NCBI GenBank assembly: GCA_007026445.1
Contig: VDMD01000009.1
Span: 186,001-250,000, forward strand
DNA: 64,000 bases
Direction of reading: 5' to 3'
Origin: Schizophyllum amplum
Lineage: Eukaryota; Basidiomycota; Agaricomycetes; Agaricales; Schizophyllaceae
Position numbers and translations under genes: made by a program. Within the stretch, counting starts at the first letter, position 1. The number at the start of each line of letters is the position of its first letter. Shown here piece after piece: positions 1 through 64,000 of the stretch. The notes beneath the pieces are model-generated. The model had not been told where the DNA came from. It worked only from the letters and a program-made list of their open reading frames with translations, and did not search any database.

Positions 1-575
1 CACGAATATCGACTGAAAGCGACAAATATCGGGAGATCTCGCCCAATAAGTCGTCCATGTCCACCATATTTGATGAGTGACGAACAGAGCGAGCGTAGAC
101 ATTATCGCGCAAGTCATCTGTATAGACGATGAACCTCCACTTGAAGTTGTCGGTCATGGTGGTTGAACGTTGAGTGCTGACGTGACCCCAGAACTTAGAC
201 TTCGCCTTTGTCCTGCTTTGTTGGCACGGCATGACGCACGCCGCCGGGCAAGCTTTATAAGTATCAGATTCCCTGGAGTCCCAGCCCCATCGCGTTCCTA
301 AGCACGCATCCAAACGAATTCTGAGGCCTGCTGGCACGAAAGGCTAGTCTCCAAGGCAGACGTTCAGGGCACACGAAAGGCTCACGAGGACAGAGATTTC
401 ATCGTCATCCCATGGGATTCATCTGGGATTCATATGGCTTTCGTCAAGAGAGACGATTTCTGCACACGGGGAACAATAGGTGGGGGCGCTTGCAGAAAAT
501 TGTGCGCCTGCTTGAAAACCAGCTCTTAGTGACTGAGCGAAAGATCAACGTAACGGATGAGACTAGCGAACTGAG
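1..575. other. No gene seen; flank of Vps3-like remnant
   Basis: No coding region is recognised. Roughly 470-575, read on the minus strand, resembles the sequence just after the stop codon of the third Vps3-like copy (51537 to about 51640), so the duplicated block extends past the gene end. Nothing can be assigned to 1-470. Confidence 0.5.
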
Positions 576-3345
576 TTAGACCGTTACATGCACATCCGCA
601 GTATCTGGCTCTGTCCATCCCGCCTCCCCCAGTTCTACGTGCTCGTCCACATCCTGACCCGCCGCTGCCAAAGCCGCCTTCTCATCCACCACGTCTCCTT
701 CTACATTGCCGTCGTCCTCGGCCTTCTCGATAAGCATCCCACGCTCGTGGATAACATGCCAACCGCGGTCCTTGACCTGTGTAACGCGTTAGAAAGAGCA
801 GCGTGAGCTAGTCATCCGAACTGTGCCTAACTGCGCTCACAAGGGCCAACTGCGCACCTCAAGATTCTGCCCGCGCTGATCGCCTTCACCAGCTTGCCCT
901 CATGTCGCGCATGCAGCACCCGACGGAACGAACGCGTGAGGAAAGTTAACATCGTCTGCAATGGCCATGCTGACGGTACTGACAGCACCACCTATATCGC
1001 AACACGTCAGATCTCGCATCCCTCGCTCGCGCGCGTGGAACGATACTCACATCAACGACCCTCAGATTCATCCCCTGCGCATTCAGCAACCGCGTCGCCC
1101 GAGTCTGTGACTCTGCATCTCTGTCGATCCCGTCAGCAGCGACCCCAACAATCCAGACGACGCCCAAAAAGCCCCACCATCCCAACACTGCCCCGCCACC
1201 CCAAGAAGAAGTCCACTCGCGTTTCCCCCATATACACCTCCAACGATATCCTCAGCAGCTCCCTCCTCAACCCCTCATACACAGTCTTCTTCCCTCGCGG
1301 CCCACGCCGCCCATATCGGGCCCAGGGAGTCACCCACGGACGCCTGCACCATCTTCGGCGGGACCACCTCGCCGCCTTAGGGCGCAGTAGATCTCCGCAA
1401 AGACCTCATCGCGCACATCGTGCACGAGAGCCTTGAGGGCCTGTTGGTGACGGCCGAACTGGAGAGGGAGGTGATTAGTAGGTTGCAGATGCTGAACAAA
1501 ATGTGACATCACACGCACCTTCCCATCCAGTATCGCGATCTCGACTGCAAACAGCGCTGTCCACTGCGACTGCGCCAGTCTCTCGCGCACGGCGGCGCAG
1601 TCCTACAAGTCGGACCACTACAGGAAGACGGCGGCCTTGAGCCGGTCTTGCTTCGTGCGCAATTCGGGTGCAGGAAGGAGACGTCATGACTGGTAGCGAA
1701 GGATCGTGCTGGGGAGAGATCGTGAGTATGAGGCATATCAGAAGCAAGAGTGATAAGACTCACCCTTCGCTTGCCATAACCGCAGGGTGCTGGTATCCCC
1801 CGCCGAGTCGTGCAGATTGTCGACAAGGATATTGGCGAGTCGTGAGCGTAGTTCCCGAATCTGTGTGAGGAAGGAAGTTAGTCACCAGTAGAGGGCTATA
1901 TAGGTGCAGCACTCCATTGGTGAGTAAGTTCACCGATCAACAGCGCCTTGATGCAACGATTCCATCAAGCCGACCCGTCTACAACTCCCTATAACGATAC
2001 CACTCACTGAGCTCCGCCTCTGCAACACCAAGTACTCAAGGAAGAGCTGCTCCGCCCCGCCTCCTTGCTCGCCTCCGTGACCTGCTTGAGGAGTGTGAAG
2101 TCCTATTCGGGCCTATCGCGCCGCTTAACAGTGTTGCGGGCGGGCATGAGGAGCTGTGAAATAAAGTGTTGAGTATGGGTGCGAAGTGCGAAGGCAGATG
2201 CAAGACGGAAAGGGAAGAGGAAGGCGCGAATGCAAAAGGGCAGCAGGGCGAAAGAGGACAGTGTGGAGGAAGAGGAAGGCACGAAGGTAGGAGGAGGGCA
2301 CGAAAGCAAGAGGGAGGCACGAAGGCAGTTGGGACGGCGAAGGCAAAAGGAAGCTCCCTCAGTGAACCATCCGCGAATGACCCCACCAACGAACATCCCG
2401 ACCAAACGAGCAACTCGACCAACCGAGCAACCCGGCCAAATGAACAACAGCATTTAGCAAGGATCACTCACCGAGCTTCGCCTCTGCAACACCAAATACT
2501 CAAGGAAGAGCTGCCCCGCCTCCTTGCTCGCCTCCGTGACCTGCTCGAGGAGCGCGAGGTCCTCTTCGGGCTTCTCGCGCCGCTTGCCGGTATTACGGGC
2601 GGGCATGAGGAACTGTGGGATGAAGTGTTGAGTATGGGTGCATAGGCAGACGGAAGAGGGAAAGCGCAGAGGAAGGCATGGGAAAGAGGAAAGCACGAGG
2701 GTAAGAGACAGGCATAGTGCAAGAGAAGCGTACCAAGTCATAGGACCCGGAGGCAAGTATGACGGCAAAGGCAAGAGGAAGGTAAGCGGAAAGCTTTCAT
2801 CAGGCTTTCATACGCACCTTCAAGTCCCGCTCCGGTTCCCGCTTGATCGTCCACAAAGCCCACTGCCGAGACAGCGCGGTCTTTTTGCACGGTCAGTATG
2901 GTAGTGATAGATTTCAGAGGGTCCTTGATCTGGTCGGTCTGATATTCGCCATCCGCGACTCTGCGAAGCAAGTCAATATTCAGAGTGGCGAAGCTATTGA
3001 GGATTGCTACGTACTTCACGTACAGCTCAAACAGTTTCCGCGCATCTCCATGTCGCTGACAGAGCGTCGGGAGTGCGTCGAACTGGCTGTGCTGGATGAG
3101 GACGGGCTCGATCTCCGTGGCCACGATCTCGCTTCACTCGTCCTGGATTAGCGCAGCAAGCTCAGGCGTCTCCTCGCGTACACCGTGTCCACCACCTGCA
3201 TCCCAAGTCAGCACTTCCTTCAACTTGAGGATATGCCTTCCTGCCAATCACACACCGGATACGCAGGGTGGCTCCCCGGCATCGCCATCGGGTCGACGCA
3301 GCGGCGGATCCGGCACTTGCGCAGGTAGCTCTCGAGCATGTCATT
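576..3345 (-). pseudogene. Vps3/TGFBRAP1-like C-terminal fragment, copy 1 (broken)
   Basis: The minus strand encodes a degraded C-terminal part of a Vps39/Vps3/TGFBRAP1-family protein, which in CORVET/HOPS tethers endosomes. Recognisable blocks in order are the Vps39_1-type stretch (VVDTVYAKIL.. and EIEPVLIQHSQFDAL, about 3124 downwards), the KRREKPEEDLALLEQ exon, and the acidic C-terminus ending at a stop at 576-578. It lacks the N-terminal CNH domain and everything before DMLESYLRKC. A 2-nt deletion relative to copy 3 near 2868 shifts the frame. The KRREKPEEDLALLEQ exon is present twice (about 2037-2160 and 2500-2640, 463 bp apart), separated by an expanded purine-rich intron repeat. Its 5' break at about 3345 abuts flank of gene U. 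Most probably non-functional. Confidence 0.85.
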
Positions 3346-3475
3346 GTCAGGAAAGAGGGACATGAGGTTCGGGAGGGAAACGCGCGTGTGAATCCACTGT
3401 TCTCTTGTCTTGTTCTGAACCAACAAAGTCCAGTTCAATTCGAGCCCCCCTCGCTTTTATGCTTCACCGCTATAC

Positions 3476-4511
3476 ATGACCGTATGCTCGGGCCTCAGTA
3501 AGCTGAAGAAGCTTCCTCGAGTCAGGTCTGTTCAGGTGCGTCTGCCCAGTTGTTTTCCTTTGAACGTCGGGCTGATCGTCTTTTCATACGCCCAGTTCCG
3601 TCACCAAACGCCCGGAAGCGTGGATTTTGTTATCAACCCAAGTCATGCACACCACCATAAAGCTCTTGACCCCGATAACCCTGCCTGGCGACAATGGTCC
3701 GCCAAGCGCAGCATATTCCCAACGCTGTCGGCGTCCTCTCTGTTGACGCTGCGCTTCTTCCCCTCCGGAATGCTCGGACGAATCATCCCCTACCACCTGA
3801 AAGCGCCTTTCGAGCGTCCTTTTACGCCTTGGAAAGACGCAGTGCGCGCACGCATTGCCGACGCGCAGGAACATGGGACTCCGCTCGGACTGCCGGCGGA
3901 GCAGGCAGTTCGTGACGGACATGCACACATGTCCCTCATGTTTGCGTCGAGCGTGAAGCGGCAAGGCAAGAGACGATACATGCGCGTCTCGGCGATGCGG
4001 GTCGTGAAGCAAGCTATAAACTTGATCGTCACGCGCGACGCTCGAGCCGGCGAGGTTGTGCGCGGTCGGCGCGAGCTTCTTCTGGACGAGGTACAGGGCC
4101 AGGCAAACGCCGATCGTTGGATTCTAGCGGGTGCGTGCGCTTGGCATATGCGTTACTCATCAGTGCTGACGGCTTTCCACAGGATGGACCTACGTTCTCT
4201 TCACGTCGGTCGAGATGCATGCGATGTCTCAAGCCGACGTCGTCGCCTTGATTCGCCCTATGCTGAGGAAGGCCTGGGACATCGGCGCGGCGCTGGAGGC
4301 GGAGTGGATGCGGGAGGATGAAGAGGTGCAGAAGACGCAGTCAACGGTCCCTCGAGCTCGTCCCCAAATCCCGAGGCCCGAAGCCAAGCCAAGTCCTCGT
4401 CTGTCTCTGAAGCCTAGGACCAAGATTCCCTCATCACTTGATGGGAAGGCTGAATGGACACTTGAGCATACCAAAGCCCTTATCGAAGAGCGAAGACGCT
4501 CGTCGAGGTGA
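3476..4511 (+). CDS. Gene U, unrecognised fungal protein (intact copy)
   Basis: I do not recognise the family. The likely structure is 3476-4130 joined to 4183-4511, about 327 aa; removing a further possible 60-nt intron (3536-3595) keeps the frame, so the 5' end is uncertain. The intron at 4131-4182 restores the frame as ..ILAGWTYVLFTSVEMH... Visible features are a short aromatic/basic block (LTLRFFPSGMLGR), a basic KRQGKRRYMR stretch, and a proline/lysine-rich tail after MREDEE. No signal peptide or membrane span is evident. A broken inverted copy lies at 38816-39801; substitutions between the copies fall mostly at silent positions in this frame, which supports coding. Function unknown. Confidence 0.6.
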
Positions 4512-5070
4512 CAAAGACAAAACAGTACGTGTACCATACAGTGTTAGACGATATACTGAGACGCCTCTTCTCAGGCCAGGATAATTTCCCTTTGGCGTGT
4601 CTTGCACGAACGGGCATTCCGGGGCCGCAATTGTGGCTCGCGTTCCGAGCACCAGGTTGAGCACGGAGTCCGTGATCCTACCGCTACCTGATCAGTTAAC
4701 GCTCCCTCATGTGGACTCGCGGCTGGGCCACAGCACGGCGACATGGTCTACTGTTTACGCCCGAGCCGGACGGCGAGGGCAGTGAACACTTGCTAGGAGG
4801 GACCTCAGGTAAACGATACCAACAGCTCTGATCCATGGCCTGATAGCTCTGTTGATTGACTTTGTAGTAGAATGCCATATGATTGCACACGCAGGAGCTT
4901 TTCGTGCGCCTGAGGCTTTGCACTTCAACTTGGGACCCATGGGCCGATGTAAGTAGTGACCAGTCACGTGCCGTTACACTCAACCCGTGACGTTCGTTGT
5001 TTCCTGCAATCACGACGGTGTCACCTCATTGTCTCTGCGGAATCTATCGTCGCCACTGCGAAGTCGTACA
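4512..5070. other. Intergenic; relic family 1 promoter at its right end
   Basis: No gene is seen. About 4985-5070 matches the 5' flank of family 1 genes of the D/E type (for example 14590-14652), ending in the same sequence just before the start codon. In the middle block the order is gene U, family 2 gene, family 1 gene; here the family 2 gene that should lie between U and the family 1 exon is absent. Confidence 0.45.
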
Positions 5071-5187
5071 ATGCCTATGCCCATTGCGTCGTCTGCCATC
5101 TCCACCCAAAGAGATTTGCAGACATTGCCACTCGTCGACTACTTACCGACTCGTGGACTTCGACGCAGGCATGTTTCGGCGGCAGCA
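5071..5187 (+). pseudogene. Family 1 exon 1 relic (D/E subtype)
   Basis: An ATG at 5071 opens a stretch matching exon 1 of the family 1 genes at 29982 and 36382 (MPxPIASSAIST start, FRRQ end in the intact copies). A 4-nt insertion in the middle changes the frame, so the end reads RRRHVSAA. No exon 2-4 follows, so it is a truncated relic on the opposite strand to the neighbouring broken copy at 5429-6528. Confidence 0.7.
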
Positions 5188-5428
5188 GCCTCAGGTGAAC
5201 TTCAATATTCAATATACAAGTCCTTGTACTACTTGGGTGTATGTGTTCTTCTAATTGTACGTATATATATATATAGGTCTGGAGCAACAACCAGCGTATG
5301 CATGGACGCGGCCTGCGAAGAAGAAACGAGGTTCCTGAGCCTGCAGACTACCGTACCATTCCAGCTGGACCAGCTTGTCAGGACTCGCGTCCTAAAGCTG
5401 TAACATAGTACAGCTGAAAGCGCATCTG

Positions 5429-6528
5429 GTGGCTCTTGATATGAACCCATGGGTCGTCCGCCCACAGGCAGATATCATAAGTACAGTGCGCAGCGCCCAA
5501 TTGTTGCTTAAGTTCCGCGAACAGTCGACACCGCCACCAAGAACAACACCGCCGCCATTCACGGTGGTTTGAGGTGTAGCGCATCGTAGGCGTTGCCGAG
5601 GGGATCTTGCCGGTTACTGCAGTAGCTCTTCAGGTCCCAGACAGGAATGGACATATCACTGTTCGTCGGACGCGCAGAGGCGTCAACCCCACGCGCGAAG
5701 ATCCGACATGTCGTAGCCTGTGCCGTCTTCTACTCCGGATTCCAGGACGGGGCGTGGCAGGACGGAGTCTCTGAGGCGCTTCGGGCGAAAGTCGCAGTTG
5801 AATTAAGGGATAGCCATCTTCGCTGACCTGAGCTGCTGACACGGTGCGCGAGTTGTCTTACATCCACAGCCTGCCGCCGTCTTGCTGCCTCTCCGAGAGG
5901 CCCGAAGAGCGGATCGAGTAGCATGCCCGTCATCGCTGAGAGGATGTCGCCGCTGAAGCCAGACGTCAAGCCCGACGAGGAGTTGGGGCGGTGGCCGGCG
6001 CACGAAAGTCGGCGTATAGCGTCGGGCGACCTTCCTTCAGCATATACAGGGGAACGACGTTGGATTCGTGTTCTTCGTCTGATAGTTCCTAGGATATGCT
6101 CAGATAACACGCAATCGTCGCGTATCGGACGTGTCTGACCTTAAAATCATTCCTCCGCGACTGAAGATCGGCAGTCTGATTATGCTCGGAAGTGTTTGGG
6201 TTGGCATGAGCACCCATCCAAGATCATAGAGTTTCTCGGCCATGTCGGAGCGCACTAAGTAAACACCGCCAAAGTAAGTCACTGTCGTGCGATGGCGCGA
6301 GCTGGGGGGACGTGCTCACGTTCGACGTGGTTGAGCGGTGAACCCAGACTCAGGTCGCCCTTCTGAAGGCCCCAGTAGTATTCGATGTGATGAATCTAGC
6401 AATAGCACAGTCATAAACAACAAGGTACCGTGAATAATTACGTAGGTACTTACCTGTCGAGGTCGACGATGCGAAAATTTAAAATCGGACATTCTACCAT
6501 CTTCTTGCACATGGAGAATGCAGTCGAA
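5429..6528 (-). pseudogene. Family 1 gene relic (B/H subtype)
   Basis: All four family 1 exons can be followed on the minus strand. Exon 1 (about 6528-6450) has ACG in place of the start codon and has lost its end. Exon 2 (about 6398-6324) is intact and encodes IHHIEYYWGLQKGDLSLGS. Exon 3 carries the LRSDMAEKLYDLGWVLMPT block but lacks about 25 nt after it. Exon 4 has lost several hundred bases between the Y(V)VPL-like block and the SDDGHA block. The very end (WADDPWVHIK equivalent, about 5440) remains. The 5' flank up to 6628 matches the promoter of the intact gene at 45938, so this is its inverted-arm counterpart. Confidence 0.85.
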
Positions 6529-6628
6529 GGTATCAAGGTCGTATTCATTCAGTATAAGACTGGCTTTCATGCACCTTCAGAGGTGGCGGACGTTTGGCAA
6601 GTCGTCGTTGGCGGTGAGAAGCAAGCGG

Positions 6629-8511
6629 CATCAGGAAAAGGGTCTCGTGATTGTAGGCGCCCTCAAGCGTCCTGCGGGCGTCTCAGGGAGATCAACTCTG
6701 CCAACGCCAACAGGGATAGGGTCCTCCATAAGAAAATTCCTGGGGGCTCTTGAGGCACCCTGCGGCGGCTTGAAATTGTTATAAGCATGTAGGGTGGGTG
6801 GTATAATGACTTGTTTGCCAGGGATAGTTTGATATTTGGGATGCTTTCGTTTGTTTGTTGGCACAGAAATGGCATTTATATTCAAAGTCCTACTGCAGGT
6901 CGTCTAGATCTATAGTTGTAGGTCCCCGATGTACATACACACTGTCCAAGCATCGGATCCCAAACTATCCCTACCATAACACGCTCACACGCCGCGCGCG
7001 TTGGCACAGGCTCGCATCGTACCCTGCTGCACTCAGGCGTCCACGCGTCCCTTTTTCGGCGCTAGACGCACGGGTATGCGCCGGCTTGCGCGCGCTGCGG
7101 CCTCAGCTGCATGCGCGCTCGCCTCACTCGGGCCATGCTCCAACGTGTGCCAACCGCGCCCGGATGACGCTGCGACACGCCGTTGCCACCGCGTTGCTCG
7201 CGCTCGCTGCCGCACGTGTCGCTTGACCGAACTCGCGAGTCAAACGTGCAGAAGCTCGTTGCGGTCGGCCGTGGGTGAAGCACGAGAGCGCAGGCGGCGC
7301 GGAGTGAGGGGCATGGACGTGGAGGTTGAGGCGGACGGCACGTTGCCCGCCGCGCAGCACCATATCATCGATATGTTCGCCACGAAGGCGTGAGCGCTAC
7401 GCCTGGCTGCGGAAGCCGCCGTCAACAGAGCATGCCCGTCGCCTCTTCTCGGAGTCAGAGAATGATGCTGGGCATGTATTGTCACAGCTACCATCATCGA
7501 GTATCTCCATAGACGGGCTGCACTTACCAGTGAGTTGTCGAAGAGAGGGACTGGAGGGGGAGGTGTTCGGTATCTTCCTTCGCAGGATCTACCTTGGAAC
7601 TTGTAAGTATGATCAACAAGTGGGACGTTCACACACCTACTGCGGGATACCCACACCCGCATCATTGCTAGACTCCTGCTATAGAATCTGGATTGTCCTG
7701 CGCTGCTGAGAATGTGGACCAGTTCCCCGGGCGAGGGCAAACATGGTGGCGTGTCCCTCCGTTAACGAGGCACGTTGCAAGGGGTGCAGGCAACTCACAG
7801 AAGGAGCGAAAATCTGATGACGGTATGTTGAGTCAGCGTACAGCACCCTGGGTATAGGCCTGCGGTCGGGGTTGTCATCTGCGTCGTAGGAAGAAAGAAA
7901 ACCAGGATCGGGAGCGCCATGATGGTGGGGAAAGATGGTCGATGTTGCCGGAGTTCATGTCGGGGTTGGGTGCATGACGGCGAGTGTAGAGAACGACTGT
8001 ACAAGAGGACCTGGAAATCACGCCACGTCGTCTCAACCGCAGCAGTCACGTGAACTTCACTTGAGGGCTGGCCGGTCTTACTTGTCAATTGGGCCTTGTG
8101 CTTCATGCCCTCGACGGCCGCTGATAAGTGCGATGATTTGAGTAAGTACATGCCACAGCGTCATCTTGAGCTGACAGTCAATTCTCATGCACTGTATAGT
8201 AAGCATGTAGTACCTACGTTGCCGAGGCTCACGCCGCACGTCTGAGGTCAGAAGTTCGGTCGCCACTGTTTTTCAGTTTTCTGATTGGCCCTGAAGATGG
8301 AAGATTTAATGCTGTAATCTGAGCGCGCCTGAAGCTTTCAAGGCGAGTAGAAGGAGCTTGAGGAGCGCAGAAGTGTCCCCGGGTGCCTTCACTAGGTTTG
8401 TTGGCAGCGAGGGACCCTCAGCGCGCCCCTGGGAAACTACGGCACCCTCCGGAGCCCTCGCGCGGAGCAAGATCGCCAACGCGCCTGGCCTGGGACCCCC
8501 TTTTCCTGATG
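6629..8511. mobile_element. TIR-flanked insertion, about 1.88 kb, no transposase seen
   Basis: The 5' flank of the broken family 1 gene (plus-strand sequence up to 6628) and the sequence from 8512 are contiguous in the paralogous spacer at 45840-45870. Here they are separated by 1883 bp whose ends are inverted repeats: CATCAGGAAAAGGG at 6629 and its reverse complement ending at 8511. The flanking GG on both sides would fit a 2-nt target duplication. Several open frames of 60-170 codons occur inside (for example 7240-7740 minus, 7795-8151 minus), but none resembles a transposase. I infer a non-autonomous DNA transposon or a decayed one; only the terminal 14 bp match well, so the class is open. 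Confidence 0.55.
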
Positions 8512-9300
8512 GGGCGCGTTGTTTGTACCTGTTACAAGACGCCGACGCAGCTCGGTACCGAGGCACGTGATACATCAGCCCCCGCGCGGCTGCTCCTTGC
8601 TCAGGCATTCAATGTTCGATTCATGGTCCAACCTGGCATCATGAGCACTAGCAGCCGCTGTGAAACACCGTCGTTGAACATAGACTCATACGATCCGTGG
8701 TCGCGAGAAATCAGACAAAGACCGGAATGAATACTTACAGACCACACTAGTCGATGCCGTGCAACCCGTTGAAGGCAGCTTCGTGTCAACACATGCCTGC
8801 CTGCGTCGCCCCTCAAGAATCGAAGCCCCTTCGTCGCATGCCATTAGCATGACCCAAAAGGGCTCACACAGTCGTTGCCAAGAGCGCATGCAGAGCAGGT
8901 GCCGTGCTCTTCCAACCACCAAGGGCGATAACGCGAGGGGCGGTGGTACGAGACAGCTTCGCGTGATGAAGACGTCACTAGTCACTCATTGTACATACGC
9001 ACTCTGATACTACATTCGCATGGATGTATAAGCCCAGCGTAACAGCAATAAGAGCGTATAGCGCAGGCCTAGAAGGTTTGAAGGCAACTTCGCGCGGATG
9101 GACTGTGCGTGCTTAGCCATCCCTTGCCGCTCCATCTTGCATCGCGCCGAGCACCTACATGGCAGAGACACGGTGGCACCTGCAGCGCTACATGCAGGCC
9201 GGACTCGTATAAGGATGTCGTACGGCGCTGTATGAACGACTGAGCGACGAGTGCGCGAACGTGGTCGTCTGTCTGCGTTGGGCGTCTAGACTCTGCCCAT
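8512..9300. other. Spacer homologous (inverted) to 45356-45850
   Basis: No gene. The region from 9300 down to 8512 parallels the spacer after the intact gene at 44007-45355 (shared stretches around 9006-9034, 8900-8960 and 8520-8590). It is about 300 bp longer, so it contains additional sequence, roughly 8600-8900, of unknown nature. Confidence 0.55.
9006..9034 (-). repeat. Conserved 3'-flank element of family 1 genes
   Basis: A block of the form GGCCTGTACATACATGCG.. recurs 240-280 bp after family 1 stop codons: here 267 bp after the copy ending at 9301, and at 14513, 45621 and 48156. It could be a transcript-end or regulatory element, or simply inherited duplicated flank. Confidence 0.5.
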
Positions 9301-10648
9301 CTACAAGGGCCGGTCCTTGATGTAGACCCACGGGTCGTCGGCCCACAGGCATGTGTGGTAAGTACGCATTGCCCAATTGTTGCTCGAGTATCCTGAGCGG
9401 TCGACGCCGAAGCCAAGAAGGAGACCGCCTCCATTCATGGTGGTCTGGAGATGTAGAGCGTCCTCGGCGTCGCGCGAGGGCTCCTGTCGGTACCATGCTA
9501 GTCCCTCGTCCTGTCCCGCTTCGTCGTCGAGCCACGTCGGCTCCCAGACGGAAGTGCCCTTGCCCGGCCGACGCCCGACACTTTCGATCCACGTCTGAAG
9601 ACCGGAAAGGTCATAACCCATACTGTTCTCTCCTCCGGACTCTACATCTGATCGAGGAAAAACGGAACCCCTCGCGCGCGCTGGCCGCATATCGCATTTG
9701 GCGTAGGGTGTAGTCTTCGTGATGGTCTTCAGCTGCCGGCATGGTGCGCGGGTCGTCTTGCGCACGCGGCCCTCTGCCTCTGCCATGTCGCCTATACGAG
9801 AGTCGCGAAGGGCGGAATTCACGGTCTGACCGTCATCGCTGAGGGAACGCCGGTGTTCCCTCCACACATCAGGGCCGACGAGGAACGCGGCAGGCGGCTC
9901 CTTCATCCAGCTACTGACTATATCGCCGACCGAATTCACGAGCGACGTAGCCTTTTTGTCGGGATAAATAAGATGGGCACAGCAGTCGAGCTGTCCGCTG
10001 GCCATGAAGGTGACAAACAGAGGATGAGCGCGGGACTTGATGCGAGGGAACCGCTTGTACGGCGCGAGGAAGGTTTTGACACCAGATGGACGATTCACGT
10101 GTAGCGCAGGACAATCGCGCTTGAGCATCCACAAGGGCACAACGTCGTAGTCGTACTCTTCATCGTGGAGTTCCTACGTCATGCCAGTCGGTTAGATTGT
10201 GTGTAAGAAGTGCACATGACTGACTTTGAGGCAATTCCTGCGCGAACAGAGGTCGGCAGTCGCGTTGTGTTTCGCCATCTGCTGCATTGCCTTCAATGTC
10301 TCCTGGTGGGCATGAAGACCCATTCAAGTGCAAGAAGTTTTTCGGCTATATCTGAGCGCACTACGTTGCGAGGAACATGAGTAGTCACGCGTCGGTGAAT
10401 GGAAAAGACACATACATTCGATGTGGTTTAGCAGCGAGCTCAGGCTTAGGTCGCCCTTCTGCAAGCCCCAGTAGTACTCAAAATGGTCGATCTAAAGTTT
10501 TCCAGTCAGGCAACGGAGAGTTAAGCAACAAGACACGTACTTGGCCGCGGTAATGATCCTCGTCAAGGGATACGATGCGATGTTTGACGACCGGGCATTC
10601 CTCTATATCCTTAAACGTGGAGAACGCTGCTGAATGTATAGTCGACAT
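9301..10648 (-). pseudogene. Family 1 gene, copy A (one-base frameshift)
   Basis: This copy is nearly identical to the intact gene at 44007-45355. Exon 1 starts at 10648 (MSTIHSAAFS..) and contains KHRIVSLDEDHY. Exon 2 carries the YYWGL equivalent and the SLN/S-type block. Exon 4 (10173-9301) is open to the normal stop and includes the SRAHPLFVTF block, the SDDG block and the C-terminal GYSSNNWA/CLWADDPWV motifs. In exon 3, near 10304, one base is missing compared with the intact copy just after ATGCCCACCA, creating an immediate TGA. The ATG of DMAEKL also reads ATA. The single small lesion suggests recent inactivation, if it is not an assembly error. Confidence 0.75.
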
Positions 10649-11069
10649 CTGCGCTCGATGTTACAGGTGGAAATTGACTGGTGAGGTCACGGACCGTGGT
10701 CCGTGGCGGGGATGAAGGCAAGAGGAACGACGGGAACGGTCGAACTGCAAGGCCCATTGTGCGTGATTTCGGGAAGTCCCGGCCCTCCTCAACGTATGTT
10801 CATTCGAATCCAACTTTCAACGAAGCGTCTCTTGTAGCTCGCAGACGCCTGGGCTCGGAGGCTTGCACGCGTCAACACTGGATCTCATGACTTATGGATA
10901 TGGTACGGTCAGGCAATGCAACGACAATAAATTAAGGATCGTGCAGGTGGCGGTTAAACGAAGACATGCATGTAGTAAGGAAAGTGTCAGTAGTACGACG
11001 TCCCGACAGAGTCAAGTCGGCGACGGGAGCTTCGGGGATGCACAGACTGGCCTGGATGTCCGAGCCCGG
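10649..11069. other. Spacer shared with other array members
   Basis: No gene. Positions 10681-10800 match, in inverted orientation, the 5' flank of the family 1 gene at 40446 (about 40310-40420). Positions 10895-11069 match the 3' flank of the family 2 gene ending at 42112. The spacer is therefore a join of two array flanks. Confidence 0.5.
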
Positions 11070-12445
11070 TCAACGGGCTGAGGCACGGGTGCGTTTGATG
11101 GGAGACGAAGGAGGCTCGTAGGCGGAGGGCGATGAACGAGGCTCGAGATTGTCGCCGGGGTCAGCAGCATCGGCAGCAGCAGCAAAGTTCTCCGTCATCA
11201 TGGCGCCGATCTTGAGCACCAACTTCGCCTCCTGTAGCGCGTACTCGGGGACTTGCGCTCCTGGCTTGGAAAGGATTTTGAAGGCCTTCCATACCACGAA
11301 GTACGGGCAACAATGCAGCGTCAAGACGGGCAACACAGCCTGACCGGTGGGTGTCGTGAACGGCGGGTCGTATGTTGTGCGAGTGACAGTTCCATCAGCG
11401 TGATCTGTCCAGCATTGGATCGATGGCTGGTCTCCATCCCAGCTGAGCAGAGGGACGAAACGGAACTTCCTGCCGGCGAGAGTGAATGGGAAAACCTGTC
11501 AGGGTCGAGCTCGAATAAGTCATAGTGAATAAGCGATTGGGACAGTCGGCTCACATCCTCGTGATGAATATAGCCCTGCGCGTTTCTTACGGGAGGTTTT
11601 TTGCGTGTCCAGCCCTTCACTTCCTGCCTCTTGATTGCTTGTGAGAGAATGCTGAGAGTCGAGAGCATGGGCAGGATGACACAGAATCCGTGATCGTAAG
11701 CTGAGTGTATTTCCACCGTAACTGAAGCATGCGGTAAGCGTCATCGAGGCGAGGCAGTCTGCAACGCATTGAGGACTCACGGAAGATAAGATTCGGCCGC
11801 GTGTCGAGATTCAGTTTCTTGTATTCCATCCCGAGCATGACCTCCAATAGGAGAAGCTAAAGAAGTAAATCATCAGCAAATAGTCAAGAGGATATCGGAA
11901 TGCCGTACGTCTGCTCCGCATGTTCCCCTATCCGCCGCATGCGAAATCTGAATGGACTTGAGACGGTTGTTTCTCTTTGTCACTCCACAGCGCGCGCCCG
12001 CGGGTGCGACCTTCTCCAAGTCCTCGACGCGCGGCCTCGGGTCGCCCTTGATGATGTTGCGTTGAGGGGTGATGTGTCCGATGGCCTTGGGGCGACGCGG
12101 CACGTACAGCACTGGTTTCTTGGTCGGAGTCTTGTTAGGGACTAGCAAGATGAGGGCTTTGCTCCGAGTAGTCATGACATGACTGCCCGAATCGCGCTCT
12201 TTGGGATGACTGCTAGGAACAGCGCGAGCGTCGTCTTCTTCTGGGTCTTGTGTATTGGCAGGAGAAGCCTCGTCAACGCTGTCAGCGGTGGCAGTGCGCC
12301 CGTTTGCATCGCGCTTTCTGAGAACCCGGGGAGTATCCAATGGTTCACGGTCGGGGCCCTGCTGAGTGGCAAGGGCCTTGCTTTGCGCATCGACGGCGCG
12401 ACCTCTGTTGTCGCGCTTGCGAGCGTCCCGCCGGGGGGGCCGCAT
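11070..12445 (-). CDS. Family 2 gene K, HNH_2-like protein
   Basis: Four exons on the minus strand: 12445-11909, 11856-11781, 11721-11555 and 11495-11070, giving 401 aa with no stop. The N-terminal 150 residues are basic and low-complexity. Next come ISHAADRGT (end of exon 1), LDTRPNLIF (76-nt exon 2) and VEIHSAYDHG followed by a VILP block (exon 3). This ordered H..N..H-x3-D pattern resembles the HNH_2 nuclease fold (inference). Exon 4 holds KFRFVPL and LHCCPYFVVWKAF, conserved in all family 2 copies, and a Ser/Pro tail. The ATG at 12445 is chosen because it is the first ATG after the TATA-like box at 12594. The gene is divergent from family 1 gene B (440 bp between starts). Function unknown. 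Confidence 0.75.
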
Positions 12446-12593
12446 ATGTGTGCAGCTTCGAGGAAGGTTGTTAGTGATTAAGAGAGCATGAATCCAGCGT
12501 AGAAGACATACCGAGTTTCGAACAGTCGCGGCGCCGCGCAAACGAATGGATGGGAGGAGAGTGCGAAAGCGAAGTTCGAATTTCCCCCTGCCC

Positions 12594-12600
12594 TTATATA
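12594..12600 (-). promoter_or_regulatory. TATA-like box of gene K
   Basis: The minus strand reads TATATAAGGG about 150 bp upstream of the start at 12445. The same TATAwAAGGG-type sequence stands at a similar distance before the other three family 2 genes, inside the short divergent spacers. Confidence 0.6.
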
Positions 12601-12884
12601 GTGACGGGGCCCCCCCGGGGCCATACACACGTGTGAGCCCGCAGTCAGCCGCACCGGGGCCAGTCATCATGATAAAGACTGTCTTGATACGGAGAACAAT
12701 GGTCAATGTTCGAAGTCGATATCTGGGCAGCGTGGGAAGTTGAAACCGCGGTGACGAATTCGGAAGGTCACAGTCACAACCAGGTCACAACACGTTCACT
12801 TCCTTTGTTCCCCCCGTCATCACCGAGAGCCACTAGTCATCTCCTGCACCGCTTCTCTCTTCACAAGCCATCCGTTTAGTGAGA

Positions 12885-14236
12885 ATGTCTGCTATACCTT
12901 CCGCACATATCTCCACGTGCAAAATTATGGAAAATTGCCCGATTATAAGGCATCGCATTGTCTCTCTTGACGAGGGCCGATACCGTCGCCAAGTACGTGA
13001 TTTGTTGACGCGACCTGCAATGTCTGACTCCGCGCTCGTTAGATCGAACATTTTGAGTACTACTGGGGTCTGCAGAAGGGTGACCTGAGCCTAAACTCAC
13101 CGCTCAATCACATCGAACGTGAGTACGCTTTCTCCGGGCCTTTTCGCCATCGTAACTCACACCTGCGCCTGTGTTGCCTAGTGCGCTCCGACATGAAGGA
13201 AAAACTCGACGATCTTGGATGGGTGCTCATGCCAACGCAAGGCACTCTGAAGTTGATGCAGGAGATTTCCGAGCACAACCAGACTGCCGATCTTCAGTCG
13301 CGGAGGAATGCTTTGAAGGTCAGTCAGGCCTGACGCGCGGCGCTTGCGTCAATCTGAACAGATTCACAGGAACTATCCGACGAAGAACATGAATATGACA
13401 TCGTTCCCCTGTATGTGCTGAAGCAGGGTCGCCCGACGTTATACGTCGACAATGGCAAGAGCGTCAGGGGCTTTCGTGCGCCATACAGGGGCTTTCCTCG
13501 CATCAGGTCGCGGGCACATCCTTTCTTCGTCGTCTTCATGGCGAACGAAATCCTCAGCTGCGCCGCTGGTGTCATATACTCCGAGAAGAAGGCCAGGATG
13601 CTGCTGCGTTCGGTCGACGACATCATATTCTGTTGGACGAAAGAGCCACCCACCGCCTTCCTCGTCGGGCCGGACGTTTGGATTCAGCACCGTCATCCCC
13701 TCAGCGATGATGGGCATGCTGCTCGGTCCGCTCTTCGGGATTCGCGCAAAGGCAACACTGCGGTACACCGCGTCCGCAAGACGACGCGCGCTCCTTGTCG
13801 GCAGCTCAAGTCGTCGGCGGGGGCTTCCCCTTACGCTAGGTGCGATATGCGCCCGACGCGCCTCAGAGGCTCCGTCCTCCCACGCGCCGGCCTGGAGTCT
13901 GGAGCAGAGACCAGCGCGGGCTACGCTTTGTCGAATCTTCGCGAGTGGCTTGATGCTGTCGCACGTCAAGCGAACACCGAGCGTTCTGTAGGGGGGCCGG
14001 TGTCGCTCGACAGCGAGACAGCCCAGGACGAGGAGCTAGCACGTTACCGCCAAGAGACCGTCCGCGACGCCGACGACGCGCTACACCCTCAGACCACCGT
14101 CAACGGCGGCGGCCCCGTTCTTGGCGAAGGCGTCGACCCCTCACGGTACTCAAGTAACAACTGGGCACTGCGGACCTATAAAACTTGCCTGTGGGCCGAC
14201 GACCCGTGGGTTCATGTCAAGCACCGCTACCAATAA
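12885..14236 (+). CDS. Family 1 gene B, HNH-like without last His
   Basis: Exons 12885-12992, 13043-13118, 13182-13318 and 13370-14236 join to 395 aa without a stop; all introns are GT..AG and about 50-63 nt. Exon 1 ends IRHRIVSLDEGRYRRQ. The 76-nt exon 2 encodes IEHFEYYWGL..SPLNHIE. Exon 3 starts LRSDMKEKLDDLGWVLMPT, where family 2 has DMHxxFD. Exon 4 has YDIVPL, SRAHPFFVVF, VGPDVW and HPLSDDG blocks, a basic RVRKTTRAPCRQ stretch (possible nuclear signal, inference), and the conserved GYSSNNWA-like and WADDPWVH ends. It is divergently paired with gene K. The function is unknown; it may be a pseudo-nuclease partner of the family 2 protein. Confidence 0.78.
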
Positions 14237-14652
14237 ATCGTTTCCCATCGCGTGAAGCTATTGGATAGCGATACTCGCGGCACTGTGAACCGTACAGTCT
14301 ACGGTAGCCGAGAGGACATACGACACCGCCGTCCTGCCCACAGCACGCTGCTGTGACCACGACTGTCACTGGCCGTGAACCTCATGGGTTAAGTCGATAT
14401 ATATCTGACACGGGTTGGATCGTCTACGTACAGCACGAAGCGGGTCGCGCTGCATTGTACCTCCGAGCCAGCACCCCGGCGCGTTGGCTCGGAATGCACG
14501 GCGCTGTTGCGTCAGGCCTGTACATACGTACGTGCAAGTACTTGTACTTAGTACATATCGGAGTAAAGATGCAAGGAAAATAGTCTTGCACTCACGACAA
14601 TGCCACTCTTCGTGTCTGCGCAGCTTTTTTCGCCGCTGAGAGTCGTACAGTG
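14237..14652. other. Spacer between family 1 genes B and C
   Basis: No gene. It contains the 3'-flank element (14513-14540) and, at its right end (about 14590-14652), the conserved 5' flank of D/E-type family 1 genes. Confidence 0.5.
14513..14540 (+). repeat. Conserved 3'-flank element of family 1 genes
   Basis: CAGGCCTGTACATACGTACG lies 277 bp after the stop of gene B. Comparable elements are at 45621, 48156 and (minus strand) 9034. Confidence 0.5.
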
Positions 14653-15085
14653 CCAATCATATCGCGTCGTCTGCCATTTCCACTCAAAGGGACTTTAAGA
14701 AATTGACACTTGTTGAGTATCGCCTCATGGAATTCGATGCAGGCATGTTTCGGCGGCAGGTATGTAACCTTTGCGCCGGCATACGACCTTCCTAATGCTC
14801 ATTCCTTCTGTAGCTTCAGTACTTCGAGTACTACTGGGGCTGCAAAAGGGAAAAACAAGTCATGAGTCATCCCTCAATCATTTACAACGTGAGTGTACAG
14901 CGTATCTTGTTCTCAGATACGACATATATTGATCGCGAAATTTGCAGTCCGGAGCGATATGGCGGCGACTCGTTTGGATAATGGAGAATGGGCTCTCAAT
15001 TTCATGCCCACACAGCAAACCATGAACGCTGTTCTCGCACTTTCGAAGCATAATATGGCGCGGGGCGTTCACTCCAGAAGACGGT

Positions 15086-15094
15086 ATACGGCGC
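15086..15094. repeat. 9-bp target-site duplication, left
   Basis: ATACGGCGC immediately precedes the inserted element and is repeated exactly at 15992-16000. Confidence 0.8.
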
Positions 15095-15991
15095 TAGTCT
15101 CGAACCCAGCCGTTCGCCGCGCCACGGGTTCCCCTACTTGGACCCACTAATCCACGTGAGGAACGTGATCCCACGAGGGCGGGATTGAGCGGAATTGAAA
15201 AGTTGGAACCCGTGAGCGCAGCGAACGTCTGGCGCATTCGGGCGCCCTTTCCTAGGGTGACCTCATAGGTGAAATTCGATTGTCTCGCGAACTTCGCGAG
15301 CGACAACCGCGATGCGTTGAGCGGTCTGAGGGAAAGTTCGTGACTAAGGCCTCATACATAGCTGTACCCACGTACCCCCCGCGTCGATGCAGGCTCCGTT
15401 GGCAGCACAGCGACGCGTCCATTGGGACTCGGGAGCGCGAGGGCTGCGTGGTGTCACGTGATCTTAGCTCCTAAGAGGGCTTTGCCAGCAAGGGCGGGAG
15501 CCACAGCCCTCACCCTTGTGATAAACCCCGCCGCGCCGCAGACGCGACTATACTACACCTCAGAATCAATGCTAGTGCCGACACGAAGGGTTTTCCGCGG
15601 TGGCAGAGCGCAAACCGTCACCGTCGACATCTCACGCACCGCCACGTGGACGAAGTGCACGAGGGCTGAGTCAGCCACCCACTGGCGCCCAACCTTGTCG
15701 TTTTCCTCTCACCAAGGGGGCGGCCATGCCCAGATCTGTAGTCCAGCGTATCTTGGGCCACTTTACGACGAAAGCTCTCGAAGCTGACCAGTGCTCGCGT
15801 TCAGTGCATTCGCGTCGCTCGACCCTCGACCACGCGCGCGTGTTGTTTTTTCACCTATGACATCACCCTAGGAAGGAGGCCCGAAATGCACCAGACGTTG
15901 TGCCGCCCTCCTGCCCCGACTTTTTTTGTTCCTGGTTTGATGGAGAACGTGGCTCGGGCCGGAGGCGGCACAGCGGATGGGGACGAGACTA
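15095..15991. mobile_element. Mutator-like non-autonomous TIR element (897 bp)
   Basis: The element sits where intact paralogues have the exon 3/intron 3 junction. It is flanked by the 9-bp duplication ATACGGCGC. The left end reads TAGTCTCGAACCCAGCCG and the inverted right end TAGTCTCGTCCCCATCCG. Similarity between the two ends continues, imperfectly, for about 170 bp, including CCTAGGGTGAxxTCATAGGT near 15260 and its complement near 15855. Long TIRs with a 9-bp duplication fit Mutator-like (MULE) elements. No transposase-like reading frame is present, so it is probably mobilised in trans. Confidence 0.8.
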
Positions 15992-16000
15992 ATACGGCGC
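15992..16000. repeat. 9-bp target-site duplication, right
   Basis: ATACGGCGC, the exact copy of 15086-15094, directly follows the element. Confidence 0.8.
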
Positions 16001-16939
16001 ATGATGCAGTTCGATAGCGCTATCGGGCTCATTCTACTGTAGGATCTTCCAGAAACGGAGCACGAGTACGAATTCCGAAGTCCCATTGTTCACTCAGCAA
16101 GACCAACCGGGTCCAACCCACCTTGTACGTGAACAACGGATTGGCTACGCGGGCTGTTCGTGCTCCATAAGTACGCCAGAATGCCTCTTATCAAATCCCG
16201 CGCGCATCCCCTCTTTGTGATCTACAGATCGGACGATATCTTCTCGCTCTTTCTCCACACGGCGGGATCGAAAGAGCGGCGACTGGCCTACAGTACTCGG
16301 TCGGCGCAGTCATGTGTATCTGGATAGAACGACCTCCCCCCGAGTTCTTCGAGGACCGTGATGTCTGGAAGGAGCATCATCATCCCCTGAGCGACGACGA
16401 GTCCGTGGCGCGTGAAGCTATGAACGCTGCCAAGACGTGTCGTACACGCATGGGGCGATCTGCCGTCCGCAAGTCGACAAAAGCTCCGTGTCCGCAGCCG
16501 AAGCGTCGCAGTCCTCGCCACTCGGTCTACGAGCGCAGTCTGCGTCCGATACGGACAATGGTGTCCCCTGTTTCCTACGTCGGGCAGTCGGACTCTTCGG
16601 ATGATGAAAGCGGCGTTGGTGGTATGGTGGATACGCGGGAGTGGGTAGACGCTGTCAATGGCGAGACGATCATCGCGCTCGCCATTACGACTCATGGCGT
16701 TGTCGGCGACCGCCAACTGGCCTCATATCGCAAGGAGACTGCTCGCGACCCCGAGAACGTTCTTCGATCTCTCACGACGTACAACATGGGCGGTCTCGTC
16801 ATCGATCACGACGACGACCACTCTGGTTATAGCAGCAACGACTGGGCCAAGCACTTGTATGGCAGGGACTTATCGTCGTCTAAGCAGCCGCCAGTGCGGC
16901 CAGCGGGCCCTCTCGATCCCGCCTATCCCTGGATTTGAT

Positions 16940-17440
16940 TATTCGACCGCCAGCGCAATTTTGGCTCGGAGAGACTTTCGAGCAGCCGGTCCCGGTCAAC
17001 TATCGCCTCATGGCGATGCAGGCGGCAGGCTGGGTTCGAGAATTGACAGTAGGACAAGCTGCCGCGTGCAGTGCTCTGAAGGTGACGTAAGACGACCCCG
17101 CCCCCGACAATTTTCTAACACAGTTGATACTTCGGCTTCCCAGGCTCTGCAATCAATCGCCATCAACGCGACTCGCTATACTGCGGCTTGGTTCTCAGAC
17201 CCTGGTGCGCGCCCAGTGTGCACCGACGTTAGGCATCAGCTGACAGCTAGCAATCTGGACGGTCGCTGTCGAATGTATACAACCTTGCAAAGAAGCTCAT
17301 GTTTTCCCAGCCCTCCACATGGCCTTTCTACCGAGCGTTGGCCGCCTCTAGTGCAGAAAATCAGCAGGACAACGAGATTGTTTGACTGTGGCGCTCATAT
17401 GGCGCTGATCTGCGTCCCGATGTATGAGCCCGCAGTATAA
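16940..17440 (+). pseudogene. Coding-like remnant of an unknown gene
   Basis: Directly after gene C the plus strand can be read as RPPAQFWLGETFEQ..VNYRLMAM..GWVRELTVGQ to about 17084, then a plausible GT..AG intron ending near 17143, then ALQSIAINATRYTAAWF, open to a stop at 17440. It has no start codon and I recognise no domain. It looks like the 3' part of a gene whose 5' part was replaced by the family 1 block, but chance coding potential cannot be excluded. Confidence 0.3.
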
Positions 17441-17478
17441 AGGCGTGATCAAGTTCATCCGTTCTGGAGTGCTCTCCC

Positions 17479-19493
17479 GTGTCCCCCATGTTTTCCGCTC
17501 TTTTGCTCCTCCCAACCCTCCTGCCCCTCTTCTCTCACGTACTCGCGGATGCAGCCGATGCTTGTAACCAGATCAAGGACGCGCTATCCGAGGCGTCCGA
17601 TGTTTACGACAGTGGTGCGCGTCTTCATGATCTAAACGCGACGCGTCCCTCACGAAAACGTCCCCTTCAGTCCTCGATATAACCGGCCACTTCGCGAACG
17701 ACATTGTGCACTGGGCTGCGAGCTCGACACAGATTCCCGAATGCACTGTCGAGCCTGGGACCGCGGAGGACATTGTGACCATCGTGCGTGCATCATCTGT
17801 TTCCCAGCAGATGACCACCGGCTGATTTCTCGTGACCGACGCGTAGCTTCGCATCGTCAACGAGACGCAGACACCATTTGCAGTATGTATCAAGCGGGCG
17901 CGGAGAAGCGTGATGCTGATGTGTTTGTAGGTCAAGGGCGGTGGGCATACCGCCAACCCAGGATTCTCGTCGACGACCGGCGTGCACATCGCGATGTTCC
18001 GCTTCTCCGAGGTTACGTACGACGAGGAGACGGAAAACGTTATCTTGGGCGCCGGCCTGTATTGGGACGAGGTGTACGAGAAGCTGGAGCCGTTGGGCCG
18101 GATGGTCGTTGGAGGTCGCGTGTCCGGTGTCGGTGTGGCGGGGTTTACGCTTGGTGGTGGTGCGGGTTTCTTGATGCGGCGGGTTCGCGCCAGCAAATTG
18201 ACCAGAACTAGGCTACTCATGGAAGACCAACCAGTATGGGCTCACCGCGGACACCCTCGTCGCCATCGAACTCGTCAAGCCTACCGGCGAGATCGTCACC
18301 GTCAGTGAAGACTCGGATGCGGATCTGTTCTGGGCTCTTAAGGTATGCCACACATCGTGTATGTTGCGGATTAGACTGACGGACAACAATGTAGGGTGGT
18401 TTCAACAATTACGTGCGCGTTCAAGGCCTTTCAACCACTCCACTCTAAATGATATGTATATCAGGGTATCGTCACTCGCTTCACGCTGAAGACGCACGCC
18501 CAGCCCGAGCAAATCTGGGTGCGCATTCAACAGCGCAGTGAATGTCCTTTCATTCTGATCGTCCTATGTAGGGTGGCTTGACCATTTACACGTCCGACAA
18601 TGTTGACGCGGTTACGGCGGCGTGCGCGGGCTTTTCCGCAAGTGTAACCGATCCCAAAGCCGGTATCATCAGCACGTACAACTACGTCCTCGGCCAGGTG
18701 CACTGCCCGCTCTGAATTGTCGTCGACTTCCACTCATCGCTGTCACAGCTCCAGGTCCTCCAGCTCATGTTCTACGATGGGCCCGAGCCTCCTTCAGGGA
18801 TTTTCGACAGTTTCCTTGCCATCCCACACCTCATCAGCAGTGTCAAGACCCGAACCTTCTTCGACTTCGTTCAGTCAAGCCCGTCGAACCTCACTTCCGG
18901 AGGGCGGTTCGCTTGCATTCATACGCTCCTGTTATTCTTGGCTGACAAAGTCTTGTTTAGCGCAGTCTTCAATACCGTCTCGCTAGAGAGCTACCCACTG
19001 GACATGATCGACTTTATCGCCAACCAAACTCAGGTGGGCCCCCTCGCCTTCCTCCCCGTGTTGGTATCGCGCAATATCTGACAGGCCTCAGGCGGTGGGA
19101 TCTAAGCTCTCTCTGCATTCGGGCTTGTTCATCTCGTACGACGTCGAACCCTTCCTTCCCAGCCATCTCTCGCATGCAGCCGAAGGTTCCTCTGCCTGGC
19201 CACCCACACGCGCCAAGGGGCTCCTGCCGTTGAACCTCTACTACGCGTGGGGCTCCGACTTGGCGGACGACGTTGTCTTCGATGCCATTCGTGAGAGCGC
19301 TCAGGAAATTTACGATTACGCCTCCGGCGAGGGCGGCCAGGACATCGCGGGCTTCCCTGTGTACCCGAACTACGCAATCTTCGACCGCTCGCTGGAGGAC
19401 ATTTACCAGGGCAACATAGCGAAGTTGTCCGAGATACGGGCGAGGGTCGACCCGTACAATACGATGGCGCTGGCGGGCGGATTCAAGTTCTGA
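17479..19493 (+). CDS. Secreted FAD-linked oxidase (BBE-like, PCMH type)
   Basis: I can thread eleven exons without a stop (boundaries near 17611/17671, 17783/17847, 17882/17931, 18159/18212, 18342/18395, 18412/18465, 18518/18572, 18697/18749, 18906/18961, 19033/19092). The product is about 480 aa. It starts with a signal peptide (MFSALLLLPTLLPLF), then the PCMH FAD-binding domain with VKGGGHTANPG, whose His is the usual covalent FAD attachment site, and SGVGVAGFTLGGGYSWKTNQ. No Cys of the second covalent link is present, so FAD is probably held by one bond. The BBE-type C-terminus YPNYAIFDRSLEDIY..RVDPYNTM is intact. Such enzymes oxidise alcohols, sugars or alkaloid-like substrates outside the cell; the substrate here is unknown. 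The gene is not part of the duplicated array. Confidence 0.9.
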
Positions 19494-19822
19494 TGGACAT
19501 GAACCCATGTCGTGATTTAGCCACACCTATATACCTTGCCCCATGAACATGTTGAGTAAAGCTGCACACACAAGATCGAGGGACCGTAGCCATGTAGAAA
19601 CATCAATACTTGCCGAGTAGTAAGAAGAGGTCAGTAGTAAGAAGAGGTCAGTTCGGCCCTCTTTCCTGCAAATTGTGCTCGATCGTTCGTCCCATTGTCG
19701 GTGTACTTCTACAGACCACGCAGTAGTCCCAGTATGAAGGTGGTTCAGCGAGTCAGCAGCGAGTTCGGCATACCTAAGCAAGTAGCGCCCTAGCAGACGT
19801 TACATAACCATGGTGGATATTA
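19494..19822. other. Intergenic; short tandem repeat
   Basis: No gene. AGTAGTAAGAAGAGGTC is repeated in tandem at about 19616-19650. The stretch ends at the TA target of the MITE. Confidence 0.5.
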
Positions 19823-20731
19823 GGGCTGCTCAATTCTAAAAAATCGGGTATTCCCAAAATGGAAAGAGGTCGCGCCGCGAGCTCTCCGCGCTGGGTTTCC
19901 GTCTGTACCACCATCTCTCGACGTGCTGCCGCTCGGGAAAGTAGCTGTAAACCTTCGATAATTTGGTCTGCACGCACCTGAGCAAGAATGAGGCTGGTAT
20001 CTTTCTCCGACGGGCCGCAATGCGCCTTGCACTCGTAAAGTCGCTCGTGATGCGTCCTCGCAGACATGTTGAGGCCTGCGGCCGACTGTCATGCCGTGGA
20101 AGTCGCTTGTAAACCTCTGATAATTGATCCTCTGTATGCTAGACCAGCAGAAATTGCTGGAACAGTGTCTTCTCCTGCCAGGAGGATGTCGGGGGGGAAG
20201 CATCCGCTATGATTGAGTCTAAGTATGCAATTATCTTGTTCAGAGGTGCATAGACATGTCAAAAGGTTCAGTAGAATACGCTCAGAGATCCTGTATGCAA
20301 GACACAGGCCAAGGAGCCCATTAGCGGGTTCTAGCAGCTCGGAAGGGCTTGTGCACATCAAGAGCCACATGTCGAAGCGCCACGGAACACATCAAAGTCA
20401 CAGTTCATGTTCGAATGCACATATATATGTTTATCTGAGGTTTAAAGGTACTTTAGGGAGCGCCAGTGCGTTGAGGAATGACGGTACAGACGAGAAACGG
20501 GCGCGACGACGCAGGACACGAGTGGTAGGAGCATCACGGCCCGTGTGGATGAGATACAAGGTCCATTATTGCTCAAGTGCGTGCACACCGATTTATCGGA
20601 TGTTTACAGCTACTTTCCCGAGCGGCAGCACGTCGAGAGATGGTGGTACAGACGGAAACCCAGCGCGGAGAGCTCGCGGCGCGACCTCTTTCCATTTTGG
20701 GAATACCTGATTTTTTAGAATTGAGCAGCCC
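19823..20731. mobile_element. MITE with about 150-bp TIRs and TA target duplication
   Basis: The 909-bp element begins GGGCTGCTCAATTCTAAAAA at 19823 and ends with the reverse complement at 20731. Both ends are flanked by TA (19821-19822 and 20732-20733). The inverted repeats are almost perfect for about 130 bp (19823-19951 against 20603-20731) and remain similar for another 50 bp. The interior has no transposase-like frame. Long TIRs with a TA duplication suggest a non-autonomous Tc1/mariner-type element. Confidence 0.88.
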
Positions 20732-20733
20732 TA

Positions 20734-22932
20734 TTGGTCCAGTAGCTTTACGCGATTGCGGGGACTGAGGATTCGAGCGAACCTTGGGAACGCGCTACAA
20801 GAGACGAACGGTGATTATCGAGGTTGTGTGCTTCGGGTTTATTAACTTGGTCGAGGACACTGGCAATTACCGAGCCTCCAAACAAACCACATCAGGCTCG
20901 CGCCACAAGCGTATTGCTAGCGCCTCTATCGTCCTATTCACAGTTACTTGCACACCACTGTCATAACGCAAGCAATCATTCTGCGCATTACAACCTTCTA
21001 CACTAGTCCTACTGGGTAACGAACGTGTGTCCAAGTCCGCGACAGTCCGACTATCGAAGCGCGCGCCACCAGGCGCGCCAACACAAAGTCGTATATATGT
21101 ACACTCTAGTAAACTGATGTAAGTACCTCGAGCAAGGCAGGGTGTGACATGCTCCGACGACAGATACCATGCAGGGGCAGACGATGACGCGCGCGACGGC
21201 CGAGCGCGGTGACGGATGCCGGGATGGCCGGGTGGGTAGTTGACGACGGTGAGCGAACCGCCAGCGCTGGGTGTCGGCTAGGATGGCGGCGGCAGCGCTC
21301 ATGGGTATGGTTCTACGGGTTGTCGTCAGCGCCAGCTGAAGGCGAAGGTAGAGAAGTAGACTCACCAGATATGATACACAGGAAAACAACGAGCCGCCGC
21401 AAGTGGGGTAACGCGTGTGGGGGACGTGGATCCCAAGCAGAAGAGAGAGATGGCGAGTAGGCGCTGAGCGACGAGCGACCGGCGCGCAGATGACGAGCGA
21501 CTCCAAGCCTCCTCCAACCGCAGTGAACGAGGGGATCGTGTCGTAAGAAGAGAAGAAAAAAAGAACACAAGAATAAAAGTATAGCGAACAAGAACACATG
21601 ATGAACGCGAAGCAGTCATCAAACGTATTGATACAGTCGTGAGTGCAACGAAGAAAAGGCAGCGTAGAGTATATGTATGGGATTTTGGGCGGCCGTAAAG
21701 GTGATAACGTCGTGAAGCCCCGCGACGGGAGAAGAAGAGTGAAGAGGAAGGAACGTGGGGCGGATGGCTGGTTTAGATAGGGAAGAGCTGTAACGTAAAT
21801 ACCGGGGGAGACCTTATGTATGTAGACGAGATATTGTAGAAATGGAATTCCACAACCAAGAACAATGACGGAGGTGGGTGCATGTGGCGGCGGAGGAGGG
21901 ATGGATGCCTGGAGGCGGCGGTCTACGCGGGTGGTCGATTATGGTCGGGAGATGGCGAGCCTGGCTCGGGCGGTCCGATGCGGGGGCAGAGGCACGAGCG
22001 ATGGCGGGCGGTGACGATAGCGGAGTGACGGTGGCGACCACATAGCGCGGCCGCGAGCAAGCATGATAAATACGCAGAGCCCGAGACGAGAGAGCAGATG
22101 GAGGATGCATCGTGACGCGCGCTGTGTATCGCCGCGCCGTCGAGACGCATGACACGACAATGGCGATGGCGACCGGCCTGCCACATATTATACACAATAT
22201 AACCCAGATAGCTCGGGTCAGGCCCAGGTCGCGTCGTCGAGTCTTGGCAGATGGAGAATAATAGCCCAGGGTACAATCTGCCTTTCCTTTTATACAACCG
22301 AGATGTCGTGAGAGGGGAAAGGGGATGCCGAATAGGGGAATTGCGAGAGAAAACAATAACAGCGCGATGCAAGGAAACCGACGATAGATAGTTGGGATGG
22401 GGTGGTGGGATAGGAGGTGGCGGTGCTGTACTCGTTCGGACGGCGACAGCCGATGACGCAATTGATGACGCGCTAAACGATATGTCGTCGGTCGGTCGGT
22501 CGTCCCTCGTAGTGCGCCACGTTCCCCAGACCGAGGGGAGAATGCGCGATGGAGGCCTGGCCGTCCGAGAGCAGATGGGGAGGAATGAAGAATATAGTAC
22601 ACAAGATGCGCGCGGGTGTCCTGTACGAGTTGCCGGTGACGGGGTTGCAGAGTCCGAAGATGATGAATGATGTCGAGGCCTTGGCCGTCGCGGATGCCAT
22701 GGTGGAGATGTCGTGCGAGTCGAGACCGAGAGCCGATAGGATAGCGAATAAGGATAGTGGGGGTTATAATGGGCATCGGCAGTCGGTCGACCTGGTGAAC
22801 ATGCGTCTATGGGGCAAACGAATGATCGCGGGTGGGCGACGGTTGTAACTTTGGCCACGATAAGTTAACGGGCGGGGATGAAGGTCATGGACACACACCT
22901 CTAGACATCATCAATCAAACGAATGGACGCAT
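20734..22932. other. 2.2 kb with no recognised gene
   Basis: The minus strand between 22858 and 21814 stays open in two overlapping frames (311 and 320 codons), and a third short frame begins MASATAKASTSFIIFGLC at 22700. The translations are rich in R/S/P/H, match no family I know, and the openness of several frames at once points to base composition. The minus strand of 21300-21620 is pyrimidine-rich. A poorly conserved intron-rich gene is possible but cannot be supported. Confidence 0.4.
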
Positions 22933-24044
22933 TCAAGCGTAGAAGTTCGGCGTGGGGAGCACATCGGCGCTCGGCGACGTCTGGTACACCGCGTTGGCGT
23001 ACTTCACCTTGAGGCCGTCGCGCGTGGGCGCGGACGACGAAGTACCCGCAACTGCGACGTTCGGGGGCGTCTCCGGGCGCATCCCGGGCGACGAGATCGA
23101 CCGACGGGGCATGGGATGCTTGGCCTTCATGACCTCGAGCAGGACGTCGACGGGAGAGACGCCAGTGGACGGCACGACCAGCTCCTCGTCCGACGACAAG
23201 TTGAAGACGTTCTCGCTGGGAGAGCGCTGGTGCTTGGGGCGGACGGAGCGACCCTTGCAGGGGCTGTCGTCGAAGGGGAATCCCTGCATGGCGCCGAGGA
23301 TGGGCGCCGTCTGCGGGGCCTTGCCGAACACGGCGATGCCGGTGCCGTTGGCGGGAGTGGCCGGCATGGAGGAGTCCGCGGACGAGTAGTCGTCCTCGTC
23401 GTCCTCCTCGTTGACAAGCCAGTCGACCTGGTTGCGGTCGCCGTCGCTGTCGTACCCGGGCATGATGGGCACGTTCGAGATAATGTTGGCCTGCCGGCGG
23501 CTCGCGAGCTGACCGGACGGGTTGTTAATTTGCGGGGCCATGTCCGCACGCCGAGAGGAAGAAGTATGGGAGGTAGAGTGGCGAGATGATTTCGACTTCT
23601 TGAAAAGCCCATCGGCCTGCGGGGCGTTGAATGCGGGAGAGTCCGCACGAGCGCTGGAGCGCTGCACAGCGGACTGCGAGGCGGGCCTGCGGTGGGGGAA
23701 GTATCTCTTGAGCACTGTGCGGGGGCGGAAAATTGTTCTGGGTACCTTATCGCATGCTGCTTCTTGTTGCCCTTGGCCACCTGGCGGCCCCGGGCGCCCT
23801 TCTCAGGCGTCGTCGGTGCGGACTTGCTTGAGGAGAGCTCCGCGGCGGGGGCCAACGGGGCGGGGGCTGAGCGGCCGAAGCCCACAAGACGGCTTGCGTC
23901 GGCCTGCTTCTTGGTGCGCTGCGAGCGCTGTGCGGGGACGACGACGGTCTTGAGGCTGATGACGCCCGGGCGGCCGGTGGGGGCTGCGAGCACGGAGGTC
24001 GAGGCCGCCCTGGAGTGTGCGCGGAAGGGGGGCTTGGAAATCAT
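22933..24044 (-). CDS. Disordered conserved-looking protein, unknown function
   Basis: The minus-strand start ATG at 24044 (MISKPPFRAHSRAAS) is preferred, with an in-frame ATG at 24083 as alternative. The coding sequence runs to a stop at 22933. The first part (to about 23790) and the second part (from about 23750, VPRTIFRPRTVLKRYFP) are in different frames and need one junction. A 35-nt GT..AG intron between GARGRQ and VPRTIF would fit, but it is unusually short, so the splice is unresolved. The protein, about 350 aa, is Ser/Pro-rich and basic with an acidic patch (NEEDDEDDYSSADSS), TP/SP sites and a conserved-looking end (SPSADVLPTPNFYA). No folded domain is visible; a nuclear or cell-cycle-regulated role is only a guess. 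Confidence 0.7.
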
Positions 24045-25214
24045 CTTGTTTGTTTGGTGTGGAGTGCGTTGGATGGAGAGCATGCTGCCCAATGATGGAG
24101 GACGGAGGAGAGAGGCGAGGGTGCGTCGGAACGACGGCGGCGGTATGTTGGGCAGCAGGTGGGAGGCTGGAAAGAAAGTTTGTCGTTGTTTGCCCCCGCC
24201 CACAGACGTTATGAATCGGAGCGGATGTGACCGCCGTGACTCCAGTCACCTCCGCGTGTTCTGATTGGGCCATTGGGTGGAACAAAGTCCTGACGAGATC
24301 AAATGTGGACCCCACAGATCCACCTTCCTTATCGCGAGGCACAGCACCCAAAGAAAATTCCAACGGGCCACTCCCCACTCGCGTACTCTCTGCTGGCCAT
24401 CCCTGCACGGAAGCGAGCGCGCAGAACAATGGACAAAAGAAAATTACCTTGTCTGACTCCCCCGCACCCCGCATCTTGGACCCGCCTGGGCCAGTTGCGC
24501 AACGCGGATCGCCCCATTATGATTGTGGGCGGAATGCGGCTAACAAGCGACCACGGTGACAACGCACAGCTCGAGAGCCTTTGGCGAACAGCATGTCTTC
24601 ATTCTCCGCGACGTCTGTTCCCAAACACTCCTACGTCTCACGTCGCCCCCTAGACCACCTCTTCTACTTCCTCTCTGCCCCCTGACAGTCAGCGGCGCGC
24701 CACCCTCGCGCGGAAATTCGCCATCAGGGATCCTCACCGCCGACACGAACCCTCTTCGCCGTCACGAATCGTCACAAATCCTCACCGCCGGCACGAGGCC
24801 ACTCGCCGCCTCCTCAACGCTCGTCGCCGCTCCGAGAAGACGAAGGGACGGATCAGAAGATGGGGTACGCACCTGCCGCCTTTGGTATGTGCAGACCGTC
24901 TCCGACGATATGCGCAGACACGGCCAGATGCGGATGGTCCAGTGCCCGCGGGCGCGTGACCACCTCCGCCTGCACCCGGCACGCCGCACTGCCCTGCGAG
25001 TTTGGCGCCGGGTACTGCTTCGACGCCATTAGCCACCGCTCGCGCCACCGGCCCAGGTCGGCCTCTCAGTAAGTACGACCAGTCGTCAGACGAATACCAT
25101 ACACAACGAAGGGAGCACTCACGAAGCAGTAGAGAGCCGCATCGCAGCGCGCCCCGTCGTCGTCGATGTGTCCACAGTCAGTACTGAGCCCAGTCCTTCT
25201 ATCGCCGCGCGAAG

Positions 25215-25273
25215 GATGCCGGGGTAGACGTGCAGATGCCGGGGTAGACGTGCAGATGCCGGGATAGCGTGCA
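25215..25273. repeat. Tandem repeat, 20-bp unit x3
   Basis: GATGCCGGGGTAGACGTGCA is repeated three times, the last unit with one substitution and one deletion. Confidence 0.85.
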
Positions 25274-25420
25274 GATGGCGCCAGAGGTTCGAGGGGCGGC
25301 GTAGAGATTCGAAAGGCGGCCAACGCACCTCAGTCAATCACCGCCGCAACCTCCACCGGCCGACTCCCCGGACCGGCGCGTCATAGGCTCTACTGGCCCT
25401 CGGGATGCATCAGGCGACGG

Positions 25421-25482
25421 TGATTCTGAAGGGCAAGTGATTCGTGATTCTGAAGGGCAAGTGAATTCTGAAGGGCAAGTGA
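25421..25482. repeat. Tandem repeat around ATTCTGAAGGGCAAGTGA
   Basis: Three copies of ATTCTGAAGGGCAAGTGA, the first two separated by a short TTCGTG insertion. Confidence 0.8.
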
Positions 25483-25730
25483 AGGGGTCGAGGGTCAAAA
25501 CTGGTATGCGGAGGGGTCGCCTGACTGCTCACCAGATAGCGAGGCTTCTTCGAACTTCGTAGAGGCGCGCACGGGTCCATTGACCTGGATTAGACCATCG
25601 TCCGGTCTGTCGTCTTCAACTTGTGCAATCGCGCCCGGTCTGTATCATGATTTGCCTGGTGTGTCGTCCCAATTGCCCGGTCTGTCGTCTCGATAGTCTA
25701 TGTTGTCGTCTCAATCGCCGGTCTGTCGTC

Positions 25731-25790
25731 TGACGCGTTCACAGACCGCCGCCTGACGCGTTCTCAGACCGCCGCCTGACGGGCTCCCAG
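25731..25790. repeat. Tandem repeat, about 23-bp unit
   Basis: TGACGCGTTCTCAGACCGCC-like units recur about 2.5 times. The preceding 130 bp carry scattered CGGTCTGTCGTCT copies. Confidence 0.7.
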
Positions 25791-26734
25791 TCTATCGCCT
25801 GCCAGCTCTCCAATCTTTCCCTCGACGGCCCCGTGGCTGGGCGGTGTTCGGAAGTCTTATCGGCGCCTGCAAGAAGAAGTAAGTAAGTCGGACGTCAAAT
25901 ACCTAGAAGGATCTGGGTCGGAGGTCAGTGGAGGTCAACACAGCTGGTGCGCCACGTCGACTTACTTATCGTGGAAGACGGCCCTAGCTATCACACCGGA
26001 CGACGCTCTACCTACGTGCCGGACAACGCCCGACCTATCGCGCCGGAGGGCGACAGGGCTATCCCGACGGCGGACGGCGGCGCCTTCCCCTGCACTTCGA
26101 CCCGTTGACCGCCTTCCTACTTCGACGTTCGGGATCATCATATTTCGATAGCTAGCACTCACCGCCCGTCGTGAGAGACCAGTCTGCAGGCCAATCGCAA
26201 GATACGCTCCTCTGCAGATACGTCAGGCCCAGCCAGCAGCTGACGACAACGAAGTAGAGGCTTGGAGTCGCGATTCCGTTATCTGCGACGGGGAGCCTAG
26301 GAGCCCAGATTCGCGTCTATCCAGCGCGGGGAGCCGTGCGGTACTTTGTCCGAATGGCGAAGACTGGCGAAAAACTCACTTTGGAGCTGGATTGGCCTTG
26401 GAGCTGCGCGCGCCACATACCGGTGAGTCACCAGATCATCCTCCCGGGACGCCTCGGCGCATTCCTATGCGAGAGCGGCAGCCGGGTGGCACCGGCATCG
26501 TTATTCGCATGGTGCGCGATCTTCGTGTTTGCGCATCCTTCGCGTCTGCGTGGTCATCGTCCTTCACCTAGTAGGCGCAATCGACTTGTTGCAGACCACG
26601 GCAGGAGTTTCGTCACAAGACGGCGGCGCAGCGCAGGCTAGGCGCGAAGTCCCCCCGCAGGCGCCGGACATTGAACTCGTGCGCGCGGAGGCTCAAGGCC
26701 TGTCATTTGGTCTGGTCAGCTGAGGCTGCCTCGC

Positions 26735-26852
26735 AGATAGACAGAGCTAACCTGTCGTCCGACGAGCTCCACTGTCGATAGATAGAGCTCGACGGTCGTT
26801 AGATAGAGCTCGCCTGTCGTCAATAGCCTTTGCGGAGAGATTGATAGAGCTC
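26735..26852. repeat. Degenerate repeat containing GATAGAGCTC
   Basis: About three to four copies of a 30-33 bp unit with GATAGAGCTC and TGTCGTC; not CRISPR-like, as there are no unique spacers of constant length. Confidence 0.65.
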
Positions 26853-28078
26853 TTCTGATGCTGAAGCCCCTATAATCGCGAGACAGCGGGACGGGTCGGC
26901 TGAGGACGTATCGTTCTGATGATAGCTTCTCCGAGCGGGCCTCGTCGCTCGGACCGTTATGCCCACATAAGCGGGGCGCGATTGCCTCTTCGGACGCTAG
27001 CGCGAAAGAGTGCTGGTATCGTCGCCCTGTTTCAGTCCATCAAAGACCAGCAATGAGAGGGCTTGCTTTGACATACCGCATTCGGTATGTCGAGGTGGTG
27101 CGCAGGGCGAGCATCTCGTGGGAAACGCGCACACCTCGCGAGATAGGCGCGCAAACATATTGTGTACCAGGGGAGGCGAGCATGTGCAGGACACGAGGCC
27201 GGCAGCTTTGTGGACTGGTTCTGCGGAAGAGGAAAGAGGGCAGCTGCCCAGCTGCGAGATGATCAGGGTCTGTTGAATGCAAGCATTCGCCAAGGGAGCG
27301 CGTACGATGCATGGGCTAAAGCTCGATCATATATTGAGGGCGAAACTTGCAAGGGTTTGTAAAAAAACCAGATATGATCTGCGGGTGGCTGAAGGGCTTG
27401 TTAGAGTAACACGGAAGCGCGGCATGTTCTCGGTCAGGTACTGTCGCAGAGAAAGGCTGGACGGGAGTCAAGCCCTCCTTTATCCTGGAAGAGCAAAGCC
27501 AGCAGCATTTGGTTGAATTCGAGGCAGTCTTATGGTGAAATGCCAGTGCCTTTCAGATTTCAGGAGTGGTGGCAAGACGGCGCGCATGTCGCGTGGGAGG
27601 GTAGCATGAGAGGAGATGGGTATACAAAGGTGAATATCCTTGATGTATGACGCGTGCGGTACTGCGAAGAGACGACATACAGTAGGCCATCGTGAGGGCG
27701 TAAGTGAAAGAGCGTGGTTGACGTCGGTTCGGATTTGGAAGGTGGTGCAAGCACGACCACACAAAGACAAGGCTCGTGACTCTCACGGGACCCAAATGTG
27801 ACGTCAATGCATCATGTTGTTTGGTTTGTACTTATGTATCCTCCGGGACTCGCGGGAGTCCACGTACTACCGGGTGGCCCTTCAACAAGGCCAGTCTAGT
27901 CAATATTGACGAACATATTACGAGATATCTCGAGGAATGCCACGAGAAATAGTTTGTGATAATAATGGGCAGTCGCCCCCCAGAGTTATATATCCCATCG
28001 AATGAAAGTCGCGTCGACAGCGCTGAACAGGTGCAAGTAGACCTCGAGGAGATATGTCCTATGTACCGCATATAGAGC

Positions 28079-28565
28079 ATGTCAGTCCGGCGCCGCGCCT
28101 ACATCTACGACAACCCCCAACGAGCCCTCGTCCTCGCCTTCTGCCCCAGCCGCCGCATTGACTCGACGGCAATCGTGCGAGGCAGTTCGCAGTGACGCCC
28201 CGCTCACATGCTCCTTCCAGGAAGCAGCGCTCTGACAGGCCATGTCGGTTATCCGGCGAGACGATCGCGATCGTGCTGACCGGTGTCGCTAATGAATATC
28301 CACCGTGCTCTCGTTTCCGAGCTGGTCCGAAACGGCCATGGGCAGACACATACAACGACCTGTACGGCCTACGCGTGCGGCGGGCGCGACGGGAGGAGGT
28401 GGTCAGGCAGCCTGCCGCGGCGTCGTACTGTAGATCGTCAAACATCCATCTCCGAACTCGCTCCGAGTGAGCATCGAGCGCTGAAGGGCGATGTGCTGCA
28501 CGCAGATGATGCGCGTGACGACGCTTGCAATCATCGGGTGGACGTCTGCATCGCGGGCAGAACAA
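28079..28565 (+). other. Conserved coding-like segment X, copy 1
   Basis: The plus strand has a 38-codon open frame MSVRRRAYIYDNPQRALVLA.. (28079-28195), preserved at 34499-34615. Further on, the frame GETIAIVLTGVA..EYPPCSRF differs from copy 2 at several silent positions. I could not join the two parts with a clean intron. The opposite strand is also open for 168 codons. It may be a short exon-containing gene or a relic; no family is recognised. Confidence 0.3.
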
Positions 28566-28630
28566 CGCCTATGATGGCGCGAATGGCAAAGAAGAACCAG
28601 TCTCGAGGACGACTGTGGACGGTTGGATGA

Positions 28631-29982
28631 TTAGATCCAGGGATAGGCGGGATCGAGTGGGCCCGCTGGCCGCACTGGTGGCTGCTTAGACGACGATAAG
28701 TCCCTGCCATACAAGTGCTTGGCCCAGTCGTTGCTGCTATAACCAGAGTGGTCGTCGTCATGACCGATGACGAGACCGCCCATGTTGTACGTCGTGAGAG
28801 ATCGAAGGACGTTCTCGGGGTCGCGAGCAGTCTCCTTGCGATATGAGGCCAGTTGGCGGTCGCCGGCAACGCCATGAGTCGTAATGGCGAGCGCGATGAT
28901 CGTCTCGCCATTGACAGCGTCTACCCACTCCCGCGTATCCACCATACCACCAACGCCGCTTTCATCATCCGAAGAGTCCGACTGCCCGACGTAGGAAACA
29001 GGGGACACCATTGTCCGTATCGGACGCAGACTCCGCTCGTAGACCGAGTGGCGAGGACTGCGACGCTTCGGCTGCGGACACGGAGCTTTTGTCGACTTGC
29101 GGACGGCAGATCGCCCCTTGCGTGTACGACACGTCTTGGCAGCGTTCATAGCTTCACGCGCCACGGACCCGTCGTCGCTCAAGGGGTGACGATGCTCCTT
29201 CCAGACATCACGGTCCTCGAAGAACTCGGGGGGAGGTTGCTCCATCCAGATACACATGACTGCGCCGACCGAGTAGGCCAATCGCCGCTCTTTCGATCCC
29301 GCCGTGTGGAGAAAGAGCGAGAAGATATCGTCCAATCTGTAGATCACAAAGAGCGGGTGCGCGCAGGATCTGATACGAGGCATTCTTGTGTATGGAGCAC
29401 GGACAGCCCGCGTAGCCAATCCGTTGTTCACGTATAGGGTGGTTTGGTCTTGCTGAGTGAACAATGGGACGAATTCGTATTCGTACTCCGTTTCTGGAAG
29501 ATCCTACGATAGAATGAGCCCGGTAGCCCTATTGAGCTGCATCACGCGCACCTCTGTATACCGTCTTCTGGCGTGAACGCCCTGCGCCATATTATGCTTT
29601 GAAAGTGCGAGAACAGCGTCCATGGTTTGCTGTGTGGGCATGAGAGCCCATTCTCCATTATCCAAACTCGCCGCCATATCGCTCCGGACTGCAAATGTCC
29701 CGATCAATATATGTCGTATCTAAGAACAAGATACATTGTACACTCACGTTGTATATGATTGAGCGATGACTCGAGAGTTATTTCTCCCTTTTGCAGCCCC
29801 CAGTAATACTCGAAGTACTGAAGCTACAGATGGAATGAGCGTTAGGAAACTCGTACGCAAAGGTTACGCACCTGCCGCCGAAACATGCCTGCGTCGAAGT
29901 CCATGAGGCGATACTCAACAAGTGACAATTTTTTGAAGTCTCTCCGAGTGGAAATGGCAGACGACGCGATAGGGATTGGCAT
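28631..29982 (-). CDS. Family 1 gene D, HNH-like without last His
   Basis: Exons 29982-29872, 29823-29748, 29688-29552 and 29503-28631 give 398 aa with no stop. Exon 1 starts MPIPIASSAIS and has VEYRLMDFDAG where other copies have a HRIV block, so this subtype lacks the first His too. The 76-nt exon 2 reads LQYFEYYWGLQKGEITL..LNHIQ. Exon 3 reads LRSDMAASLDNGEWALMPT, very close to family 2 DMHASFDRGLW but without the His. Exon 4 has YEFVPL, SCAHPLFVIY, EDRDVW and HPLSDDG, a basic KSTKAPCPQPKRR patch and the HSGYSSNDWAKHLYG end, followed by a subtype-specific proline tail. It is divergently paired with gene J (447 bp between starts). It is the intact relative of broken gene C. Confidence 0.8.
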
Positions 29983-30262
29983 TGTACGACTCTCAGCGGT
30001 GAAAAAGAGCTGCGCAGACACAAAGGGTGGCACTGTCGTGAGTGCAAGAAACAGGAATCAACGAACAGGCCAGCCTTGTTGATGGCGTGAGCTGCGGATC
30101 AAACACGTGCCGTGACGTTTGCGCCGATTTAGCGGACCGGACTCTGCCGGATTACTCGAACAATGGAACCTCGATGGTCGCTTGCATGCTCATGACCTGA
30201 TGGGGTCCTACGCCATCATTCTCTGGCACCTCTGTCTGGCCTTTGGACACAAAAGCGCAGCA

Positions 30263-30269
30263 TATAAAA
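30263..30269 (+). promoter_or_regulatory. TATA box of gene J
   Basis: CATATAAAAGGGAGCGG lies 166 bp upstream of the start at 30429; the same sequence precedes gene L at 36652. Confidence 0.65.
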
Positions 30270-30428
30270 GGGAGCGGCTGTTTTCTCTGAACGTCGCACC
30301 CGGATCCTGATTACCGTCACCCCCCACCTGTAGTACTCGCTGGTTTTGAAAAGCAGCTGGCACTCGGTGAGTTGCTCCAGATGCGATATAGATTATCTTC
30401 GTTGACTTTTACTAGGTGCTGAGGCAAG

Positions 30429-31625
30429 ATGACTCGACGACGCGCCGCCAAACGACAAGGCACACCTGTGCAACCTGTGCAACCTGTCCGCCGCAGTGAG
30501 CGCGTTCGCCGACAGAAGGAGGCCGGTGCGCATCGTGCTGCTCAAGAAGCTACAGAGCGTGCCGCCAAGATTGCCGATCGCAAGAGCGACGGTCAGTCTG
30601 ATTCGTCTTCGACCTCTCACACCTCAGAGGAGACTGCGTCAACGTCGTCCGACGAGGAAGAGAAGGACACCCTTAGCGGTCGTGACCTCACGTATGGTCA
30701 TCTTCGTGCAATCGGGGCTCTGGCCGCAACCATTTCCGCCCAGGGAAACATTGATGGGAGTACTCCCAGACCGCCACGCGAACCTCTCATCAGAATCTCT
30801 CCCTTGGGCGAGATGTGTGTTATTACGCTGTTCGACAACGGCAATGGGACCGTACAGGACATGCACGTGATGGGGCGGACGGCGGCAGCGGCGGTGGTGA
30901 GTCTTGCGAATGGACCCATCGTCGATTATTTTACTGACACTGGTGCTGCACGCCCGCTAGGTCGTGGGCTTGGAAATAGTCATGGGACTGCAGCCAGACA
31001 CTCTCCATCTCGACACCCGTCTCAATAGGGTCTTTGGTGCGCCATACATAGCATTGTATATGAGCACTGTCCTAATCAGCGCCACAGTGGAAATTGCTAT
31101 ACACACCGCGTACGATCGGTTCAAGTGCGCTTTTTTCCCTAAGATCGAGGACTTGCAAAGGCTGCTTCGAGCATTGCGACAACAGCCCATCACGTCTGCC
31201 GAGGGAGACAGACTACTGCGACGAAGGGACGAGTTCCTTCACCACGAGAAGGTGCGTTATTGGCCGCTTGATGTTATCTAGTCGCTAATATTCTCCCTAT
31301 GTAGGTCTTTCCCCGAGCTGTGCGGCAGTTCCACTTTGTTCCCTTCTCTACTTGGTCGGAGAATATTCCCATCACTTGCAGGACCGCCGTCGACGAGCAA
31401 GAGTACCGCACTTACCGCGCGCCGTTCACCGCCGGACCTAACAACAATGAGGAAGCGCTACCCATTATCAAGATGCACTGTTCTCCGTATTTTGTGGTGT
31501 GGCAGGCATATGTTGCGCTCTCCAAGCCCGGGACACAGGCACCTGTATACGTCCAACATGAAGCGAGAGTGATCAAGAAGATCGGACATGCTATGCGTCG
31601 TCGCATGTCGGCCCCCGCAGGATAA
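30429..31625 (+). CDS. Family 2 gene J, HNH_2-like protein
   Basis: Exons 30429-30896, 30961-31036, 31088-31251 and 31305-31625 give 342 aa. The N-terminus is Arg/Lys-rich (MTRRRAAKRQ, RRSERVRR; possible nuclear signal or DNA-binding tail, inference), followed by an acidic Ser-rich linker. HNH-like positions are QDMHVMGR at the end of exon 1, LDTRLNRVF in the 76-nt exon 2 and IHTAYDRF in exon 3. Exon 4 contains QFHFVPF and MHCSPYFVVWQAYVALSKPG. Exon 1 could use a GTGGTG or GTGAGT donor; GTGAGT keeps the same frame as gene L. Divergent from family 1 gene D. Confidence 0.78.
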
Positions 31626-31905
31626 TGGACCTCATACTTGGTCGACGATCTCTCGATCCGTGACATCAATCCAGTAGGACTGCCATTCAACCATTGTTCT
31701 TCTGCAAGGTGCGTGCCCTTTGCAGGCACGGAGGACGCGCACCTCTTCCTTCTCTCTCCATATCGCTATATGTAGAAATTTCGCTCCTTCTCATTCCTAT
31801 ATTCCCCTTGTCATTTACTACCAATCATTGTACTTCAGTTGGATGAGCCTCATCCCACCATATCTCTCGAGTAAGTATTCCCTTGAAGACACACAACGTT
31901 CACAG

Positions 31906-34161
31906 GGTGACCAGTTCGCCAGAGCGTCGTTTCCTCGCTCGAGTGTCCTCCTCCTTGCTCAGAATGCCGTCCAGTCGCTGCTCCCCGGCTCAACACTCGT
32001 CTCCCAAGTCGAGGCCCTACTCGGAAGTCACCGCATCCAGGATGCCACCGACCTCGCCGACCAGCAGAGGAAGAAGGTTGAGGGGAACATCAGAATCAAC
32101 GAGGATGAGGCACGCAGTCTGTGAATTTGGCGACTGTCTCTGACTGCCTCTCTCAGGGCTGCGCTACGTGCACCACTGCGCATCGGCTGGCAGCTCTTTT
32201 CCGAAACTTTGTTCGAGGACGCTGGCAAGAACTTGTTCAATGGCGATACCGATCCGCGGCTGCTCATTGACTACTACCCCGATCTCCGCGGGAATCTATG
32301 TACATCGGACGACGCCCTCGACGTCTTCAGCGGCGTCGCCGAACACATGCCCAGCGAAGCTCGCGTGGACGACATCAGTCAGTCTTCCACTCCGCGCGTA
32401 CCACACCTTTGCCGCCCTTCCCTGGCATATACATGTCCCCTCCCTGTCTGCACACTTACCACCCTTCCTTGCCCAGCTCCCACCCCATCTCATATCACAC
32501 CAGCGCCATCCACCCTTCTCTGTTATTTCTTTCTTTCTACTTCCTCCCCAGCTCCCCATTAACGCGTTCTTTTGTTTAGCACTGATACCACTCGTCTACA
32601 ACCTAGTCAGAAACTACTCCCCGCACCTCTCGCCGAACACGGCCAGCGCGCCTCCCACGGTCGGAGAGCTACCTGCGCAAGTGCTGGATCCGCCGCTGCG
32701 TCGACCCGAAGGCGGTGCCGGGGAGCCATCCGTCGTATCCGGTGTGTGGTTGGGCAGGTAGACATATGCTGCGCGAAGTACTGACTTGGGATGCAGGTGG
32801 TGGACACGGTGTACGCGAAGATACTGGCCATCAATGCGAAGACCTCCGAGCTTGCAGCGCTGATTCAGGATGAGCGAAGCGAGATCGTCGCCACCGAGAT
32901 TGAGCCCGTTCTCATCCAGCACAGTCAATTCGACGCCCTCACTACGCTTTATCAACGACACGGAGATGCGCGAAAACTGCTGGAGCTGTACTCGAAGTGC
33001 GTACCATCGCTCAATCCCTTTGCCATTTAAAGATTGACTGCTCCTCAGAGTCGCCGATGGCGAATATCAGACGGACCAAATCAGGGACCCTTGGGGATCT
33101 ATCACCACACTGCTCGCTGCGCAGAAAGACCGCGCGTTGACTCAGCAGTGGGCTCTGTGGATGATCAAGCGGGATCCGGAGCGAGGCTTGAAGGTGCGTA
33201 TGAAAGCCTTCCTCTTGCCTTTGCCGTCATACCTGCCTTCGCGTCTTCCTCTGACCTTAGTACCTTTCTCTTGCCTTCATACCTTCCTTTTGTCTTCTTG
33301 CTCTCCACTTTTTTTTCCTGCTGTCCTCTTTCCTCCCTGTGTTCGTCTTTGCTCCCTACTGTCCTCTTCCTGCCCGCTGCCCTCTTGCCTTCGCGCCTTC
33401 CTTTTACTCTCACCCCCTCCTCACCTCCGCACCCATACAACCTATTCACTAGCTTCTCATGCCAGCGCGCGATACCGGCAAGAGGCGCGAGAAGCCCGAA
33501 GAGGAGCTCGCGCTCCTAGAGCAGGTCACGGAGGCAAGCAAGGAGGCGGGGCACTTCCTGGAGTACTTGGTCTTGCAGAGGCGGAGCTCGGTGAGTCTTT
33601 CCGCTTTACGAACTTAATCACGGTCTGGCTCGATGGAGTCCTTCACCCGTATAGCCCTCTACGTATGACTGACTTCTATCTCTTCGCAGAGTCGGGAACT
33701 ACACTCACGGCTGGCCAATCTCCTCGTCGACAACCTGCTCGACTCAGCAGGGGACGCAAGCACTCTGCGATTATGGCAAGCGAAGGGTGAGTGTTATCAT
33801 AAGCTGGGCTGCGAGCTCATGATATCCCTCATACTCACTATCCCCGTCCAGCACGATCCTTCGCTACCAGTCACGACGTCTCCTTCCTGCGCTACTTCGC
33901 CGCCACCACCCCCGAATCGCGCACGAAGCAAGACCGGCTCAAGGCCGCCTTCTTCCTGCAACGGTCCGACTTGTACGACTGCGCCGCCGTGCGCGAGCGG
34001 CTGCCAGCGCAATCGCAGTGGGCAGCACTATTCGCGGTCGAGATCGCGATATTGGATGGGAAGGTGCGTATCATGTCGCGTCTTGTTCCGCATCTGCACC
34101 TTACTCACTCACCATTCACCTCTCCAGCTAGGTCATCACCGACAAGCCCTCAAATTAACTG
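31906..34161 (+). pseudogene. Vps3/TGFBRAP1-like C-terminal fragment, copy 2 (broken)
   Basis: It begins after a CACAG acceptor with GDQFARASFPRSS and continues through VLLLAQNAVQSLL, QQRKKVEGNIRINEDEA, IGWQLFSETLFEDAGKNL, VVDTVYAKILA, the EIEPVLIQHSQFDAL block, KREKPEEELALLEQ-like residues and FLQRSDLYDCAAV. It stops after LGHHRQALK, where similarity to copy 3 ends and duplicated flank begins (34201). Relative to copy 3 it lacks the VDE codons before LRYV and a stretch encoding HRIMSMAAHDML, so the frame is broken in at least two places. It has no CNH domain and no C-terminal Vps39_2 part. It lies directly after family 2 gene J. Confidence 0.85.
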
Positions 34162-34498
34162 AGGACTTATCGTACTGATGGTGGTCGATCCAAGTTCAGC
34201 TGGTTTGTACTTATGTATCCTCCGGGACTCGCGGGAGGTCACGTACTACGAGGTGGCCCTTCGAAGTTCAACAAGGCCTGTCTAATAGTCAATATGTATT
34301 GACGAACATATTACGAGATATCTCGAGGAATGCTAGTCTCCCAAGGAGGAATGCCACGAAAAAGAGTTTGTGATAATAATGGGCAGTCGCCCCCCAGAGT
34401 TATATATCCCATCGAATGAAAGTCCGACTCGCGTCGACAGCGCTGAACAGGTGCAAGTAGACCTCGAGGAGATATGTCCTATGTACCGCATATAGAGC

Positions 34499-34990
34499 AT
34501 GTCAGTCCGGCGCCGCGCCTACATTTACGACAACCCCCAACGAGCCCTCGTCCTCGCCTTCTGCCCCAGCCGCCGCATTGACTCGACGGCAATCGTGCGA
34601 TGCAGTTCGCAGTGACGCCCCGCTCACATGCTCCTTCCGGGAAGCAGCGCTCTGACAGGCCATGTCGGTTATCCGGCGAGACGATCGCGATCGTGTTGAC
34701 CGGTGTCGCCTATGAGTATCCACCGTGCTCTCGTTTCCGAGCTGGTCCGGAACGGCCATGGGCAGACGTATACATCGATCCGTACGGCCTACGTGTGCGG
34801 CGGGCGCGACGGGGGGCAGCCTGCCGCGTCGTACTGTAGATCTTGCGCGATCTACCTCCGAACCCGCTCCGAGTGGGCATCGAGCCCTGAAGGGCGATGT
34901 GCTGCATGCAGATGATGCGGGTGATGACGCTTGCAATCATCGGGTGGACGTCTGCGTCGCGGTCATGACAACGCATAAACAACGCATATG
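34499..34990 (+). other. Conserved coding-like segment X, copy 2
   Basis: This copy has the same 38-codon open frame (34499-34615) as at 28079, with one silent and one Gly/Cys difference. The GETIAIVLTGVAYEYPPCSRF stretch is also kept in the plus-strand frame. Function and exon structure are unresolved. Confidence 0.3.
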
Positions 34991-35056
34991 ATGGTGCCAA
35001 TGGCGAAGAAACAGTCTCGAGGACGACTGTGGACGCTTGAGCTGACCATTGAATGA

Positions 35057-36382
35057 TTAAAGCCAGGGACAGGCGGGATCGAGAGGGCCCGCTGGCCGCA
35101 CTGGCTGCTTAGACGACGACAAGCACGTGCCGTACTTGTATCTCGCCCAGTCGTTGCTGGTATAGCCAGAGTGGTCGTCGCCAGCGCCGATGATGATGCC
35201 GCGCCTGTCGTGAGTATCGTGAAGTCGAAGCACGTTCTTCGCATCGCGCGCGTTTTCTTTGCGATACGCTGCCAGTTGACGGTCGTTGACGACGTCAATT
35301 GGGGTGTCGCAAGTGCTGTTCTTCTCGCTATTGACGGTTTCTATCCACTCCCGCGGGTCCGGTACGTAGAAGCTGTCGTCGTCCGAAGAGTTCGACGACC
35401 CGGCGATGGACAGTGTTGGACTCGACCGCAGGATACGCTCGTAGACCACGTGGCGAGGACTGCGGCGCTTCGGCTGCGGACATGGAGCCTTCGTCGACTT
35501 GCGCACGGGAGGTTGGCCCTTGCGCGTACGACATGTCTTGGCAGCATATATAGCTTCATGCACCACGGATCCATCGTCGCTTAAGGGATGGCGATGCGCC
35601 TTCCAGAGGTCCCGATCCACAAAGAACTCGGGGGGAGGGGGTTCTGTCCAGGCGTATATAATTTCGCTAACCGTGAGAGCCAGTTGTTCCTCTTTCGATC
35701 CCGTCGCATAGAGGAAGAGCATTAGGATCTGATGTGATCTGAAGATCACGAAGAGAGGGTGAGCGCGAGACTTGATACGAGGCATTCTGGTGTATGGAGC
35801 ACGAACAGCCCGAGTGGCCAGTCCGTTGTTGACGTAGAGAGTCGATTGTTCTTGCTGTGTGAACAATGGGACGAACTCGTATTCGTATTCCGTTTCGGGA
35901 AGATCCTACAGATGATCAGGACAGTAGGGCGGACCATCTACATTGTGCGCACCTCGGTATACCGCCTTCTCGCGTGCCCCTCCTGCGTCCTGTTATGTTC
36001 TGAGAGTGCGAGAACGGTTTCCAAAGTTTCCTTTGTGGGCATGAGAGTCCATTGTCTAAGGTCCATACTAGCCGCCATATCGCTCCGAACTGGAGGGCCA
36101 AGAGTCAATACACGCTGTGCATGAAATGGCTCGCCACTTACGCTGTATATGATTGAGAGAGGACTCCAGAGACGCTTCTCCCTTTTGCAACCCCCAGTAG
36201 TATTCGAAGTGGTGCAGCTAAAGATCGATAAACGTCAGAGAAATTCACGACTATGAGTGAAAGTTGCGTACCTGCCGCCGAAACCTGCCCGCATCGAAGT
36301 CCATGAGGCGGTAGTCGACGAGTGGCACATTTTTAAAGTCTCTCTGAAAGGAGATGGTAGACGATGCAATAGGGATAGGCAT
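35057..36382 (-). CDS. Family 1 gene E, HNH-like without last His
   Basis: Exons 36382-36272, 36217-36142, 36089-35953 and 35905-35057 give 390 aa, no stop. Exon lengths 111/76/137 equal those of gene D. Key blocks are VDYRLMDFDAG (exon 1), LHHFEYYWGLQKGE..LNHIQ (exon 2), LRSDMAASMDLRQWTLMPT (exon 3), and YEFVPLFTQQEQ, SRAHPLFVIF, DRDLWKAHRHPLSDDG and HSGYTSNDWARYKYG (exon 4). It has diverged considerably from D between residues about 220 and 330, where the copies vary most. Divergent from family 2 gene L (439 bp between starts), which suggests co-regulation. Confidence 0.8.
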
Positions 36383-36651
36383 GGCAGGACCTTCAGCGGC
36401 GACGTCAGGCGATGCAAAGACAAAGAATGGCGTCGGCGTGAGTGCAGGAAACAGGAATCAACGAACGGGCCAGCCTCGTTGATGGCATGAGCTGCGGATC
36501 AAACACGTGCCCGGTCATTTGCCCGGACTTAGCGGGCCGAACTAATCGAACAATGGAACCTCCATGGTCGTTTGCATGTTCATGACTAGATGGGGTCCTA
36601 TACCATCACTCTCCGGCGCGTCTGCCTGGCCTTTTGTCACAAAGCGCAACA

Positions 36652-36658
36652 TATAAAA
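36652..36658 (+). promoter_or_regulatory. TATA box of gene L
   Basis: ACATATAAAAGGGAGCGG lies 169 bp upstream of the start at 36821, as in gene J. Confidence 0.65.
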
Positions 36659-36820
36659 GGGAGCGGCTATCCACCAGCATTCCTCTAAGCTTCCGAGTCC
36701 CAACTGCGGCGGCTGCCCACCTGTCGACGCTGGTGGTACAAGACACAGCTCGCACTCAGTAAGCTGCTCTACATGCACTATCATTATTTCTTCCTGACGC
36801 TGCTCAGGTGCTGAGGCACG

Positions 36821-38027
36821 ATGACTCGAGGCCGTGCCGCCAAACGGCAGGGCACACCTGTGATAGTACCCGCCCGCCGCAGCGAGCGCATTCGCTTGCG
36901 AAAAGAGAATGAAGCCCTGCGCGCTACTAAACAGGCTTCACAGCGTGCTGCCAAGCTTGCCGCTCGAAAGGGTGACCCTCGTCAGTCTGCTTCGCCTTCG
37001 GATCGTCATACTTCAGAGGAGACTGCGTCGACGTTGTCAGACGGGAATGAGAAGGATACACTTAGCACCCGAGACCTCACCTATGGCCAAAGTCGCGTAC
37101 CGCAGGTGGTGGCAGCAACTATCTCCGCCCAGGGGAACATCGACGGGAACACTGCTAGACCACCACGCGGACCTCTCATCGCAATTTCTCCGTTAGGCGA
37201 AATATGTGTCATTACGCTGTTCGACAACGGCAACGGGATTGTTCAAGACATGCATGTGATGGGCCGCGCGACGCCGGCGATGGTGGTGAGTTTTCCGGCT
37301 GGAAGTCGACTCGTCGAAACCCGTTCTTACGCCAGCCACCACTTGCCAGATCAGAGGCCTGGAGATAGTCATGGGACTCGAGCCGACAACTCTATATATC
37401 GACACTCGTCTCAACAGGGTATTTGGTGCGTCAGACAGGACATCTTATATTGACACTTCTCTAACCGTTGTCATAGTGGACGTGGCCATTCACACTGCGT
37501 ACGACCGATTCAAGTGCGCCTTTGTCCCTATGCTCGAGGACCTAAAGAGACTGCTTATGGCGCTGCAACACGTGAACATCGCGTCTGCGGACGGACCTGG
37601 CGTACTTCGGTCAAGGGACGGCAAGTTCTTCCATCACGAGAAGGTGTGTTATCAACCACAAGTTCACAATTGCATTGCTGAGTTTCGCCCGGCTTAGGTA
37701 TTTCCTCGGGCTGTACGACAGTTCCACTTTGTTCCTTTCTCCACGTGGTCGGACAATACTCCTATCACGCGCAGACTCTCCATCGACAAGCGAGAATGTC
37801 AAGTCTACTACGCGCCGTTCAGCACCGGCCCCGACAACAACGAGGAAGCGTTGCCCATCGTCGAGATGCACTGCTCACCCTATTTTGTGGCGTGGCAGGC
37901 ATTTGTCGCGCTCTCAAAGCCCGGGACACGTGCTCCTAAATACATCAAGCATGAGGCGAACTTGATTGTGGCCATCGGACAAGCCATGATGAAGTACATG
38001 ACGGCTGGCTCTGCTTCTGCCATGTAA
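36821..38027 (+). CDS. Family 2 gene L, HNH_2-like protein
   Basis: Exons 36821-37285, 37350-37425, 37477-37643 and 37698-38027 give 345 aa. The layout equals gene J: basic start MTRGRAAKRQ, Ser-rich acidic linker, RDLTYGQ, IAISPLGEICVITLFDNGNG, then VQDMHVMGRAT, LDTRLNRVF and VAIHTAYDRF as the H..N..H series. Exon 4 has QFHFVPFSTW and MHCSPYFVAWQAFVALSKPG. The alternative splicing of intron 1 seen as an open reading extension is unlikely, because the 76-nt exon 2 is conserved in all four copies. Divergent from gene E and followed by the broken gene U copy in convergent orientation. Confidence 0.78.
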
Positions 38028-38815
38028 CAAGCCCCATCCTTCAGAGCTAATCCGTCTGTGACTTGCTTCGCGACCGCTGTTTTACCATTGCATTCCAATG
38101 GGTGCGACTCTTCGCGGGCACAAACGACGCACGCCGCTTCTTCCTCGCTCCCTACCACTATTTGTACTACTTTCGCTCCCTCTCATATATTTGCATTCAG
38201 ATTGCTGTTACTTGCTGTACTTTACGCAATATCATTACGCCCACCATATCACCCGATCTTCACCTGCAAGAAAAATCATGCATCATGTCCCGAGCATCTC
38301 ACAAAGTGTGTCATGGCATAGGTGTCGAAGAGAGGGGCGTTCAGACGCGCCGACGGTCTGATGCCTGCCCTGGAGTTCGACGGCACTACTTGCCCCACGC
38401 TACACGCGCGGAGGAGACAAACCTATCAATATGGCACAAATTCACTGACAATACAAGCAGACAGACGACAACTCGGCTTGGTGTGAGGCAAAATGGATCC
38501 GCAGAACAGCTACGAGTCACCTACGGACAGTGCTGGGCCTAGATATGGTATCATAGAGCAGGTGACGCCAAGCCCGGCAAATCGGAGGCCCCCTTGCGGT
38601 ACGAAAGATCCTCGATATATGACACGGTCCCAGGATTGGCGTCCAGCGGAAGCACCGGTATGCTTTACGTGAGCGACGTCGGCAAGATAACGTGGGGCAG
38701 CATTGGGAGCACGCACTGATATATGGCACGGTAGAGATTGAAGACCCTCGCCTAGTAAACTGTATGTATCAGTATGTCTCATCATAAACTTCCGTGCGAT
38801 CCACGTACAGCTTCG
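38028..38815. other. 3' flank of gene L; no gene
   Basis: Positions 38028-38240 resemble the flank after gene J (31626-31870), including a CTTCCTCGCT / TTTCGCTCC region. Nothing is recognised in 38240-38815. Confidence 0.5.
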
Positions 38816-39801
38816 TCACTCCCGTCCTCGCTCCTCAACAAGGGCTTTGGTACGCTCGAATGCCCATTCAGCCTTCCCATCAGGCAATTGAGGAACCGTA
38901 ATCCCAGGCATCGAATAGGAATGCGGGCTTTGCTTGACTTCGGGCTTCGCGAAATGGGGACGGACTCGCGGGAGCGTCAACTGCGCCTCTCGAATCTCTT
39001 GATCCTCCCGCATCCATCCCGCTTCCAGCGCCGCGCCAGTATTCCAGGCCTTCCTCAGCATAGGGCGGATCATGGCGACGACGTTGGCTAGAGCGCATGC
39101 ATTTCGAGCGACGTGAAGAACACGTATGTCCATCCTGCGGGATTTTATCATACTAATCCGCGACAAGACAGCTAAGCGCACGCACCCGCCAGAGCCCAGC
39201 GGTCGGCGTTCGCCTGGCCCCGTACCTCGTCCATAAGGAGCTCGCGTCGGCCGCGCACAACCTCGCCAGCTCGAGCGTCGCGCGTCACGATCAAGTTTAT
39301 AGCTTGCTTCACGACCCGCATCGCCGAGCCGCGCAAATATCGTCTCTTACCTTGCCGCTTCAGGCTCTATGCAAACTTGATCGACATGTATGCGTGTCGT
39401 CGCGAACTGCCTGCTCCGCTGGCAGCGCGAAGGGAGCCTCATGTTCCTGCGCGTCGGCGATACGTTCGCGCACCGCCTCCTTCCAGGGCATACAAGGACG
39501 CTCAAAGGGTGCTTTCAGGTGAAGGGCATGACTGTGCCGAGCATTCCAGAAGGGAAGAAGCGCAATGTCGACAGAGAGGACGCCGACAGAGTCGGAAAGA
39601 TGCTTCGCTTGGCAAACCAGTGAGGCCAGGCAGGGTGGTCGGGGTCAAGAGCTTCATGACGGTGTGTCTGGATTGGGTAAAGGATGAGAGTGACGCTTCC
39701 GGGCGTTTGTTGACGGAACTGGGCTCAGAAGAGAAATGCACCTTCACAGAGCTGACTCGAGGAAGTTTCTGCAGCTTACTGAGGCCCGAGCATACGGCCA
39801 T
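38816..39801 (-). pseudogene. Gene U, broken copy
   Basis: Inverted counterpart of 3476-4511. From the ATG at 39801 the same blocks are found (LSKLQKLPRVSS, ALDPDHPAW, KRSIFPTLSASSL, VVKQAINLIVTRDARAGEVV, MIRPMLRKAW). A 1-nt deletion in the LGR.IPYHLK region and a TCG-to-TAG change a little further on break the frame. The 3' exon (to the stop at 38816) is still open. It lies between family 2 gene L and family 1 gene F. Confidence 0.75.
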
Positions 39802-40445
39802 GTATACCGGTGATGCATATAAACGAGGGGCGCTCGAATTGAACTCTACTTTGGTGGTTCAGAACAAGACAAGCGAACAATGGAAATGATATTTGTTCGT
39901 GTTTGATGTTCACACGCGTGTCACTTTCCCTCCCGAGTCCCGAACCTCATGTCCGTCTTTCCTATCATTTTCGTACCCATTGATACCCTGTCTATAGGAT
40001 TGACCGAATCACTATACAGTCTACAGATGCATGCGTGTGACTGGGTCTTCAGATGCTTGATTCTTCGGCTGCTGGCGTCTCGCTAAGGACCCGACATTCC
40101 TCAAGATGCCTGTGAGCATGTCTCTCAGTGTCCTGTATCGTGAGTTGCTTGACTCAATTCAGATGCGCGAAGGCTGTTTCTCTCGAGGCGTGTCGCAGGC
40201 AGGTCACAGTCCCATACTTAAGTATGCAGCACGCCGGCCCGCTCATCAGCAAGACTGTCTCGAATCCGGGCTCGTCCAGGAATGCATTCACATGGCGGTT
40301 CGGTTGAGGATCGGGATTTGCCGAAATCACGCACAATGGACCCTGCAGTTCGGCCGCTCGCTTCGTAACCGTTCCTCTTGCCTTCATGCTCACCACTCGA
40401 TCCGTGAACTGAACAAACCATTTACGCCAGTATACCCGAATTCAC
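39802..40445. other. Spacer; junction of duplicated blocks
   Basis: No gene. 39802 to about 39970 equals the flank on the other side of gene U at 3350-3475, where the Vps3-like fragment is attached. 40310-40420 equals, inverted, the flank at 10681-10800 upstream of copy A. Confidence 0.5.
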
Positions 40446-41779
40446 ATGTCGGTCGTACCCTCCACGGCGATCTCCACGCACAGGAATGTAGAGGAATGCC
40501 CAGTTGTCAACCACCGCATTGTGTCTTTCGACGAAGGCCATTACCGGCGACAGGTACGCAGCATGTCACGGTCTCATACTCATTCTGACCACGTATTCGT
40601 CAGATTGAACACTTCGAGTACTACTGGGGCTCGCAGAAGGGTGATCTCAACCTCAATTCACCGCTTAATCACATTGAACGTACGTATCGTCGCCTCACTT
40701 TACTGCTAGACTTACATTTCTGCGTTCAAGTGCGCTCAGATATGGTTGACAGACTCCTCAAACGCGAATGGATTCTCATGCCGAGGAAAAAAACACTGCA
40801 AGCGATGCAGCAAATGGCAGAATACAACAAGACCGCCGACGTTGGATCACGAAGGAATTACCTCCGGGTCAGTTGAGTATACCTCTCCAATGTGCAGCTG
40901 TGCTCATGGTATGGCTAGGAGTTTCCTGATGACGAACATGAGTACGACATGGTGCCGTTGTGGATGCTCAAGCGCGATTGCCCGACTTTATACGTCAATC
41001 GCAAAACAGGCGTCAAGGCCTTTCCTGCACCGTACACGCGCTTCCCTCGCGTCAAATCTCGTGCGCATCCATTCTTTGTCGCCTTCTGGGCCAACAGGCA
41101 ACTCAACCGCTGCGCCGCCTTGATCTATCCCGACAAGAAAGCCACAATGCTCATGTGGTCCGTTGGCGGTATCACTGCGTGCTGGATGAAGGAGCCGCCT
41201 CCCGCCTTTCTCGTCGGCCCCGACGTATGGATGGAGCATCACCATCCGCTTAGCGATGACGGACATGCAGCGAGGTCTGCTCTTCAGGACTCTCGTGCCG
41301 ACGACACGACGGATGGTGGTGTGCGCAAGACAACTCGCGCGCCATGTCGGCAGCCGAAGTCGACTGCGAGGCCTACGCCGTACGCCAAATGCGACCTGCG
41401 TCCAGCGCGCGCGAGGGGCTCTGTTCTTCCTCGGCCAGGCATCGAGTCTGGGAAAAAGGATAATGTGGGCTATGGCTTGTCTGATCTTCGCATGTGGATT
41501 GGCGGCGTCGGGCTAGGCGACTGCACCTCCATCTGGGAATCGACGTGGCTTGACGACGAAGCGATTCGTGATGAGGAATTAGCGCGTTACCGCCAGGAGG
41601 TTTGGCGCGATGCAGAGGACGCGCTCCACCCACAGACCACCATGAACGGCGGCGGTCTCATTCTTGGCCACGGCGTCGACCGGTCGGGATACTCAAGCAA
41701 CAACTGGGCGATGCGCACCTACCACGTCTGTTTGTGGGCCGTCGACCCATGGGTCCACATCAAGGTTCGACCTCTATAA
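40446..41779 (+). CDS. Family 1 gene F, HNH-like without last His
   Basis: Exons 40446-40553, 40604-40679, 40731-40867 and 40919-41779 give 393 aa. Features are NHRIVSFDEGHYRRQ (exon 1), IEHFEYYWGSQKGDLNL..LNHIE (exon 2; Ser replaces the Leu of GL), LRSDMVDRLLKREWILMPR (exon 3), and YDMVPLWMLKRDCPTLYVN, SRAHPFFVAF, VGPDVWMEHHHPLSDDG, VRKTTRAPCRQPK and GYSSNNWAMRTYHVCLW (exon 4). No family 2 partner is found head-to-head upstream; the family 2 gene M lies downstream and convergent (332 bp between stop codons). It therefore is the one intact family 1 gene, besides H, without a divergent partner. Confidence 0.78.
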
Positions 41780-42111
41780 CAAGCAAGTTTAGTATGCAGA
41801 ATGCTAAGTCAAGTACACCCTATGTACACCCACCGCTCTGCCGTACTTCGCTCTGACTTCGCGCAATTATCACTGTGCTGTTCACGCTCCGACGCTGCTC
41901 GTCAATAGTGTCATTATGGACATGGTACAGACTAGGCAATGCAACCATAATGGAGTAAAGATCGAATGCAAGTACAAACTTAAGGAGCAGGTGGTGGTGG
42001 TACAAACGATGAAGGCATGCATGTAAGGAGAGTGTCAGCGGGACGATACCCCAACCAAATCATATCGACGAGCTACAGCCTGGGAGGGCACGGACTGGGT
42101 GGCATGACCAC
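41780..42111. other. Convergent spacer between genes F and M
   Basis: No gene. 41925-42111 resembles 10895-11069, the 3' flank of family 2 gene K. Confidence 0.5.
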
Positions 42112-43535
42112 TCAACGGGCTGAGTTACGCTCGGGAGGGCTGGGTGAAGAGGGCGGGGTCACCGACATAGGCGACGAGGGAGGGGTCAAGGAGCTTGTCG
42201 ACGAGTAGTAGACGGGGGTCAACGAGCTGGATGACGAAAGGATGGGAGTCAAGGAGCTGGATGTCGAAGGGATCGAAGTCAAGAAGCTAGACGACGAAGC
42301 AGAGCCGGGGTTTGATGACGAAAGGAAGGGATTCAAGGAGCTGGATGTCGAAGAGATCGAAGTCAAGGGGCTAGACGACGAAGCAGTGCCGGAGTTGGAC
42401 GACGCGGATGAGTTATCGTCGGTCGTGAGCTGGCCCATCATGATTTGGCCGATGTGCATGACGGTCCTGACCTCTGCTGTAGCGTATTCGGGTGCCGTCA
42501 CGCCTGGCCGTGTTAGGGCCCAGTACGCTTTCCAGACCACAAAATACGGCGAGCAATGAAGGGTCATCAAAGGCAATTGGGGTTTCTTGGTCACCGGCGT
42601 TACGAATGGCGGCGTATATACCTTGGGCGCGAGCTTGCCCATAGAATTCCGCTTGATGATCGTGATCGGCTCGTCCTCATCCCAGTTTGACAGCGGGACC
42701 AGCATGAATTTTCGGCCAGCATCGCTGAACTCGAACACCTGTGGCAAATTGGTCAGTGAGTGATATATCATAGGATGATGGGGAACGCCTCACATCCTCA
42801 TGGTGCAGGAAGCCGTGGCTGTTCTTCTTCGGCTCGCCCTCTCTATCGCAATCGTGCGAAGTCTTGGTGAGCAGAGCCATGAGCAGTTTGTTGAGCACCG
42901 ATTTCATGGGCAGGATGATCCAAAGTCCGCGGTCGAAGCTCGCATGCATATCCGGCGTGACTGAAGGACAAGCAAAGACCGTAAATATGCAGAAAAAGCC
43001 ACAAGAATTCGGGGCCACTCACGGAAAATCAGATTAGGACGCGTGTCGAGGTTCATCTCCTCGGGCTCCAGACCGAACGCGATTTCTATTGCACGGAGCT
43101 AAGGAGAGGACATATGTCAAAATACACGGTCTAGCTCGAGGATTTGTGAAAACGTACATGAGCTATGCAGGTGGCCCTGTCCGCAACATGTCCGATTTGA
43201 AGAAGGCGATTCTTGTTGCCTTTGCCTGTCGCCGCGCAACGTGCGCCCGCGGGAGCAACTTTCTCCAAGTCCTCGGGAGACGGTCTAGGATCCTCTTTGA
43301 CACGGTTTCCGGGAGGAGTGATGAACCCGATATGAGCACGGCGATATGGCTTGTAGACCTGGGTCGGACTGATGTAGATTGGGTCCACGGGCCTACGATA
43401 GATCAGTTGCGAGAGTATCGAGGACGATGAATCCGTCGTCTGCTCCGGGGTGGCATCAGGAGCGACGCGGGTAGCTTTGCACTGAACAGTGATCGCATTG
43501 CCGCGCCGCCCAAGCTGGCGCTGCGGGGTACGCAT
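42112..43535 (-). CDS. Family 2 gene M, HNH_2-like with Ser-rich repeat tail
   Basis: Exons 43535-43158, 43098-43023, 42960-42794 and 42738-42112 give 415 aa. It shows the clearest HNH_2-like series of the window: LLQIGHVADRATC (end of exon 1), LDTRPNLIF (76-nt exon 2) and TPDMHASFDRGLWIILP (exon 3). Then follow FMLVPLSNW and LHCSPYFVVWKAYWALTRPG. The last about 100 residues are a Ser/Thr/Pro tail built from imperfect repeats such as LTSISSTSSSL and LTSIPSTSSSL; the other copies have much shorter tails. The start ATG at 43535 (MRTPQRQLGRRG) follows the TATA-like box. Divergent from family 1 gene G (471 bp between starts). Confidence 0.78.
42180..42430. repeat. Tandem repeats within the 3' end of gene M
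   Basis: A degenerate repeat of about 60-66 nt (GTCAAGGAGCTGGATGTCGA and relatives on the plus strand) encodes the Ser-rich tail of gene M on the minus strand. Confidence 0.7.
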
Positions 43536-43710
43536 TAGAGTACGACCTGTAATGTGCTTCCGTGAGTCACAAATGAGACAGAATAAAGGAGAATAGGAGT
43601 CAAGTGTCCAGCACAGCCGACATACCAGTAAATCTATAGCTTCAGCGCCGGCGACCTCGAAGAGGGGGAGACCAAAGGGTGAAGACCAAAGTGCAACATT
43701 GCGCTCGCCC

Positions 43711-43720
43711 TTTATATAAT
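43711..43720 (-). promoter_or_regulatory. TATA-like box of gene M
   Basis: The minus strand reads ATTATATAAAGGGCGAG about 180 bp upstream of 43535, matching the TATAwAAGGG form found before the other family 2 genes. Confidence 0.6.
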
Positions 43721-44006
43721 GACACGGAGGGGCCATCGGGTCACACACGTGGGGTCATTATGGCGGGAGGCCGAACACCCCGAACGCACATTGTTTTGGT
43801 CGAACAATGGGCGAGGTAGTGGAACCGTGCGAAGTTGCAATGAATCTGAGTCATCCGTCACATCAGCTCGGCGTTGCCGACGCCGAAGGCGCCGGTCACA
43901 ATCAACGTGACAAACACATTGGCTTTCCTCCCACCACCATCACCGCCCTTTGCGCCACTCACCACACACGTTGCCCTTCGTCGGCAAATCGCATAAGTGA
44001 CTTATA

Positions 44007-45355
44007 ATGTCTGCTATACCGTCCCATGCGTTCTCCACGCGCGAAAATTTAGATGATTGCATGATCGTCCACCACCGCATCGTTGCTCTTGACGAAGGCC
44101 ATTACCGGCGACAAGTACGTGTTCTGTCAATAAAGCTTCGTTTTCTGACTGTATACATCTTAGATACAACATTTCGAGTACTACTGGGGCTTGCAAAAGG
44201 GTGAATTAGACTTGAGCTCGCCGCTCAACCACATCGAATGTATGTGTCTTTTCCATCCACCGATGCGTGATAACTCATGTTCCTCGCAACGTAGTGCGCT
44301 CAGATATGGCCGAAAAACTTCTTGCACTCGAATGGGTCTTCATGCCCACCAAAGAGACGTTGAAGTCGATGCAGCAGATGGCGAAACACAACGCGACTGC
44401 CGACCTCCATTCGCGCAGGAACGGTCTCAAAGTCAGTCATGCGCTTTTCTTACACATAACCAAACCGACTGACATGACGTAGGAACTCTCCAATGAAGAG
44501 TACGAGTACGACGTTGTGCCCTTGTGGATGCTCAAGCGCGATTGTCCTGCGCTACACGTGAATCGTCGCTCTGGTGTCAAAACCTTCCTCGCGCCGTACA
44601 AGCGGTTCCCTCGCATCAAGTCCCGCGCTCATCCTTTGTTTGTCACCTTCATGGCCAGCGGACAGCTCGACTGCTGTGCCCATCTAATTTATCCCGACAA
44701 AAAGGCTACGTCGCTCGTGAATTCGGTCGGCGATATCGTCAGTAGCTGGATGAAGGAGCCGCCTGCCGCGTTCCTCGTCGGCCCTGATGTGTGGAGGGAA
44801 CACCGGCATCCCCTCAGCGATGACGGTCAGACCGTCAATTCTGCCCTTCGCGACTCTCGTGTAGGCAACATGGCGGAGGCAGAGAGCCGTGTGCGCAAGA
44901 CGACCCGCGCGCCATGCCGACAGCTGAAGACCATCACGAAGACTACACCCTACGCCAAATGCGATATGCGGCCAGCGCGCGCGAGGGGCTCCGTTCTTCC
45001 TCGATCAGATGTAGAGTCCGGAGGAGAGAACAGTATGGGTTATGACCTTTCCGATCTTCACACGTGGATCGAAAGTGTCGGGCGTCGGCCGGGCAAGGGC
45101 ACTTTTGTCTGGCAGCCGACGTGGCTCGACGACGAAGCGGGACAGGACGAAGGACTGGCACGTTACCGACAGGAGCCCTCGCGCGATGCCGAGGACGCCC
45201 TACATCCCCAGACCACCATGAACGGAGGCGGTCTCCTTCTTGGCTTCGGCGTCGACCGCTCAGGATACTCGAGCAACAATTGGGCGATGCGTACTTACCA
45301 CACATGCCTCTGGGCCGACGACCCGTGGGTCCACATCAAGGACCGGCCCTTGTAG
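44007..45355 (+). CDS. Family 1 gene G, HNH-like without last His
   Basis: Exons 44007-44114, 44164-44239, 44295-44431 and 44483-45355 give 397 aa, no stop. Blocks are MIVHHRIVALDEGHYRRQ (exon 1), IQHFEYYWGLQKGELDL..LNHIE (exon 2), LRSDMAEKLLALEWVFMPT (exon 3), and YDVVPLWMLKRDCPALHVN, SRAHPLFVTF, VGPDVWREHRHPLSDDG, a basic RVRKTTRAPCRQL patch, RYRQEPSRDAEDALHPQTT and GYSSNNWA..CLWADDPWVHIK (exon 4). It is the intact twin of broken copy A on the inverted left arm, and divergently paired with family 2 gene M. Confidence 0.8.
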
Positions 45356-45937
45356 ATGGGCAGTGAGCCCGACTCCCGACGCCAAACGCAGGCAGATGAC
45401 CACGTTCGCGCTCTTGTCGCCAAGCGAGTCGATTATACAGCGCCATGCGACATCGTCATACGCGTCCGGTCCCCATGTAGCGCTGCACTTGTCACCGTGT
45501 CTCCGCCATGCCGATGCACGGATGGAGCGGCCAGGGGTGGCTACACACGTGCGTTCCATCCGCGCGAAGTTGCCTTCAAACCTCCCAGGCCTGCGCTATG
45601 CGCTCCTATTGCTGTTACGCCGGGCCTGTACATACATGCGAATGTAGTATCAGAGTACATATGTACGAAAAGTGATGTCTTAATCTTGCGAGGCTGTCTA
45701 ATACCACCGGCCCTCGCGGTAACGCCCTTGGTGGCCGTAAGGGCACGGTACTCCGTCAACTAACGCCTGAGCCGCGCGGGGGCTGCTTGATGTATCACGT
45801 GCCTCGGTACCGAGCTTCGACGGCGTCTAGTAACATGTACAAACAACGCGCTCGCTTGATTCTCACCACTATCAACGACCTGCCGAACGTCCGCCACCTC
45901 TGAACGCGCATATAAGCAAGTCGTATATTGAATGGAT
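45356..45937. other. Spacer between family 1 genes G and H
   Basis: No gene. It carries the 3'-flank element of G (45621-45649) and the promoter flank of H. The whole spacer recurs inverted at 8512-9300 plus 6529-6628, there split by the 1.88-kb insertion. Confidence 0.55.
45621..45649 (+). repeat. Conserved 3'-flank element of family 1 genes
   Basis: CGGGCCTGTACATACATGCG lies 266 bp after the stop of gene G. Confidence 0.5.
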
Positions 45938-47302
45938 ATGACATATATACATTCTACTGCATTCTCTACGTGCAAGAACATGGCAGATTGCCCGATTGTC
46001 AGGCATCGCATCGTGTCTCTTGACCAGGGTCAATACCGTCGCCAAGTACGTGGTTCTTTGACGCGAACTATCACTATGACTGATTCTGCGCTCGTCAGAT
46101 TGAACATTTCGAGTACTACTGGGGCCTGCAGAAGGGCGATTTGAGTCTAAGCTCACCACTTAACCACATAGAGCGTGAGTACACTTTCTCTGAGCCATGT
46201 CGCCGTCGTAGCTCATAATTGCGATTGATCAGTGCGCTCTGATATGCTCGAGAGACTCAATAATCTTGATTGGGTGTTCATGCCAACCCAAGACACCCTA
46301 AAGTTGATGCGGGAGATTTCCGAGCACAATAAGACTGCTGATCTTCAGTCGCGAAGGAATGCTTTGGAGGTCGGTCGGATTTGCCCCGCGCCGCCTGGGT
46401 AAATCTGATCATCTTCTCAGGAGCTATCTGACGAAGAACACGAATACGACGTCGTCCCTCTGTATATGCTAAAGAAGGGCCGTCCCACGCTGTACGCCGA
46501 CAGTGGCAATAACGTCAAGAGCTTTCGTGCGCCGTACAGGGGATTCCCTCGCATTAAGTCTCGGGCACATCCATTCTTCGTCGTCTTCATGGCGAGCGAC
46601 GCCTTCAGCTGCGCCGCTGGTGTCATATACTCCGAGAAGAAGGGCAAGATGCTGCTGGGTTCGGTCGACGACATCATCTTTTGTTGGACCAAAGAGCCAC
46701 CCCCCGCCTTCCTCATCGGGCCGGACGTCTGGAATCAGCACCGTCATCCCCTCAGCGATGATGGGCATGCTGCTCAGTACGCTCTCCGGGACTCGCGCAA
46801 AGGCAACGCAGCGGCAGTCCGACGCGTCCGCAAGACGACCCGAGCTCCATGTCGACAGCCCAAGTCGGCGGCGGCGGCTACCCCGTACGCGAAGTGCAAT
46901 ATGCGCCCGGCGCGCCTGAGAGGGTCCGTCCTCCCACGCGCCGGCCTGGAGTCCGGAGCAGAGGGCAGCACGGGCTACGACTTGTCGGATCTTCGCGTGT
47001 GGCTTGATGCTGTCGCACGTCAAGCGAAAGTCGAGCGTTCTGTAGGGGGGCCGGTGTCGCTCGACGCGGAGACGACCCGGGACGACGAGCTAGCGCGTTA
47101 CCGCCAGGAGACTGTCCGCGACGCCGACGACGCGCTACACCCACAGACTACCGTTAACGGCGATGGTCTTGTCTTCGGCGAAGGCGTCGACTGGTCGCGA
47201 TACTCAAGTAACAATTGGGCGCTGCGTACCTATGGCACATGCCTTTGGGCCGACGACCCGTGGGTTCATATCAATCACCGCTCCGCCTGTGGCAGCCGGT
47301 AG
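45938..47302 (+). CDS. Family 1 gene H, HNH-like without last His
   Basis: Exons 45938-46045, 46099-46174, 46233-46369 and 46421-47302 give 400 aa. An in-frame ATG six bases earlier (45932) exists; 45938 is preferred because exon 1 then has the family length of 108 nt. Blocks are VRHRIVSLDQGQYRRQ, IEHFEYYWGLQKGDLSL..LNHIE, LRSDMLERLNNLDWVFMPT, YDVVPLYMLKKGRPTLYAD, SRAHPFFVVF, IGPDVWNQHRHPLSDDG, VRKTTRAPCRQPK and RYSSNNWALRTYGTCLW. The C-terminus (RSACGSR) is a few residues longer than in relatives. It is in tandem behind G with no divergent family 2 partner. It is closest to gene B and to the relic at 5429-6528. Confidence 0.8.
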
Positions 47303-47377
47303 AGCAGGTGCCGCCATACTACACAACCATACTGCCCGCAGCACGCTGCTTGAACTACGACTTTCACCAACCGTGAC

Positions 47378-47914
47378 CGGGCATTCTCTCAGCAATGACA
47401 AGCATGCCGCCCTGTCTGCCCTTCGGGACTCTCTGGAGGCAACGCGACGGCGGTGGGCCGTGTGCGCCAGATGACTCGCGCACCGTGTCGGCAGCAAGTC
47501 CGCTATCTCTTACCACAAGTGCGACATGCGCCCGGTGCGCCTCAGAGGCTCCGTCCTGCCACGCCCTGACCTGGAATTCGGAGTAGAAGGCGGCACAGGC
47601 TACGACTTGTCGGATCTTCGCGCGTGGGTTGACGCCTCTGCGCATCAGACGAGCAACGAAAGTCCTATCTGGACCCGGCGTGGCTTGACCAGGAAGGGAG
47701 ACAAGACGAAGAGCTATCGCAGTACCCGCAAGAGGCCGCTCGCGACTCCTACGACGCGCTGCATCCCCAGACCACCGTTAACGGCGGCGGTCCCGTTTTT
47801 TTTGCGAAGGCGTCGACCGGTCGGGGTACTCGAGCAACAACTGGGCACTGCGGACCTATGTACGACACTTGTCTATGGGGCGACGACCCGTGGGCTCATA
47901 TCAAGGGCCATTAG
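47378..47914 (+). pseudogene. Family 1 gene I, 3' half only
   Basis: The sequence starts abruptly inside the HPLSDDG block of exon 4 (GHSLSNDKHA) and continues through a QMTRAPCRQ-like part, CDMRPVRLRGSVLPR, YDLSDLRAWVDA, the TTVNGGG block and the GYSSNNWALRTY end, stopping at 47914. Two or more frame changes occur (for example around 47480 and 47650). The N-terminal exons are missing. It is a tandem fragment immediately after gene H. Confidence 0.85.
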
Positions 47915-48370
47915 CGATAGGTCGCCTCGTTAGGGGGAAGTCCTTCAACAGCGGCAGTTATCATGTTACATCAACGTGATGCACTCAATGCTGCGCTTGC
48001 AGCTGTACAGCAGGTCATCGCACTACGGCTGTGCGATGTGAGTTGTGAAAAGCTGGAATGGGCCTGACGAGGCAGTCTTTCGGAATGGCTGCCGCAGGTC
48101 CAGGAACCTCGTTTCTTATTCGCAGGCCACGTCCGCGCATTCGCCAGCTGTTTCGCCAGGCCTGCATATGCGTACAAGTGTAGTATAAGAACCTGGATGT
48201 ACATATACCCACTTGCTAGGACTTGAATGAACTCGAAGTTCAACCAGAGTTCAATTGCCGAATTCAATTTCGGATTTCCCATCGGTGATTCGGACGTCGG
48301 CCCGGAAAGGCGCGCTCGTCTTGTCCTCAGTCCGGATTCTGACCGCCCTTGCTCTTGACGCGCACGCGCC
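47915..48370. other. Spacer between gene I relic and Vps3-like copy 3
   Basis: No gene. The family 1 3'-flank element lies at 48156-48184. The last 100 bp lead into the Vps3-like fragment at the ATG 48371. Confidence 0.5.
48156..48184 (+). repeat. Conserved 3'-flank element of family 1 genes
   Basis: CCAGGCCTGCATATGCGTAC, 242 bp after the stop of relic I, matches the elements at 14513 and 45621 with a few changes. Confidence 0.45.
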
Positions 48371-51300
48371 ATGGCACCCGCGTCGTTTCCCCGCTCGAGC
48401 GTTCTCCTCCTCGCTCAGAATGCCGTCCAGTCACTGATCCCCTCAACACTCGTCTCCCAGGTCGAGGCCCTACTCGGAAGTCACCGCATCCAGGATGCCG
48501 CCGACCTCGCCGACCAGCAGAGGAAGAAGGTCGAGGGGAACATCAGGATTAACGAAGATGAGGCGCGTAGTATGACAATATGGCGACTGTCTCTGACTGC
48601 TCTGTCAGGTTGACGAGCTGCGCTACGTGCACCAGCGCATCGGCTGGCAGCTCTTTTCCGAAACGTTATTCGAGGACGCTGGCAAGAACTTGTTCAATGG
48701 CGATACCGATCCACGGCTGCTCATCAGCTACTACCCCGATCTCCGTGGGGACCTGTTTACATCGGACGACACTCTCGACGTCTTCAGCGGCGTCGCCGAA
48801 CGTATGCCCAGCGAGGCTAGCGTGGACGACATCAGTCAGTCTTCCACTCCGCGCGTACCACACCTTTACCGCCCTCCCCTCGCACACCCATTCCCCCATC
48901 CCCTCTCCCTTCACATCCACGTCATCCTCTCCTTCTCCCCCACGCCTACCCAAACCAGCACCATTCATACCCTCTGCTCTTTCTTTTCTTCTTATATTCC
49001 GCCCCGGCTCCCCATTGACGTGTTCTTTTGTTTGGCACTGATACCAGTCGTCTACAACCTAGTCAGAAACTACTCCCCGCACCTCTCGCCGAACACGGCC
49101 AGCGCGCCGCCCACGGTCGAGCTGCATCGGATCATGAGCATGGCAGCGCACGACATGCTCGAGAGCTACCTGCGCAAGTGCTGGATCCGCCGCTGCGTCG
49201 ACCCGAAGGCGGTGCCGGGGAGCCATCCGGCGTATCCGGTGTGTGGTCGGGCAGGAAGGCAGATGAGGGGGGAAGTGCTGACTTGGGATGCAGGTGGTGG
49301 ACACGGTGTACGCGAAGATACTGGCCGTCAATGCGAAGACATCCGAGCTTGCAGCGCTGATTCAGGATGAGCGAAGCGAGATCGTCGCCACCGAGATTGA
49401 GCCCGTCCTCATCCAGCACAGTCAATTCGACGCACTCACTACGCTCTATCAACGACACGGAGATGCGCGAAAACTGCTGGAGCTGTACTCGAAGTGCGTA
49501 CCATCTCTCAATCACTTTGCCATTCTAAAGATTGACGGCTCCTCAGAGTCGCCGATGGCGAATATCAGACGGACCAAATCAGGGACCCTTTGGAATCTAT
49601 CACTACACTGCTCGCTGCGCAGAAAGACCGCGCGTTGACTCAGCAGTGGGCTCTGTGGATGATCAAGCGGGATCCGGAGCGAGGCTTGAAGGTGCGCATG
49701 AAAGCCTTCCTCTCGCCTTTGCCGTCATACCTGCCTTCGCATCTTCCTCTGACTTGTTACCCTTCTCTTGTCTTCCCGCCTTCCTCTTATCTTATGTGCC
49801 TTCCACATTACTCCTGCTATTCGCTTGCCTCCCCGTCTTCCTCTTTCTCTCTGCCGCCATCTTGCTTTCAAGCCTTCCTTTCACCTTCACCCCCTCCTCT
49901 CACCATTGCACCCATACTCAACAACCTATCTTATAGCTGCTCATGCCCGCGCGCGATACCGGCAAGCGGCGCGAGAAGCCCGAAGAAGACCTCGCGCTCC
50001 TCGAACAGGTCACGGAGGCAAGCAAGGAGGCGGGGCAGCTCTTCCTGGAGTACTTGGTGTTGCAGAGGCGAAGTTCGGTGGGTGCTATCGTTCTAGGGAG
50101 CTATTCACCGCTCGGCTCGATGGAGTCCTTCACCCGTTATAACCCTCCACGTATGACTGACTTCTTTCTCTCCGCAGAGTCGGGAACTACACTCACGACT
50201 CGCCAATGTCCTCGTCGACAACCTGCTCGACTCTGCGGGGGATGCCAGCACCCTGCGGTTATGGCAAGCGAAGGGTGGGTGTTATTATCAGCTGCGCTGC
50301 AAGCGCATCGCATGATCTTTGTAACAGTCATGCTCACGAACCCCGTCCAGCACGATCCTTCGCTACCAGTCACGACGTCTCCTTCCTGCGCTACTTCGCC
50401 ACCACCACCCCCGAGTCGCGCACGAAGCAAGACCGGCTCAAGGCCGCCTTCTTCCTGCAACGGTCCGACTTGTACGACTGCGCCGCCGTGCGCGAGCGGC
50501 TGGCGCAGTCGCAGTGGGCAGCGCTGTTTGCCGTCGAGATCGCGATATTGGATGGGAAGGTGCGTGCCATGCCGCATCTTGTTCCGCATCTGCACCTTAC
50601 TCAGTCACCATTCACCTCTCCAGCTCGGCCATCACCAAGAAGCTTTGAAAGCGCTCGTGCACGATGTGCGCGACGAGGTCTCTGCGGAGACTTATTGCGC
50701 CCTCGGTGGTGAGGTGGTCCCGCCGAAGATGGTGCAGGCGTCCGTGGGCGACTCCCTAGGCCCGGTATGGACGGCGTGGGCCGCGAGGGCGGCGGCGGGG
50801 AAGAAGACTGTGGATGAGGGGTTGAGGAGGGAGCTGCTGAGGATATTGTTGGAGGTGTATATGGGGGAAACGTGAGTGGTTTTCTACTTCTTGGGGTTGC
50901 GGTTGTTGTCGAGATGGCGGGGGGGCTGCTGGGATGACGGGCTGTCTGGGCTGTTGCTGACGGGATCGACAGGGATGCGGAGTCGGAGACACGAGCAGCG
51001 CGGCTGCTGAACGCGCAGGGGGTGAACTTGGAGGTCGTTGATGTGAGTATCGCTTTACGCGCGCGAGCGAGGGATGCGGGAACTGATGTGTTTGCGATAG
51101 GTGGTGTCGCTGGTACCGCCAGCATGGCCGTTGAAGACGTTGTCGACTTTCCTCACGCGCTCGTTCCGACGCACGCTGCATGCGCGACACGAGGGCAAGC
51201 TGGTCAAAGCGATCAGCGCGGGGCAGAATCTAGAGGTGCGTACTTGTGCTTCTGAGCGCAGCTGGACGCAGTTCGGAAAACTCGCTCTCTCTCGTGCGCC

Positions 51301-51536
51301 GCACTCTCTGACGCGTTCCATAGGTCAAGGACCGCAGCTGGCATGTCATTCGCGAGCGCGGGATGCTTATTGAGGAGGCCGAGGACGATGGCAGTGGGGA
51401 CGGGGATGTAGAGGAGGATGTGGTGGATGAGAAGGCGGCTTTGGCAGCGGCGGGTCAGGATGTGGACGAACATGTAGAGCTGGGGGAGGCGGGATGGACA
51501 GAGCCAGATACTGCGGATGTGCATGTAACAGTCTAA
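48371..51536 (+). CDS. Vps3/TGFBRAP1-like C-terminal protein, copy 3 (longest)
   Basis: About 12 exons from ATG 48371 (MAPASFPRSSVLLLAQNAVQ) to the stop at 51536, roughly 640 aa. The order fits the C-terminal two thirds of Vps3/TGFBRAP1, a CORVET subunit tethering early endosomes: a helical-repeat region, VVDTVYAKILAVNAKTSEL with EIEPVLIQHSQFDAL (Vps39_1-like), then VVSLVPPAWPLKTLSTFL and RRTLHARHEGKLVKA (Vps39_2-like), and an acidic tail. The N-terminal CNH domain of the family is absent. Exons from 48627 onward splice cleanly (for example LYSK|VADGEYQ, QRRSS|SRELHS, QAKA|RSFATS). The first junction (NEDEA to VDELRYV, 48560-48608) does not restore the frame with a standard site. It may be a truncated expressed gene or an early-stage pseudogene; long pyrimidine-rich introns occur at 49690-49940. 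Confidence 0.7.
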
Positions 51537-51930
51537 CTCAGTGCACACCCGTTGCTTTGATCTTTCGCTCAGTACTCAAAAGCTGGTTTTTGAGCAGGCG
51601 CACTTGACCGTGGGACGAATTTGCCCAAAGCGCCCTTTCGACCCTTTTAGCATACCCATTGTTCTTCTGTCTGCCCTCGCTCCCACCAGGTTCTCAACCC
51701 GAAGGTTGAAAAGCGTCGAGATCATCGTACTCTCTGCATCTAAGTATGCGACTTCAGTCCAAACTGGAACAGCTTGTGCGCTACCGCGGTCAGGAGTTGA
51801 CACAAATGTTGGCCCGATCATGCAAGGGCCGTCGTCGCGTTGAGGCTGCGCAGCCTTGTCTTCCACCTTCACCTCCTCCCAAGCCACAACGACAACGCCA
51901 TATCACGTTAGGAGGAAATCTCTAGACAGA
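51537..51930. other. Spacer; one short open frame
   Basis: A 58-codon frame from ATG 51747 (MRLQSKLEQLVRYRGQELTQ..) to a stop at 51923 is the only candidate; I recognise no family. The first 100 bp are duplicated flank also found at 470-575. Confidence 0.35.
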
Positions 51931-53337
51931 ATGGAGAAGGCTACGCCGAAGGTGCGCAGCCTGCACCCTGTACAATGAAAGGCTGACCAGAAATATAGAC
52001 GCGTCCGTCGGACGATCCAATGATAAATCATTCAAAGAGACGACAAGTAGGTGAGCAAGCAGATAGTAGACCAGGTCAAGCAAGGGCTCATTCTGTGCTT
52101 AGCGGAGCGTCTGCCCCAAGAGTTGCTCGAAGAGATCTTCGCGCACGAGAGCACGGCGGATCTTAAGACGCTCTCCCTCGTCTGCCGCGCATGGACCTGG
52201 TCAACCCGACGCTATCTCTTCTACGCCTTTCGCGGACTGCAGAAGGAAGTCTCATCCAGAGTCCAGCGTCATTTTGCCACCGACGACGACGAGACCAGGC
52301 GGAATATCGATATGTTCCTTGATTTCCTCGCGACACGACCGGATATCGCGCAGCAGTATCGCATGTTCGATGTTGGTCCTCGGCGCATCGTGGACATCAA
52401 TTACGACAACGCCCTCGCCCGCTGCCTGGATGCCATGCCGAATATCCGATATCTCGACACGCATCTTACCACACGTCCTTACTCGCAGGCGCTCCAAGAC
52501 GCAATCTCGAGAGCTCTGCGTACGTCCATCAGGAGCTTGGCCATGATGCAGGACGTCGCGGCGATGCCGATCGTTATGCAAGCCATCCGCGACGCGCACA
52601 ACCTTCAGAAACTGCGCATCGCTCTTCCGAGTCGGTTCGCGCGCATGGTGCAGAACGAGCCGATGACAGGCCCTCGACCGCTCCTTCGCTCGCTTGAGCT
52701 CGCCACACCATCTAGGGAACTCCCACTATGGCTCCTATCACCCGCCTCCCCGGTTTCCCTGGACGCCCTAAAAGAACTTGCTTTTCACGAAATTACACCC
52801 TACGTCTCCCCCGTATACCGCTCCTTGATCGACATCGTGGGACGAACGATCCAGGTGCTAACACTCGCAAGTTTGGACCAATCCTTCAGCATTGGATCGT
52901 CCTTGTTCCCCGTCCTCCGCGTCCTGCGCATCTGTGACATGACTCTGCACGGCGTGCAGGCCTCTGACGTGGCGGAGTTGCTGAAGCAGCTGCCGCTCGA
53001 CCCCGCACCCCAACTGGAGGAAATCGAGTTCGCGTTCGTCCCAGCATCCGCGTCTTTCAACGAAGCTCGCGCAGGCCTCCTCGCTCGTGACGGAGGACCC
53101 GTCGCTTGGAGGGAGATACAGGACCATCTCGCGAGCGAAGATGTGAAGGGATTGAAGAAGATCACAATCACCATATTGGATCAGCCCTACTACCCCGTCC
53201 GCAAAGTCCTACGCGACCTAGCTTCAAATATGCCAACGCGCAACATACCGGCGCCTGAGCAACAGCTGGCCAGTACGAAGGCCAGGCTGCGGGAGTTGTG
53301 CCCCAAGCTTGTGGACCTCGGTTTGCTGAAGGTGTAA
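51931..53337 (+). CDS. F-box protein
   Basis: The main exon 52051-53337 is open for 428 codons but lacks an ATG at its start. A 21-nt first exon 51931-51951 (MEKATPK) followed by a 99-nt GT..AG intron joins in frame to VSKQIVDQVKQG, giving 435 aa; this start is an inference. An F-box lies near residues 25-65 (LPQELLEEIFAHES..LKTLSLVCRAW). The rest has Leu-rich segments typical of the large agaricomycete F-box families, where the C-terminal part presumably selects a target for SCF ubiquitin ligase. No transmembrane or signal sequence. It lies outside the duplicated array and reads away from it. Confidence 0.75.
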
Positions 53338-53898
53338 GTAGATCTGCTCTTGTATCGAATGCGATGGCTCCTTTGATCACCCTCGCGCATGTGCACTCGA
53401 CCTCGATACCTCAAGATATAGCATTGTATGGAAGTTGCAATTTGGGCTGCTGATTGAGTGAAACTGCTTGCTTCCAGTGATTGAGAGAGCCCTTCGCCGG
53501 AGTCGGACTGCCGCGTTCAAAGGTATGCGGATTTGAAGGCTTCCCTTGACTTGTATAGGTCATCTACTCATGACCGTCTCATGAATGTCCACGGCCGCGA
53601 CGTCGCACTTCACATCCCGCTGGACCGCACTGGATGCTATTGGGTGGTCGGAAGGTGAGCCTCACGGTCGCACGTCTGACGAAGGTTCTCTCGGCTAAAT
53701 CCATACCGCAGATAACCATGGACGATCCTCTGATCTTGTCCACGCGGACTTCGCGCGAAGGAGGGAGCGAATGCTCAAAAAGCCATACCGACCGCGACGC
53801 CTCGACCATGAATTGTCGCTCCGTGGGTTATCCGACAGCGTGCCGCGCTCGCCTACAAGAACCTGAGCTCGCGCGTCGTACCTTGCTCTAGCATCGTC
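53338..53898. other. Intergenic
   Basis: No gene recognised; it contains the 3' flank of the F-box gene and the promoter of the tannase gene. No repeat is noted. Confidence 0.5.
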
Positions 53899-55585
53899 AT
53901 GGCGTCCCTTCTCTCCCTTCTCACTGTCCGGGTATGCATCGCTCTCCTCGCACTGACGCACGCCGTCGTCGCGCAGGGCGACTTCGCCACTCAGTGCTCG
54001 TCCTTCATCAACCAGGTCGACATCGAGAACGTTACCGTCTACACAACCCAGTATGTGGGCGCGGGGTCGACGGTGAACCTCTCGGGAGGAGATTCCTCGT
54101 GCGGACAATCCTCGCAGGTTGCCAGCGCGAATCTATGCCGCATCACGATGGAGGTCGCCACGTCGCCCAACAGCAGGATCAGCCTCGAGGCGTGGTTCCC
54201 ACAGAACTACACGGATCGCTTCCTCAGCACCGGCAACGGTGGCATCGGAGGATGTGAGCACAGTATGCACACTAGCGCGTGCCCCGCCGAGCTGACACAC
54301 TCGCAGGCATCCAGTATACCGACATGGACTACACGTCCTCTCTCGGTTTCGCGACTGTCGGCGCGAACAACGGGCATAACGGCACGGGCGGCGCAGCCTT
54401 CCTCAACCACCCGGACGTGATCATCGACTTCGCGTGGCGCTCGCTGCATACCGGCGTAGTCATAGGCAAACAGCTTACCGAGCTGTTCTATGGCGCCCCG
54501 CACACCGCTTCATACTATCTCGGCTGCTCGACGGGCGGCCGCCAGGGGTGGAAGATGGCGCAGGACTTCCCGGACGACTTTGACGGCGTGGTGGCGGGCG
54601 CCCCGGCTATAGCCTGGAACTCGCTGCAGTACTGGAGCGGGAACTTCTACACGGTCACTGGCGCTTCTGGCTCGCCGACTTTCGTGTCGACGTCGCAGTG
54701 GCAGACCGTCCACCAGGAGGTCCTCAATCAGTGCGACGCGCTGGACGGCGCGACGGACAGCATCCTGGAGAACCCGGACCTTTGCGATTTCGACGTGACG
54801 CCCCTGATCTGCTCGGGCGGCAGCACGGCCAACTGTTTGACAGCGACGCAGGCGGAGACCGTGCGCACGCTCCTGAGCCCGTTGTACGACGAGAACGGCG
54901 AGCTGATCTACCCTCGCATGCAACCCGGCGCGGAGGTCCTCGCATCTTATGTGATGTGGAACGGTCAACCGTTCGCTTTCTCGACGGTACGTCTGCTCCT
55001 ATACTTTCTTCAGCCCAAGCTAACGATGAACAGGACTGGTTCCGCTACGCCGTTCTCAACGACTCGTCATGGAACCCCGCCACGTTGGACCTCGCCGACT
55101 ACGCTACGGTCATGGCACAGAACCCAGGCGGCATCGAAACCTTCAACGGCGACATCTCCGCCTTCGCGTCCGCAGGCGGTAAAATGCTCCACTACCACGG
55201 CCTCGCGGACGGCCTCATCTCATCCGACAACTCGAAGCGGTATTACGCACTGGTACAGGAGACCATGGGCATGGAGCCCGCCGAGCTCGACGACTTCTAC
55301 CGCTTCTTTGGTATCAGCGGCATGGGGCACTGCAGCGGCGGAGACGGCGCAGCCAACATCGGGAACGGTGCTGGTGCGGCTGGTACGAGCCCCGACGAGA
55401 ACGTGTTGATGTCGATGGTGCGGTGGGTCGAGGAGGGTGTCGCGCCGGAGGTCGTGCGTGGTGCGAAGTCTGATATGTACTCCGGCCAGGTGTCGTATTG
55501 GCGCGCCCATTGCAAGTGGCCGCTGACGAACACTTACGTCGGGCCCGGTGCGGTTGAGGACGAGTCTGCTTGGGAGTGCACTTAG
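53899..55585 (+). CDS. Secreted tannase/feruloyl esterase family protein
   Basis: Exons 53899-54253, 54307-54986 and 55034-55585 give 528 aa. An N-terminal signal peptide (MASLLSLLTV..THAVVAQG) indicates secretion. The tannase family (Pfam Tannase) signature is complete: nucleophile motif GCSTGGRQGW with Cys next to Ser, acid HGLADGLIS, and catalytic His in SGMGHCSGG with adjacent Cys, the CS-D-HC arrangement. A DGATDSILENP calcium-binding-like loop and YYLGCSTGG context also match. It hydrolyses ester bonds of gallotannins, ferulates or related aromatic esters, consistent with plant-litter or wood decay. The length is normal for the family. It does not belong to the duplicated array. Confidence 0.95.
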
Positions 55586-58500
55586 AAGATGATTCCTTGC
55601 TGGGTATCATATTCGGGCTCTGTAGTCTCTTGTCTGATTTTTGCGTGAACTGGTTGCATATCATACGTAGGTTCAAGATGGTACAGTTCGCCTGCGTTCA
55701 AACAGTATATTGTTTATTGTTCCGGTAGTAATGTGAACTAAACAATCGAATGAAAGGCTGAGTGCCAGGTCCACTTATCGTCTGTCGCAACAGAAGGAGG
55801 AGACGCTAAGCAAATCTCGGGCACATCATGGTATGCGCAGACCAACGCAGAGCCTTGGCGAGGTTAGCGTCCCGAACAGTCCACAGGAAGTTTGACTATC
55901 TCTTGCCTGACTTGGTACGGGCGACTCGCCAAGCAGTGAGCACCCTGTCTAACTGATGAGCAGCGAGCAGAAGGGGGATTGAGCATTGAAATGAGGACGG
56001 CGATCGTCGGTCGAAAGATGCTTGGTCGTGCACGGGCACCAGGCTCGTACATACCGCCATCGGAAAATTCTTGCCAAGTCGTCTAAGACTCAGAGCCGGA
56101 CGCGCTCGGCGCTCGATGGCGAGCGATGACAATCCCGCAAGTTGCAAGATCGTCTGCAGCGCGACAAATCGAGCGCGCGTTGTCGCCTAGGCGCTATTGC
56201 ACCCGAGCGCAAGGGCGGGGCGCCCCGGATGAAGCGCGGGGGGCGCAGCACCGCTGGGCACGTTCCCCGCCGCCGCCAGGGCAGGACATTTTGTGGAGCC
56301 AGCCACATGGGTGGCGCGGGGACGCTGTCAGGAATCGGAATCAGATAAATGAGCGAGAGCCACGAGGGGGCACAGGGCGCGAGGGCGCGAGGCGAGAGCG
56401 TTCCGTCGACCTTCGGGTGTCCAAAAGGTGATGAGAGGGCTCTGGTGAGGTAAGATGGGATGAGGCGAAGAGCGCTGATGCATACCAACGAAATTTGGAA
56501 GAACTTGGCCGTCAACAAATGTAGTGAGCGAAAGCCCACGCATCCTTGGTATATGCATGGTCGTAATCATATAGGATGTCGACGTACAGCCAGGGATACG
56601 GTGGGATTACGCCTGCTGTCCATAAACGCCCAGACTAGTCCGCGTGTCCGACTACATAATTATTAGCGAGTCCTTTGTTTATAAACGCTGCGCGCGATCC
56701 CGACGATGACGGGAACGTAGTCCGTTGACACGGTTCGGGCAGATATGCGGCGTCTGCTATTATCAGCTTGACTGAGTGTGCCGTATAAGTAGCGGAAAGT
56801 AGGAAGCGCGAGGAGGCGCGAAATGCTGAGCGGGTACAGGCTGGAGGTTGTTGTCTCGAGAGAGAAGAACAAAGAAATGGATGGAGAAAGAAAAGCTATC
56901 CCGCAGCGCTGCCGTAGCCGTATTGAAGACGTGTGTAGACGAGCCCAGCGAGGAGCGGCGCAGAAGATAGATGAACTGATCGTGGACGATATGAAAGATA
57001 GAAGGATAGGACAGAACATGAACGTAGCGAAAGACTCACTGCGCTTGAACTTCGATGGAGCTGAGAACGAGGAGCACATGAGGAACATTGGGGGGGCGAG
57101 TTGGGTAGCACTCACCGGCGAAGCCCTCGGTATTTGCCCTTATGAACTTCTTGGAGCAGGTTCGAGATGAGTGAGTCTGAGCATGAGCAGCGTTTGCAGG
57201 GCAAGGTTCGAAGCGGAGAATATCGACCGCCAAACAAATGGATCCACAAGGCGATGCTGAACAGAGAGACGAGGCTGAACAGCAGTCGGGCCGTCGGTAA
57301 AATTCCCTCGAAGACAGATGTGCTTCATCCCGCCAGCTGTCGCCTCAGATGAAGAAGTCAGAAGTCGAGCGTCATCCGCCGGGTAAAGAACTCAATGATT
57401 TGACCGCGAACGTCGAAGAGCAGCCAGCACGAGTGGGAACAGTGAGCGATTCCGAAGCCAGTCATACCCACTTTCGTGGGCACGGGTCCTTTGCCGTTTG
57501 CACTTGAGGCGGACGCGAGCCTCGAAAAGAGTTGAAAACACCTAGAAACAAGCTCTCGGAGTCGACGGAAGTCGACAGGCCGTGGCGATTGCAGATCTGT
57601 ACAGCCGCGACGAGTTTGAGGGTTGTGGCGAGGAGGTGGGGAGGACGCAAGCGGCGCAGCTAGTGGGGTCAGCCGCGGGGTTGACGCAGCCTCGACGCTG
57701 CTTGGCGCGATGGAAGAGTAGGGGGGACTGGGCGGTCGTGGCGCCCCGCGACTCGCTAGGCATCCCGTGCCCCGAGCTGCGACACCCGCTCGAGAAGATG
57801 GCGATGTGCTTGACTCTCGGACATGTGCTCGCGACCACGCCGCTGGGACTCGGACACGGCTTGGCTCGACGGCTGTAGCGGCGATAGAAGCGTTGTTTGA
57901 TCCCCGGGATCATGTGAGGGAGAGGGAACGTGGGGCAGAACTTCAACAGAACATGAACTTGAATATCTGCGTCGTCTTGGCGTTGTCTTCCGACGAGCCC
58001 TTGGCGCTGTCCTCCGAGCCTCAAGGTGGAGCGGGGGCGTGGTGGTGGAGGGCCAAGCGAAGAAGCTGCCTCCATCACTAGGCGTCGGCCTTTTACGGCG
58101 GATGTTGAATTTCGGTTGAACCCCGTGACAGGCTCGTCCCACAGTCCAACTTCAAGTATTTACTGCTTATGGACAGGATAGGTGGTTGTGGGCCCGTGTG
58201 GGCGCCACCGCCCATTCTCGACTTATCTGACGCGCGATTCGACGCGGAACATACGTCGCAGGTGACGAGGAGGAGATGACTTTGTATTCCAGATGCGTTC
58301 TATAGTGTCAGTCTAAGACACTGGATCCATTGACGCGCACTATGACGGGAGTTGAGAAGGTGAATGAATGGGGAGGCGGGGTAAAGTGGAGGTGGGGATG
58401 CCAGCGTCACTGGGCGAAGCACTCTGACCCCGTCCCTGCCTTCTCTTTCTTCTACGAAGTTCTGATAGCCCATCTTCAAGCCTGTTGACAGTGTACGGAC

Positions 58501-59601
58501 CTTGCATCTCTACTCTGACGTTATCTTCTGAGTAGGCAGTCTAGTCTAGGGCGAGGTTGAATGCAGGGCACGATCACGTTGAGGAATCAGAATGGCAGTA
58601 AGGGACGCCGACTGAATGTGTAGCGTCGCCAGACCTCAGGATAACGTCCCAGAAGACCTTAGGATAGCGTCACAGGCCCAAGACAAGGCTCAAGTCCCCT
58701 CAAACATAGGACGAAGGACGCCGCCAACATATAGGAAAGCGCTCAGTGCCAAACATCGGGGAGGGGATAGCAGCGCGAGCGGGCATGGTCGGAACGAGAG
58801 TGGTGCATAGAAGAGAAATGTTATAGAGGAGGACGTCCGGCCAAAAGTCCTGAGGCGCCGCGCCGGGTCAGAGAGGGGCTCCCGGTCCGAAAATTAGGTG
58901 CTCGGTTCAGAAGTATCATGAGGTCGGCGTCGCGTCGGTCGAAGGGGCTGCCGGGGACAATCAATTTGGAGGACTATTCAGTGACCGGAACAGTTCAAGA
59001 CTGGGAGTACTTATGTAAAGGCAAGGAAAATGCGAGTTTAGCCGGCTGGCGACGGCTTCAAGGAAGGCAGTGCGATTCAGGAAAGTCGAAGTTGAAGCTC
59101 GAATGCCGAAAGTTGAACGATGAAGACTGAGATACATAGTCCGGTCTGCGTCACAGACGAGATCGCCGGGTCGAGGGTAGCGCGATCGCGGAGCACGCAA
59201 AAGCTCGATCGTGGTGCACGCAAAAGCTCGATCGCGGAGCAAGCAAGAACGACTCGAAGTGCGGGGGCATTGCAGAACATAATACAGAGCTGCTTCTCGA
59301 AACAGAAGGGGCGCAGAGCAGGACGTCGAGTGAACTGGTTGAGTTTCGAATGACACCTTAGCAAAGATGGGGCGCTGTATGGGGCCCCAGACGATGCGGG
59401 GGACAAGGTAGTGCGGGGGACAAGGCGGTGCGGAGGACAAGTGCTGCGGGGACGAGGCGAAGCAGACCATAAGTAGCAGCATGTTGTATCGTGTTGATGA
59501 CTGTTGATGCAGGTGTTCGGTCCAATTTTGATTGGCGGCGCGCCGCAGTGACCGCAGTCGAGGACACGGATGTCGATGGCTGGTCGATGGTGATGAGAAC
59601 G

Positions 59602-59661
59602 GGAATTCCGACAGTAAAACAGGAATTCCAACAGTAAATCAGGAATTTCGACAGTAAAAAC
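59602..59661. repeat. Tandem repeat, 20-bp unit x3
   Basis: GGAATTCCGACAGTAAAACA and two variants stand directly one after another. Confidence 0.85.
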
Positions 59662-60238
59662 AACCTGGTGAGTTGTTGCTGAGCAGGCAGCGCGCGACGA
59701 CGGGGCTCTTCGGGTGGTGGACCGTGGTGCACAGAGCCCAAAAAGAAAGGGCATGTCGCCCCGTGCGACTTTCAAGAGCGCACGGATAGCGCACGGCTAG
59801 TGACGGCTTGTGTAGTGATACAGCTTGAATAGAGACCACAAGCTGAAGAGGAACGGCGAGGCTGACGGGCGCTAGAAGACAAGGACGGCATGCGTCTCTC
59901 ACGGCGAGAGCTCTCACGCTTGCGCATCACCGCAGGGATGTGCCTCGCGAAAGGAAGAAGTGCGAGATTGAGTCGAGTGAGAGAGGACGTCGGACGTCGA
60001 GCGAGAGAGGCGCCGAGTCGCCAGCGAGAGGCGGCGCCGAGTCGTAGCGAGGGACGATGCCAAGGCGCCAGCGAGGAATTCAATCTGAGTTACTCGTCGT
60101 TGCAGGACAGCTGTCGCCGTGAACCTGCCGTGGACCATAGTGCGCTCACGATGGACTGACAAGTGTGCGGCGGTCAGTCGACGGATGCAAGAGGTTGCCA
60201 GTCGATGCAGGAGGCACGCAGCTCAGGGCCGACCTTCC

Positions 60239-60315
60239 GTAGCCATGACAGGAGAGTCTGTAGCCATGACAGGAGAGTCTGTACCCATGATAGGGGAGTC
60301 TGTAGCCATGACAGA
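60239..60315. repeat. Tandem repeat, 21-bp unit x3.6
   Basis: The unit GTAGCCATGACAGGAGAGTC plus one T is repeated; the third copy has three changes and the fourth is partial. Confidence 0.85.
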
Positions 60316-61512
60316 AAAGAGCGCTTCCTGCTGCGAGGGCGACGAGAGCGATCAGAGAGGCATGCGAGGACGACGATGGGCACGAGTCGAATGTCAGGGA
60401 GTCGGACCGGGTGGCGGCGAGAGACGTGAAGAGTCTCAGACAGCGGAAAGCCAGCGGGAGGTCGGGAAGTGAAGCCAGCGGGCGAGTCGGAGACGAATCT
60501 ATTGTGGCCGAGGTGCCAGCAGTTGAACTGAACATCCCACGCGGAGGTCGGCCGCAAGGAGGCCGGCGCGGCGACGTCCGTCTGTTCGCGCACACGAGCG
60601 TTTTTTGCGAGAGGAACGGAGCGCATGGCGTACGGATCCGTGTGCTCGCGGTCGGACGTGATGCCCCGCGAATGTTCGACTTTGTTCGACCCGACGGCAA
60701 AAGCGCGATTCAACATCCTTCCCGATGGCCGAGATGCAAGGGCGGCGTCGGCCGCGACGACGAGGAAGCGCCCGCCCGCCCTCGCGCCGGGGGCCATAGT
60801 GAGACGCCCCTGGCTTGGGACATTTGTGGTCCAGGGCCTTTGAAATGTGCCGAATTGCTTCCACGCAGGAACAGCGAGTACAGTGACAAGTCAGGAAATT
60901 TAGCCGCGCGATGGCCGCATGCGCGAACGGCCGCTTGAAGGCGCAGGGTAAATGCTTTCTTACGAGGGGAGGCGGGAGGGTGCACACATACGGAAATTCA
61001 GGCGGCGGCGGGGCAACATACGAATGGGATTGCAGGCATAACAAGCATCCGGCCTATTCTTAGGCCGACGTCACCGACGGCTGAACTGATTGAACTTGCT
61101 GGGCAAATTCAAGGCCGATGGGTGTCGGACGAGCGCGTCGAGGTGCGCAGCGTCTGGGAGTCGCGGTCGGCGTCGAGCAGCACTCTGGCCAGCGACGACG
61201 GCGGCGGCGACCCCGGTGGAGACCCGCTGCAGCAATATGGACAAAAGATGAGATCAAGAAAACGAACCCCGAGCGTCATCGGAAGCGGACGGCACGATCG
61301 GCATGGTAGCCGGAGGTTGTGTTGACATGTGTTGTCTGTTTTGATGGTGTAAATAGCACCACATCCCGCAGAAATAAAAAGAGGCCCCAGATTGGGCAAA
61401 GCCATTTCTCCTCCCACCCTCATCGTCCTCCGGAACTACAGTCCCGTCCAGCGCTCCGGGCTCGCCCACCGCCTACCCCTCCCGCACCTCTCGGCATCCG
61501 CCGCTCATACCA

Positions 61513-64000
61513 ATGGCCTCCAACGTCGAAAAAGAACCTGGCCCTCAGGGCGACGTCGCTCCTGCCCAGACTACTCCTGCAACCCCGCCCGTCGCGGAGA
61601 AGAAGAAGCGCGAGTACAAGGATTTCGGCCATGAGGAGGAGAAAGCTACCCGTGAGTGTCCCCGCGTTACCTCCGCCGTCCCCTCCCGCTGACCGCGATA
61701 CCGCTATGCAGACGCCAAGGTGGATATGAGCACCGTACGTCCCCTATTTCATTTTCCGTCATTCATCGTCTAACTCATTCGCCCAGATCGAGCTCAAGGC
61801 AGAGGACCTGTACGATAAGGAGAAGGTGGACTTGGAGACCATCGTTCTCGACGACGTTTTCAAGCTGCTTCAATGCGAGGAGTCTGGTCTCGACAGTGCT
61901 GAGGCGACTCGCCGTCTCGAACTCTTCGGCCCGAACAAGCTTGAGGCAGAGGATCAGAATGCATTCCTGCAGGTGCGTACACTCGCCCTCCTCCCGAGAG
62001 CCGTTGTTTAACCCGTTTGCAGTTCCTGAGCTTCATGTGGAACCCGCTCTCGTGGGTCATGGAGGCCGCTGCTCTCGTTGCCATCGCCCTGTCCAACGGT
62101 GAAGGCCGCGCCCCGGATTGGCCCGACTTCGTCGGTATCGTCTTCCTACTCTTCGTCAACTCCGCCATCGGTTTCTACGAGGAGCGCAACGCCGGTAACG
62201 CCGTGAAGGCTCTCATGGACTCTCTTGCCCCGAAGGCCCGCTGCCGTCGCAACGGCACCTGGGCTGAGATCGACTCTGCGGAGCTCGTGCCCGGTGACAT
62301 GGTCGCGTTCAAGATTGGTGACATCGTCCCCGCCGATTGTCGTCTTACGGAGGCCATCAACGTCTCGATCGACCAGGCCGCCCTCACCGGCGAGTCCCTT
62401 CCCCAGACCAAGAAGGCCGGTGACCAGTGCTTCTCGTACGTCTGTTGTGCATCGTATTTGTCGCATTCGCTTATCCTGTTCACAGTGGCTCTACTTGCAA
62501 GCAGGGTGAAGCGGAGGGTGTTGTCATCTCCACCGGTGCCAACACTTTCTTCGGTCGCGCCGCCTCGCTCGTCGGCCAGGACGATGACACCACCGGTCAT
62601 TTGCAGAAGATTCTTGCCCAGATCGGCTCCTTCTGCTTGGTCTGCATTGGTATCTTCGTCATCGCCGAGATCCTCGTCTTGTACGCCGGCTTCCGCTACT
62701 CGTACCGCCACGGCCTCGACAACATCCTCGTGCTCTTGATCGGTGGTATCCCCATCGCCATGCCCACGGTATTGTCCGTTACCCTTGCCGTCGGTGCCCA
62801 GCAGCTCGCCAAGCACAAGGCTATCGTCACCCGCATCACCGCTATCGAGGAGTTGGCTGGTGTCACCATCTTGTGCTCTGACAAGACCGGTACGCTTACC
62901 ACCAACAAGCTCACCATCGACCGCTCCACGATCAAGACGTACGGCCCCTTCTCTCCTGACGACGTCATCCTCCTCGCCGCGTACGCGTCCCGTACCGAGA
63001 ACCAGGATGCCATCGACATGGCCACTGTCGCTGCCCTCGGTGATGTCGGCCGCGCTCGCGCCGGCATCAAGCTCCTCGACTTCAAGCCGTTCAACCCCGT
63101 CGACAAGCGCACGGAGATCACCTACCGCGAGGAGGCCACCGGCAAGCTCAAGCGCGTCACGAAGGGTATGACCGGTATCATCATCGAGTTGTGCACGCGC
63201 AACAAGACCGAGGAGTTGGAGAACCGTCTGGAGATTGACGTCGAGGACTTCGCCGCCCGCGGTCTGCGCGCGCTCGCTGTTGCGTATGAGGAGCTCGACA
63301 GTGACGACCACGAGGCGGAGGGCAACGGCTTTGAGCTCATCGGCCTGCTCTCGATTTTCGACCCGCCCCGTGACGACACCAAGCAGACCATCGACGACGC
63401 TCTCGCCCTCGGTGTCAAGGTCAAGATGGTTACCGGCGACCAGCTCGCTATCGCGAAGGAGACCGGTCGTCGTCTCGGCCTCGGTGACCACATGTACCCG
63501 GCCAAGGTTCTCAAGGACGGTCCGGCGCCCGGCGGCAAGCACGCCACCCTCGACGAGATGATCATGGACGCCGACGGTTTCGCTGGTGTCTTCCCCGAGC
63601 ACAAGTACGAGATCGTCAAGCGCCTCCAGGGTCTCGGCCATCTCTGCGCCATGACCGGTGACGGTGCGAACGACGCCCCGGCTCTGTCCCGCGCCAACGT
63701 CGGTATCGCCGTCGAGGGTGCTACTGACGCCGCCCGTGGTGCCGCCGACATCGTTCTCACCGAGCCGGGTCTGTCGACCATCGTCCACGCCATCCGCGGT
63801 TCCCGTGTCATCTTCCAGCGCATGCGCAACTACTCGATCTACGCCTGCGCCGTCACCATCCGTATCGTCGTCTGCTTCGCCATCCTCGCGTTCGCCTACA
63901 AGTTCGACTTCCCGCCCTTCATGGTCCTTATCATCGCCCTGCTCAACGACGGTACCATCATGACGCTCTCGGTCGACCGTGTCTTGCCCTCGATGACGCC
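61513..64000 (+). CDS. PMA1: Plasma-membrane H+-ATPase (P3A), 3' end cut off
   Basis: Exons 61513-61651, 61712-61734, 61787-61972, 62023-62435 and 62486 to the window end; about 759 residues are present and roughly the last fifth is missing. The P-type ATPase pumps protons out of the cell and energises nutrient uptake. Visible motifs are the cytosolic acidic N-terminus, the LSFMWNPLSWVMEAAAL first membrane hairpin, the actuator loop ALTGESLPQ (about residue 238), the phosphorylated Asp in CSDKTGTLTTN (about 385), MVTGDQLAIAKETG (about 568) and the hinge MTGDGANDAPAL (about 645). Membrane segments around RNYSIYACAVTIRIV and FMVLIIALLNDGTI follow. Codon use is strongly biased to C-ending codons (GTC, ATC, CTC), as in highly expressed fungal genes. 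The C-terminal regulatory domain lies beyond the window. Confidence 0.97.

Follow-up and report, generated by a model that had tools for sequence, protein, structure and literature searches.

What relation holds two genes together that start back-to-back four times within 64,000 nucleotides of the Schizophyllum amplum genome? The whole stretch analyzed here, which we refer to as the window, covers positions 186001-250000 of contig C299, a contig of 967,051 bases in an assembly of 49.65 Mb. Each time, one gene belongs to family 2 (K, J, L or M) and its neighbor to family 1 (B, D, E or G). We propose that K/B is one unit of an array of co-duplicated, co-regulated nuclease and pseudo-nuclease genes whose partners act together, a reading to which we give about an even chance of being right.

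Spliced gene models of the window bear out the four pairs K/B, J/D, L/E and M/G of the preliminary description (Table 1). B starts with an ATG at 12885 and K, on the opposite strand, with one at 12445, a distance of 440 bp; the start codons are separated by 447 bp in J/D, 439 bp in L/E and 472 bp in M/G. The spacing of 439-471 bp reported earlier thus stands except for its upper value, which is 472 bp. The protein P0094, which is 100% identical over K and comes from contigs that lack K's introns, extends K upstream across a further intron and makes an alternative ATG possible 261 bp from B, so that the exact K/B spacing depends on the ATG chosen. The B protein and BD626DRAFT_629969 of S. amplum (P0001) are 100% identical.

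Table 1. Positions of family 1 and family 2 genes and of intergenic elements in the window
Feature	Position in window	Strand	Remarks
K, family 2, HNH-type, 401 aa	11070..12445	-	spliced model; P0094
K exons (4)	12445-11909, 11856-11781, 11721-11555, 11495-11070	-	
B, family 1, pseudo-HNH, 395 aa	12885..14236	+	spliced model
B exons (4)	12885-12992, 13043-13118, 13182-13318, 13370-14236	+	
K/B common intergenic region	12446..12884	.	
CACGTG	12628-12633		in K/B intergenic region
ACAATGG	12696-12702		in K/B intergenic region
TTATATA	12594-12600		TATA-like element ahead of K
D (a215), family 1	28631..29982	-	partner of J; spliced model
J (k217), family 2, 342 aa	30429..31625	+	spliced model
E (a222), family 1	35057..36382	-	partner of L; spliced model
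L (k223), family 2, 345 aa	36821..38027	+	spliced model
M (k229), family 2, 415 aa	42112..43535	-	P0098; over HNH_2 cut-off (25.0 vs 21 bits)
G (a230), family 1	44007..45355	+	partner of M; spliced model; P0006
a196, family 1, unpaired	9301..10648	-	
a226, family 1, unpaired	40446..41779	+	
a232, family 1, unpaired	45932..47302	+	followed by family 1 fragment at ~47342-47914
a192, family 1, decayed	5378..6548	-	in-frame stops
a200, family 1, decayed	14661..16938	+	immediately after B

The window proved to be part of a larger array. A genome search placed family 1 and family 2 matches on C299 at ~158-322 kb. Family 1 has one further copy beyond the main array, at C299:391.7-393.1 kb, and a single distant match on C124. 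This search scored the best candidates only and weak copies may be missing, so copy numbers refer to the matches listed. Modeling of the loci with a splice-aware aligner gave 33 copies in ~164 kb, 12 of family 2 and 21 of family 1, both counts including fragments and decayed copies, several of which lie in the array. Even if its partners do not interact, an array of this kind accounts for a gene cluster whose annotation consists largely of hypothetical proteins. The right flank of the cluster has a single match in the assembly; the left-flank query is a repeat with 172 matches. A segment outside both families is also repeated inside the array (window 50006-51603, 502-2084 and 33519-34147; 78% and 88% identity), indicating that other DNA was duplicated together with the pairs. 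The window also contains an F-box gene (52051-53337) and a tannase/feruloyl esterase gene (54279-55585); DNA resembling the latter occurs on C1 and in other parts of C299. Rfam and tRNA scans of the 64-kb window returned no matches.

The array runs past the modeled pairs of the window on both sides, with five further close pairs outside it: k158/a160 (423 bp between starts), k162/a164 (436 bp), k271/a270 (426 bp), k281/a282 (436 bp) and k294/a295 (297 bp). This brings the close divergent pairs to nine in all, with starts 297-472 bp apart. Two further pairs, k268/a260 and k321/a318, look like such pairs broken by insertions, and the count of four therefore holds for the window, while the array beyond contains five more close pairs and two split ones. 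At k268, exon 1 of a facing family 1 gene lies 465 bp away and the remainder (a260) is found 6.7 kb off past the insertion; at k321, a matching family 2 start lies 371 bp from a318 and is followed by ~1.7 kb of other sequence and then by the main part of the gene. The insertion in exon 1 of k268's family 1 partner (C299:260362-267057, ~6.7 kb) has direct repeats of 377 bp at its ends that are 100% identical over 377 bp, and by eye it shows TG...CA termini and a 5-bp duplication. By these features it is a very young LTR-type element.

Among the 33 genes, all 11 divergent neighbor pairs consist of one family 1 and one family 2 member, compared with a mean of 3.9 mixed divergent pairs expected when names and strands are shuffled (permutation, P = 3e-5; the ordered list contains neither the copies at 392 kb and on C124 nor the small remnants of family 1). 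As the pairs were duplicated as units, 11 of 11 indicates a non-random order and not eleven independent events. Pairing is also one-sided. Eleven of the 12 family 2 copies adjoin a family 1 partner or remnant, the exception (k292) is decayed, and no intact family 2 copy among the 12 stands without one. This argues against passive linkage, in which neighboring paralogues with a bidirectional promoter were co-duplicated, each protein works alone and the pairing means nothing functionally beyond the common promoter. Such linkage, which we consider possible but rather unlikely, would explain why 10 of the 21 listed family 1 copies lack a family 2 partner, as well as the additional family 1 copies at C299:391.7-393.1 kb and on C124; family 1 can evidently persist alone.

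The preliminary description treated families 1 and 2 as separate, a distinction that we correct to a single family. Aligned by hhalign, the family 1 and family 2 profiles match with a probability of 96.5% and an E value of 9.5e-10 over 162 columns, the family 1 profile comprising 55 of 93 proteins (fused, partial and some near-duplicate ones were left out) and the family 2 profile 10 sequences. B also matches M in BLASTP (2e-6). Complete copies of both families have four exons, with three introns at matching alignment positions and in the same phases as judged by eye. Exon 2 is 76 nt long in most models: in family 1 this holds for 18 of 21 (a decayed copy, a fragment and the split a260 differ), and in family 2 for 10 of 12, with 70 nt in the remaining two. 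By profile match and intron positions the two families are ancient paralogues of one HNH-type gene, and the pair is best read as an ancient inverted duplicate.

The family 1 protein search gave 93 hits, each a cluster at 90% identity. Two are without a name, and all 91 named relatives are from Schizophyllum: 12 from S. amplum, 11 from S. fasciatum and 68 from S. commune. This search requires common 5-residue words, and more distant relatives may exist. Two protein searches with family 2, limited to 7996 and 7989 candidates, listed no S. commune hits, a result that carries no weight at that limit. Long S. commune proteins were considered as fusions of family 1 with family 2, an idea rejected after inspection of seven. 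Four (P0017, P0023, P0032 and P0039) seem to consist of two family 1 copies in tandem, and the other three (P0025, P0028 and P0030) combine family 1 with a different neighboring gene, probably through annotation. The array contains a relative of this neighbor at window 3476-4307 (C299:189476-190307), with a second copy at 39184-39733 (225184-225733), and the joined S. commune annotations hint at a common gene order.

Family 2, including K, is predicted to be a nuclease. The catalytic H, N and H are kept in all 12 aligned family 2 copies (H169, N201 and H210 in K). A scan with HNH_2 (PF13391; cut-off 21 bits) covered 11 family 2 sequences, k292 being left out and K being scanned as P0094. Two passed the cut-off, M (P0098) with 25.0 bits and k268 (P0099) with 27.6 bits; four fell below it, with 13.0, 18.5, 20.1 and 18.7 bits; and the remaining five, K, J, L, k294 (tail cut) and k321 (a fragment), gave no match. 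The HNH assignment of K, J and L thus rests on their alignment to M and k268. Neither an NCBIfam scan of M, k268 and B nor a sequence search of the PDB with the profile of family 2 found a match, and the family 2 structure model was too poor for a structure search (mean pLDDT 48.8). Two family 2 copies outside the window carry apparent frameshifts, k162 (C299:162280-163628) after the HNH motif and k271 (C299:271374-272880) in exon 1, and in both cases the family 1 partner looks intact. A literature search on HNH genes and on Schizophyllum and Schizophyllaceae returned no title on these genes, which does not establish their absence from print; one HNH gene of Volvariella described in PMC3602538 is not tied to the S. 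amplum array.

Family 1 retains only part of this motif. The HNH asparagine is kept in 55 of 55 aligned proteins, while the position of the last histidine holds H in none of the 55 and A, V, S, L, I, D or K instead. None of the 55 scanned members matches HNH_2 at E values up to 1. The absence of the last histidine together with the missing HNH_2 match leads us to predict that family 1 is catalytically dead. That the first histidine is lost too is less certain, since 30 of the 55 members have H at residue 23, near the expected first H but outside the aligned part. Judged by its alignment to family 2, family 1 is a relative of HNH_2 by descent and not an active HNH member. The family 1 structure model is confident over the first 200 residues and mostly not in the C-terminal half, and a PDB structure search with it gave no usable match.

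We compared distances among the nine family 1 partners with those among the nine family 2 partners. The two sets are highly congruent (Mantel r 0.91, P 3e-5; r 0.88, P 2e-4 without the most divergent pair), the distances being taken from automatic gene models over columns filled in 80% of rows. According to this congruence the pairs duplicated as units. Unit duplication alone accounts for congruent distances, which passive linkage would therefore also produce, and the congruence is no proof of interaction. Whole-gene dN/dS was 0.13-0.32 in all 14 chosen paralogue comparisons, three of which are saturated (dS > 2), and both families are thus under purifying selection on average. The arms race suggested in the preliminary description is accordingly not visible as positive selection at the level of whole genes.

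The intergenic regions have sequence motifs in common. Among ten such regions (nine pairs and a318), CACGTG occurs in nine, ACAATGG in eight, ACAAWGG in nine and TATAAA in seven, compared with ACAAWGG in 13.6% of random windows. CACGTG is the top-ranked 6-mer and ACAATGG the top-ranked 7-mer against the regional background, in a ranking that ignores the relatedness of the promoters. ACAATGG resembles HMG-box binding sites. The motifs are not exclusive to pairs: six upstream regions of unpaired family 1 genes hold ACAATGG in three cases and CACGTG in three, which fits with passive linkage. It fits less well with passive linkage that spacing and motifs are kept though partners of different pairs are at most 40% identical, and the earlier observation that the arrangement is maintained despite strong divergence holds.

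Contigs of ~1.5-1.7 kb designated 'lgn' encode the K, k162, a164 and a230 proteins across intron sites. They are therefore intronless, and are probably transcripts. Both partners of k162/a164 are seen on intronless contigs, with the k162 product shortened by its frameshift. Together with the short intergenic region and its common motifs and the congruent distances, these contigs indicate that family 1 and family 2 partners are co-inherited and probably share regulation. The co-regulated partners postulated in the preliminary description gain support from the same three lines of evidence, with the amendment that the two families are not unrelated.

In the explanation that we favor, an inverted duplication of an ancestral HNH-type gene would have produced two daughters. 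Family 2 (K) would have retained the HNH catalytic residues of a predicted nuclease, while family 1 (B) would have lost the last catalytic histidine and, by alignment, the first half of the motif, retaining the asparagine and the domain after it and having a C-terminal tail of its own. A single short intergenic region would serve the transcription of both B and K, and duplication of the pair as a unit would have yielded the eleven recognizable pairs. The family 1 protein may be an inhibitor or a non-catalytic subunit, acting on the partner nuclease or together with it, and the system may serve defense or intragenomic conflict. Two things suggest that the nuclease is regulated or accompanied by its dead partner: pairing persists among family 2 genes (11 of 12), and analogy points the same way. 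Against this count the ten listed family 1 copies that lack a partner and the fact that much is explained by unit duplication.

A harsher form of such a relation is a poison and its antidote, in which the family 2 nuclease is the poison, family 1 neutralizes its own partner, and the unit gains ground through the death of spores or nuclei without it. The asymmetry of pairing fits this scheme, with the supposed poison linked to the supposed antidote in 11 of 12 cases and the antidote alone in 10 of 21, as do the apparently broken k162 and k271 beside apparently intact family 1 genes and the several decayed copies in the array. We nevertheless regard it as quite improbable. The k268 frame is open though its partner is split by the young LTR-like element, which would be costly unless another copy neutralizes it; whole-gene dN/dS gives no sign of positive selection; and no killing phenotype is known. 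In a further reading, which we consider about as improbable, the pairs would form a new kind of eukaryotic two-gene nuclease system, derived from an inverted duplicate and expanded as matched units, in which each pseudo-nuclease would control only its own nuclease, such that mismatch at cell fusion or in spores would free nuclease activity and bring about self-recognition or meiotic drive.

HD1/HD2 pairs of basidiomycete mating loci are divergent, paralogous and multi-copy, and the preliminary description was reminded of them. The likeness in divergent paralogous partners stands, and no link to a mating locus was found. Were the array a mating-type-like system of self/non-self recognition, proteins of different haplotypes would form active heteromers as HD1 and HD2 do. 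The architecture is the same as that of HD1/HD2 pairs, and family 1 is diverse, with 68 of 91 named hits (clusters at 90% identity) coming from S. commune. As noted in the preliminary description, however, the proteins lack a homeodomain: none was found in B, K, M, J, L or the 55 family 1 members. STE3 hits fall on C241, C269 and C1, and hits to Homeobox_KN (PF05920), the homeodomain model searched, on C244 and C90 only, with neither on C299. We therefore rejected membership of a homeodomain or mating locus and consider mating-type-like recognition extremely improbable. On C241:220-290 kb and C269:80-153 kb the STE3 hits follow one another in parallel order and at similar spacing, as would be expected if both haplotypes of a B mating locus are present in the assembly.

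If the partners of the nuclease and pseudo-nuclease array do interact, they would make an unusual eukaryotic case, in which a nuclease is coupled to a dead paralogue of itself and the matched pairs have multiplied into an array. Schizophyllum serves as a genetic model, and many of its strains have been sequenced, which makes pair specificity, drive and incompatibility directly testable.

Three known systems provide a frame for these pairs. Like HD1/HD2, they are divergent and paralogous, are present in several copies and have a short common promoter region; unlike HD1/HD2, they gave no homeodomain match and lie on a contig where none of the mating genes sought was found. With HNH_2 (PF13391), family 2 shares the C..T, H, N, H pattern, and differs in what surrounds the HNH: its N-terminus is long and basic, and a C-terminal region beyond the motif is conserved. 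Pairs of a nuclease toxin and an immunity protein also exist, for example among bacterial HNH polymorphic toxins, and there too a nuclease adjoins a non-catalytic partner. The S. amplum pairs differ from the bacterial ones in that the partner is the nuclease's own paralogue and the genes are divergent, eukaryotic and intron-bearing.
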